The notes under the pieces: generated by a model
What the model saw: only the letters and a program-made list of their open reading frames with translations
What the model was told of the DNA's origin: nothing
The model's database searches: none
NCBI RefSeq assembly: GCF_030689645.1
Contig: NZ_JAUYFU010000027.1
Coordinates: 1-42,192 of the forward strand
From: Humidesulfovibrio sp.
Lineage (GTDB): Bacteria > Desulfobacterota > Desulfovibrionia > Desulfovibrionales > Desulfovibrionaceae
DNA length: 42,192 nucleotides
Direction: 5' to 3'
Part shown: positions 1-42,192 of the stretch, piece by piece
Numbering within the stretch: the stretch's first letter is position 1
Layout of the letters: the number at the start of each line of letters is the position of its first letter
Program-made: the position numbers and the translations under genes

Positions 1-3000
1 CTCGTCCCCCCAGCCTAAATTAGAGCTGAAGTTGAGGATGTCGGCGCCGGATTCGTAGTCTGTTATCTCGTCACCGAAGTCGCTGGTGAGGCGGTACGAG
101 AATGTGTCGGCCCCATCGCCGCCGGTGAGGATGTCCGCCCCTGCGTCGCCAAAGAGGGTGTCGTCGCCGGCCCCGCCGCTGATTGTGTCTGCGTTGTCGC
201 CGCCGCAGAGGCTGTCTGCGCCGTTGCCGCCGAAAATTTCGTAAGTGAACGATGCGCCCGTGTCGGAAACCTCGAAGGTGAGGGCGTTGGTCCCCGTGAG
301 GTCCCTGCCGTCGATGGTGAGGTAGTTGTGACCAGCGTCCAGGTTGTCGCTCAGGTCGCCGCAGCCAGTGTCGCCACTGATCCATAGCTTCGTTATCGCA
401 TCGCCCAGCTTGATTATTTCGACCCCGGTGACGCCCTGCAGATCATACAGTTCGTCGTCGTTGGCTTGGTCTTGCTGGGTGAATCTGAGGGTGTCCAACC
501 CTGTGCCGCCGTCGATGTTGTCGTCGCGCGTCAGGGTGGATCCCATTTCGAAGGTGTCGTTCCCGGCCCCGCCCGTAAGGTCGTCAGCACCTGCGCCGCC
601 CTCAAGGGTGTCGTTGCCTGCGCCGCCGCTGATTGTGTCTGCGTTGTCGCCGCCGCAGAGGCTGTCTGCGCCGTTGCCGCCGAAAATTTCGTAAGTGAAC
701 GATGCGCCCGTGTCGGAAACCTCGAAGGTGAGGGCGTTAGTCCCCGTGAGGGCCCTGCCGTCGATGGTGAGGTAGTTGTGACCAGCGTCCAGTTTGTCGC
801 TCAGGTCGTCGCAGCCAGTGTCGCCGCTGATCCATAGCCACGTTTCCGCATCACCCAGCTTGACTATTTCGACCCCGGTGACGCCAGCCAAGTCGCCTAC
901 CTGGACGTTGTCCGTCTGGTCCTGCTGGGTGAAGTTGAGGGTGTCCAACCCTGTGCCGCCGTCGATGTTGTCGTCGCGCGTCATGGTTATGCCCATGTCG
1001 AAGGTGTCGTGCCCTGCGCCGCCAGTAAGCGAATCGTTGCCGCCGCCGCCGATGAGCTGGAGGTTGTAGGCGCTGGTGACATTGCTGCCGTCGACCCTGA
1101 GCGCGTTGGTCCCGGTGAGGTTCGAACCGTCGATGGTGAAGGTGGAGGAGCCGCTGATGGCCGTCAGCATGGCGTCCGTCAGTTTGGCGTTGGTGGAGAG
1201 GCCGGTGGAGTAGTCGGCATCGTTCAGGATTATCTTTTCGATGCCGGAGACGAAGTCGCTGGTCCCATTGGTGTCGTCGACAGTCCAGCCGCCAGCGTCA
1301 TGGATGTAGATAGCGGCGTTGCCGCCATCCTGGGAGTAGTCCACGGTGTCAATGCCGTCGCCGCCGTCAAGGGTGTCTTCACCTACCCGGCCGATGAGGG
1401 TGTCGTCGCCCGCATTGCCGATGAGGGTGTTGTTGCTGTCATCTCCCTTGAAGAAATCGTTGCCGCTGCCGCCGGTGAGGTTTTCAATGCCGATCAGGAC
1501 ATCGTTCCCAAGGGCCCCGGCGTTCACTGCGGCTCCGCCGTTGGTCAGGGTTATGGTCAGGTTGCTTGTGGCGGCGGAGTAGTCCGCCGTGTCGCTGCCC
1601 TGTCCGCCTTCCAGCAGGTCGTCTCCGGCTCCGCCCGTGAGGGTGTCGTCGCCTGTGCCGCCCATGAGGGAGTCGTTGCCGCCCGCGCCCGAGAGCACGT
1701 CATCGCCGCTCATCCCGATAATCATGTTGTTGTTCGCGTCGCCGGTGAGCTGGTCGCCAAAGGATGAACCGTGGAGGTTGGCGAACCCGTAAGTGTAGTC
1801 GTTGCCTACGCTTGCGCCGATGCCGGTGTGCAGGCCGTCGAACAGGGTGAAGGTGACGGCCGAGCCAGCGTTGGCGAAGGAGAGCGTGTTGCCGAGGGCG
1901 CTGCTTCCGCCGCCGTACAGGGTGTCGTTGCCCTCGCCGCCTTCGATGGTGTCGTCAGCCGCTGAGCCAACGATGTAGTCGTTGAAGCGTGACCCAAAGA
2001 CCCCCTCAAAGCCAAAGATATTGTCCCTATCCCCCCAGCCATCCAAAGCCTGTCCAGCGGCGACGCTTTGGCCGTCATGGGTCACGGTGGCGGCGGACAT
2101 GTTGACGATGACGCCCTTGGAATCGCCGTCGCGGGCGGGATCGTAGTCATAGCTCACCGTGTCGAAACCGCCGCCGCCTTGCAGGCTGTCGGCACCTTTC
2201 AACCCGTTGAACCAGTTGTTCCCGTCGCCTCCGATGATTGTGTCGGCATAGAAGGAGCCTTGAACTTCTTCTATGTTCAGCAGGGTGTCCGTTCCGCCAA
2301 AACCGTCCTTGGCGGTGCTTGCCGCAACGTTGCCGTAAATGCCGCTGCTGAAATCCGTGTTGCCCAGGTTGACCGCCACGCCCTGGGTGGACGTGCCGTA
2401 TTGCGCGGCCTCCCAGGCTGTGGTGCCGTTCAGGGCGTCGTTACCGGCGCCGCCAAGGAAGCTGCGGGGTATGGCCGAGTTGACATCCCCGTAGAAGATG
2501 TCGTTGCCAGCTCCTCCCCAAAAGTTGTCCACCTGACCGTCGAAGGTGTCCGTCTCGCCGCCGGTGATGGTGGCAGTGCCCGTCGCAAGGTCCACGGTGA
2601 CGCTATTGGCCGCATCCAGGTATCGCCAGCTGAAGACATCGTACCCGGTGTCCGTAGAGGGGTCGTGCATCGCGCCGTAGAAGGTGTCGTTGCCGCCCAT
2701 GCCCTCGAAATAGTTGATCCAGACATCAGACGAGCCTGTGAAGGTGTCCGCCTGGTTGGTGCCGATGATGCCGCCAATCCCGGAAAGCGTGTCGGTGTCG
2801 CCGCCCGCGGTGACCGTGGACGCGCTGCCCATTGAGACGTTGATGCTGCTGGCGAGGTCCGCATAGCTGGCGACATCGAGCAACTGGACATACGAGGTTG
2901 TGCTCGGCAGGTAATGGCCGTCTTGCGCGAGGGCTCCACCGCCGTCGAGGCTGTCTGACCCGAGGCCCCCCTGGAGGGTGTCGGCTCCGGCTCCGCCAAA

Positions 3001-6000
3001 TATCGTGTCGTCGCCTGCGCCGCCGATAAGGCTGTCGGCTCCGGCTCCGCCGGTGAGGCTGTCGGCCCCGGCTCCGCCATCAAGGGTGTCGTTGCCTGCG
3101 CCGCCGGTGAGGGTGTCGCCGTTCTTTCCGCCCTCGATGGCGAACGAGCCGCTTGCGGTGGCGGAGGATCCGTTGAAGGTGAGGGTGGCCGCAGAATTGT
3201 CGCCGACCAGGCTGCCGTCGATGCTCAAAGTGCCGCCGATGTCGGCCCAGTCGCCCGCCGTGAAGGTGGCTGCGCCAGGGAAGGTGATGTTGGTGGCGGC
3301 GTCGCCCAGCTCGATGGCCTCGATTCCCTTGGTGGTGTCGAGGTCGTTTGCGCCTGCGTCGTTGTCGGTGAACTTGAGCATGTCCACGCCGCTGCCGCCC
3401 TGGATGGTGTCCAGGCCGTCGGCGTTGTTCAGGTTTGCGCCCATGTCGATGCTGTCGTTGTTCACGCCGCCGTCGATGTTGTCCCGCCCAGCGCCGCTGA
3501 GGATGCTGTCGTCGCCGGTGCCGCCGATGATGCTGTCGTTTAAAGACGTGCCGCCGATGCTGTCGCCTGCGGTGCTGCCATAGATTTTGACCAGATCGTT
3601 GGCCAGTTGGCCGTCGAAGGTGCCGCCTGACGCGTTCATGACGGTGTCGGTCGTGTCCATGTGGATGACCAGGGTCTGCGCCGCAGTTCCTCCATCGCCA
3701 TGCAGGGAGACGAACAGCAGCTCATCCAGTTGCGGCCTGGCGAATTGCACAATGGATCCGCTGGTCATCAGCTCAAGTTTGCCGAAGCCGTTCAGGCCGG
3801 TCCCCGCATCGCGGAAGTCCAGGGTGCCATAGGCCTTGAGCGTGTCGCCGCTGTCGGCGGTGAGGGTCTTCTGCGCGTCCAGATCTCCTGCGCGGAACAC
3901 GAAGACGTCGTCGCCAACGCCGCCGTTGATCACGTCCGCGCCCTTGCCGCCTTCGATGGTGTCCGCGCCTTGGTCTCCCTGAAGAAGGTCGGCGGCGTTG
4001 CCACCGTAAATTTTGTCGTCGCCCAGGCCGCCGCTGATGGTGTTTGGCCCGTCGCCGCCCATGAGGGAGTCGTGGCCATCGCCGCCGATAAGGCTGTCGG
4101 CCCCGTCGCCGCCGTAGATTGTGTCGTTGTCGTCGCCGCCCGTGAGGGTGTCGTTGCCGTGCCCGCCGGTGATGTCGAAGCGTCCGTCGACGACAAAGGA
4201 GCCGTCGAAGGTCATGGTGTTGCCGAGGGTGGCTTGGCTGGAGGCTATGGCGCTGCCGTCGATGACGATCTTGCCGCCGATGTCGGCCCAGTCGGTGGAA
4301 CCGAAGGTGCCGGGATTGGGGAAGGTGATGTTCGTGGTGGCGTCGCCGAGTATGACCTGCTCCACGCCCTTGGTGCTGTTCAGGTCGTCGTCGCCGGTTT
4401 CGTTGTCGGTGAAGTACAGGTAGTCTACGCCGCCTTTGCCGTCGATGCTGTCCAGGACGCCGCTCTTGTTCAGCTCCGTGCCCATGAAGATGGCGTCGCC
4501 GCCCTGGCCTCCGACGACGGTGTCCTGGCCGACGCCGGGGTTGAAGATGACTCCCTGCACGCCGCCGGTCAGGGAATCGCCGCTGGCGAGGGAGTCGTTG
4601 CCGTCGCCGCCGGAGAGGCTGTCGAGCCCGCCGCCGCCGTAAATGGTGTCGTCGCCGCCGCCGCCAGCAAGGGTCTCAGCGAAGGTGCTGCCAATAATCG
4701 AGTCGCCGTAGTTCGAGCCGGTGACATTGACGATGGTCGCGGCGATGTCTGTGTCGTCGTTGCTGCCCAGGGGCTTGAGTATGTGGCTCACAAGGTTGAC
4801 GGACATGGCTTCACCCTCGCCCGAGAGGTCGAGGGTTGTGGTGTTGGTCACGGGCTCCAGAGGAGGCGGCTTTGGCTGGTCGTCTGTCGTGGTGTCGATG
4901 GGTGCAGGCGGTTCCGGCGGCACGGTGCTGATGGGCTGGCCGGGGGTCTGTCCGGTTTGGGTGTTGCCGCCGGGCGTAGTGACGGTGATGACCGTGATGG
5001 TGCGGCCTGAGGAATCCGTGCTTGTGGAGAAGCTGATGATGGACCCAGGGTTCAGGGTCATGGTGGAGGCCTGGTTCGCGGCATCAAGGGCGGCCTTGGC
5101 TGCGGCTTCGGCTGCGGCCTTGGCCGCTTCGGCCATGGCCATGGCCTGCTGGGCCGCGAAGGCTTCGGCCTGGGCCTTGGAGGCTGCTTCGGCTGCGGCC
5201 TTGGCGTCGGCTGCGGCCTTTGCAGCAGCATCGGCTGCCGCCTTTGCAGCGGCATCGGCTGCCGCCTTGGCTGCCGGGTCGCCGCTGGCTGCTGCCTCGG
5301 CTGCTGCCTTGGCTGCTGCCTCGGCTGCGGTTTTTGCTGCCGCCGCGGCGGCGGCTTTGGCTTGAGCCTCTGCCGTGGCCTTGTTCGCTGCGTCCTGGGC
5401 GGCCTGGACCTTGGGGTCCTTGGCCTGGCCCTGCTGGCCGACGGGACTCACTGTGTCCCTGGTCACGCCCTGCTGCACGCCGGTGGTGGTGAGAGCCTGG
5501 AAGTATTTGTATTCCTGCGGGGTCATGACCATGACCGGCCCGGCGCCGAACTTGCCAACCTCGACTTTGACGCCAGCCTGGGACAAGACTTGGTATGCGC
5601 CGCCGCCGATGGGCTGAACGATGACGGGCTTGCCGTCGAAAACCATGACCAGATGGCTTTCGCTCGCGTCGCCCTGGCCGGGCTCTGGCACGGTGTGCGC
5701 CGTTTCCGTGCCGCGGATGCCGATGGTGGCCAGCGGGCTCTGCATCTTGAAAGATTCAGGGTTCTGCTTGACGATTTCGCCCGTTACGGCGCGGAAGGTG
5801 CCCTGCGCCATTTTGAACAGCGCCTGGCCCGAGCCCTTGGCGGAGTCGTAAACGTACTGGTCCAGGCTTACCTTGGAGCCTTCACCCACGTTCAGCACGG
5901 TCTTGTCGAGGAATTGGATGGACCCGGCAGAGCCCTTGGCCGTGGCGAGGGTGTCGCCCTTGAACACCGGGCTGCCAATGGACAGGGCGCGCGCGCCTTC

Positions 6001-6060
6001 CGGCCCAACGGCCGTCACCTGCCCTTGGATAGCCTTTGCGGAACCGATTTCTTGCGCCAT
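1..6060 (-). CDS. Giant FecR-domain/RTX calcium-binding repeat protein (3' end outside window)
   Basis: Read from ATG at 6060, the frame stays open for 2020 codons to the window edge, so the C-terminus is missing. AGGAGA lies 7 bases before the start. Residues about 5-125 resemble a FecR domain (QGQVTAVG...LSIGSPVFKGDTL, ending SPLATIGIRGTE). About 218-333 is an Ala/Lys/Glu-rich segment (AAAKAAADAAAK repeats), likely a long helix. About 340-440 is a Thr/Pro-rich linker. From about 465 onward come dozens of glycine-aspartate nonapeptides of the GGxGxDxLx type, as in RTX proteins, which fold into calcium-binding beta-rolls. Between RTX blocks are longer repeated modules containing GDAATNITFP and DWADIGG. 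There is no Sec signal, which fits type I secretion; the C-terminal secretion signal would lie beyond position 1. Probably a surface adhesin or biofilm protein, possibly a secreted enzyme; the role is inferred from architecture only. Confidence 0.9.
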   Translation of the reverse strand, partial: MAQEIGSAKAIQGQVTAVGPEGARALSIGSPVFKGDTLATAKGSAGSIQFLDKTVLNVGEGSKVSLDQYVYDSAKGSGQALFKMAQGTFRAVTGEIVKQNPESFKMQSPLATIGIRGTETAHTVPEPGQGDASESHLVMVFDGKPVIVQPIGGGAYQVLSQAGVKVEVGKFGAGPVMVMTPQEYKYFQALTTTGVQQGVTRDTVSPVGQQGQAKDPKVQAAQDAANKATAEAQAKAAAAAAAKTAAEAAAKAAAEAAASGDPAAKAAADAAAKAAADAAAKAAADAKAAAEAASKAQAEAFAAQQAMAMAEAAKAAAEAAAKAALDAANQASTMTLNPGSIISFSTSTDSSGRTITVITVTTPGGNTQTGQTPGQPISTVPPEPPAPIDTTTDDQPKPPPLEPVTNTTTLDLSGEGEAMSVNLVSHILKPLGSNDDTDIAATIVNVTGSNYGDSIIGSTFAETLAGGGGDDTIYGGGGLDSLSGGDGNDSLASGDSLTGGVQGVIFNPGVGQDTVVGGQGGDAIFMGTELNKSGVLDSIDGKGGVDYLYFTDNETGDDDLNSTKGVEQVILGDATTNITFPNPGTFGSTDWADIGGKIVIDGSAIASSQATLGNTMTFDGSFVVDGRFDITGGHGNDTLTGGDDNDTIYGGDGADSLIGGDGHDSLMGGDGPNTISGGLGDDKIYGGNAADLLQGDQGADTIEGGKGADVINGGVGDDVFVFRAGDLDAQKTLTADSGDTLKAYGTLDFRDAGTGLNGFGKLELMTSGSIVQFARPQLDELLFVSLHGDGGTAAQTLVIHMDTTDTVMNASGGTFDGQLANDLVKIYGSTAGDSIGGTSLNDSIIGGTGDDSILSGAGRDNIDGGVNNDSIDMGANLNNADGLDTIQGGSGVDMLKFTDNDAGANDLDTTKGIEAIELGDAATNITFPGAATFTAGDWADIGGTLSIDGSLVGDNSAATLTFNGSSATASGSFAIEGGKNGDTLTGGAGNDTLDGGAGADSLTGGAGADSLIGGAGDDTIFGGAGADTLQGGLGSDSLDGGGALAQDGHYLPSTTSYVQLLDVASYADLASSINVSMGSASTVTAGGDTDTLSGIGGIIGTNQADTFTGSSDVWINYFEGMGGNDTFYGAMHDPSTDTGYDVFSWRYLDAANSVTVDLATGTATITGGETDTFDGQVDNFWGGAGNDIFYGDVNSAIPRSFLGGAGNDALNGTTAWEAAQYGTSTQGVAVNLGNTDFSSGIYGNVAASTAKDGFGGTDTLLNIEEVQGSFYADTIIGGDGNNWFNGLKGADSLQGGGGFDTVSYDYDPARDGDSKGVIVNMSAATVTHDGQSVAAGQALDGWGDRDNIFGFEGVFGSRFNDYIVGSAADDTIEGGEGNDTLYGGGSSALGNTLSFANAGSAVTFTLFDGLHTGIGASVGNDYTYGFANLHGSSFGDQLTGDANNNMIIGMSGDDVLSGAGGNDSLMGGTGDDTLTGGAGDDLLEGGQGSDTADYSAATSNLTITLTNGGAAVNAGALGNDVLIGIENLTGGSGNDFFKGDDSNNTLIGNAGDDTLIGRVGEDTLDGGDGIDTVDYSQDGGNAAIYIHDAGGWTVDDTNGTSDFVSGIEKIILNDADYSTGLSTNAKLTDAMLTAISGSSTFTIDGSNLTGTNALRVDGSNVTSAYNLQLIGGGGNDSLTGGAGHDTFDMGITMTRDDNIDGGTGLDTLNFTQQDQTDNVQVGDLAGVTGVEIVKLGDAETWLWISGDTGCDDLSDKLDAGHNYLTIDGRALTGTNALTFEVSDTGASFTYEIFGGNGADSLCGGDNADTISGGAGNDTLEGGAGADDLTGGAGNDTFEMGSTLTRDDNIDGGTGLDTLRFTQQDQANDDELYDLQGVTGVEIIKLGDAITKLWISGDTGCGDLSDNLDAGHNYLTIDGRDLTGTNALTFEVSDTGASFTYEIFGGNGADSLCGGDNADTISGGAGDDTLFGDAGADILTGGDGADTFSYRLTSDFGDEITDYESGADILNFSSNLGWGDE
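174..1020 (-). repeat. Tandem 450-bp (150-codon) duplication inside the RTX gene
   Basis: The stretch 174-570 recurs at 624-1020 with an exact 450-base offset, which keeps frame. About 120 bases (174-296 against 624-746) are nearly identical; the rest diverges mildly. Each unit encodes an RTX block followed by a module containing FEVSDTGASFTYEIFGGNG and a DLSDxLDAGHNYLTIDGR-type stretch. A weaker in-frame module repeat lies at about 3211-3400 and 4252-4440 (offset near 1041 bases). The high nucleotide identity suggests a recent duplication or ongoing conversion. Confidence 0.85.
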
Positions 6061-6123
6061 GGGATACTCTCCTCGCTCTCGGTGAGAATCCTGGCGCGCG
6101 CATGGCGTTATGAACTTTGCCGG

Positions 6124-6139
6124 GCAAGGCGCGCGCCAA
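6124..6139 (-). promoter_or_regulatory. Candidate sigma-54 (-24/-12) promoter of the RTX gene
   Basis: The minus strand reads TTGGCGCG-CGCC-TTGC. It has the GG-N10-GC spacing and differs from the RpoN consensus TTGGCACG-N4-TTGC at one base. It would start transcription near 6112, about 50 bases before the ATG at 6060. The core is also a GC palindrome (GGCGCGCGCC), so chance is possible in DNA this GC-rich. No enhancer-binding site was identified. Confidence 0.5.
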
Positions 6140-6222
6140 TCCTGACTCTACACGTACTTATACGCGTAGCAGGAACGCAAGCTGGCGTCAACGTGTCGAC
6201 GAAGAGCCCGCGTCGGCTGCGG

Positions 6223-6879
6223 CTAGTCTTTCTTCTTTGATTTTTTTATTTTTTTCGCAGCCGCAGGCGAGGTTTTGGTCGCTGCCTTGACTTCTTTCTT
6301 GGTTTTGGACTTTTTTTGCGCGCCAGACTTGACCGCCGTCTGGGCCTGGGCTGGCTCCTGGCTTTTTTTGCCGCGCTTGCCCTTCGCTTTTGAGGCGTCG
6401 GCTGCGGCCTTGCGCGGCGGAAGCGACTGGTAGAGCGGTGCCTTGCCCACGCCCAGGAACCCTGGGTGCACGCCAAGTTCGCCAGCGGCCTGGCCCCAGG
6501 ATTTGCCGTCCTTGCGCAGGCTCTCCACCTGCGTCGGGGTGACGCCGGCCACGTGGGCCAGCGCCTCGGTGCGGGTGCGCTCCAGTCTGTCGTCCGAGGC
6601 GTTCAAGGCGTCCTCGGCCTGTTTTGCCGCGTCGCGCCCCTGCTTGCGGGACTTCCAGGCCTCTTCGCGCAGGCGCGTGTTTTCGTCCAGCACCGAGTCC
6701 ATGCGTTTCAGCACGGCGTCGTCTGTCACGGCTGAAAGAGCCTGTCCAGGCAGGATGAACAGGGCGCAGAGCAGGGCCGCGCTCCCTGCAAGGCGTGCAA
6801 TACGCGTCATGGCGCCCGAGGCAGGGTGGATTTTCATAATACGGTTCTGGGCCTCGGTGGGCCGGGGAAGTGACGTCAT
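6223..6879 (-). CDS. Exported Lys/Ala-rich protein of unknown function
   Basis: 218 residues. The ATG at 6879 has GGAGAG five bases upstream. Later in-frame ATGs at 6837 and 6810 lack a comparable site, although the last one would start right before the signal segment. Residues about 24-50 form a Sec-type signal (RIARLAGSAALLCALFILPG, then an ALSA cleavage-like site). About 50-105 is a charged, probably coiled-coil region. About 105-140 contains GVTPTQVESLRKDGKSWGQ. From about 145 to the end it is strongly Lys/Ala-rich and finishes KKSKKKD. The basic tail could bind polyanions such as DNA, LPS or wall polymers. I do not recognise the family. It lies 46 bases downstream of the membrane protein gene and is probably co-transcribed with it. 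Confidence 0.75.
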   Translation of the reverse strand: MTSLPRPTEAQNRIMKIHPASGAMTRIARLAGSAALLCALFILPGQALSAVTDDAVLKRMDSVLDENTRLREEAWKSRKQGRDAAKQAEDALNASDDRLERTRTEALAHVAGVTPTQVESLRKDGKSWGQAAGELGVHPGFLGVGKAPLYQSLPPRKAAADASKAKGKRGKKSQEPAQAQTAVKSGAQKKSKTKKEVKAATKTSPAAAKKIKKSKKKD

Positions 6880-6925
6880 GCAATCTCTCCGCTTGTATCG
6901 CCGGGACGTGGCCGACGTGAATGGT

Positions 6926-8146
6926 TCATGTGGCGCTCTGTTCGGAGCGCTCGGTTGCCGTGGTCCCTTTGCGCGCCGCCGATGCCAGGGCCAGGGCCAA
7001 GGCTGCGGCGCAGGCCGGGACGTGCAGCACCGGGGTCAGCGCTGCGCACAGGATCAATGCGGTCAACAGACCCAGGCCGAAGCGGCTTCTGCCGCGCGCA
7101 GCGCAAAAGCCCGCCGCTCCGAGCACGGCCAACGGCCCGCCGATTCCCCAGGCGGCCAGAAGCCGCAGGCCCGAGGAGGGAATGTTGAACGCGGATACGG
7201 GCAGGCCCTGGGATTCGTCGTCCCATATCAGGCCTTGAAAATCGGGCATGGCCAGGGCCAGCGGCGTGTCCAGGGGCAGGCCCATGAGGTAGCCGCGCGG
7301 ATCTTGGGCCAGGGCCTCCAGGGTGGCCGCCAGGTGCCAGCCAAGGCCCAGGTCGTCGCCGCCCGTCAGGCGCGGCAGGGGCAGCGCCAGGGACAACCAG
7401 GCCGCCATGGCGCAGGATAAGGCCATGGCCAGGCGGTGGCGGAAAGGGCCCTGCTCAAGGACAAGGCACATGAGTCCGCCTGCGGCGAGGCCGGGCCGCG
7501 AGAACGTGGCCAGGAGGCCGGCCAGGATGAGCCAGCGCGCCAGGCGCGGAGCGCCCGGCTCCCGCGTGTCGTCCAGGGTTGCGGCCAGGGCGAGGCAGAG
7601 CAGGAAGGCCAGGATGTCGCTTGTGCCCGCCGTTTCGCCGAACAGGTAGCCGCCGCCCAGCACAAGGCTGTGCGCCATGATGGCGGTCAGCAGGAAGTCA
7701 AGCACCACCAGCGCGCCCAGCGCCGCGCCCGCGCGGGACAGCGAGCAGCGCTCCGGCGCGCCGAAGCTCCAGGCCCACAGAGCCGAGAACGAAAGCAGGG
7801 CCGGCAGGCGCAGTTCATCCAGCAGCGGGGCAAGATTCTGGGCATCCCCCAGCAGGGGGACGATCAGCCGGGTCAGCAGCCAGGCCGAGGCGCCCAGGCC
7901 CAGGCCAATGGCCAGCACGGGCCAGCGGGGCAGGCCGCGGTGCGAACGCTCGTGGGCGGCGTGGAGCAGGCAGGCCGCAAGGGCGAAAGCCGAGAGCATG
8001 AGCCATGGCGTGAGCCCATGCGGACCGAAGCGGTGGAAGAGCTCGGCCTGGCCTGTCAGCTTGCCCGCCAGCACGGCGAAGGGCGCGGCCACAAAGGCCG
8101 CGAAATAGGGCAGCGGGGAAAGGAAGCCGATCCGACGAGGAATCAT
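6926..8146 (-). CDS. Polytopic inner-membrane protein, possibly O-antigen ligase/polymerase-like
   Basis: 406 residues from ATG 8146 (MIPRRIGFLSPLPYF), which has AAAGG six bases upstream and starts just before the first membrane segment. A longer reading from ATG 8227 would add 27 Pro/Arg/Ala-rich residues but has only a distant GAGGG and poorer codon use. Around ten hydrophobic segments are visible, with a loop of roughly 60 polar residues near the C-terminal third (TLEALAQDPRGYLMGLPLD...). The pattern of many helices, a TFSRPGLAAGG motif and one late periplasmic loop recalls Wzy/WaaL-type proteins, but the similarity is weak and no surrounding glycan genes support it. It follows kup by about 120 bases and probably shares its transcript. 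Confidence 0.7.
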   Translation of the reverse strand: MIPRRIGFLSPLPYFAAFVAAPFAVLAGKLTGQAELFHRFGPHGLTPWLMLSAFALAACLLHAAHERSHRGLPRWPVLAIGLGLGASAWLLTRLIVPLLGDAQNLAPLLDELRLPALLSFSALWAWSFGAPERCSLSRAGAALGALVVLDFLLTAIMAHSLVLGGGYLFGETAGTSDILAFLLCLALAATLDDTREPGAPRLARWLILAGLLATFSRPGLAAGGLMCLVLEQGPFRHRLAMALSCAMAAWLSLALPLPRLTGGDDLGLGWHLAATLEALAQDPRGYLMGLPLDTPLALAMPDFQGLIWDDESQGLPVSAFNIPSSGLRLLAAWGIGGPLAVLGAAGFCAARGRSRFGLGLLTALILCAALTPVLHVPACAAALALALASAARKGTTATERSEQSAT

Positions 8147-8266
8147 GACTGGCCTTTGCGCCGGGCGGGGGCGTGGTTCGAGTGCTGCATGGGCCTCTTC
8201 CGGGGAGATGTCCCTGCACGGGCTCATAGCGCGTCCCGCCCTCGGGGTAAAGGCCGCAATCCGCCC

Positions 8267-10237
8267 CTACAGCTCCACCTGGGTGCCCAGCTCCACCACG
8301 CGTCCAGGGGGAATGCCGAAGAATGTCGTGGCGTTCCATGCGTTGCGCGACATGAAGGCGAAGAGCGTCTTGCGCCAGCCCATCATTTTCGTCGAGCCGC
8401 CGGTGAGCAGCGTTTCGCGGCCCAGGTAGAAGGTGGTGCTGGCCAGGTCGATGATCAGCCCGTGGGACTTCGCCAGCTTCAGGATCTCCGGCACGCTTGG
8501 TGTCTGCATGAAGCCGTAGCGGGCGATGATCCTGAAGAAGCCGTGGCCAAGGCTGGTTACGGCGAGGCGGTCTTTGCCGGAAACGAAGGGCGTTTCGGAG
8601 GCGGTGATGGACAAGAGCAGAATTTGCTCGTGAAGCACCTTGTTGTGCTTGTAGTGGTGCAAAAGGGTGATGGGCGTTCCCGTGGCCGAAACGGACATGA
8701 ACACTCCCGTGCCGGAGATGCGCAGGGGAGGCTTGCCCGCCACCAGGCTGTTCAGGAACAGCTCCATGGGCAGGCCCATGGCCTGAAACCGCTGGCCCAG
8801 GGCGGCCTTGCCGTCGCGCCAGGTGGCCATGGCGATCATGATCAGGGCGGCCACAGTGAGGGTGAACCAGCCGCCGTCGGCGATCTTCAACAGGTTCGAG
8901 CCCAGGAAGGCTACGTCGAAGATCAGGAACAGCGTGATGAGCGGCGCGGTTTTCCACATGGGCCAGCGCCACAGGGTGTGCACCACAAAGAAGAAGATGA
9001 TGGTGGTGATGGCCATGGTCGCCGTAACCGCGATGCCGTACGCCCCGGCCAGCCCGCTTGAGCTCTTGAAGGCCAGCACCAGGCCGATGCAGGCCACCAT
9101 CATGGCGTTGTTCACGCCGGGCAGGTAGATCTGGCCCTTGGTTTCCGCGCTGGTGTTGATGATGCGGATGCGCGGGCAGTAGCCCAGCTGCACAGCCTGC
9201 TGTGTGAGCGAGTAGACGCCGGAGATCATGGCCTGCGAGGCGATGACCGTGGCCATGGTCGCAAGGGCCACCATGGGGTAGAGCAGCGGCTGCGGCACCA
9301 GGCCGAAGAAGGGGTTGAAGGCCATGTCTGGCTTGGTCAGCAGAAGGGCGCCCTGGCCGAAGTAGTTGAGCATGAGCGAGGGCAGGACCACTGTGTACCA
9401 CGACATGCGGATAGGCTGGCGGCCAAAGTGGCCCATGTCGGCGTACAGCGCCTCGCCGCCGGTGATGCAGAGCACCACGGATCCCAGCACCACCAGCCCG
9501 TGCAGGTGGTTTTCTGCAAAGAAGCGCACGGCGTAGATCGGGTTCACGGCGGCCAGGATTTCCGGTCGCTGGACGATGGATGCCACGCCCAGGGCGGCGA
9601 TGACTGCGAACCAAAGGATCATGAGCGGGCCGAAGACCTTGCCGATGCTTTCGGTGCCATGCTTTTGCATCATGAAGAGAATCATCAGGATGACGCAGGT
9701 GCCCGGCAGAATGAAGGGCTCGGCCGCGTTTGTGGCCATAGTCAGGCCTTCCATGGCCGAGAGCACTGAAATGGCCGGGGTGATGATGCCGTCGCCGTAG
9801 AGCAAGGCCGCGCCGAACATGGCCGCGGCGATGAGCAGGATGTGGCGCTTTTTGCCTGTGCCTTCCACCGAGGCCTTCACCAGGGCCAGAAGCGCGAAGA
9901 TTCCGCCTTCCCCTTTGTTGTCGGCGCGCGTGATGAACATGACGTACTTGAGGCTCACGACGATGAATAGCGACCAGAGGATGAGAGAAAGCACGCCCAT
10001 GACGTTCACGGGCGAGAGCGCCACGGCGTGGGGCCCGTGGAAGCATTCCTTTACCGCGTAAAGTGGGCTGGTGCCGATGTCTCCGTAGACCACGCCAAGG
10101 GCGGCCAGGGCCAGGCCCATGTTGCGGCTGGAGAATTTGCCGTCGCCGTGGGCGGGGTGGGGCAGAAGCTCTCCCGGTTCTGTGGTCGGGGCGGCAGACG
10201 AGCCGTCCTGTGCGGCGGTCTTGGGATCTATCGGCAT
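8267..10237 (-). CDS. kup: Kup-type low-affinity potassium transporter
   Basis: 656 residues, the usual Kup length. It moves potassium into the cytoplasm, probably with protons. After a 40-residue polar N-terminus the family hallmark GVVYGDIGTSPLYA appears, followed by ITRADNKGEGGIFALLAL and about twelve membrane segments. The C-terminal cytoplasmic domain of about 200 residues contains TGVFMSV, which fits the TG(I/T)GVF(M/L) pattern of the family. The ATG at 10237 has GGAGG with a six-base gap. The leader upstream matches a cyclic-di-AMP riboswitch, so expression is probably lowered when cyclic-di-AMP is high. The gene is intact. Confidence 0.95.
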   Translation of the reverse strand: MPIDPKTAAQDGSSAAPTTEPGELLPHPAHGDGKFSSRNMGLALAALGVVYGDIGTSPLYAVKECFHGPHAVALSPVNVMGVLSLILWSLFIVVSLKYVMFITRADNKGEGGIFALLALVKASVEGTGKKRHILLIAAAMFGAALLYGDGIITPAISVLSAMEGLTMATNAAEPFILPGTCVILMILFMMQKHGTESIGKVFGPLMILWFAVIAALGVASIVQRPEILAAVNPIYAVRFFAENHLHGLVVLGSVVLCITGGEALYADMGHFGRQPIRMSWYTVVLPSLMLNYFGQGALLLTKPDMAFNPFFGLVPQPLLYPMVALATMATVIASQAMISGVYSLTQQAVQLGYCPRIRIINTSAETKGQIYLPGVNNAMMVACIGLVLAFKSSSGLAGAYGIAVTATMAITTIIFFFVVHTLWRWPMWKTAPLITLFLIFDVAFLGSNLLKIADGGWFTLTVAALIMIAMATWRDGKAALGQRFQAMGLPMELFLNSLVAGKPPLRISGTGVFMSVSATGTPITLLHHYKHNKVLHEQILLLSITASETPFVSGKDRLAVTSLGHGFFRIIARYGFMQTPSVPEILKLAKSHGLIIDLASTTFYLGRETLLTGGSTKMMGWRKTLFAFMSRNAWNATTFFGIPPGRVVELGTQVEL

Positions 10238-10270
10238 TACATTCCTCCGGAACGGGTGTGTGTGGGACGT

Positions 10271-10420
10271 CCCCGAATATCGGAGGTCTTCCCCTTCGAT
10301 GCCTGCGAGGTTAGCTGACGGGCTCGGACCGAAAGGTGTCCTACGCCGGTTTCCCGGCGATGCGCCCCAAGGGAATGGGTCCCCCGCTCCCGGGGCGAGC
10401 GCCCAGGATTCGGCAGCCTG
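10271..10420 (-). promoter_or_regulatory. ydaO/yuaA-type cyclic-di-AMP riboswitch in the kup leader
   Basis: Read 5' to 3' on the minus strand, the leader has the conserved blocks of the ydaO class in the right order: GCTGCCGAATCCTG near 10416-10403, GAGCGGGGGACCC at 10390-10378, TTGGGGCGCATCG just after, a GCCGGGAAACCGGC hairpin, CGTCAGCTAACCTCGCAGGC at 10320-10301 and GAAGGGGAAG at 10297-10288. Cyclic-di-AMP riboswitches of this class commonly switch off potassium transporters. Directly after the aptamer, CCTCCG (10286-10281) is a perfect complement of CGGAGG (10249-10244), the kup ribosome-binding site. It can instead pair with TCGGGG just downstream. This suggests translational control. 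The family call rests on remembered consensus, not a covariance search. Confidence 0.87.
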
Positions 10421-10421
10421 T

Positions 10422-10451
10422 TCTTTACTCCTGGCATTTGGAGAGTGTCAA
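10422..10451 (-). promoter_or_regulatory. Sigma-70-type promoter for kup leader
   Basis: The minus strand has a perfect TTGACA -35 box (10451-10446), an 18-base spacer and TAAAGA (10427-10422) as the -10 box. It sits immediately upstream of the riboswitch aptamer, so the whole aptamer would be transcribed. The -10 match is weak. Confidence 0.5.
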
Positions 10452-10463
10452 GGGACTGCGCTG

Positions 10464-10493
10464 TTGCCAAGCCGGGCGCTATCAGGGTATCCT
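10464..10493 (+). promoter_or_regulatory. Possible promoter for tatA-motAB
   Basis: TTGCCA (10464-10469), an 18-base spacer and TATCCT (10488-10493) face tatA, divergent from the kup promoter. The leader to tatA would be about 120 bases. No sigma-28 flagellar motif was seen. The match is moderate only. The rest of 10494-10617 holds nothing I recognise. Confidence 0.3.
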
Positions 10494-10617
10494 TGAAGAT
10501 GCTGCGGAGCGGGTAATGTTTGCCTGCGCAAGCCGCCAAAGACGCGAAGGTACGCATTTTGCATCGTTGCGGACCGTGGAGGAGCGCTCCCGGACTGCCA
10601 AATCTCAGGGGGGGCGC

Positions 10618-10797
10618 ATGAATCTCACGGGACTACTCATCGTCGTCATAATTGGTCTGGTCCTGTTCGGATCGGGCAAGCTGCCGGGAGTCGGCAGCGG
10701 CATCGGCAAGACCATCGCCAATTTCCGGCGCAGTCTTTCCGAGCCAGACGAAATCGATGTCACGGCGAAGAAGAAAGACCAGGAGCCAAAGCCCTGA
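10618..10797 (+). CDS. tatA: Twin-arginine translocase subunit TatA/TatE
   Basis: 59 residues, typical for a short TatA. The protein forms the pore-building component of the Tat system, which exports folded proteins across the inner membrane. Residues 1-17 are one membrane helix (MNLTGLLIVVIIGLVLF), followed by the hinge FGSGKLPGVGSGIGK and an amphipathic helix (IANFRRSLSE), then a charged tail. The ATG at 10618 follows AGGGGGGG. A longer upstream reading of the same frame has no family similarity. No tatB or tatC is next to it; motA follows after 47 bases. It could serve as a TatA paralogue with tatBC elsewhere. Confidence 0.9.
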   Translation: MNLTGLLIVVIIGLVLFGSGKLPGVGSGIGKTIANFRRSLSEPDEIDVTAKKKDQEPKP

Positions 10798-10844
10798 CGC
10801 CGCATCCGGCGGGGCGCAGCTGAGCCCGGAGCCAAGGGGAACTA

Positions 10845-11714
10845 ATGTTTGCGATCATCGGCCTCGTCGTCGTTATGGGATCCGTCATCGGCGGCTACAT
10901 GTTTGCCGGCGGCAATCTGCACGTGCTGTGGCAGCCGGCGGAAGTCATCATCATCATGGGCTCCGGCATAGGCTCCCTCATCGTGGCTTCGCCCATGAAG
11001 GTCAATGTGGCCATCGGCAAGAACCTCATGACCGTCTTCCTCGGCAAGCCCAAGGGCAAGAAAGACTACACCGACATCCTCTTGGTGCTCTTCGACCTGC
11101 TCTCCCTGGCCCGGCGCGAGGGCGTCATCGCCCTTGAGGCCCACGTGAACAAGCCCGACGGCAGCACCATCTTCACCAACCGTCCTTCAGTGCTTAAAAA
11201 CCACCACGTGCTCGACTTCATTTGCGACAATTTCAAGGCCTATACAGCCGCCAGCATGGAGCCGCATGAGTTCGAAGCGCTTATGGATATCGACATCGAT
11301 GCCCATCACGAGGACGCAGTGCAGGCGCCCACCAACCTGAACCGTCTGGCGGACGCCTTTCCTGCGCTGGGCATCGTGGCCGCGGTCATGGGCGTGGTTC
11401 TCACCATGGGCAAGCTCTCCGAGCCGCCCGAGGTCTTGGGCCATTCCATCGGCGCGGCCCTTGTCGGCACATTTCTCGGCGTGCTTTTGTCCTATGGCAT
11501 CGCCGGTCCACTGGCCGCCATCATGGCCACCATGATGCAGGAGACGAGCACCCAGCTCAACGTGGTCAAGGCCGCGATGAACGCTTTCGCCATGGGCTGG
11601 CCCCCGGCAATGGCCCTTGAGAGCGCGCGCCGGGCCATTCCATCCCACGACCGCCCCGGTTTCGACGAGTTGGAGCAGATGCTGCGCGAGAGCAAGAAGG
11701 GCGGCGGCGCCTAG
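10845..11714 (+). CDS. motA: Flagellar motor stator protein MotA
   Basis: 289 residues. MotA and MotB form the ion-conducting stator that drives flagellar rotation. Membrane segments lie at about 1-22, 30-50, 170-190 and 200-225. The MotA/ExbB signature is clear in GIVAAVMGVVLTMG and the GAALVGTFLGVLLSYG segment. The cytoplasmic loop between helices 2 and 3 carries charged residues for contact with the rotor, including the LARREGVIALE stretch. It starts 47 bases after tatA and is followed by motB after 34 bases. Whether protons or sodium ions are used cannot be decided by eye. Confidence 0.95.
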   Translation: MFAIIGLVVVMGSVIGGYMFAGGNLHVLWQPAEVIIIMGSGIGSLIVASPMKVNVAIGKNLMTVFLGKPKGKKDYTDILLVLFDLLSLARREGVIALEAHVNKPDGSTIFTNRPSVLKNHHVLDFICDNFKAYTAASMEPHEFEALMDIDIDAHHEDAVQAPTNLNRLADAFPALGIVAAVMGVVLTMGKLSEPPEVLGHSIGAALVGTFLGVLLSYGIAGPLAAIMATMMQETSTQLNVVKAAMNAFAMGWPPAMALESARRAIPSHDRPGFDELEQMLRESKKGGGA

Positions 11715-11748
11715 GCGCGGCCGACAAGGGACAAGGGAGTGAGGGCCT

Positions 11749-12708
11749 GTGGCTGAGAATAAGTCCATCATCATCAAGAAGATCAAGAAAGGCCACGCCG
11801 GCGCTCATGGCGGCGCGTGGAAGGTGGCCTACGCCGACTTCATGACCGCCATGATGGCCTTCTTTCTGCTCATGTGGCTCCTCAGCATGGTTGTGCCTGA
11901 GAAACGCGCTGGCGTTGAGCAGTATTTCAAGGAATTCAGTCTGTTCGATAAGCAGAGCTCGCTGGACGTGCGCCAGGGCGGGGCCATGATTCCCGACCAG
12001 GACAAGCCGCCGGTGCCCCAGCGCGACCAGCTCACCGAGGCCGCCGAGCACGGCAAGCAGCCCGCCATCCAGCCCGAGCAGCTCAAGACGCGCCTGCAGG
12101 AGGCCATGAGCCTGAACCTGCCAGACGTGAAGGACCAGATCGCAGTGGACGTCACCGAGACAGGGGTGCGCATCCAGTTGGGCTACAACGACGAGGATCC
12201 GCTCTTCGCCAAGGGCAGCCCGGAGCTGACCGCCAAGGGCCGCAAGGCCATCCAGTTCATTGCCGCGCAGCTGAAGGCCCTGCCCAACAAGGTGGAGGTG
12301 GAGGGCCACACTGACGCCATCAATTTTTCCGGCGGCAAGTACACCAACTGGGAGCTTTCCACCGCCCGCGCCAGCTCGGCCCGCGTGGCCCTGGAGCAGG
12401 GCGGGCTGGCCGATGACCGCCTTGCGCGCGTGTCCGGCTTCGCCTCAACCCAGCTTTTGTACCCGGACAACCCGGCTGATCCGCGCAATCGCCGCATAAG
12501 CATTCTGGTGCGCAACTACACCGCGTCCGAAGGCGGCAACGGTCTGGCGGAAAGCCTGGGAGCCGAAAAAGCCAAGCGCAAAGAGCCGAACATCGCCGAG
12601 GAGGTCAACGCCACCATTGAGAAGATGCTCTCAATGGAGAGAGGACCGGCCGCGCCGGAGCCGTCGGCCAAGAAGGACGCGAAGACGCCCGCCAAGGGAG
12701 CCCAGTAG
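11749..12708 (+). CDS. motB: Flagellar motor stator protein MotB
   Basis: 319 residues from a GTG start at 11749, supported by a purine-rich GGGAGTGAGGG upstream and by the correct MotB N-terminus. Residues 22-45 hold the plug/transmembrane region AYADFMTAMMAFFLLMWLL, with Asp30 as the ion-binding residue of the family. Residues about 130-265 form an OmpA-like peptidoglycan-binding domain (VEGHTDAINF, SGFASTQLLYP, NRRISILV) that anchors the stator to the cell wall. The C-terminal 45 residues are charged and Ala/Lys-rich. Its stop codon is separated by one base from the PilZ gene, which implies tight co-expression. Confidence 0.95.
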   Translation: MAENKSIIIKKIKKGHAGAHGGAWKVAYADFMTAMMAFFLLMWLLSMVVPEKRAGVEQYFKEFSLFDKQSSLDVRQGGAMIPDQDKPPVPQRDQLTEAAEHGKQPAIQPEQLKTRLQEAMSLNLPDVKDQIAVDVTETGVRIQLGYNDEDPLFAKGSPELTAKGRKAIQFIAAQLKALPNKVEVEGHTDAINFSGGKYTNWELSTARASSARVALEQGGLADDRLARVSGFASTQLLYPDNPADPRNRRISILVRNYTASEGGNGLAESLGAEKAKRKEPNIAEEVNATIEKMLSMERGPAAPEPSAKKDAKTPAKGAQ

Positions 12709-12709
12709 C

Positions 12710-13450
12710 ATGGTCGCGGAAGAGCTTGCCCAGGCCAGGAATTTGCCCGCCAACCTCGCGGTGATTCCGGACTGCCCGGTTTTTGTGGTGCTGCACAAGG
12801 ACCCCTTGCGCGAACGCATCGACGTGCGGGTGAGCCGTGTGCTGCTTCTGGACGAGGACGTGCTTTTCCTGGCCCAGACAGAACCGCCCGTTGGCAGCCA
12901 CATGAGCGGCGTAGATGTGGAGGTCGCCCTGCTCGCCGAGGACAAGAACGGGACCATGCGCCCCTTCGGCTACGTTGGCCGCCTGCTCGACGTGCAACAC
13001 GATTTTCTTGAGGACGACATGACCATTCAGGCCATCGCCGTTACCGCCCCAAAACCTGGCGACTTCTTCGAAACCAGCTTGCGCATGCACTACCGCGTGC
13101 CTGTGGACGAGGAGATGGGCGTGGTCATCCGCCTGGAGGGGTTCGACGAGCCGGAACTGCTTGATTTCTCCGCCGGAGGCGCGCGGGTGAGCGTGGCCGC
13201 AACCGAAGCCGCCTTCGCCTCACTGGCCGTTGAGCAGAGCATCCCCTTCCGGCTGCTGTTTCTGGGCTCCGGCTATGCCGCAGGCGATGGCATCGTGCGC
13301 AGCCTCATCCGGTCCGAGGACGGACAGTCCGCCACCCTTGGCATCTTCTTCACCAACATGGAGATCCGCGATATCCGCTACCTGGAGCGCATGGTGGCGC
13401 GCACGGTGTCCGTGTGCCGTCAGCGCGAGGGCGACGCTGAATACGTGTAG
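12710..13450 (+). CDS. PilZ-domain protein, YcgR-like flagellar brake candidate
   Basis: 246 residues from ATG 12710, one base after the motB stop; GGGAG in the end of motB serves as ribosome-binding site. The N-terminal half (about 15-115) resembles a YcgR/PilZN-type barrel. The C-terminal half is a PilZ domain with both cyclic-di-GMP signatures: RxxxR at Arg125-Arg129 (RMHYR) and DxSxxG at Asp152-Gly157 (DFSAGG). YcgR proteins bind cyclic-di-GMP and act on the stator or rotor to slow swimming. The position directly behind motAB supports that role here, but the partner is inferred. Confidence 0.88.
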   Translation: MVAEELAQARNLPANLAVIPDCPVFVVLHKDPLRERIDVRVSRVLLLDEDVLFLAQTEPPVGSHMSGVDVEVALLAEDKNGTMRPFGYVGRLLDVQHDFLEDDMTIQAIAVTAPKPGDFFETSLRMHYRVPVDEEMGVVIRLEGFDEPELLDFSAGGARVSVAATEAAFASLAVEQSIPFRLLFLGSGYAAGDGIVRSLIRSEDGQSATLGIFFTNMEIRDIRYLERMVARTVSVCRQREGDAEYV

Positions 13451-13469
13451 CCCCGGCAAGGGAGAGTCC

Positions 13470-14333
13470 ATGCACTACAGCGCCCACAAGATAATCTCCG
13501 GCAGCACCTTCCGGCGCAACGTATACAATATGGTCCCGCAGGGGGCAGCGCGCATCCTGGACATCGGCTGCGGCAACGGTGCGCTTTTGCTGCGCCTGAA
13601 GCGCGACAAGGGCTGCACTGAGCTGTACGGGGTGGAGATGAACCCCGCAGAGACCCAGGCTGCCGCCCCGGAGCTGGACGGGCTTTGGCATGTGGACATC
13701 GAGCGCGACGACGCCGTGTTCCGCGAAAAGCAGGGCTTCTTTGACTACATCCTCATGCACGACGTGGCGGAGCACCTGTACGATCCCTGGTTCACGCTCC
13801 AGAAGATCCGCTCCCTGGGCTCGGAGAACTGCGTCTTCATCATCGCCACGCCGAACCTGCACCACTGGCGGCTGCAGCACGAGATCATGTCCGGCAAGTT
13901 TCCATACGGGCACGGGTTGTGGCACTCGGGCCACCTGCGCTGGTATACCCCGGCAAGCCTGGTGGAGCTTCTGGTCATAGCCGGGCTGCGCCTGGACGGC
14001 CTGTTTCTGGAGATTCCCGACCAGGTGCCGCAGGAGAGCCTGACGCCTGCGGGCGAGGTGCGGCGCGTGGAGTTTCCGCCACGGGAGTTCCAGGCCGCCT
14101 TCGACCCGGAGCGTATCTATGCCGTGGAATATCCGAAGAGCGTCGCGAGCTATATGCCCGTGTTCTACGCGCACAAGATGATCGCCTACTGCACGCGCGG
14201 GCCCCTGCTCATGGACCCGCAGCCCATGACCTACAACTGCCCCGCCCTCGACAGCCTGCGCAAGGCTCTGGATCTGCCTTTCGACATCTACACCCCCCCG
14301 CCCATGCACGCCCTGACCGGGCCCTGGTGCTGA
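13470..14333 (+). CDS. Class I SAM-dependent methyltransferase
   Basis: 287 residues from ATG 13470 with GGAGAG upstream. The SAM-binding loop is LDIGCGNG (residues 30-37), followed by the acidic residue in ELYGVEMNP and HDVAEHLYDP as post-motif. This is the fold of UbiG/UbiE-like and glycan- or lipid-modifying methyltransferases (Methyltransf_11/23). The C-terminal 120 residues (LEIPDQVPQESL... ending TGPWC) are not diagnostic to me. The substrate is unknown. It follows the PilZ gene by 19 bases, so it is probably the last gene of the tatA-motAB operon. It converges on the next gene with only three bases between them and no hairpin terminator. Confidence 0.82.
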   Translation: MHYSAHKIISGSTFRRNVYNMVPQGAARILDIGCGNGALLLRLKRDKGCTELYGVEMNPAETQAAAPELDGLWHVDIERDDAVFREKQGFFDYILMHDVAEHLYDPWFTLQKIRSLGSENCVFIIATPNLHHWRLQHEIMSGKFPYGHGLWHSGHLRWYTPASLVELLVIAGLRLDGLFLEIPDQVPQESLTPAGEVRRVEFPPREFQAAFDPERIYAVEYPKSVASYMPVFYAHKMIAYCTRGPLLMDPQPMTYNCPALDSLRKALDLPFDIYTPPPMHALTGPWC

Positions 14334-14336
14334 GCC

Positions 14337-14768
14337 TTAGCCCATCACCATGTCGCGCAGGACGATTATGCCGGTGTAAAGCTGGCACAGGGCCAGGGCC
14401 ACCAGCAGGGCGTTGGCTATGCCGTGGGCTAGCGGGAGGGTCTTGCGCCGCGCCTTGACCTTGTCCATGACATAGCCCGAACCCAGCCCGAAGCCGATGA
14501 GCGGAAGCATGAACAGGGCCGTCAGGAAGTGCAGCTCGGTGACGCCGAGGATCTGCCAGGCGTCCCAGGCTACTCCCAGGCCTATGACGAAGGCCAGAAG
14601 CCAGACGACCATGACGAAGACGCCGACGGCCACATGGCGCTTCCACTGGAAGACGATGCCCTTGTGCCCCAGGCTGAGAAACCGGAAGCGCGTCCAGCCC
14701 AGGTACAGCACGTAGAGTGAGACGAGTACGGCCAGGGTCTGCAGCACGGGGTGGATCCACATGATCAT
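14337..14768 (-). CDS. Small four-helix membrane protein, DUF4079-like
   Basis: 143 residues, ATG 14768 preceded by AAGGAG. It starts MIMWIHPVLQTLAVLVSLYV and has four membrane segments with several conserved-looking histidines (His6, one in WKRHVAV, one in TELHFL, one in LAHGIANA). That pattern suggests a cytochrome b561-like fold and fits my memory of DUF4079. Haem binding is inferred only. It is the last gene of the oxidase operon and may help assemble or feed the oxidase. Confidence 0.7.
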   Translation of the reverse strand: MIMWIHPVLQTLAVLVSLYVLYLGWTRFRFLSLGHKGIVFQWKRHVAVGVFVMVVWLLAFVIGLGVAWDAWQILGVTELHFLTALFMLPLIGFGLGSGYVMDKVKARRKTLPLAHGIANALLVALALCQLYTGIIVLRDMVMG

Positions 14769-14798
14769 GGTCGAAGGCTCCTTTTGCGGTGAGGGGGA

Positions 14799-15662
14799 TC
14801 AGGCCGCCAGGCCCAGGATGTCCAGGGCGTCGGCGGCCAGGAAGCACAGGAACAGCAGCAGCGACGCGTTGACCAGGGCGAAGCCCAGGCGTTCGCGCGC
14901 CATGAGGGGCCAGGCCCCCAGGCTCAAGGCTGCGGCCAGAGCGGCCACAAGGCCTTGCCACACGGGCTGGGCCACCAGGCCGAAGGCCGGAATCAGCAGC
15001 ATCAGCGCTCCGTAGCCCACCAGCCACAGGGCCAGCGTTCCGCCTGCGCGGCTTTGGGCCACGCCGTGCTGGGGCACGTGGAAGCCTGCGGCCTCGTATT
15101 CGGCCCGGTGCATGCGCGCAAAGAGCCAGAAGTGCGGCACCTGCCAGGCGTAGAATACTCCGGCCAGGAGCAGCGCGTTTGGACCCAGCGGGGAGGCTCC
15201 GGCTGCGGCGAAGCCCACCAGGGGCGGAAAAGCCCCGGCTAGCCCGCCCACCAGCATGGCGAGAGACGTGCGCTTTTTCAGCGGCGTATACAGGCCGTTG
15301 TAGACCAGGAAGGTGAGGGGCGCGAAGAGCGCAGCGGCCAGGCCACCGGTGGAGGCGGCCAGCGCCAGTGCCGAGAGCGCCAGACAAACCAGCGCCAGTG
15401 CCCAGGCTGCTTTGACGGTCATGCGGCCCGCAGGCAGGGGGCGGTTTTTGGTGCGCTTCATGCGGGCGTCCTCGGCGCGCTCCTGCACCTGGTTCAGGGC
15501 GGATGCGCCGCAGGACAGCAGAAAGGCCCCGGCGGCCGCAGCCATGAGGCCCGAGCCCGGACCTCGCCCGGCGGCGAGGAAACCCGCCCCTGCTCCGGCT
15601 GCGGCCAAAAGCCCGATGCGCGGCCGCACAAGGGCCAGCACGTCTCTCAAGGGCGTGGACAT
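14799..15662 (-). CDS. ctaB: Haem O synthase (protohaem IX farnesyltransferase)
   Basis: 287 residues from ATG 15662; a GTG directly before it (15665) could also start. GGAG lies within the end of the subunit II gene, and the start overlaps that gene's stop (TGATG). A UbiA-family prenyltransferase: the first Asp-rich motif region reads NQVQERAEDARMKRTKNRPLP, where family members usually have NxxxDxxxDxxMxRTxxRPL, so the first Asp is replaced here. YNGLYTPLKKRTSLAMLVGGLAGAFPPLVG follows. Seven to nine membrane helices. It adds a farnesyl group to haem b to give haem O for the oxidase. No ctaA is in the window, so the oxidase probably carries haem O rather than A. Confidence 0.9.
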   Translation of the reverse strand: MSTPLRDVLALVRPRIGLLAAAGAGAGFLAAGRGPGSGLMAAAAGAFLLSCGASALNQVQERAEDARMKRTKNRPLPAGRMTVKAAWALALVCLALSALALAASTGGLAAALFAPLTFLVYNGLYTPLKKRTSLAMLVGGLAGAFPPLVGFAAAGASPLGPNALLLAGVFYAWQVPHFWLFARMHRAEYEAAGFHVPQHGVAQSRAGGTLALWLVGYGALMLLIPAFGLVAQPVWQGLVAALAAALSLGAWPLMARERLGFALVNASLLLFLCFLAADALDILGLAA

Positions 15663-16930
15663 CACTTGTGCTGTTCTCCGTGGGCGTTTGCTGGCGTCAT
15701 GTCATGCCCCTTCATGTCGTGCCCCTTGGGCGTGGTTGCAGTTCCCAGGGACTCCAGAAACTTCAGCAGGGCCGAAAGGTCTGCATCGGCGAGGCCGGTT
15801 GTCGCGGGCATGATCGAGGGCTTGCCGATGCGCCCGGACGGGTCCTTGAGCACAGACTCGACGTAGGTTCGGTCAACCACGGCGCCATCGGTTGCGGAGC
15901 CCTTCTTGCGGAACATGCCCTTGAAGGTCGGCCCGGCGATGTCGCTGCCGTCCGTGGAGTGGCAGCCCAGGCAGCCCTGGGCCTCGGCCACGGCGCGGCC
16001 CGCTTCCGGCCCGTCGGCGGCGCTGTCGCCGCGCTCCAGGAAGTCCAGCATCAGCGTCAGTTCGTCGGCGGTGATCTGGTCCGCATAGGCGGGCATCATG
16101 GGCTCAAAGCCCTTCACCACGCCCTGTCGCGGCCCCATAATAATCATTTTGAGGCTGGCGGCGTCGTATTTGAGTTTCTTTTCCTTCTTGTCTGCGGTGA
16201 CGAGCACCGCTTCGCGGCCCCACACGTCCTTGAGGCTGGGGCCAATGGCCGCGCTTCCGTCCAGGCTGTGGCAGCCCAGGCAGCCCTTGGCGTCCAGCAG
16301 GGCCTTGCCCGGGTGTTTTGAGCCTGTACCCTTTTCAGCCAGGAAGCGGTCAAAGTCTTCCTGGCTCACGGCGCGTATGGCCGTGATCATCTTGGCGTGC
16401 GACAGGCCGCAGTAAACCGAGCAGAACACCACGAACTCGCCGGGCTTGTCGGCCCGGAACCAGCCATAGGTGGTCATGCCGGGCACGGTGTCGATCTTGA
16501 GGCGGAAGGCCGGGGCGAAGAAGCCGTGCAGCACGTCGGTGGACGAGAGCGCCAGCTTCACCGGCTTGCCCACGGGCACCACCAGGGTGCCGCTGTGTTT
16601 GCCGTTCTCGTACTCGAAATCCCAGGACCACATGCGGGCCATGACCTTGATCTCCATGGCGCCTTCCGGGGCGTCGCGCAGGGCGCGGTAGCTGTGCCAG
16701 CCGGAGTAGAACATGCCCATGACCAGGATGCTGGGCACCACGATCCAGATGACCTCGGCCAGCAGGTTGCCGGTGTAGGTTGCCGGGATGGGGTTTCGTT
16801 TGCGGCTGTAGCGGAAGACGAACCAGATCATGGCGGCGGTGATGCCGAGCAGCAGCACTGCCGAGATGCCGAAAATCAGCATGAAGGTGTTGTCCACCGC
16901 CTGGACCACGTTGACGAGCTTTGGTTCCAT
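15662..16930 (-). CDS. coxB: Cytochrome c oxidase subunit II with two fused cytochrome c domains
   Basis: 422 residues. Two N-terminal membrane helices (about 15-40 and 58-76) are followed by the cupredoxin domain with MWSWDFEY and a complete CuA site: His135, Cys170, Cys174, His178, Met181 (CSVYCGLSHAKM). Two cytochrome c domains follow, each with CLGCH (217-221 and 320-324) and likely Met ligands at Met279 (PMMPAY) and Met374 (SIMPAT). The C-terminus is His/Met-rich (GHDMKGHDMT). Subunit II takes electrons from cytochrome c. A dihaem subunit II is the form described for the Desulfovibrio cc(b/o)o3 oxidase. It is the last structural subunit gene of the operon and overlaps ctaB. Confidence 0.95.
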   Translation of the reverse strand: MEPKLVNVVQAVDNTFMLIFGISAVLLLGITAAMIWFVFRYSRKRNPIPATYTGNLLAEVIWIVVPSILVMGMFYSGWHSYRALRDAPEGAMEIKVMARMWSWDFEYENGKHSGTLVVPVGKPVKLALSSTDVLHGFFAPAFRLKIDTVPGMTTYGWFRADKPGEFVVFCSVYCGLSHAKMITAIRAVSQEDFDRFLAEKGTGSKHPGKALLDAKGCLGCHSLDGSAAIGPSLKDVWGREAVLVTADKKEKKLKYDAASLKMIIMGPRQGVVKGFEPMMPAYADQITADELTLMLDFLERGDSAADGPEAGRAVAEAQGCLGCHSTDGSDIAGPTFKGMFRKKGSATDGAVVDRTYVESVLKDPSGRIGKPSIMPATTGLADADLSALLKFLESLGTATTPKGHDMKGHDMTPANAHGEQHK

Positions 16931-16939
16931 GGCCTGCCC

Positions 16940-17263
16940 CTAATACCTGTAGCCCACGTCGACGAACGTGAGTCCGATGGCGATGGCCAGGATGACGAAG
17001 GCCGTGAGCACCATGCCTTTGATGATCCAGTTCTCGTACTTGAGGTGCATGAAGAAGAAGATGACCAGCGAGGCCTTGAGGCTGGCCACGCCCAGGGCCA
17101 CGATGACGTTCATGTACCCCAGGTCCACCTTGGCCACGGCCACGGTCGCTACGGTAAGGAGCATCAGCCCCACCCAGATGAGGGTGAGGAATCGGTAGCC
17201 AAGGGGCGCGTGCTCGTGGTCGTGCCCGTGGCCTTCAAGCTGCGTTGTCTGCGTTTGTGTCAT
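16940..17263 (-). CDS. coxD: Cytochrome c oxidase subunit IV (prokaryotic COX4 type)
   Basis: 107 residues from ATG 17263. Three membrane helices: about 22-43, 50-72 and 80-101. SLKASLVIFFFMHLKYE is typical of the prokaryotic subunit IV family. The N-terminus is His-rich (EGHGHDHEHAP), possibly metal binding. It lies between the subunit III and II genes, 14 bases after the former and 9 bases before the latter. A longer upstream reading overlaps subunit III in another frame and is not real. The subunit is a small stabilising component of the oxidase. Confidence 0.88.
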   Translation of the reverse strand: MTQTQTTQLEGHGHDHEHAPLGYRFLTLIWVGLMLLTVATVAVAKVDLGYMNVIVALGVASLKASLVIFFFMHLKYENWIIKGMVLTAFVILAIAIGLTFVDVGYRY

Positions 17264-17277
17264 GTGCGCCCCCGCCG

Positions 17278-17890
17278 TTAGGAGATGAGGTAGAACAGGG
17301 GGAACAGGTAGATCCACACCAGGTCCACGATGTGCCAGTAAAGCCCTGCGTTTTCGAGCACCACGTAGTCCTGGCCCGTGACCTTGCCCTGCTTGATGAG
17401 CAGCATGACCCACAGCAGCACCGATGCGCCGATGACGACGTGGATGCCGTGCAGGCCGGTCATGGCGAAATAAAGCCCGTAGAAGATGCTCTGGCCCTGG
17501 GGCAGCTGGCCCATGTGCTCCGAGCCGGGGATGAGCCCGTGGTGGAACTTGGCGCTCCACTCGATGACCTTGTTGACCATGAACGCCCCTGCGCAGGCTA
17601 CGGTGAAGGCCAGCAGGGTTTGACAGAATACGACCGCTCCGCGCCGAAGCGCCGTGATGGACAGCGCCACCGTGAGGCTCGAGGTGATGAGCACCACGGT
17701 GTTCAGGCCTCCAAGGAACACGTCGAGCGTCTTGCCGCCCTCGTGGAAGGCCTGGGGGAATTTGGCCCGGTAGGTGGCGTAGAGCAGGAACAGCCCGCCG
17801 AAGAGCAGGATCTCGGTGAACAGGAACAGCCACATGCCCATTTTCGAGGCGTGGTAGTCCTTGTGGGCCACAGGTGCGGAGGCGCTTAAT

Positions 17891-17898
<8 letters not shown>
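17278..17898 (-). CDS. coxC: Cytochrome c oxidase subunit III
   Basis: 206 residues with five membrane segments, the short form of subunit III. Visible signatures are KMGMWLFLFTEILLFGGLF near the N-terminus, EWSAKFHHGLIPGS in the middle and YFAMTGLHGIHVVIG and ENAGLYWHIVDLVWIYLFPLFYL at the end. The start at 17898 overlaps the subunit I stop (17891) by eight bases, which suggests translational coupling. Subunit III stabilises proton uptake by subunit I. Confidence 0.95.
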
Positions 17899-19510
<1,612 letters not shown>

Positions 19511-19574
19511 GTATGCCTCTGTTCGCTCGGTGGCGTTCGCCTATTGTTGTGTCTGCATGAACTGCCGGGCCGGG

Positions 19575-20471
19575 CTACGCTTGCGGCCCCTTCTTGTCCG
19601 CGCCGCGCTTCTTGCCGCCAAAGGCCAGAAAGAGCCCGAAGATGCCGAGGGCGGCGAGCACGCCCGCACCAGCCACCTTCACGAAGTCGAACACGTACCT
19701 GCGGCCTGCGGGGTCGTAGGTATAGCACATGGCGATGGCCCGCTTCACCGAAAAGCCGGTCTTCTCGGCCCCGGCCTCGGTGGTGGCCAGGGCGATGTCG
19801 AAGGCCAGGGGCCGGATGCCGTAAAGGTAGCGGGAAATCTTGCCCGTGGGCGTGAGCACGATGAGCGCGACGGAGTGCTGGAACGCGTCGCCCGCGCGCT
19901 GGTAGCCAAAGCCCACGGAATCCATGAGCCTGCGCACGTTCTGCTCGTCTCCGGTGAAAAAGCGCCAGGCCAGGGGCGGAAAGCCCGCCGCGCCCGCGTT
20001 GAAGAAGTCGCCCTTGCGTTTGGTGGCCGTGGCCGGGGTGTCGCGGTCGTCGAAGGAGACGGCCAGCACCTGGTAGTCCACGCCGGGCTTGAGCCCCACC
20101 TGGGGCAGCACCGTGGCCAGGGTTCCCAGCAACACGTTGCACTCGTTCGGACAGGAGTAATACACCGGGGCCAGAATGGTGGGCTTGTCCACCAATTGGG
20201 ACAGGCGCAGGCGCTGGCCGCCCTCGTCCAGCAGCTCCACGTCCAGATCCGCGTGCTGGCCCAGGCGCTCCGTTACTCCCGCTGCCGGGTTGACGGGCAG
20301 CGGCGGCTTGGGGGACGGGCCTTTTTTGACTGCCGCTTCGGGCGCGGCTGGGTGCGAATCATGTGATTGTTGTGCGGCGGCGGGCTCGCCTGTGGCGTTG
20401 GCCGCGCCTGCGCTCCCGGGGCAGGCCAGGAGCAGCAGGGCGGCCAGAGTCCATGCGGCGGTTCGGCGCAT
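19575..20471 (-). CDS. SCO1/SenC copper chaperone for CuA assembly
   Basis: 298 residues. A signal peptide covers about 1-24, then a His/Pro-rich linker (QQSHDSHPAAPEA), then the thioredoxin-like SCO domain (about 70-245). Copper ligands are Cys107 and Cys111 (SCPNEC) and His199 (AFQHSVAL). The C-terminus (about 258-285) has a second membrane segment with a basic tail (GGKKRGADKKG), so the domain is tethered at both or at the C-terminal end. Three bases separate it from the upstream cytochrome gene and 64 from subunit I downstream. Its job is delivery of copper to the CuA site of subunit II. Confidence 0.93.
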   Translation of the reverse strand: MRRTAAWTLAALLLLACPGSAGAANATGEPAAAQQSHDSHPAAPEAAVKKGPSPKPPLPVNPAAGVTERLGQHADLDVELLDEGGQRLRLSQLVDKPTILAPVYYSCPNECNVLLGTLATVLPQVGLKPGVDYQVLAVSFDDRDTPATATKRKGDFFNAGAAGFPPLAWRFFTGDEQNVRRLMDSVGFGYQRAGDAFQHSVALIVLTPTGKISRYLYGIRPLAFDIALATTEAGAEKTGFSVKRAIAMCYTYDPAGRRYVFDFVKVAGAGVLAALGIFGLFLAFGGKKRGADKKGPQA

Positions 20472-20474
20472 GGT

Positions 20475-20783
20475 TTACAACGTGCCCACGTAGGCGGCCA
20501 CGGCCTTGATGTCCTCGTCGGACATCTGGGCGGCCAGGTTCTCCATGGTGGCCTTTTTGGAGCCGCCATAGGTTTTGGCCTTGTAGCCTTTCATGGCCGC
20601 TACCAAGGCTTCGGCCTTCAGGCCCTTCACCGGCTTGCTCATGAGGGACTTGGAGCCGTCGGCCCCGTGGCAGCTTTGGCATTTCGCAGCGTAGACGGCT
20701 TGGCCGTCGTCTGCCAGGGCCGTTGCGGCCAGGGCCAGGGTCATGGCCAGCGCCAGAGCCGGAATGCTGGCGATGCGTTTCAT
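20475..20783 (-). CDS. Cytochrome c553-like monohaem cytochrome (copy 2)
   Basis: 102 residues from ATG 20783, with GGAGG shortly upstream. Signal peptide about 1-24 (ends ATALADD), then CQSCH at 35-39 as haem c site, and a Met in KKATMENL as likely sixth ligand. KGLKAEALVAAMKGYKAKTYGG resembles Desulfovibrio cytochrome c553. Roughly half of its residues match the next cytochrome upstream, so the pair is a tandem duplication. Probably a periplasmic electron donor to subunit II of the oxidase. A longer reading of the same frame back to 21578 runs through the other gene out of frame and is not real. Confidence 0.92.
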   Translation of the reverse strand: MKRIASIPALALAMTLALAATALADDGQAVYAAKCQSCHGADGSKSLMSKPVKGLKAEALVAAMKGYKAKTYGGSKKATMENLAAQMSDEDIKAVAAYVGTL

Positions 20784-20839
20784 GCGCGCCTCCTGTTCGG
20801 TTGTGCGGCCAAGAGCCGCCAATCCCCCCGGGCTATGGG

Positions 20840-21142
20840 CTAGAACTTGCTCACATAGGCGGCCAGGGCCTTGATGTCGTCCGCGGAAAGGGCTGCGCTC
20901 TGTCCTTCCATGACGGCCTTCTTGGCGCCGCCGAACTTCTTGGCCTTGTAACCTTCCAGAGCCGTGGTCACGGTGGCGGCGCTCATGCCCTTCAGGGCCT
21001 TGCTCTGGGCGGTCTTGGCGCCGTCGGCTCCGTGGCAGCCCGCGCATTTGGCGTACAGGGCTTTCCCGTCCGCAGCCAGGGCGGTGGAAACGGCGAAGCC
21101 AAGGGTCAGGGAAAGGGCCAGTGCGATGCTCAGTTTCTTCAT
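20840..21142 (-). CDS. Cytochrome c553-like monohaem cytochrome (copy 1)
   Basis: 100 residues. Signal peptide about 1-23 (LTLGFAVSTALA), haem site CAGCH at 33-37, and Met in KKAVMEGQ as likely axial ligand. Ends ALSADDIKALAAYVSKF, close to the mature c553 of Desulfovibrio vulgaris as I remember it. It is the first gene of the oxidase operon, with 56 bases to the second copy. Having two similar donors at the head of an oxidase operon suggests that c553 feeds the CuA/dihaem subunit. Confidence 0.92.
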   Translation of the reverse strand: MKKLSIALALSLTLGFAVSTALAADGKALYAKCAGCHGADGAKTAQSKALKGMSAATVTTALEGYKAKKFGGAKKAVMEGQSAALSADDIKALAAYVSKF

Positions 21143-21227
21143 GAGGTTCCCCCAGAGTGTTTGTGTGGTAGTCGTCCCACGATTTCGTCAGCCTGGGCCG
21201 ACGGAAACGGTGGATGGATTCAGTTTT

Positions 21228-21256
21228 CCTATGGCACGCTTTCGTGCTGTTGTCAG
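21228..21256 (-). promoter_or_regulatory. Possible promoter of the oxidase operon
   Basis: The minus strand has CTGACA (21256-21251), a 17-base spacer and CATAGG (21233-21228), about 85 bases before the first cytochrome start. The -35 box is good and the -10 box poor. A small hairpin (GCACG-AAAG-CGTGC) occupies the spacer; it lacks a T-run, so it is not a terminator for wrbA. It could be an operator, but there is no evidence beyond position. Confidence 0.28.
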
Positions 21257-21268
21257 CGATAATCGTGT

Positions 21269-21880
21269 CTAGGCCGCAAGCTTCTTGGCGATTTCCGCCA
21301 GGTGGCGCGCCTGGAAGCGCACGCCGTCCAGATCGCGCTCGCTGGGCTGGCGCGAGCCGTCGCCCCCGGCGATGGTGCTGGCCCCGTAGGGCGAGCCGCC
21401 GACGATCTCGTCCACGCCCATCTGGCCGATGAACGAGTAGGGCAGTCCCACGATGACCATGCCCTGGTGCATCAGGGTGGGGATGAAGGTGAGGATGGTG
21501 GACTCCTGGCCGCCGTGCTGCGTGCCGGAGCTGGTGAACACCCCGGCTGGCTTGCCGATGAGCGCGCCCTTGGCCCACAGGCCGCCGGTGGAGTCGAGGA
21601 ACTGGCGCATCTGGCCCGTCATGTTGCCGAAGCGCGTGGGCGTTCCGAAGAGCACGCCACCTGCTGCGGCCAGCACCTCCGGCGTAGCCAGGGGCACGTC
21701 GGCCTGGGCCTTGGAGGCCTCCAGCGCGCCCATTTTCGCCAGCACCTCGTCGGGCAGGGTCTCGGGCACGCGGTACAGGGTTGCCGTGACGCCGGGCACC
21801 TTGTTGGCGGCTTCAAGGGCGGCCTGGGCCATTGTGCGGATGTGTCCATACATGGAGTAGTAGACGATGGCGATATTCAT
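21269..21880 (-). CDS. wrbA: NAD(P)H:quinone oxidoreductase WrbA
   Basis: 203 residues from ATG 21880, chosen because [13 protein letters not shown] is the proper flavodoxin-like start and GGAG lies six bases upstream; an in-frame start 14 codons earlier lacks these. FMN-binding loops are visible: [11 protein letters not shown] (phosphate loop), [18 protein letters not shown] and [12 protein letters not shown], and the C-terminal [12 protein letters not shown] is diagnostic for WrbA. It reduces quinones by two electrons with FMN, protecting against redox cycling. It lies 86 bases after the REC-HD-GYP gene and just before the oxidase operon, which fits oxidative-stress use. Confidence 0.94.
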
Positions 21881-21911
21881 GGCGTCTCCATTTGTTGTGT
21901 TGGTGGGAACC

Positions 21912-21941
21912 ATTATCGACAAGTAACCTATTTCACTCCAA
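21912..21941 (-). promoter_or_regulatory. Possible wrbA promoter
   Basis: The minus strand has GATAAT (21917-21912), five of six bases of the -10 consensus, 18 bases after TTGGAG (21941-21936), a weak -35 box. It lies 32 bases before the wrbA start. If used, wrbA would be expressed separately from the signalling operon. Confidence 0.3.
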
Positions 21942-21966
21942 TGTCCAGCATTGCCTCAAAGATTGT

Positions 21967-23004
21967 TCAGGGCTCGATGAGCGCACCCTCGAGCCTGTAG
22001 CCGCGTTCGCGGAACAGCATCAGGCACACGTTGGCCGCGCGCTCGTCGTAGAGTCTGCCACGGTTCTTTTCGATTTCAGCCAGAGCGGCGGTGATGCCCA
22101 GGCTGGGCCGGTAGGGACGGTGGGAGCACATGGCGTCAACCACATCGGCCACGGCCAGAATGCGCGCGCCCTGCGTGATGAACCGGCCATTGAGCCCCTG
22201 CGGATAGCCTGAGCCGTCCATGCGTTCGTGGTGCTGGCGGATGATGACTGCCACCGGCCAGTCCTGGTCCAGGTGCTTCAGGATGTCGTAGCCCACCTCC
22301 GGGTGCATCTGGATGACGGAGAGCTCCTCCGCCCGCAGAATGCCGGGGCGGTTCAGGAAGTCCGCAGGCACGTAGACCTTGCCGATGTCGTGCAGGAGCC
22401 CGGCGATGCGCAGGGTGTCCAGTTCGTCTGCGGAGAGGCCCATTTCCCGGCCCATGGCCAGGGCCAGGGCGGTGACGCGCTGCTGGTGCCCGGCCAGGTA
22501 CGCGTCGCGCGCCTCCACCAGGGTGGAGAACCCGCGCACGATGCCTTCGAGCAGCACCTTGCAGTGCTTGAGGGCGAAGAGTTCGCGCTGGTCGCGCAGC
22601 AGTTGGGCGTGGCGGCAGGCGTCCGACAGGGTCAGGCGCAGAAGGTCAGGCGGGCAGGGCTTGGTGAGGAAGCGGTACACGTAGCCCTTGTTGGAGGCGT
22701 CCATGGCGGCCTGCATGTCCGCGTGTCCGGTAAGCAGGATGCGCACCGTGTCCGGATGCGTGCGCGAGACGCGGGACAACAGCTCGATGCCGTCCATTCC
22801 GGGCATCTTGAGGTCGCTTACGATGACCGTGAACGGCCCGCATGTGTCCATGACGTCCAGGGCCTCCTGGCCGTCCTCGGCGGAAAAGATGTCAAATTCG
22901 TCCTTCAGCATGCGCCGAAAGGAATCAAGCAGGTTCTGGTCGTCGTCCACAAGCAGCACGCGGTATTTGGCGGTCTCCGCGATCCGGAAATCCTGGTCGG
23001 GCAC
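21967..23004 (-). CDS. Response regulator with HD-GYP cyclic-di-GMP phosphodiesterase domain
   Basis: 345 residues from a GTG start (23004) with AGGAG eight bases upstream. The receiver domain (about 13-130) has the phospho-acceptor Asp64 (VSDLKMPGMDG) and Lys115 (FLTKPCPPD). The HD-GYP domain (about 150-335) is complete: HDIGK (His205-Asp206), QMHPEVGYDIL, and HHERMDGSGYP with His258-His259 and Gly-Tyr-Pro at 266-268. Such proteins hydrolyse cyclic-di-GMP to GMP via pGpG. It is the last of four tandem signalling genes, 11 bases after the degenerate paralogue. Phosphorylation by the kinase of the same operon would control its activity; this is inferred. Confidence 0.94.
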   Translation of the reverse strand: MPDQDFRIAETAKYRVLLVDDDQNLLDSFRRMLKDEFDIFSAEDGQEALDVMDTCGPFTVIVSDLKMPGMDGIELLSRVSRTHPDTVRILLTGHADMQAAMDASNKGYVYRFLTKPCPPDLLRLTLSDACRHAQLLRDQRELFALKHCKVLLEGIVRGFSTLVEARDAYLAGHQQRVTALALAMGREMGLSADELDTLRIAGLLHDIGKVYVPADFLNRPGILRAEELSVIQMHPEVGYDILKHLDQDWPVAVIIRQHHERMDGSGYPQGLNGRFITQGARILAVADVVDAMCSHRPYRPSLGITAALAEIEKNRGRLYDERAANVCLMLFRERGYRLEGALIEP

Positions 23005-23015
23005 GTCTTGTTCTC

Positions 23016-24167
23016 CTAGGGCAGGGGCTGCAGCACAGCCACCGGCTGGTTTATTTTTATGCTCCGCGAATTGTCGATGAGGTACTCGATGACGGTCTCA
23101 TTCATCTCGCGGCCCTTGGCGATGAGCAGTAAGGTCTCCGTGCCGCGCACTCCATACAGGTCCTCGGCCATGATCATGCCGGGCGTGAGGCCAAGCAAGT
23201 GCACCTTCTGCATGACGTAGCGGGCATGTTCGGTGAGCACCTTGGCCAGGGCTGCCAGCACGGCCGGGTCGTATACGCCCTTGCGACGGTCCAGCTTGGT
23301 TATGGCGTCGCCCTTGGGCATGCCGTTGGCCAGCAGGATGTCGAAGTCCACCACCGCTTTGAGGATGCGCGCGCCCAGGGGGATCTGCTCGCCTTTCACA
23401 TCGTCCTTGGGCACGCCTCCGCCTTCGAAGTGCTTTTCCTGGTAGCCCACGATGGCCGCCACGCGGTCCATGCGCGGAATCTTGGTCACCAGGCGCGCCC
23501 CAAAGGCCGGGTGGCCTAAGAACTGCTTCTCCTCGGCGTCGGTAAGGGGCTTGCCCTTCTCCACTTTGTTGATGAGCGAGTCGGGCAGGGTGATGAACCC
23601 CACCACTGAGAGCATGGCCGCTGTCTCGGTTTCCCAGGGGCGCGGGTCGCCCACGCCTTTGCTCACCCCGCGCAAGTACGGCAAAATACGCGACACCCGC
23701 CCGAACACCTCCGGCTTCACCAGGGAAATGAGATCGCAGAGCACGGACACGCTGCCGGTGAGGGTCTTCTCCAGCAGTTCGCGCTCGGCGGTGACGAGGT
23801 CGAAGTGCCGGAAGGCGTCGTCCAGCACCTTCTCTATGGTGTCCGGCGGGCAGGGCTTGGTGAGCAGTCTGAAGATGCTGCCCTCGTTCACGGCCTGGAT
23901 GGCGATGTCCAGGTCGGCATGGCCGGTCAAAAGCACGCGCACCGTGTCCGGGCTGCCGTGGCGGATGACGCGCAGCATGTCCACCCCGTTCATGCCGGGC
24001 ATGCTGTAGTCGCTGATGACCACGGCAAAGGGACCCTGGCGCGCCGCAGCCTCTATTCCGGCCTTGGCGCCCTCGGCTGTGACCAGCTCGGCCTTTTTGC
24101 GCAACTGGCGCTTGAAGCTCTCCAGCAAGTTCACGTCGTCGTCGACGAAAAGCACTTTTCGGTTCAT
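23016..24167 (-). CDS. Response regulator with degenerate HD-GYP-like domain
   Basis: 383 residues from ATG 24167, with GGAAGG upstream and a four-base ATGA overlap with the previous gene. The receiver domain (about 1-120) keeps Asp53 (ISDYSMPGMNG) and Lys104 (LLTKPCPPD) and is nearly parallel to the next gene's receiver. The second domain (about 135-330) aligns with HD-GYP in layout but lacks the catalytic residues: VVGFI (188-192) stands where HDIGK is expected, and YQEKHFEGGGVP (242-253) stands for HHERxDGSGYP. GHPAFGARLVTKIP matches the xHPexGaxil segment. About 45 further residues end the protein (LLLIAKGREMNETVIEYL). Probably non-catalytic, acting as a cyclic-di-GMP or protein-binding partner. 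Confidence 0.85.
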   Translation of the reverse strand: MNRKVLFVDDDVNLLESFKRQLRKKAELVTAEGAKAGIEAAARQGPFAVVISDYSMPGMNGVDMLRVIRHGSPDTVRVLLTGHADLDIAIQAVNEGSIFRLLTKPCPPDTIEKVLDDAFRHFDLVTAERELLEKTLTGSVSVLCDLISLVKPEVFGRVSRILPYLRGVSKGVGDPRPWETETAAMLSVVGFITLPDSLINKVEKGKPLTDAEEKQFLGHPAFGARLVTKIPRMDRVAAIVGYQEKHFEGGGVPKDDVKGEQIPLGARILKAVVDFDILLANGMPKGDAITKLDRRKGVYDPAVLAALAKVLTEHARYVMQKVHLLGLTPGMIMAEDLYGVRGTETLLLIAKGREMNETVIEYLIDNSRSIKINQPVAVLQPLP

Positions 24168-25375
24168 TTGCCTTCCGCTCCCAGGCCCATGACCAGCACG
24201 GCCTGGCGCCATTCGGCGTAGCGTTCCGGCCCGCCGATGGCGTCCAGCCGTTCCGGCGTGGGCGTGGCCTTGGCGTAGTGTTCGTTGAATACGAAAATGT
24301 CATGGTCCAGCAGGTTGGCGAAGTGGACGATGTCTGCGGCGTCCAGGCCGTCTTCCTGCGGAGCTGGGTCATGGTGGCGCGCCACGGCCTGCACCACCTG
24401 CGGAGGCAGTCCCCAAAGGCCCAGAAGGTATGCGCCCACCTCAGCGTGGGTCATGCCGAGCTGCTCGGCCTCCACCTCGGCCACGCGGCGGTTGTTGGCC
24501 CGGACCTCGTCATAGATGCGCACGCACTCTTCTGCGCAGTGGGTCTCCAGAAGCAGCTTGCCCATGTCGTGCAGCAGCCCGGCGATGTAGGCGTGGTCGG
24601 CTTCCTCCCCGGACAGGCCCTCGTGATGGGCGATGGTGCGGGCCATGGCCCCGGTGCGCATGCTGTGGCTCCAGAGCATGGGCAGGGAGAATGACGCCCG
24701 GCCGATGTGCTGGAAGCTGCTGAACACGTGCATGGACAGGATCACCGAACGGATGACGTTGACCCCGAGCACGATGACCGCCTGCTGCGGCGCGGCGATG
24801 TGCCGCGGCAGGCCGAAATACGAGGAGTTCACCAGCTTCAGGATGTTGGCGCTCATGCCCATGTCGCGGGCCACGATGTCGCCGATGTCCTTGGGCGAAG
24901 GATCGCCTCTGGCGAGCTCCGCAGTGATGCGGGTGTAAATGTCCGGCAGCACGGGCAGGTGCTCCACCCGGGCGATCTTGTCCAGCACGCTTTTGTTGGG
25001 CACCAGGTCGCGCGCGCCCATGGCCAGCTCCAGGGCGCTCACCAGTTGCTTTTCGTCGCAGGGTTTAGTGAGGTACTGGTGGGTGGGGGCGATGCTCTGC
25101 CCCACCATCTCCTGGTCCGAGTAGCCGGACAGGGCGAAGCGGATGGTGCCTGGGTGTTCCTTCATGACCAGCCGCAGCAGCTGCGGGCCGTCCATGCCGG
25201 GCATGCGCATGTCCGAGACGATGGCGTCGACATGCTGTTTCGACATGAGCTCCAGGGCCTCTGCCCCGGAATTGGCGAAGAGCATGTCCCATTTGTCGCG
25301 CATGGGCCGCAGCATGCGTTTGAGTCCCTGGAGGATGTTCGGCTCGTCGTCCACAAAGAGAATTGTGCGCTTCAT
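24164..25375 (-). CDS. Response regulator with HDOD domain
   Basis: 403 residues from ATG 25375. The receiver domain (about 1-120) has Asp55 (VSDMRMPGMDG) and a Lys in YLTKPCDEKQL. The HDOD domain (about 125-330) is recognised by LPVLPDIYTRI, ARDMGMSANILKLVNSSYFGLPR, AVIVLGVNVIRSVILS and AGLLHDMGKLLLE; about 50 residues follow. HDOD proteins are signalling scaffolds without proven catalytic activity and often sit with cyclic-di-GMP and chemosensory genes. Six bases after the kinase gene and overlapping the next gene, so it is part of one operon. Confidence 0.92.
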   Translation of the reverse strand: MKRTILFVDDEPNILQGLKRMLRPMRDKWDMLFANSGAEALELMSKQHVDAIVSDMRMPGMDGPQLLRLVMKEHPGTIRFALSGYSDQEMVGQSIAPTHQYLTKPCDEKQLVSALELAMGARDLVPNKSVLDKIARVEHLPVLPDIYTRITAELARGDPSPKDIGDIVARDMGMSANILKLVNSSYFGLPRHIAAPQQAVIVLGVNVIRSVILSMHVFSSFQHIGRASFSLPMLWSHSMRTGAMARTIAHHEGLSGEEADHAYIAGLLHDMGKLLLETHCAEECVRIYDEVRANNRRVAEVEAEQLGMTHAEVGAYLLGLWGLPPQVVQAVARHHDPAPQEDGLDAADIVHFANLLDHDIFVFNEHYAKATPTPERLDAIGGPERYAEWRQAVLVMGLGAEGK

Positions 25376-25381
25376 GCTGGC

Positions 25382-28300
25382 TCAAACCTCTTTTTGTTCC
25401 AGGGGCAGGCGCACCACGAAGGTGGTGCCCGCGCCCTGTTCGGTCTCGAAGAACAATTGGCCCTTGTGCTTCTCCATCACGATGCTGCGCGAGATGGTGA
25501 GGCCCTGGCCCGTGCCGCGCCCCACTTCCTTTGTGGTGAAGAAGGGATCGAAAATTTTTGTCTGCACCGCAGCGGGAATTCCCGTGCCCGTGTCGGCCAC
25601 GCGGATCTCGGCCCAGGGCGGGGCGAAGCGCGTGGACAGGGTGATGCGCCCCTCGCGGCTGGGGTCGGTTTTCTTGGCGTCGGCTATGGCGTGGGCGGCG
25701 TTGATGATGAGGTTCAGCACCACCTGGTTGATCTCGCCGCTCATGCACGTCACCAGCGGCAGCGCGGGGTCCAGGTTCAGGTCCAGCTCGGAGACGTACT
25801 TCCATTCGTTGCGCGACACCGTGGCCGTGCTTTTCATTGATTCGTTCAGGTCGGACGGGGCCATGATCGCCGCGCCGGGGTGGGCGAACTGCTTCACCGA
25901 GCGCACGATGGTGCTGATGCGCTCCACCCCTTCCAGGGTCTGGTTGAGGGCCCCTGGCACTTCCTCCGCCAGGTAGTTGATGTCGCGCTCCACCATGAGT
26001 TTTTCCAGGGCATCGATGTCGGCCATGCCGGGGCAGGCGGTCTTGGCTCCGTTGATGAGTTCGCGAACGGCGTGGATGATGACGAAGATGTCATCAAAAG
26101 CGCCCTTTATGAACTGGGTGTTGTTGCCCACGTATTGGGCCGGGGTGTTAATCTCGTGGGCTATGCCCGCGGCCAGCTGGCCGATGGCCTCCAGCTTCTG
26201 TGAGTGCATAAGCTGGGACTCCAAACCCTTGCGCTCGGTGGTGTCGGTGATGACGGCGAAGAAGCCTGCGGCCTTGCCTTCCTCGTCGGCGGAAATCGAA
26301 GGGGAGACCAGTGAGTAGATATGTCGCCCGGTCGCGTGCTTCCAGAGAATTTCCTCGGCCCCGGTGCGATGATGATCCGGCTGGCCCCCGGGGTGGCTGG
26401 AGATGAGCATCTCGGCCATGCGCCTCTGGCTGCCCTCTTCCACGAATTCGGTTACGGGCCGGCCTGTGATCACGGCCTTGCTTCGGCCAAGCATTTCGCA
26501 GAGGCGGTCGTTGGCGTAGGTGATGACCCCGCCGGGCTTGGCCATGAGCAGCCCCTCGTGCATGCTCTCCACCAGGGAGCGGTAGCGGGCCTCGTTCCTG
26601 CGCATGCGGGCCTCGGCGCGGATGCGGTCGCTGATGTCGGTAATCAGGCCGATGGAGCCTGCGTGCAGGCCGTCCGGCCCGATCAGGGGGCTGGCGTTGA
26701 CCAGGGTCCAGATGCGCTGGCCGTTTTTGTGCCGGAAGCGCAGCTCGTACTGGTCGGAGAGCCCCTGGCGGCGGCGCTTGATCTTCTGCAGAACCAGGCT
26801 GCGGTCCTCCGGGTCCAGGATGTCGAAGAACGGGCGGCCCAGGAGGTCTTGCAGCTCGTAGCCGAAAAGCGTGCCTGCGCGCGGGTTGGCGTAGGTGACG
26901 GCGGCCTTGGTGTCGAGCATGATGATGGCTTCTTGCGCGGTTTCCACGATGATGCGGAAGCGTTCCTCGCTTTCTCGCAGCTCGTTGATGGCTTGCATGC
27001 GCTCGGTGATGTCGCGATGGGATACCACCGCCCCGGTCATGCCCTTGGCCAGGGGCGTTGCCTGCATGACGAACCAGCGCTGCTTTCCGGTCACCGTGCC
27101 TGGATACTCGGTGCGGAAGAATGGCGCCTTGCCCGAAAGCACGGCCTGGATGCCAGCCAGGGCTGCTGCTGCGTGCGTATTGTCCTGCGCGGCGCGGCAG
27201 GCTTCGAGGTAGTTGTCGCCCAGGCGAAGTCGCACGCCGCTGCACAGGGGGGTGCTTTCCGGGCCGGTGGCCGCCCAGGATCTGTTGACCATGGTCAGCA
27301 CGCCGTGGCGGTCCAGCACGCACAGGTTGGCGGGCAGGGCGTCCAGAATGGCGCGCGACAGGCTTTCGCTGCGGCGCAGCGCCGTCGCGGCGCCTAGCCG
27401 CTCAATGACGGTGGACAAAAGCAGGGTAACCTGGCCCAGCACGCGGGAGTCGGTCAGACGCGCGGTGTCGCGCGGGGCGGCTGAGGCTATGATCAGCATG
27501 CCCAGCAGCCGATCGTTCACCAGCATGGGCACTGCGGCCAGGCAGGATATGCCAGCGCCGGACAACAATTCTTTTTCTTTGTGTCCGGCCGGGGGCATGT
27601 GGGCCGCATCGCGGATGAACACGCGCTCCCCGGCGAGGATGCGCTCCGTGAGCCAGGGCGCCTTGCGCGGGCCCAGACGGCGCAGGCTCCGGGGCAGAGC
27701 GTCGTCGGTCAGGGTGCGCGTCTGATGGGTCAGGGTGAAGGTCCGCGTCCGGGCGTGGAACAGGAACACCCCGCCCAGGCGCATGTCCAGAAAACGGCAG
27801 AGGTCGGCGAGGCATTCCTCTATGGCCAGGGCCATTTCCTTGTCGCCGGAGTTGATGAGCCGGCCAGAAATAGCTGATACCAGCGCCTCGGTCTCTAGTC
27901 TGTGCTCGATCTCGGCCTGATTTTTCTGGCGGCTGGCAGTGTTGCGGGCGCTGGTGATGAGCGCGGGCTGGCCCTGGAATTCCTGGGCCTGGCAAAGGAA
28001 CTCTGCCGGGATGGTGAAACCGTCGCGCCGCACGAGGGTGGCCTGGAACAGCTCCGGCGCGCCGGTCAGAGCATTTGCGAGGTGGCTGGCCCCGGCCTTT
28101 TGGTCGGCCTCGGCCATGTTTTCCAGCAGGTTCGCACCGGAAAGACTTTCGGTGGAGAGGTTGAGCCAGATGCCCGCGTTCTTGTTGGCGTCGAGGATGC
28201 GGCCCTGCCCGTCGTGAATGAAGATGGCGTCGGCCGCGTTGTTGAAGAACTCCCGGAACTGCCGCTCGGACTTGCTGAGCATCGCCAGGGAGATCCGCGT

Positions 28301-29566
28301 GTCGAGCACATGCTCCAATTGCCGGGCGATGGCCGAGAGCATGGCCTCGTCGTCGGGCTGGAACGGATGGGCCGCATGGGGGCTGCACAGATGCACGGCC
28401 CCGCGCTCATGGCCCAAGACGTTCAGGGGCTGCGCCAAGGAGTGGGAGCAGGTTGCGCCGGGGGCGGCGGCGCTGAAGTAGTCCTGGCCGTCGAAGCTGA
28501 TGCGCGCGGTCATGCCGTCGGGCGCGTCCCAGCACAAGGGAAGGATGTCGGCGGCGCCTTGCAGCAGTTCCGCGTCGCCGTCCTGGTTGCGGCTCAGCAC
28601 TTCGGCCAAGCGGTTCAGGCCTGCGGCTTCGCGCAGTTGGCCGCGCAGCTCCGAGGCGATGCGCGCCTGGGTTTCGGAGGCGTCGCGCAGGGCGGTGACG
28701 TCCTGGATGATAACCGCAATGCCCTCGAAAGCTCCGCTGGCGCTGAAGAGCGGGAACACGCGGGTGTCGAGGAAGGCCAGCTTCTCGCCCTCGGCCAGGC
28801 GTTCAAGCCCGATGGGTTCGGCGTGGTCGGCGGAAAGGCTGCTGCGCAGGCGTTCCAGGGCCGGGGCAACCCAGGGCAGCAGTGCCGCCAGATCTTTGGA
28901 CACGAAAGTCTCGGAGCTGGGGCAGACTTCGCCGCCATCCGGTCCCGGCTCGCCGCCGAGGGTCTCGCTCAGCCAACGGCAGGCGGTCTGGTTCAGGTCG
29001 GTGATGCGGCCTTCGGGGTCGGACAAGATCACTGCGTTGGGCAGGGCCTGGAACACTGCGGCCAGATGGCGCTTTTCGCTCAGGGTGCACTGGTTCTGCT
29101 GGCGCAGAGCAGCCTGTTCGGCGGAATTGTCGTCGGCGTTCCAATCAACGCTCACGGCGGTGGCGAGCCTGTCGAAGAATCGCGAGGCGAAGCGCAGGCT
29201 GTCGCGCCGGAGCTGGTCCGCAAGCATGCTTTGCTCCACCAGGTCTAGATAAGACTGGCGATACTGGGACATGAGCCCCAGAAACTCGCCCAAGCTTATC
29301 CCTTGTGCCTGTTGGCGCCGGGCTTCCGCAACCGCAAAGGCTTCCAGGAGGCTTTCGCCAAAGCGATCGTCCGGTCCCATCTCCACTGCGGCAAGGCCGC
29401 GGCCAAGGGCTTCCTGCAGCGCTTCTGAAAGTCCGCGGATGAAGAGGCGGCAGGCCTCTTCGCTGATGGACGCATGCGCGGTGTATCCACGCTCTGTGGC
29501 GTAGGCCAGCGCGCGGCCTGCAAGCCAGTCCTCGCTCTGGCGCAGGAGTAGTGCGAATTCATGCAT
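25382..29566 (-). CDS. Large soluble multi-PAS/GAF sensor histidine kinase
   Basis: 1394 residues, ATG 29566 with AAGGAG five bases upstream. No membrane segments, so probably cytoplasmic. The N-terminus (about 5-140) is helical and may be an RsbRD_N-like sensor domain. Then come PAS (about 165-290), GAF (about 315-425), PAS (about 430-555), GAF (about 560-725) and three PAS domains (about 735-855, 860-980 and 985-1110; VVSHRDITER and LITDISDR mark two PAC ends). The kinase core has His1137 (AAGIAHEINTPAQYV), the N box NQVVLNLIINAAHAI, and the G boxes VADTGTGIP and GRGTGQGLTISRSIV. No receiver domain is fused. The three receivers encoded directly downstream are the obvious partners. Confidence 0.93.
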   Translation of the reverse strand: MHEFALLLRQSEDWLAGRALAYATERGYTAHASISEEACRLFIRGLSEALQEALGRGLAAVEMGPDDRFGESLLEAFAVAEARRQQAQGISLGEFLGLMSQYRQSYLDLVEQSMLADQLRRDSLRFASRFFDRLATAVSVDWNADDNSAEQAALRQQNQCTLSEKRHLAAVFQALPNAVILSDPEGRITDLNQTACRWLSETLGGEPGPDGGEVCPSSETFVSKDLAALLPWVAPALERLRSSLSADHAEPIGLERLAEGEKLAFLDTRVFPLFSASGAFEGIAVIIQDVTALRDASETQARIASELRGQLREAAGLNRLAEVLSRNQDGDAELLQGAADILPLCWDAPDGMTARISFDGQDYFSAAAPGATCSHSLAQPLNVLGHERGAVHLCSPHAAHPFQPDDEAMLSAIARQLEHVLDTRISLAMLSKSERQFREFFNNAADAIFIHDGQGRILDANKNAGIWLNLSTESLSGANLLENMAEADQKAGASHLANALTGAPELFQATLVRRDGFTIPAEFLCQAQEFQGQPALITSARNTASRQKNQAEIEHRLETEALVSAISGRLINSGDKEMALAIEECLADLCRFLDMRLGGVFLFHARTRTFTLTHQTRTLTDDALPRSLRRLGPRKAPWLTERILAGERVFIRDAAHMPPAGHKEKELLSGAGISCLAAVPMLVNDRLLGMLIIASAAPRDTARLTDSRVLGQVTLLLSTVIERLGAATALRRSESLSRAILDALPANLCVLDRHGVLTMVNRSWAATGPESTPLCSGVRLRLGDNYLEACRAAQDNTHAAAALAGIQAVLSGKAPFFRTEYPGTVTGKQRWFVMQATPLAKGMTGAVVSHRDITERMQAINELRESEERFRIIVETAQEAIIMLDTKAAVTYANPRAGTLFGYELQDLLGRPFFDILDPEDRSLVLQKIKRRRQGLSDQYELRFRHKNGQRIWTLVNASPLIGPDGLHAGSIGLITDISDRIRAEARMRRNEARYRSLVESMHEGLLMAKPGGVITYANDRLCEMLGRSKAVITGRPVTEFVEEGSQRRMAEMLISSHPGGQPDHHRTGAEEILWKHATGRHIYSLVSPSISADEEGKAAGFFAVITDTTERKGLESQLMHSQKLEAIGQLAAGIAHEINTPAQYVGNNTQFIKGAFDDIFVIIHAVRELINGAKTACPGMADIDALEKLMVERDINYLAEEVPGALNQTLEGVERISTIVRSVKQFAHPGAAIMAPSDLNESMKSTATVSRNEWKYVSELDLNLDPALPLVTCMSGEINQVVLNLIINAAHAIADAKKTDPSREGRITLSTRFAPPWAEIRVADTGTGIPAAVQTKIFDPFFTTKEVGRGTGQGLTISRSIVMEKHKGQLFFETEQGAGTTFVVRLPLEQKEV

Positions 29567-29598
29567 GAAGTCTCCTTGGACAGCCGAGCCCCAAAGCT

Positions 29599-29609
29599 AT
29601 TGGTCCAAT
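29599..29609. repeat. Palindrome ATTGG-T-CCAAT between kinase and ars operon
   Basis: A perfect five-base inverted repeat lies 33 bases before the kinase start in the divergent region 29567-29756. It could be a regulator site for the kinase operon. Short palindromes arise by chance, so this is weak. The rest of this gap holds the ars promoter and operator. Confidence 0.3.
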
Positions 29610-29702
29610 GATAATTGCATACCCCATGTCGCACATTTTCCCCTCCGGGGCAACGTGTTGGCGTGTGGATCCAAACGCTTCGACAAAGTTGCTCGCGCGT
29701 CA

Positions 29703-29730
29703 TTGACACCTGCGACACATAGCCATATTG
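29703..29730 (+). promoter_or_regulatory. ars operon promoter
   Basis: A perfect TTGACA (29703-29708) is followed after 16 bases by TATTGT (29725-29730), about 27 bases before the arsR start at 29757. It is the best promoter-like site in front of the operon and overlaps the proposed ArsR operator. Confidence 0.6.
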
Positions 29731-29740
29731 TAATGTCTCG
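29713..29740. promoter_or_regulatory. Proposed ArsR operator (imperfect inverted repeat)
   Basis: CGACACAT (29713-29720) and ATGTCTCG (29733-29740) are inverted repeats matching at seven of eight bases, separated by 12 bases that contain the -10 box. ArsR/SmtB repressors bind such dyads across the promoter and leave when arsenite binds. Assignment is by position and symmetry only. Confidence 0.5.
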
Positions 29741-29756
29741 AAGCGAGGAGGACGGC

Positions 29757-30119
29757 ATGGACGAATTGCTGCGGGTCATGAAGGCCCTTTCCGACCCTGG
29801 CCGGGTCACCATACTGAAGCTCTTGGGAAGCCGGGAGCTCTGCGCCTGCGAGATCATCCGGGCGCTCAAGCTGGCGCAGCCCACCATATCCCGGCACATG
29901 AAGATCCTGTCTGACGCTGGTCTGGTGACCGGGCGCAAGGTCGGCTCCTGGGTGCATTACCGCGTGGTCGAGAACCCGGCCTCGCCCTATGCGCGCACCC
30001 TGCTGGCCGCTCTCTCCGGCTGGCTGGAGGACGATCCTGCGCTTCTGGCCCTGCGCGAGAACATGAACAAGGCCGCGCCTTGCGGCAAGCCTGTCATCGA
30101 AAAGGAGCTGCGGCCATGA
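29757..30119 (+). CDS. arsR: ArsR-family arsenite-responsive repressor
   Basis: 120 residues from ATG 29757, chosen for GAGGAGG five bases upstream; another ATG eight codons earlier (29733) lies inside the operator. A winged helix-turn-helix of the ArsR/SmtB family: ALSDPGRVTILKLL, ELCACEIIRALKLAQPTISRHMKIL, GLVTGRKVGSWVHYRV. The metalloid site is Cys29-x-Cys31 in the recognition-side helix, as in ELCVCDL of Escherichia coli ArsR; the third Cys of that site is absent (Arg/Ala nearby), and two-Cys ArsR sites are known. The stop overlaps arsC by four bases (ATGA). Confidence 0.93.
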   Translation: MDELLRVMKALSDPGRVTILKLLGSRELCACEIIRALKLAQPTISRHMKILSDAGLVTGRKVGSWVHYRVVENPASPYARTLLAALSGWLEDDPALLALRENMNKAAPCGKPVIEKELRP

Positions 30120-30565
30120 GCAGGACCAGGGTGCTTTTCGTTTGCGGACAGAACTCCGCCCGCAGCCAGATGGCCGAGGCCCTGCTTGACCACCTGGCGG
30201 GCGACCGGTACGAGGCCCACAGCGCAGGCATCGAGCCGGCGCCCATCAATCCGCTGGCCGTGGCCGTCATGGCCGAGCGCGGCATCGATATTTCCGGCAA
30301 GCGCACCAAGCTGGTGGCCGAGGCCGTGGCCGAACTGGCCGGGCGCGGGGAACAGTTCGAGGTGGTCGTCACCGTGTGCAGCAAGGCCGCTGGCCTGTGC
30401 CCCTTTGTGCCTGGCGTGGCCGTCACCGAGCGCTGGAGCTTCGATGACCCCGGCACGGTTGCGGGAACGCCGCAGGAGCAGTTGGCCAAGGTGCGCGCCG
30501 TGCGCGATGACATTGAAACCACGCTGCGCGCCTGGGTTGCCCATAGGGCGCAGAGGGACGGATAA
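30116..30565 (+). CDS. arsC: Thioredoxin-coupled arsenate reductase
   Basis: 149 residues with the low-molecular-weight phosphatase loop Cys10-GQNSA-Arg16, a second pair Cys88/Cys95 with the seven-residue spacing of Cys82/Cys89 in the pI258 enzyme, and the Asp in FDDPG. It reduces arsenate to arsenite through a Cys10 to Cys88 to Cys95 disulfide cascade that thioredoxin resets. This matters here because the operon brings its own thioredoxin-like genes. AAGGAG precedes the start, and its stop overlaps the permease start by one base (TAATG). Confidence 0.95.
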   Translation: MSRTRVLFVCGQNSARSQMAEALLDHLAGDRYEAHSAGIEPAPINPLAVAVMAERGIDISGKRTKLVAEAVAELAGRGEQFEVVVTVCSKAAGLCPFVPGVAVTERWSFDDPGTVAGTPQEQLAKVRAVRDDIETTLRAWVAHRAQRDG

Positions 30566-31752
30566 TGAAGGAATTGAAGCCGCTGGGCTCCCTTGATGCT
30601 GACAAGCCCTGCTCCTGCCAGCCCAAGACCGTGCGAGAGGCCCGCGAGATGCTGCGCGCCCAGCGCGAGAAGAATCGCCAAGCCCAGGCCGAAGCCCGCG
30701 CCCAGCGCGTGGCCGAGGTGCTTGCCCCGCCTTCCAGCCTGCCGGGCAAGCTGGGCCTCACCTTTGCCGCGCTCGTCATCTGGTGGAACCTGTACCAGAT
30801 GCTGCCGGGCATCGCCCGTTTCGCCACGCAGAACCTCCTGGGCCTGGATCTGACCAGCCACCTGGGCGCCAGCGTGGAGTTCTTTCTTTACGACACGCCC
30901 AAGGTGCTGCTGCTGCTGGCCTTGGTGGTGTTCGGCGTGGGCGTGCTGCGCAGCTTCTTTACCCCGGAGCGCACCCGCCGCCTGCTGGCGGGCAAAAGCG
31001 AGGCTTTCGGCAACGTGCTGGCCGCGCTGCTCGGCATTGTCACGCCCTTCTGCTCGTGTTCCGCCGTGCCGCTGTTCATCGGATTCCTGGGGGCCGGGGT
31101 GCCCCTTGGCGTCACCTTCTCCTTTCTTATCTCCGCTCCCATGGTCAACGAGATTGCCGTGGTGCTGCTTTACAGCCTGCTGGGCTGGAAGGTGGCGGCC
31201 ATCTACATGGGCACAGGGCTGGCCGTGGCCATGGTCTGCGGCTTTGTCATCGGGCGGCTCAAGCTTGAGCGCCACGTTGAGGACTGGGTGCTGGCCGTGC
31301 GGGCCGGCGGCGGAGAGACCGACCAGCCGGAGCTGACCTGGGCCGAGCGCTTGGACGCCGGGGCCGTTGCCGCCCGCGACATTCTGGGCAAGGTCTGGCC
31401 CTGGGTGGTGGCGGGCATCGCCGTGGGCGCAGGCATCCATGGCTATGTGCCCGAGGGTTTCCTGGCGTCCATCATGGGCCGCGAGGCCTGGTGGAGCGTG
31501 CCTGCTGCGGTGGTCATCGGCATTCCCATGTACTCCAACGCGGCGGGCATCGTGCCCGTGGTCCACGCGCTGCTGGAAAAGGGCGCGGCGCTGGGCACTG
31601 TGCTGGCCTTCATGATGGCCGTCATCGCGCTTTCGCTGCCGGAGATGGTCATATTGCGCAAGGTGCTCAAGCCCAAGCTGCTGGCGGTCTTCGTGGGCGT
31701 GGTCGGCCTGGGCATTTTGCTGGTGGGTTTTTTGTTCAACGCAATTATGTAG
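30565..31752 (+). CDS. ArsP/DUF318-type permease
   Basis: 395 residues. A 50-residue charged cytoplasmic N-terminus holds Cys16-Ser-Cys18 and an Arg/Gln/Ala-rich helix. About eight to ten membrane helices follow, with TPFCSCSAVPLFIGFLGAG and AGIVPVVHALLEKGAALGT, the two conserved halves of the DUF318 permease family. ArsP of Campylobacter, a member, exports trivalent organoarsenicals. The CxC motif in a membrane helix is conserved in the family and could bind trivalent arsenic. Whether the substrate here is arsenite, an organoarsenical or another thiol-reactive species is not decided by sequence. Confidence 0.85.
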   Translation: MKELKPLGSLDADKPCSCQPKTVREAREMLRAQREKNRQAQAEARAQRVAEVLAPPSSLPGKLGLTFAALVIWWNLYQMLPGIARFATQNLLGLDLTSHLGASVEFFLYDTPKVLLLLALVVFGVGVLRSFFTPERTRRLLAGKSEAFGNVLAALLGIVTPFCSCSAVPLFIGFLGAGVPLGVTFSFLISAPMVNEIAVVLLYSLLGWKVAAIYMGTGLAVAMVCGFVIGRLKLERHVEDWVLAVRAGGGETDQPELTWAERLDAGAVAARDILGKVWPWVVAGIAVGAGIHGYVPEGFLASIMGREAWWSVPAAVVIGIPMYSNAAGIVPVVHALLEKGAALGTVLAFMMAVIALSLPEMVILRKVLKPKLLAVFVGVVGLGILLVGFLFNAIM

Positions 31753-31764
31753 GCGGTTCTTGCC

Positions 31765-32166
31765 ATGGGGCGCATGCGGCTCGATATTCTCTGGCAGAGG
31801 GTGCTTAAGGGGGCGGAAACGTGCGAACGCTGCGGCGAAACGGGCGAGAGCGTGCGCCGGGCCGTCCTGGCGCTGCGTGAGGCGCTGGCCCCGCGGGGCA
31901 TCGAAGTGGTCCTGATGGAAAAGGCCCTGCCGCTTTTTGCCGTGACGGAGAGCAATCGTGTGTTTATCGGCGGCCAGCCTTTGGAAGACCTGCTGGGCGC
32001 CGAGGTGGGCGAGAGTCACTGCCAGTCCTGCTGCGACTTGCTGGGCGCGCAGACCGATTGCCGCACCCTGCGCCTGGAGGGCCGGGAGTATGAGGCCCTG
32101 TCCGAGGAACTCATCGTGCGCGCCGGGCTGCTGGCGGCCAACAGGCTGGAGGCGGCAGCTCAGTAA
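31765..32166 (+). CDS. Cys-rich DUF2703-like protein
   Basis: 133 residues, soluble, starting 12 bases after the permease. Six cysteines: Cys20 and Cys23 (ETCERCGETG), Cys86, Cys89 and Cys90 (SHCQSCC), and Cys99 (TDCRTL). The order strand (MRLDILWQRV), CxxC, helix (VRRAVLALREAL), strand (IEVVLMEKALP), then NRVFIGGQPLEDLLG resembles a thioredoxin-fold core, and the family is DUF2703 as far as I recall. A role as arsenite-binding chaperone or redox partner, as ArsD has for ArsA, is plausible but inferred. Confidence 0.8.
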   Translation: MGRMRLDILWQRVLKGAETCERCGETGESVRRAVLALREALAPRGIEVVLMEKALPLFAVTESNRVFIGGQPLEDLLGAEVGESHCQSCCDLLGAQTDCRTLRLEGREYEALSEELIVRAGLLAANRLEAAAQ

Positions 32167-32213
32167 TTGGATTTCGGTTCAGCAATCTGGAGTCAGCACA
32201 ACACGCAACCCCC

Positions 32214-32227
32214 GCCCCGCGCGGGGC
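32214..32227. repeat. 14-bp palindrome in the DUF2703-TPR gap
   Basis: GCCCCGCGCGGGGC is a perfect palindrome in the 78-base gap. In RNA it could form a short hairpin about 17 bases before the TPR start. There is no T-run, so it is not a terminator. It might adjust relative expression within the operon. Confidence 0.35.
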
Positions 32228-32244
32228 AAACGGAGAATAAGCGC

Positions 32245-32856
32245 ATGGCCGAATCGGCGCGCACTTTCAGCAAAGGCGAGTTCATTGGCGGTATAGTGGC
32301 GGCGCTGGCCGTTGGATTTTTCCTGGGAAGCATCTCCATGGAGCTGCGCCAGCCCGCGCAGATGCCCATGCAGACCATGAGCCAGCCTGCTGCCCAGATG
32401 CCCGGACAGAAAGGGGACGGGCACGACCATACTGCGGAGCTGGCCCACATAGGCGAGCTGGAGATAGCCACAGCGCAGAAGCCCGGCGACCAGGCCCAGT
32501 GGATCGAGCTGGGCAACCTGTATTTCGACACCCACCAGGCCCGGAAGTCCATCGCCGCGTATGAGAAGGCCATCGCCCTCGGTCCGGTGAGCGCCGACGT
32601 GTGGACCGATCTGGGCATCATGCACCGCGAGGCTGGCGAGCCCAAGAAGGCGCTGGAGATTTTCGACACCGCTCTCAAGCTGGACGCGCGCCACGAGAAT
32701 GCCTTGTATAATAAGGGTGTAGTGCTGTTGCACGACGTGCAGGACCGCACCGCCGCCGTCGCCACCTGGGAAAAGCTGTTGCAGGTGAATCCCGCAGCCA
32801 AGAATCCCGAGGGCCGGGCTCTGCGCGGCATGGTCGACGAGCTCAAAAAAGGCTAG
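32245..32856 (+). CDS. Membrane-anchored TPR protein
   Basis: 203 residues from ATG 32245 with CGGAG upstream. A single membrane helix (about 12-32, GEFIGGIVAALAVGFFLGS) is an uncleaved anchor. A Met/Gln-rich and then His/Asp stretch (MPMQTMSQPAAQMPGQK, GHDHTAE) follows and could bind metal. Residues about 70-195 hold about three tetratricopeptide repeats (WIELGNLYFDTHQARKSIAAY, VWTDLGIMHREAGEPKKALEI, ALYNKGVVLLHDVQDRTAAV). The domain faces the periplasm by the positive-inside rule. TPRs bind proteins; the partner here could be one of the thioredoxins or the permease. Confidence 0.85.
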   Translation: MAESARTFSKGEFIGGIVAALAVGFFLGSISMELRQPAQMPMQTMSQPAAQMPGQKGDGHDHTAELAHIGELEIATAQKPGDQAQWIELGNLYFDTHQARKSIAAYEKAIALGPVSADVWTDLGIMHREAGEPKKALEIFDTALKLDARHENALYNKGVVLLHDVQDRTAAVATWEKLLQVNPAAKNPEGRALRGMVDELKKG

Positions 32857-32887
32857 CGCACAAAGCGGCAAAACACGGAGAACGAAC

Positions 32888-33121
32888 ATGGAAATCAAGG
32901 TTCTTGGGCCGGGGTGCCCCAAGTGTCACGAGGCGGAGAAGCTGGTGCGCGAGGCTGTGGCCGAGGCCGGGGTGCCGGCCCAGGTGACCAAGGTTTCGGA
33001 CTTCAAGGAAATGGCCATGCTGGGCGTTTTCGCCACCCCTGCCGTGGTTGTGGACGGCGTGGTGAAATGCTCAGGCAAGGTTCCGTCGAAAAAGGAGATT
33101 CTGGCGTGGCTCGGAAAATGA
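32888..33121 (+). CDS. Small thioredoxin/glutaredoxin-like protein (CPKC)
   Basis: 77 residues, no signal peptide, so cytoplasmic. Active site Cys10-Pro-Lys-Cys13 (GPGCPKC), a cis-Pro stretch at FATPAVVVDG and a compact thioredoxin fold, as in the archaeal MTH895-type redox proteins. It has an extra Cys in DGVVKCSGK. It probably exchanges electrons with ArsC or with the cytoplasmic face of the CcdA-like protein. The stop overlaps the next gene by four bases (ATGA). Confidence 0.9.
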   Translation: MEIKVLGPGCPKCHEAEKLVREAVAEAGVPAQVTKVSDFKEMAMLGVFATPAVVVDGVVKCSGKVPSKKEILAWLGK

Positions 33122-33486
33122 CGCGTTGTCTCCTCCTGGCCTTGGCGTTGTGTCTGGCGGGCACGCTGGCCTTTGCCGCACCGGCTCAGGCTCCGCAGGT
33201 GCCGGTGAAAGGCGTGGTGACCATGTTGGACCTGGGCGCGAAGAGCTGTATTCCCTGCAAGATGATGGCGCCCATTCTGGTGGAGCTTGAGAAGGACTAC
33301 CGGGGCAAGGCCGCTGTGGTGTTCATCGACGTGCGCGAGGACAACGATGCGGCCAGAAAGTTCGGCATCCGGGCCATTCCCACGCAGATATTCTTTAACA
33401 GGGCAGGCCAGGAGGTTTCGCGCCACGAGGGCTTCATGGACAAGAAGACCGCCTCCGACACGCTGAACAAGCTGCTGGCGAAGTAG
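33118..33486 (+). CDS. Exported thioredoxin (CIPC)
   Basis: 122 residues from ATG 33118, overlapping the previous gene; an earlier start in this frame would read through it and is not real. AAAGGAG is 20 or so bases upstream. A Sec signal covers about 1-21 (LLLALALCLAGTLAFAA). The mature protein is a full thioredoxin fold with Cys44-Ile-Pro-Cys47 in place of CGPC and cis-Pro in RAIPTQIFF. The site faces the periplasm, where it would be reduced by the CcdA-like carrier encoded next. Confidence 0.92.
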   Translation: MTRCLLLALALCLAGTLAFAAPAQAPQVPVKGVVTMLDLGAKSCIPCKMMAPILVELEKDYRGKAAVVFIDVREDNDAARKFGIRAIPTQIFFNRAGQEVSRHEGFMDKKTASDTLNKLLAK

Positions 33487-33498
33487 CAGGGAAGCTCC

Positions 33499-34218
33499 AT
33501 GCCCGGCCTCCTTGAACAGTTCCTCCTGGCCATCAACGCCTGGATGACCGGAGATTCCCTCGCGGCTTACGCGGGCAGCTTCCTCTGGGGGCTGGTGAGC
33601 GTGCTGTTCAGCCCCTGCCATCTGGCCAGCATCCCGCTCATGGTGGGCTATGTGGCCGGGCAGGGCAGGCTGGTGGAAGGGCGCGAGGCCGTGCGCTACG
33701 CCGTGGTCTTCACCCTGGGGCTTTTCACCACCATCGCCCTGGTGGGCGTGGCCTGCGCGCTCCTGGGCCGCATGCTGGGCGACGTGGGCTCCTACTGGAC
33801 CATGGCCGTGGGAGCGGTGCTTGTGTTCGTGGCGCTGGACATGCTGGGCGTGGCCGCGTGCAGGCTTTCCGGCGGGCTCATGTCAAAGCTCAAGGTGCAC
33901 GGGGTTTCCGGCGCGCTCATCATGGGCCTGGGCTACGGGCTTTTGTCCGGCTCCTGCACCTTCGGCTTCCTGGCCCCGCTCTTGGCCGTCATCACCGTGC
34001 AGGAGCAGGTGCTTACCGGCGTGGGGCTCATTTTGACCTTTGCCCTGGGGCACTGTCTGCCCATTGTCATTGCAGGCAGCTCTGCCTCCCTGGCCCGGCG
34101 CATGCTGGAGGGCTTCTCCGGCGGCGGGACGTGGGTGCGGCGGATGGCCGGGGTTCTTGTCGGTTTGCTCGGTGTGTATTTTATCGCCAGGCCGTTTTTG
34201 GGCAGCGGTCTGGGTTGA
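33499..34218 (+). CDS. CcdA/DsbD-like trans-membrane electron carrier
   Basis: 239 residues with six membrane helices. The paired redox cysteines are Cys40 (SVLFSPCHLASIP) in the first helix and Cys153 (LLSGSCTFGFLAPLL) in the fourth, both followed by the proline signatures of CcdA. The family passes electrons from cytoplasmic thioredoxin to periplasmic thiol proteins. It lies 12 bases after the exported thioredoxin gene, so the two are very probably partners. Cytochrome c biogenesis is an alternative use, but no Ccm/Ccs genes are nearby. Confidence 0.9.
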   Translation: MPGLLEQFLLAINAWMTGDSLAAYAGSFLWGLVSVLFSPCHLASIPLMVGYVAGQGRLVEGREAVRYAVVFTLGLFTTIALVGVACALLGRMLGDVGSYWTMAVGAVLVFVALDMLGVAACRLSGGLMSKLKVHGVSGALIMGLGYGLLSGSCTFGFLAPLLAVITVQEQVLTGVGLILTFALGHCLPIVIAGSSASLARRMLEGFSGGGTWVRRMAGVLVGLLGVYFIARPFLGSGLG

Positions 34219-34263
34219 TCAGACTGGGACGAAGCCCCGCGACCATCAACCTGGGAGGTCCAC

Positions 34264-34785
34264 ATGAAGTTTTTCGCCGCCGCCTGCCTTCTTGGCCTGC
34301 TTGCTGTGGCCGGACCTGCCGTCGCGGCAGAACCCATAAGCCTCGACACCTACGTGCGCGAATTCGATTACGAGACGCGCAAGCTCATGAAGTGCTCGGG
34401 CAAGGAGCTTCTGGCCCTGCTCATCAAAAAAGAGGCCGTGCTGGTGGACATCCGCTTCCCGGAGGAGCAGCAGGCCTGGGGCCCGAGTTTCGCGCTCAAG
34501 ATTCCCCTGAACGAGCTGCCCGCGAGGTTGAACGAGCTGCCCAAGGACAAAATAATCGTCACGGCCTGCCCGCACATCGACCGCTCGAACATCGCCATGG
34601 TTTACCTCACCACCAAGGGCTATAACGCGTGCTATCTCGTGGGCGGGCTGGTGGGCCTGGCTGAACTGCTGCGCGGCGACGAGGCGCGCGACTTCATGGC
34701 TGCCCTGAACCAGAAGCCCGATGGCAAGGCAGGCGGCAAGTCCACCGGCAGGGAAACCGGCAAGGTCCAGTCCTCGGGCAAGTAG
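34264..34785 (+). CDS. Exported rhodanese-like protein
   Basis: 173 residues. Signal peptide about 1-22 (ACLLGLLAVAGPAVAAE). Rhodanese domain about 40-145: LVDIRFPEEQQAWG, then the active-site loop with Cys102 (TACPHIDRS), then YLVGGLVGLAELL. The loop is ACPHIDRS rather than the usual CxxGxRS/T, keeping Cys and Arg-Ser. The tail (about 150-173) is Lys/Gly/Ser-rich and disordered. Rhodaneses move sulfane sulfur; in the periplasm of a sulfidogen it might handle thiols or polysulfide, possibly to thiolate arsenic. GGGAGG lies just upstream of the start. Confidence 0.88.
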   Translation: MKFFAAACLLGLLAVAGPAVAAEPISLDTYVREFDYETRKLMKCSGKELLALLIKKEAVLVDIRFPEEQQAWGPSFALKIPLNELPARLNELPKDKIIVTACPHIDRSNIAMVYLTTKGYNACYLVGGLVGLAELLRGDEARDFMAALNQKPDGKAGGKSTGRETGKVQSSGK

Positions 34786-34832
34786 CCCACGTGTTCCTCT
34801 CCCGCATGTGCTGACCAGTAAGGAGGCTCACC

Positions 34833-35924
34833 ATGTCTGAATCCGTCACAGGTAAGCTGTCGTTTCTGGATCGCTGGCTGACTCTGTGGATTTTCGCCGC
34901 CATGTTCGCGGGCATCGGCGCAGGGTACCTGTTTCCCGGGCTCAAGCAGGCCGTGGGCGGCATGCAGAGCGGCACCACAAACCTGCCCATCGCGGCGGGC
35001 CTCATCCTGATGATGTACCCGCCCCTGGCCAAGGTTCGCTACGAGCTCATGGGGCAGGTTTTTAAGAACGTGCGCGTGCTGGCGCTGTCGCTGGTGCAGA
35101 ACTGGGTCATCGGCCCGGTGTTGATGTTCGGGCTGGCCGTGACCTTTCTTTCCGGCCACCACGCCTACATGACCGGCCTGATCCTCATCGGGCTGGCGCG
35201 CTGCATCGCCATGGTCATTGTGTGGAACGACCTGGCCGGGGGCGACCGCGAGTACTGTGCGGGTCTTGTGGCCTTCAATTCCGTGTTCCAGGTCCTGTTT
35301 TTCCCGTTGTACGCTTGGATGTTCCTCACCGTGTTGCCTGGCTGGCTGGGGCTTGAAGGCGCGGCGGTGAACATCAGCATGGGCCAGATAGCCGAGAGCG
35401 TGTTCATCTATCTGGGCATCCCGTTTTTGGCGGGTCTGGCCTCGCGCATCATCGGGCTCAAGGTCATGGGCCGCGAGTGGTACGACACGGTGTTCGCGCC
35501 CAAGATCGGCCCCATCACCCTGGTGGCCCTGCTGTTCACCATTCTGGTCATGTTCTCCCTCAAGGGCGAGGTCATGGTGGCCCTGCCCTTTGACGTTCTG
35601 CGCGTGGCCGCGCCCATGCTCATCTACTTCCTGATCATGTTTCTGGCCTCCTTCTGGCTGTCCATGAAGGCCGGGGCCAATTACGCCCAGTCCGCCACCT
35701 TGAGCTTCACCGCAGCAAGCAACAACTTCGAGTTGGCCATTGCGGTTGCTGTGGCAGTCTTCGGGCTGGATTCCGGCCAGGCCTTTGCCGCGGTCATCGG
35801 GCCGCTGGTGGAGGTGCCGGTGCTCATCGGGCTGGTGAATGTGGCCCTCTGGCTCAAGAAGCGCTGGTTCCCCAACGACCCTGGCACGCTGTCCAGCGTG
35901 TGCCACGTGGACTGCAAGCCGTAA
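34833..35924 (+). CDS. arsB: ACR3 arsenite efflux permease
   Basis: 363 residues, ten membrane helices, typical ACR3 length. The conserved Cys124 sits in [19 protein letters not shown], and the conserved Glu near 339 in [13 protein letters not shown]. Other signatures are [15 protein letters not shown] and [19 protein letters not shown]. It exports arsenite using the membrane potential. AAGGAGG is seven bases before the ATG. In this operon it is separated from arsRC by the redox genes, so the first export gene after arsC is the ArsP-like permease. Confidence 0.96.
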
Positions 35925-35941
35925 GGAGTTTTTGTCACCGC

Positions 35942-37249
35942 ATGAACTTGTTTCCGCAGACCTTGTTCATAGAGACCACCACCCGCTGCAACCTCACCTG
36001 CCCAATGTGCGCGCGCTGCGCGCCGGGTTGGCGGGGCGGGTTCGGCGACATGAATCTGGCCGCCTTCGAGCGTCTGGACGATTCCTTCCGCCATGCCCGT
36101 GCCGTGATACTGAACGGCATGGGCGAGCCGCTTCTGCACCCGGACTTGCCGCGCATGGTCCGCCATGTGGCGGAGCGGCTGCCTGCGGGAGGCTGGTGCG
36201 GCTTGCAGACCAACGGCCTGCTGCTCGACGAGCGTCTGGCTTTGCTGCTGGCGGAGGCCGGGCTGGACGTGGCCTGCATCTCCCACGACGGCGAGGGCGC
36301 GGCCCTGGGCCACGGCGGATCCGGCCCGGATGACGCTCTTTCCCGCGCTACGGCCCTGTTGCGGGCGGCATCGGCCAAAGCAGGCAGGCCCATGCGCCTG
36401 GGCCTGGAAACCGTGCTCATGCGGGGCAACATCGCGCAGCTCCCCGATCTGGTGCGGAGCGCGGCCCGGCTCAAGCTCGACTTCCTGCTGGCGACGCACC
36501 TGCTGCCCATGGACGCCGCCACCGAGTCCGAGGCGCTGTTCCTGCCGTGCAGCGCCGCCTCCCTGCGCATCTTCGCCCAGCACCAGGCCGAGGCCCGCGC
36601 CCGGGGGCTCGACCTCTCCGGCGTGCCCCGCGCCGCGGTTATGGTCCACCGCACCCCGGTGGAGCGCGAGCTGATGGACCTGCTGCGCCGCATGCATGAG
36701 CGCGCCCATGCCGAAGGCGTGTGGCTCAACGTGGGGCGCCTGGCCCAGGCCGATCCCGCGCGCCTGGAAGAGCTCGCTGCGGTGTTCGATTCGGCGCGCC
36801 GGCTGGCCAAGGCTGCGGGGCTTGATCTGCACCTGCCCGCCCTCACCGCTCCGGAGCGCCCGAAAGACCGGCGGTGCGGCTTCGTGGATCAGGACGCCGC
36901 GTTCATCGACTGGCGCGGCAACGTCTCTCCCTGCCATTTTCTTTGGCACGGCTATGCCTGCCGCGTGCTGGGCGACGCGAAAACCGTCGAGCCTCGGCGC
37001 TTTGGCAATGTCCTCGAAGCATCGCTGACAGACATCTGGCGCGGCCAAGAGTTTTCGCGCTTCCGCGAAACGGTTCGCAACGGCGAGTACCCGGCCTGCG
37101 GCGATTGTGGCTCGGGCTTGTGCAGCGACGCCTCCGGGGTCTACGGGGCTTTTGAGCTTGACTGCCTGGGCGTGAGCGTGCCCTGCGGGCATTGCCCCTG
37201 GGCCGTGGGGCAGCTGGCCTGCCTGGGCAGCGCTCCGGGCTTGGGCTGA
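35942..37249 (+). CDS. Radical SAM/SPASM-like enzyme, last gene of the ars operon
   Basis: 435 residues from ATG 35942; AAGGAG is 13 bases away, which is long, but no better in-frame start is visible. The iron-sulfur motif is CxxxCxxC at Cys16, Cys20, Cys23 (TRCNLTCPMC) with an extra Cys26. The C-terminal part is Cys-rich (CGFVDQDAAFIDWRGNVSPC, NGEYPACGDCGSGLC, VPCGHCPWAVG), as in SPASM/twitch domains that hold auxiliary clusters. It recalls a radical SAM/SPASM subfamily annotated in Geobacter and relatives as putative metalloenzyme maturation; that match is from memory. It does not look like ArsS. It starts 17 bases after ACR3, which implies co-transcription. Substrate unknown. Confidence 0.85.
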   Translation: MNLFPQTLFIETTTRCNLTCPMCARCAPGWRGGFGDMNLAAFERLDDSFRHARAVILNGMGEPLLHPDLPRMVRHVAERLPAGGWCGLQTNGLLLDERLALLLAEAGLDVACISHDGEGAALGHGGSGPDDALSRATALLRAASAKAGRPMRLGLETVLMRGNIAQLPDLVRSAARLKLDFLLATHLLPMDAATESEALFLPCSAASLRIFAQHQAEARARGLDLSGVPRAAVMVHRTPVERELMDLLRRMHERAHAEGVWLNVGRLAQADPARLEELAAVFDSARRLAKAAGLDLHLPALTAPERPKDRRCGFVDQDAAFIDWRGNVSPCHFLWHGYACRVLGDAKTVEPRRFGNVLEASLTDIWRGQEFSRFRETVRNGEYPACGDCGSGLCSDASGVYGAFELDCLGVSVPCGHCPWAVGQLACLGSAPGLG

Positions 37250-37340
37250 CTGGTGCGGAGCGGGGAGCCAGGGGGCGTTGTCCCGGCGTTTGTTCCGCGC
37301 GCGCTTGACTTTTCGAACGGATGATGATGCCGGAAGACCC

Positions 37341-38363
37341 ATGCCAAACGTTGAAGCGCAAAACTGTTCCGTGCGGGGGCGGCTGGCCCCCAGCCCAACC
37401 GGCCTCATGCACCTGGGCAACGCCTGGTCGTTTCTGCTGGCCTGGCTGGCGGCGCGGGCCGCTGGCGGGCAGGTGGTGCTGCGCCTGGAGGACATCGACC
37501 CGGAGCGCTCGCGCCGCGAATTCGCGGACGACATCCTGCGCGACCTGCGCTGGCTGGGCCTGGACTGGGACGAAGGCCCGGACGCGCCCGGTCCGGTTGG
37601 CCCCTATGAGCAGGGCCTGCGGCTGGAGCGCTACGCGGCCGCCCTCGACGAGCTGACCAGCGCCGGGCGCATCTACCCCTGCTTCTGCACCCGCAAGGAG
37701 CTGCGCCAGTTGGCCTCCGCTCCCCACGCGCCACAGGGCAAAGCCGCCGGGCTGGCCGGAGACGGCTCGCCCGCCTACCCCGGCGCCTGCCGGGAACTGT
37801 CGGTCCAGGATTGCGCCGAGCTGCTGCGCCAAGGCCGCAGGCCCGCCCTGCGTTTGCGCTGCGACGACACAGCCATCGGCTTTGACGATCTTGTGGCCGG
37901 GCAGCAGCACATGACCTTGGCCGAGTGCGGCGGCGACTTCGCCGTGCGCCGCTCGGATGGGGTGTTCGCCTACCAGCTGGCCGTGGTGCTGGACGACATC
38001 GCCATGGGCATTACCCAGGTGGTGCGTGGCGATGACATCCTCACCAGCACGCCGCGCCAGATTTTCCTGTACCGTCTGCTGGGCGCGCAGCCGCCGCAGT
38101 ACGCGCATCTGCCTCTGGTGCTCGACCACGAGGGCGAGCGCCTGGCCAAGCGGCACCAGTCCCTGACCCTTGCGGAATTGCGCGAGGCTGGCGTGCCGGC
38201 CCAGGCCATCACCGGCTACCTGGCCTGGCGCGCCGGGCTGCTGGATTCGCCGCGGCCCTGCGTGCCGCAGGACCTCGTGAACGGTTTTGCGTTCGCTTCA
38301 ATTCCCGCTGCTGCAGTGCGGCTTCCTGGGGACATTGCCCGCGTGCTCCGCGAACTGGGCTGA
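37341..38363 (+). CDS. gluQ: Glutamyl-Q tRNA(Asp) synthetase
   Basis: 340 residues from ATG 37341 with GGAAG five bases upstream; longer readings add an unlikely Arg-rich extension. It is a shortened glutamyl-tRNA synthetase with only the catalytic half. The HIGH motif is HLGN (24-27, APSPTGLMHLGNAW), and the KMSKS equivalent is LAKRHQS (268-274). The zinc motif CxC...YxxxC is complete (Cys114, Cys116, Tyr146, Cys150), as in GluQ-RS. The enzyme glutamylates queuosine at the wobble base of tRNA-Asp instead of charging tRNA-Glu. It is 91 bases after the radical SAM gene and ends at a strong terminator. Confidence 0.95.
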   Translation: MPNVEAQNCSVRGRLAPSPTGLMHLGNAWSFLLAWLAARAAGGQVVLRLEDIDPERSRREFADDILRDLRWLGLDWDEGPDAPGPVGPYEQGLRLERYAAALDELTSAGRIYPCFCTRKELRQLASAPHAPQGKAAGLAGDGSPAYPGACRELSVQDCAELLRQGRRPALRLRCDDTAIGFDDLVAGQQHMTLAECGGDFAVRRSDGVFAYQLAVVLDDIAMGITQVVRGDDILTSTPRQIFLYRLLGAQPPQYAHLPLVLDHEGERLAKRHQSLTLAELREAGVPAQAITGYLAWRAGLLDSPRPCVPQDLVNGFAFASIPAAAVRLPGDIARVLRELG

Positions 38364-38473
38364 GCGGTGTGATATCCGGCATAAGGCCAAAGGAGCAGCT
38401 TTCTACAGGCTGGCCTGAAAGGGGCAGGCGGAAATCTCACGGCAAGGCGGGGGCATCCTGGGAATCAGGCCCC

Positions 38474-38511
38474 AAAAAAGCCCGAAGGCAATGGTCACCT
38501 TCGGGCTTTTT
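38474..38511. terminator. Bidirectional rho-independent terminator
   Basis: A perfect nine-base stem (GCCCGAAGG, 38480-38488, with CCTTCGGGC, 38498-38506) encloses a nine-base loop and is flanked by six A on the left and five T on the right. It ends gluQ transcripts on the plus strand and the outer-membrane gene on the minus strand. The preceding stretch 38364-38473 holds nothing else I recognise. Confidence 0.95.
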
Positions 38512-38529
38512 GGAAATGATGAGGAAAGA

Positions 38530-39252
38530 TTAGAATTTTACGTATGTCTCGATTCCAATGTGGTGGCGCTCATTGTACTTCCAGAGCTTCGTTTTTTGCC
38601 ACTTCTCATACTTGAAGTATGGGCGAACGCCAATTGGGAGATTTGCGGGTTCATAGTAGGCGCCTGCTTCAATACTATATGAGCCATCGAAAACTCTTCT
38701 TGCCCAGTAATTCTCGTTGTCGGTGTAATATACTTCACGTCCAAGGACGTAGTCGAACTGCAAATCTAGTCCAACCATGCCTGCATCAAATTTTCTTTCA
38801 GCCCGCGTCCCAAAGACTAGGAGGTATTCGGTGATGGAAGCGTCACTGCTTCCGCGCATATCCTGCACTACCCAATCGAAGCCCAAGCCCGCATATGGCT
38901 TCAGGGTTACTCCACCCATGTCATATGACTTGCCTACGACAGCTTGTCCCTTGATGTTCGCAGTGTCTATGTCATAATCCATGTAGCTGAGCCGCCCATA
39001 TCTATACTTGCCATCTAAGGCCCACCAGAAGTCACTGTAGTTTTTTTCATATCCAAGCACGACCCCGCCAAAATTGCCATACCAGGAAATTTGGCGGCCG
39101 AGATTTCTGCTTCCTAAATTTTCGTATAGAACACCGACCTTCACCTTTCCGGCTTCTTCCGCACCGGCTTCTTCCGCAAAAGTCAGATTCGGCACAAGCA
39201 GGGTGACAAGAAGAGACAAGACAGAGAGAATGGAACCTGGGCGAATATTCAT
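38530..39252 (-). CDS. Outer-membrane beta-barrel protein of unknown function
   Basis: 240 residues, ATG 39252 preceded by GGAGG. A signal peptide (about 1-26, ending LTFAEE) is followed by alternating polar/aromatic strands (YGNFGGVVLGYEKNY, WWALDGKYRYGRLSYM, GVTLKPYAGLGFDWVV, VGLDLQFDYVLG, IEAGAYYEPANLPIGVRP). The last residue is Phe (TYVKF), the usual end of outer-membrane barrels for BamA recognition. Probably 8 to 10 strands. The gene is far richer in A/T than its neighbours (roughly half G+C against about two thirds) and uses rarer codons, which suggests recent acquisition. I do not recognise the family. Confidence 0.82.
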   Translation of the reverse strand: MNIRPGSILSVLSLLVTLLVPNLTFAEEAGAEEAGKVKVGVLYENLGSRNLGRQISWYGNFGGVVLGYEKNYSDFWWALDGKYRYGRLSYMDYDIDTANIKGQAVVGKSYDMGGVTLKPYAGLGFDWVVQDMRGSSDASITEYLLVFGTRAERKFDAGMVGLDLQFDYVLGREVYYTDNENYWARRVFDGSYSIEAGAYYEPANLPIGVRPYFKYEKWQKTKLWKYNERHHIGIETYVKF

Positions 39253-39284
39253 TAGTCCTCCGGCTCTATACGTATATGCTTAGT

Positions 39285-39313
39285 ATAGTAGTGTTTTTTT
39301 GGCGACAAGTCAA
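39285..39313 (-). promoter_or_regulatory. Promoter of the beta-barrel gene
   Basis: The minus strand has TTGACT (39313-39308), a 17-base spacer and TACTAT (39290-39285), a sigma-70-like pair. TATACT overlaps it as an alternative -10 box. Transcription would start about 25 bases before the ATG. The surrounding 39253-39503 contains no other signal I can support. Confidence 0.5.
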
Positions 39314-39503
39314 ATGATCCCCGGATGAGCGATGCCGTTGATGCTGTTCCCGCAGCCTGGGTGCCGCCTGCCTGTTGTTGAACCTGCACTTGGAGTGAAC
39401 GACGCGGCGTGTTTCTGCATTTCTCACTGCGCAGAGCCTTGGAGGACAACGAGAAGGGGTGAATAAAGGGGGGCGGCGGAGCTGCGTCCGGCTTTAAGGC
39501 CAG

Positions 39504-41075
39504 ATGACAGCCCGGCGCGCATGGTCTATCATGGAACAAATGAATGCCGAATCCCGCCACATAGCCAAGCGCGCCGTCACGGTGGCCGGGGCCACGCTTG
39601 TTTCGCGCGTGCTGGGTTTCGTGCGCGACCTCATTACCGCCTTTGCCCTTGGGGCCGGGCTTTTCGCCGATGCCTTCTTCGTGGCCTTCCGCATCCCGAA
39701 TCTGTTGCGCAGCCTGTTTGCCGAGGGCTCGCTGACCATGGCCTTCATTCCCACGTTCTCACGCGTGCGGGCGGAGGAGGGCGAGGCGCGCGCCCAGGAG
39801 ATGGCCCGCTCCGTGCTGGCCTGGCTGGTGAGCATCCTTGCGGTCATCACTGCGCTGGCGTTGATTTTCGCGCCGCAGTTGACCGCCGTCATCGCGCCGG
39901 GCTTCGCCAAAAACCCGGAGCTGCTGTCCACCACGGCGGATCTCTTGCGCATCTGCTTCCCGTTTATCGTCTTCATCTCGGCTGTGGGGTTGTGCATGGG
40001 CATCCTGAACGCCATGGACCACTTCTTCGCCCCGGCCTTTGCGCCTTGCCTTTTGAACATCGGGTTCATCGCCGCCGCGCTCCTCGGCTGGCACATGGGC
40101 TGGAATGTGGCCTACGCCCTGGCCTGGGGCGTTGTGGCTTCGGGGCTGGCGCAGTGGCTGTTCCAGCAGCCGTTTCTGACGCGCCTGGGGTTCTCGTGGC
40201 GCGGCCCGTGGCGCTGGATGGACCCGGCGGTGGTGCGCATGGGCAAGCTCATGCTGCCTTCGGTGCTGGGCTCCGCCGTGTACCAGATCAACCTGCTCCT
40301 GGGCACGCTTTTGGCCTCGTTTCTGCCTGTGGGCAGCATTTCGTACCTGTACTACGCGGACCGCCTGGTGCAGTTCCCGGTGGGAGTGTTCGGCCTGGCG
40401 GTGAGCACCGCGGCCCTGCCCAGCCTCTCGCGGCTGGCGGCTGCGGACCAGATGGACGAGTTCAGGGGCGTCATCCGCTCCAGCATGCGTCTTTCGCTGT
40501 TCATCAGCCTGCCGGCCATGGCCGGGCTCATCGCCCTGGCCGCGCCGCTCATCGGGCTTCTGTTCGGACGCGGAGCCTTCGGACCGGAGGCCATCCAGGC
40601 CACGGCCTCGGCCCTCGTCGCCTATGGGGTGGGCCTGCCGGCCATCGCCCTGGTGCGGCCCCTGGTTGGCGCCTTCTACGCCCTGGAGAACACGCGCATG
40701 CCGATGCTGGTGGCGGCCGCCTGCGTGGTTGTGAACATCCTGCTCGGCTTCACCCTGATGCAGTTCATGGCCCACGCCGGGCTGGCCCTGGCCGTTTCCA
40801 TCGCCTCTTACGCCAACGTGGGCCTGCTTTCCTGGCTGTTGCGCCGCCGCCTGGGCCAGTGGCCCATGGAGCTTGCGCCCACGCTCAAGTGCGCTGCGGC
40901 CAGCCTGCTCATGGGCCTGGGGGCCTGGGCCTCGGCAGGCACCCAGTATCTTTGGGCGCTTTTGATCCCCGCCTGGGCTGTGGCCTACTTCGCCCTGGCT
41001 CGGTTGTTCGGCCTGTCCGAGGCCCGGCAGATGGCCGAGGCTCTGGGCCGCCGCCTGCGCCGCCGCAAGTCTTGA
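39504..41075 (+). CDS. murJ: Lipid II flippase MurJ
   Basis: 523 residues from ATG 39504 (AAGG four bases upstream); ATGs at 39531 and 39540 are alternatives, and family comparison suggests the true start may be one of these because the conserved part begins AKRAVTVAGATLVSRVLGFVRD. Fourteen membrane helices. MOP-superfamily flippase that moves lipid II across the inner membrane for peptidoglycan synthesis. Diagnostic segments are RIPNLLRSLFAEGSLTMAFIP, PSVLGSAVYQINLLLGT, YLYYADRLVQFPVGVFGLAVSTAALPSLSR and LLFGRGAFG. It ends in a basic tail (RRLRRRKS). Confidence 0.96.
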   Translation: MTARRAWSIMEQMNAESRHIAKRAVTVAGATLVSRVLGFVRDLITAFALGAGLFADAFFVAFRIPNLLRSLFAEGSLTMAFIPTFSRVRAEEGEARAQEMARSVLAWLVSILAVITALALIFAPQLTAVIAPGFAKNPELLSTTADLLRICFPFIVFISAVGLCMGILNAMDHFFAPAFAPCLLNIGFIAAALLGWHMGWNVAYALAWGVVASGLAQWLFQQPFLTRLGFSWRGPWRWMDPAVVRMGKLMLPSVLGSAVYQINLLLGTLLASFLPVGSISYLYYADRLVQFPVGVFGLAVSTAALPSLSRLAAADQMDEFRGVIRSSMRLSLFISLPAMAGLIALAAPLIGLLFGRGAFGPEAIQATASALVAYGVGLPAIALVRPLVGAFYALENTRMPMLVAAACVVVNILLGFTLMQFMAHAGLALAVSIASYANVGLLSWLLRRRLGQWPMELAPTLKCAAASLLMGLGAWASAGTQYLWALLIPAWAVAYFALARLFGLSEARQMAEALGRRLRRRKS

Positions 41076-41214
41076 TCCAGCGGTCAGCCCAAGGACGCGA
41101 GAATTGAGCAATCAGAGCTTGTTTATTTCGGGCGTTGTCCTTATGTTTTGCCCTATGCGCCAGAGATGTCTTCCTGAGTCTGATTTGACGCGCGCTGCAA
41201 GGGGGGGCTCACAT

Positions 41215-42192
41215 ATGCGGATCCGGTTGCGTGCCAGAATCTTCCTCCTGGCTCTCTTGGCTGTGCTGTCGCTGGTGGGTTGTTCCCAGGCGGAGGAAAA
41301 GCCCGAGGAGTTCCGCATCGGGCTCATGGCGCCCTTGAGCTCCGCCACCCGGTTCACCATGCACCGCGTGGCCCAGGCTCGCGTGGATGAGCTGAACGCC
41401 CAGGGCGGAGTGGAGGTGGGCGGCCGAAAGATGCTGGTCCGGCTCTATGTGGAGGACTCCGGCGACAAGGTCGAGCAGGCCATGAGCGCCATGGGCCGCC
41501 TTGTGCAGCAGCAGCGCGTCTCGGCCATAATCGGCCCGTACTTCAGCCGCGAGGCCATCCCCGTGGCCGCTGCGATGGAGACTATGCGGGTGCCGATGAT
41601 TTCGCCCTCGGCCACCAATCCGGAGGTCACGCGGGGCCGAACGTTCGCCTTCCGGGTCTGCCAGGTGGACAGCGTGCAGGGCGCGGTTCTGGCGCGGTTT
41701 GCCTATGAGGACAGGGGACTGCGCCGCGCCGCGCTGCTGTACGACGAGGCCGACGCGTATTCCTCCGGCTTGGCCGGCTACTTCAGCAATGCCTTTGCCG
41801 CCCAGAGCGCGGCCAAGGTGCATCTGGAGCCCTACCAGGCAGGGACTCATGATTTCATGCCGCACTTGGCGCGCATTGTGGCCGCCGGAGCGCAGGTGCT
41901 CTTTCTTCCAAATTTCCCCATCGACCTGGCTCGGCAAATCCAGCAAGCCCGCGCTGCAGGTTTTTCCGGCCAGTTTCTGGGCGGCGAGTCCTGGGATACG
42001 GACCGCGGCTTCCACAGCCTGCCTGAGGCCCAGGGCGCGGTCTATGAAACGGATTTCGCCACTGCCGCTGCGGACCCGAAGCTCCTTGCCGCGGCCCAGG
42101 CCCTGGCTGCCAAGTCCGGCTCGGAGTTGGACAAGAATACGGCGCTGACCCTGGACGCCCTGGGCCTGCTGCTTGCCGCGGCCAAGAGCGTT
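41215..42192 (+). CDS. Branched-chain-amino-acid-type ABC substrate-binding lipoprotein (3' end outside window)
   Basis: 326 codons are in the window and the frame is open at the edge. AGGGGGGG precedes ATG 41215. The N-terminus is a lipoprotein signal (RIFLLALLAVLSLVGC, with Cys at 23). The mature part is a LivJ/Leu-Ile-Val-binding fold (Peripla_BP_6): FRIGLMAPLS, VSAIIGPYFSREAIPVAAAMETMRVPMISPSATNP, AALLYDEADAYSSGLAGYF, VLFLPNFPIDLARQIQQARAAGF and GGESWD. It would bind amino acids, amides or related solutes outside the inner membrane. It could also be the sensor part of a larger protein, since such domains are fused to signalling domains in this group. The gap 41076-41214 holds no terminator or clear promoter. 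Confidence 0.9.
   Translation, partial: MRIRLRARIFLLALLAVLSLVGCSQAEEKPEEFRIGLMAPLSSATRFTMHRVAQARVDELNAQGGVEVGGRKMLVRLYVEDSGDKVEQAMSAMGRLVQQQRVSAIIGPYFSREAIPVAAAMETMRVPMISPSATNPEVTRGRTFAFRVCQVDSVQGAVLARFAYEDRGLRRAALLYDEADAYSSGLAGYFSNAFAAQSAAKVHLEPYQAGTHDFMPHLARIVAAGAQVLFLPNFPIDLARQIQQARAAGFSGQFLGGESWDTDRGFHSLPEAQGAVYETDFATAAADPKLLAAAQALAAKSGSELDKNTALTLDALGLLLAAAKSV

Follow-up and report, generated by a model that had tools for sequence, protein, structure and literature searches.

A predicted arsenic operon of Humidesulfovibrio sp. joins a pump-and-reductase set to a recurring ArsP-ArsE thiol module and a TIGR04311 radical SAM enzyme

Results

A predicted arsenic operon composed of two modules and a radical SAM gene

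In the window analyzed here, the whole 42,192-nt stretch of contig NZ_JAUYFU010000027.1 from Humidesulfovibrio sp., positions 29757-37249 (+) carry what, judged by gene content and order, is a classical operon for an arsenic pump and reductase, combined with a second, recurring module and a radical SAM enzyme. The block consists of eleven tightly packed ORFs, all on the same strand, and adjacent genes either share 1 or 4 nt or are separated by gaps of 12-78 nt as derived from the coordinates. The sequence-only reading had described an operon-like block of eleven same-strand genes, which was confirmed by coordinates, spacing and family models, and its gene names hold by the family-model matches. 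A predicted sigma-70 promoter (TTGACA-17-TATTGT; 29703..29731, +), assigned by consensus match (10/12 positions), lies upstream of arsR and was the best of four promoter-like sites in 29500-38500, compared with 0.8 in shuffled sequences.

All eleven genes lie on the + strand, and all the Pfam matches given below scored above the Pfam cut-offs. The first gene (29757..30119) encodes an ArsR/SmtB repressor (PF01022, 61.8 bits; NF033788, 87.2 vs 55) in which a metal-binding-type motif, ELCACE, was read directly; this CxC-type motif presumably binds As(III). It is followed by ArsC (30116..30565), an arsenate reductase of the LMW-phosphatase type and the sole PF01451 match (59.2) in the genome, for which the best NCBIfam model among the matches listed was the thioredoxin type TIGR02691, with 110.6 bits, below the cut-off of 174.3. 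The third gene (30565..31752) encodes an ArsP_1 permease (DUF318; PF03773, 249.7 bits) that has both the PF03773 domain and the C(S/T)C motif of ArsP, here TPFCSC, and matched SaoE (NF040736) with 130.3 vs a cut-off of 325 and SO_0444 with 105.4 vs 300 in NCBIfam. A DUF2703 protein with Cys pairs (31765..32166; PF10865, 115.1 bits) and a TPR protein with a putative N-terminal membrane anchor (32245..32856; TPR_2, 47.7) come next. The following three genes encode a mini-thioredoxin of the ArsE/MTH895 family with a CPKC site and no export signal (32888..33121; TIGR00412, 98.3 vs 62, the sole such match in the genome; PF13192, 98.6), a probably exported thioredoxin with a CIPC site (33118..33486; PF00085, 52.6), and a CcdA/DsbD transmembrane electron carrier (33499..34218; PF02683, 59.2). 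The block ends with a probably exported single-domain rhodanese with a CPHIDR loop recognized by eye (34264..34785; PF00581, 33.8), the ACR3 arsenite efflux transporter (34833..35924; TIGR00832, 434.9 vs 282.8; PF01758, 196.3; sole match in the genome) and the radical SAM/SPASM enzyme (35942..37249). The export of the thioredoxin and rhodanese, as well as the TPR anchor, was assigned from the N-termini by eye, and the earlier observation of exported-like N-termini in two relay-side proteins was borne out on this basis.

The gene grouping recurs in relatives

The order ArsR-ArsC-ArsP-DUF2703-TPR-ArsE-Trx-CcdA-ACR3 was found at six further loci within the genus, and a locus from another family of the phylum (L228) carries ArsR-ArsP-DUF2703-ArsE-Trx-CcdA-ArsC-ArsC-ACR3. 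Because the order recurs at the six genus loci and most of it in L228, the gene grouping is not due to chance. DUF2703 also recurs next to such arsenic-module genes in other families. Some close relatives lack CcdA, some the rhodanese and some the radical SAM gene. The nearest named relative (L062) retains ArsE, the exported thioredoxin, ArsP, ACR3 and the radical SAM gene, and CcdA and the rhodanese were not found in its fetched stretch; in 4 of 8 genomes of the same genus no radical SAM gene was found, nor was a rhodanese at 5 of the 6 further full genus loci.

The thiol relay associates with ArsP and ArsE

To quantify which genes accompany the relay (ArsE, exported thioredoxin and CcdA), 98 of the 107 strong CcdA places in the sampled genomes of the order were read (nine were not fetched), which amounts to a near-census, and the counts were restricted to the 81 loci with at least 4.5 kb on both sides, 17 being set aside for short flanks. 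Within 4.5 kb, the exported thioredoxin was present at 80 of these loci, ArsE at 73, ArsP at 64, ArsR at 61, ACR3 at 32, ArsC at 23 and a rhodanese at 10, and 17 loci had no ArsP within this distance. Neither ACR3 nor ArsC occurred at 48 loci, among which ArsP was kept at 36 and ArsE at 45. The relay is thus not tied to ArsC, which was found near 23 loci vs 73 for ArsE and 64 for ArsP, and this gene-neighborhood evidence indicates that it belongs to an ArsP-ArsE module, here joined to an inorganic arsenic operon. The earlier proposal of the relay as the partner of a thioredoxin-dependent ArsC is therefore not supported. A CxC motif was found in ArsR at 54 of the 61 relay loci having an ArsR, and the C(S/T)C motif was found in all 65 ArsPs counted at relay loci, as in all ArsPs surveyed by PMC4435449 according to the excerpt consulted.

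Further, CcdA was located within 10 kb of ACR3 at 54 of 107 places, whereas random placement in 4-Mb genomes would give approximately 0.5. In this count, 12 CcdA rows that were weaker than ~1e-50 or fragmentary were left out, as were fragmentary or distant ACR3 rows (G051 twice, G159, G047, G101, G109, G172, G180 and the second of G096), while five ACR3 rows that were distant (~34%) stayed in the count. Co-occurrence of the redox genes with ars genes in related genomes, which had been set beforehand as a test able to refute the proposed system, was thus borne out.

A TIGR04311 radical SAM enzyme is repeatedly linked with ars operons

The 435-aa radical SAM enzyme (P0011) matched TIGR04311 (rSAM_Geo_metal; NCBIfam 'putative metalloenzyme maturase') over the full length, model positions 1-423 of 423, with 432.5 bits vs 400 (SPASM PF13186, 53.0; PF04055, 44.6). 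In 18 aligned sequences, its CxxxCxxC motif (residues 16-23) was invariant, as were nine C-terminal Cys. It scored 196.6 to the tungsten cofactor maturase model TIGR04317, below the cut-off of 380; W-cofactor maturase, PqqE and NirJ were the closest models among the matches listed, and, of 37 NCBIfam matches, the 25 listed did not include the ArsS family model.

The TIGR04311 gene adjoins ars genes in both Desulfobacterota and Chloroflexi records, and it was found within 3 kb of ACR3 at 13 of 78 places (all 78 rows used), vs ~0.14 expected. In a tree of 111 members built by a quick method, starred branches require ars linkage to have been gained or lost at least 10 times; as 20 loci (L002-L021) were chosen partly for this linkage, these are numbers of changes, not rates. 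The tree left out L063, L064, L066 and L084, whose genomes were already present, L001 (the window copy) and the second, broken copy of L118. Loci that pair the radical SAM gene with ArsP and ArsE were also observed: a Desulfobulbus locus (L096) has ArsR-ArsP-ArsE-rSAM, with neither ACR3 nor ArsC in the stretch fetched; the second copy of Geobacter L118, read in two pieces, shows the same arrangement, again lacking ACR3 and ArsC in the stretch fetched, and an ArsA-like gene by eye; and Chloroflexi L114 has ArsP-ArsE-rSAM at a contig end. At L011, a Methyltransf_31 protein, ArsM-like by eye, lies 0.66 kb upstream of the radical SAM gene. Conversely, among the 47 named radical SAM loci with full flanks, 36 lack all of ACR3, ArsC, ArsP and ArsE within 3 kb, and AOR lies beside the radical SAM gene at 6 of the 47, with a ThiS/MoaD-like gene between them in several. 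A search of open-licence literature found no radical SAM enzyme in ars operons besides ArsL and ArsS among the matches listed. These neighborhoods and the tree indicate that the TIGR04311 family has been repeatedly linked with ars operons in evolution; the sequence-only reading made no such claim, and this is the more novel part of the finding.

Discussion

We lean towards an explanation in which one ArsR-controlled operon unites two arsenic-handling modules, with the radical SAM enzyme as an extra activity. In the classical module, arsenate would be reduced by ArsC and the arsenite exported by ACR3. In the second, ArsP-ArsE-exported thioredoxin-CcdA, ArsP would export a thiol-reactive arsenical, probably trivalent and either organic or thiol-bound, and ArsE may be its dedicated cytosolic thiol partner, passing on electrons or the arsenical itself. 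Electrons would probably cross the membrane via CcdA and reach the exported thioredoxin, whose task would be to keep thiols on the periplasmic exit side in the reduced state, among them the exported rhodanese where present. DUF2703 and the TPR protein would be accessories, and the radical SAM enzyme an added activity that was repeatedly linked to such operons in evolution. Since ArsP_1 is broad, and its nearest NCBIfam relatives among the matches listed are SaoE and a Cu/Zn exporter, the module found without other ars genes may handle something other than arsenic.

Parts of this arrangement have been described, in sources cited here from excerpts. CcdA, thioredoxin and redox-active disulfide protein 2 were found within ars operons in 2010 (PMC2963123), and DUF2703 adjoining ars genes in 2019 (PMC6514093); the earlier designation as an undescribed system is thus only partly right. 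The same three redox genes lie inside the window operon, but the excerpt of PMC2963123, with arsC in 7 of 8 operons, ties them to ArsC, whereas the larger sample here links them with ArsE/ArsP; the term rhodanese, when searched for in that paper, did not occur. The window ArsE matches TIGR00412, the MTH895/ArsE family by NCBIfam name only, which recalls the ArsEFG system of roxarsone/nitarsone resistance (2019; via PMC9144182), where ArsG is listed as an efflux transporter; the exported thioredoxin and CcdA of the window may not belong to that system. The Tso/SAO selenoprotein systems (TsoB, TsoR, SaoE; PMC13188914) share an ArsR-type regulator, rhodanese-DsbD-thioredoxin parts and an ArsP-like exporter, but the window proteins score far under the TsoB, SaoE and TsoR cut-offs, are encoded by separate genes and have cysteines as active-site residues. 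Identity with TsoB (NF045694) was rejected, P0008 scoring 52.3 and P0007 15.7 vs 805 in separate genes and P0009 having no TsoB match in NCBIfam, and so was identity of the window ArsP with SaoE, given its score below the cut-off. The arsQML arsinothricin cluster (PMC8552651) likewise has a radical SAM gene and a permease in an ars operon, but ArsQ is a GntP-related permease and no methyltransferase is among the eleven window genes. ArsL identity was also rejected, with CX3CX2C at 194-201 of 428 aa in ArsL vs 16-23 of 435 in the window enzyme. Compared with TIGR04311/TIGR04317 maturases, the window enzyme lies above the former and below the latter cut-off, and it is linked to ars genes, not to an AOR-type enzyme.

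Two other readings concern the radical SAM enzyme. That it is a metalloenzyme maturase of the W/Mo type, serving in ars operons as a reserve or repair copy whose target is sensitive to arsenite, is possible, if short of probable. The TIGR04311 name, the TIGR04317 score and the AOR neighbors agree with this, as does the presence of AFOR in 209 of the 247 genomes of the order and, on visual comparison, in each of the 76 with the radical SAM gene; FolE provides a precedent for a protected target in an ars operon (PMC9144182, excerpt). However, AFOR is too common for co-occurrence to say much, no AOR was found among the operon's eleven genes by family-model search, and none was recognized at ars-linked radical SAM loci among the ORFs searched there. 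We consider it somewhat unlikely that the enzyme works on arsenic itself, forming a C-As bond like ArsS or ArsL with the product exported by ArsP, although the three ArsP-ArsE-rSAM loci, the ArsM-like neighbor at L011, the arsQML precedent of radical SAM enzyme, methyltransferase and permease (PMC8552651, excerpt) and the description of ArsP as an organoarsenical transporter (PMC4435449, excerpt) all point in this direction. The motif position differing from that of ArsL, the closest models listed (W-cofactor maturase, PqqE and NirJ), the 36 of 47 loci without arsenic genes and the AOR neighbors argue against it. In its fullest form, the enzyme would make an organoarsenical, or alter the arsenical ligand, for export by ArsP-ArsE-thioredoxin-CcdA, as a third radical SAM arsenic chemistry besides ArsS and ArsL, repeatedly acquired in Desulfobacterota and relatives; this we hold to be rather unlikely.

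As for the relay, its role as a local reductant for ArsC, suggested also in the excerpt of PMC2963123, appears unlikely. ArsC is of the LMW, thioredoxin-like class, the sole such match in the genome, and accompanies most of the 2010 operons, but 48 of 81 relay loci lack both ArsC and ACR3, and two relay parts are exported or membrane-borne while ArsC is cytosolic, a point also made in that excerpt. It is improbable that the exported rhodanese, thioredoxin and CcdA remove or add sulfur on periplasmic thioarsenates. TsoB fuses rhodanese, DsbD and thioredoxin parts, P0008 and P0007 align with consecutive portions of it, and a sulfidic habitat would suit such chemistry; nevertheless, with a rhodanese accompanying just 10 of the 81 relay loci, this cannot be the core function. 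An ordinary ars operon with passenger genes, co-located as in metal-resistance islands without joint function, is equally doubtful: the genes missing from some close relatives favor it, but the tight same-strand spacing, the order kept across families and the repeated linkage do not.

To our knowledge, the question of which enzymes produce and process organoarsenicals in anoxic soil and groundwater is still open. Under the explanation of two arsenic-handling modules in one operon, the thiol relay of arsenic operons should be judged not just against ArsC and arsenate but also against ArsP and arsenicals that are organic or thiol-bound. In addition, an uncharacterized radical SAM/SPASM family emerges as a repeated neighbor of arsenic genes, and a further, new arsenic chemistry would become known in nature if the enzyme does act on arsenic.

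Operon structure and genome setting

All eleven gene positions proposed by the sequence-only reading for the region 29757-37249 were confirmed on the + strand, and the family assignments held up. Neighbouring genes overlap by 1 or 4 nt or are otherwise separated by gaps of 12-78 nt; the mini-thioredoxin family among them bears the name ArsE in NCBIfam. A predicted promoter, TTGACA-17-TATTGT, whose 3′ end lies 25 nt 5′ of arsR, was the top of four promoter-like sites in the region 29500-38500, and the next gene, gluQ (37341-38363), starts 91 nt past the radical SAM (rSAM) gene. The eleven-gene block is real and probably forms one operon. A search of the window genome (3.19 Mb, 111 contigs, with the operon on contig C6) found one match apiece for ACR3, ArsE and LMW-type ArsC, and a second DsbD-type match besides CcdA, within a 674-aa open frame on a different contig. 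Divergent from the operon lies a 1394-aa ORF (25382-29566, − strand), which by eye resembles a multi-PAS sensor histidine kinase.

The thiol relay fits a proposed ArsP export module

Relatives of the window CcdA and ACR3 were found in 107 and 124, respectively, of the 247 genomes drawn from the order, and CcdA lay within 10 kb of ACR3 at 54 of 107 strong places; chance placement in 4-Mb genomes would give about 0.5. Among the 107 CcdA loci, 98 were read, and the 81 with at least 4.5 kb on either side were used for neighbour counts. Within 4.5 kb of CcdA, the exported thioredoxin was found at 80 loci, ArsE at 73, ArsP at 64 and ArsR at 61, followed by a DGC-domain protein (PF08859) at 36, ACR3 at 32 and ArsC at 23, and by rhodanese (10), TPR (10), rSAM (9) and DUF2703 (6). 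Because 48 of the 81 loci had neither ACR3 nor ArsC within this distance, and most of them retained ArsP (36) and ArsE (45), the conserved unit is ArsR-(DGC)-ArsP-ArsE-(DGC)-exported thioredoxin-CcdA. Where ArsR stood beside the relay, it carried a C-x-C motif at 54 of 61 loci, 32 without and 22 with ACR3/ArsC nearby.

The relay (ArsE, exported thioredoxin and CcdA) had at first been read as a local reductant of ArsC, which is not supported by the counts: ArsC is near just 23 of the 81 relay loci, against 73 for ArsE and 64 for ArsP. ArsC is an occasional neighbour of the unit, and the relay is better read as belonging to an ArsP export module. PMC4435449 describes ArsP as a transporter of organoarsenicals, and ArsE and ArsF are stated to give organic-arsenical resistance, with ArsG an efflux transporter (PMC9144182, citing the ArsEFG study). 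Association with ArsP could resolve the doubt on the relay's role raised in PMC2963123. Beyond the observed gene content, order, recurrence and ArsP/ArsE association, ArsR de-repression would switch on the whole block; inorganic arsenic would be handled by ArsC and ACR3, and a thiol-reactive arsenical may be moved by ArsP, with ArsE handing it over or keeping it reduced and CcdA plus the exported thioredoxin keeping the exit side reduced.

The DGC-domain protein, for which one representative was scanned, is frequent in the ArsP-ArsE relay module (L010-L017, L019, L042-L046, L048, L052, L053, L057 and L058). A TtrA-like molybdopterin enzyme, usually accompanied by two further subunits (a 4Fe-4S protein and an NrfD-type membrane protein), occurs near ars or relay genes at 10 loci (L011, L013, L014, L015, L018, L042, L043, L047, L055 and L057); the L014 representative scored 461 bits against the TtrA cut-off of 1750 and 98 against the ArrA cut-off of 1600, and the enzyme is an unclassified reductase with a possible arsenic link.

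Accessory genes vary within the lineage

In the window, ArsP and ArsE are separated by DUF2703 and the TPR gene, and the same holds for every one of the six other genus loci read that have both ACR3 and CcdA (L002, L003, L004, L006, L007 and L008); other TPR matches near CcdA are probably generic repeats. The rhodanese lies between CcdA and ACR3 in L003 alone of these six, and neither CcdA nor rhodanese was found in the stretch of the nearest named relative, L062 (ArsR-ArsC-ArsP-DUF2703-TPR-ArsE-Trx-ACR3-rSAM-gluQ), which indicates that both are dispensable at this site within the lineage. A phylum-wide search recovered DUF2703 at 26 places in 24 of 297 genomes. Twenty of these places were read more widely, and eight of the stretches also hold relay or ars genes (L228-L234 and, in a looser sense, L243), such as ArsR-ArsP-DUF2703-ArsE-Trx-CcdA-ArsC-ArsC-ACR3 in L228 and ArsR-ArsP-ArsE-rhodanese-Trx-DUF2703-ArsC in L230, and in the remaining 12 stretches no relay/ars genes were found. 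DUF2703 adjoining ars genes is also reported in Rhodococcus (PMC6514093). The Tso and SAO systems, as presented in PMC13188914, have parts similar to those of the window operon, but the window proteins fall below the Tso and SAO model cut-offs.

The radical SAM family TIGR04311 is recurrently linked to ars genes

The window rSAM is a full-length member of TIGR04311, and ten of ten diverse relatives exceeded the family cut-off. ArsL as its identity was ruled out by motif position. In the order, rSAM was found in 76 of 247 genomes at 78 places, 13 of which, against a chance expectation of about 0.14, had ACR3 no more than 3 kb away: four of eight same-genus genomes, G036, seven in genus g6, and G024. 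In G138 the distance was 4.5 kb. In the named collection, homologues of ACR3/ArsC/ArsP/ArsE occurred anywhere in the stretch at 16 of 80 rSAM loci, four of these being from genomes shared with the order set, and within 3 kb at 11 of the 47 loci with at least 3 kb on either side. The arrangements were ACR3-rSAM (window, L065, L074, L084, L105, L122 and L141), ArsC-rSAM (L066, L103, L120 and L123) and ArsP-ArsE-rSAM (L096, L114 and a broken second copy in L118). The gene directly follows ArsC in L018 (13231-14532, gap 156 nt) and L025 (8529-9830, gap 73 nt), whose lineages stand apart from the window's on the rSAM tree. A quick tree was built from 111 members, of which 27 are ars-linked. On it the ars label requires 12 changes, at least 10 of which, as gains or losses, are forced by the starred branches. 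Shuffles averaged 24.5 changes; the real label is thus the more clustered, and the linkage is therefore also inherited. Among the matches listed in the open-licence literature, no report linked TIGR04311 with arsenic.

In the Geobacter locus L118, the first rSAM copy is followed at position 9425 by a partial match to DUF2703 (41%, residues 6-73), in the order ArsR-rSAM-DUF2703, and is preceded at a distance of about 2 kb by a lipoate ligase (4740-5849). A glycine-cleavage-H-like lipoyl protein lies directly 3′ of a TIGR04311-type gene in L118 (15566-16096; PF01597 match shown for this one only) and L123 (9373-9867), both Geobacter. Genes that by eye resemble an additional F-type ATPase operon adjoin the ars-rSAM clusters of L074 (1-250), L105 (9450-12770) and L123 (14585-17213).

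Twenty order loci were selected because they lie far from ACR3; there the neighbours of non-ars members vary by lineage, although L025, one of the 20, has ArsC directly upstream all the same. Outside the order, non-ars members adjoin either a solute-binding protein or AOR, the latter often together with a ThiS/MoaD-like gene. AOR adjoins the TIGR04311-type gene in L070, L092, L109, L115, L121 and L133 (Nitrospirae, Chloroflexi and Acidobacteria), and several AOR-rSAM loci have the ThiS/MoaD-like gene in between (Pfam shown for the L133 and L079 representatives). Either TIGR04311 has a general role that was borrowed by arsenic operons, or its handling of arsenic is confined to certain settings. 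Of all parts of the operon, this family most deserves experimental study.
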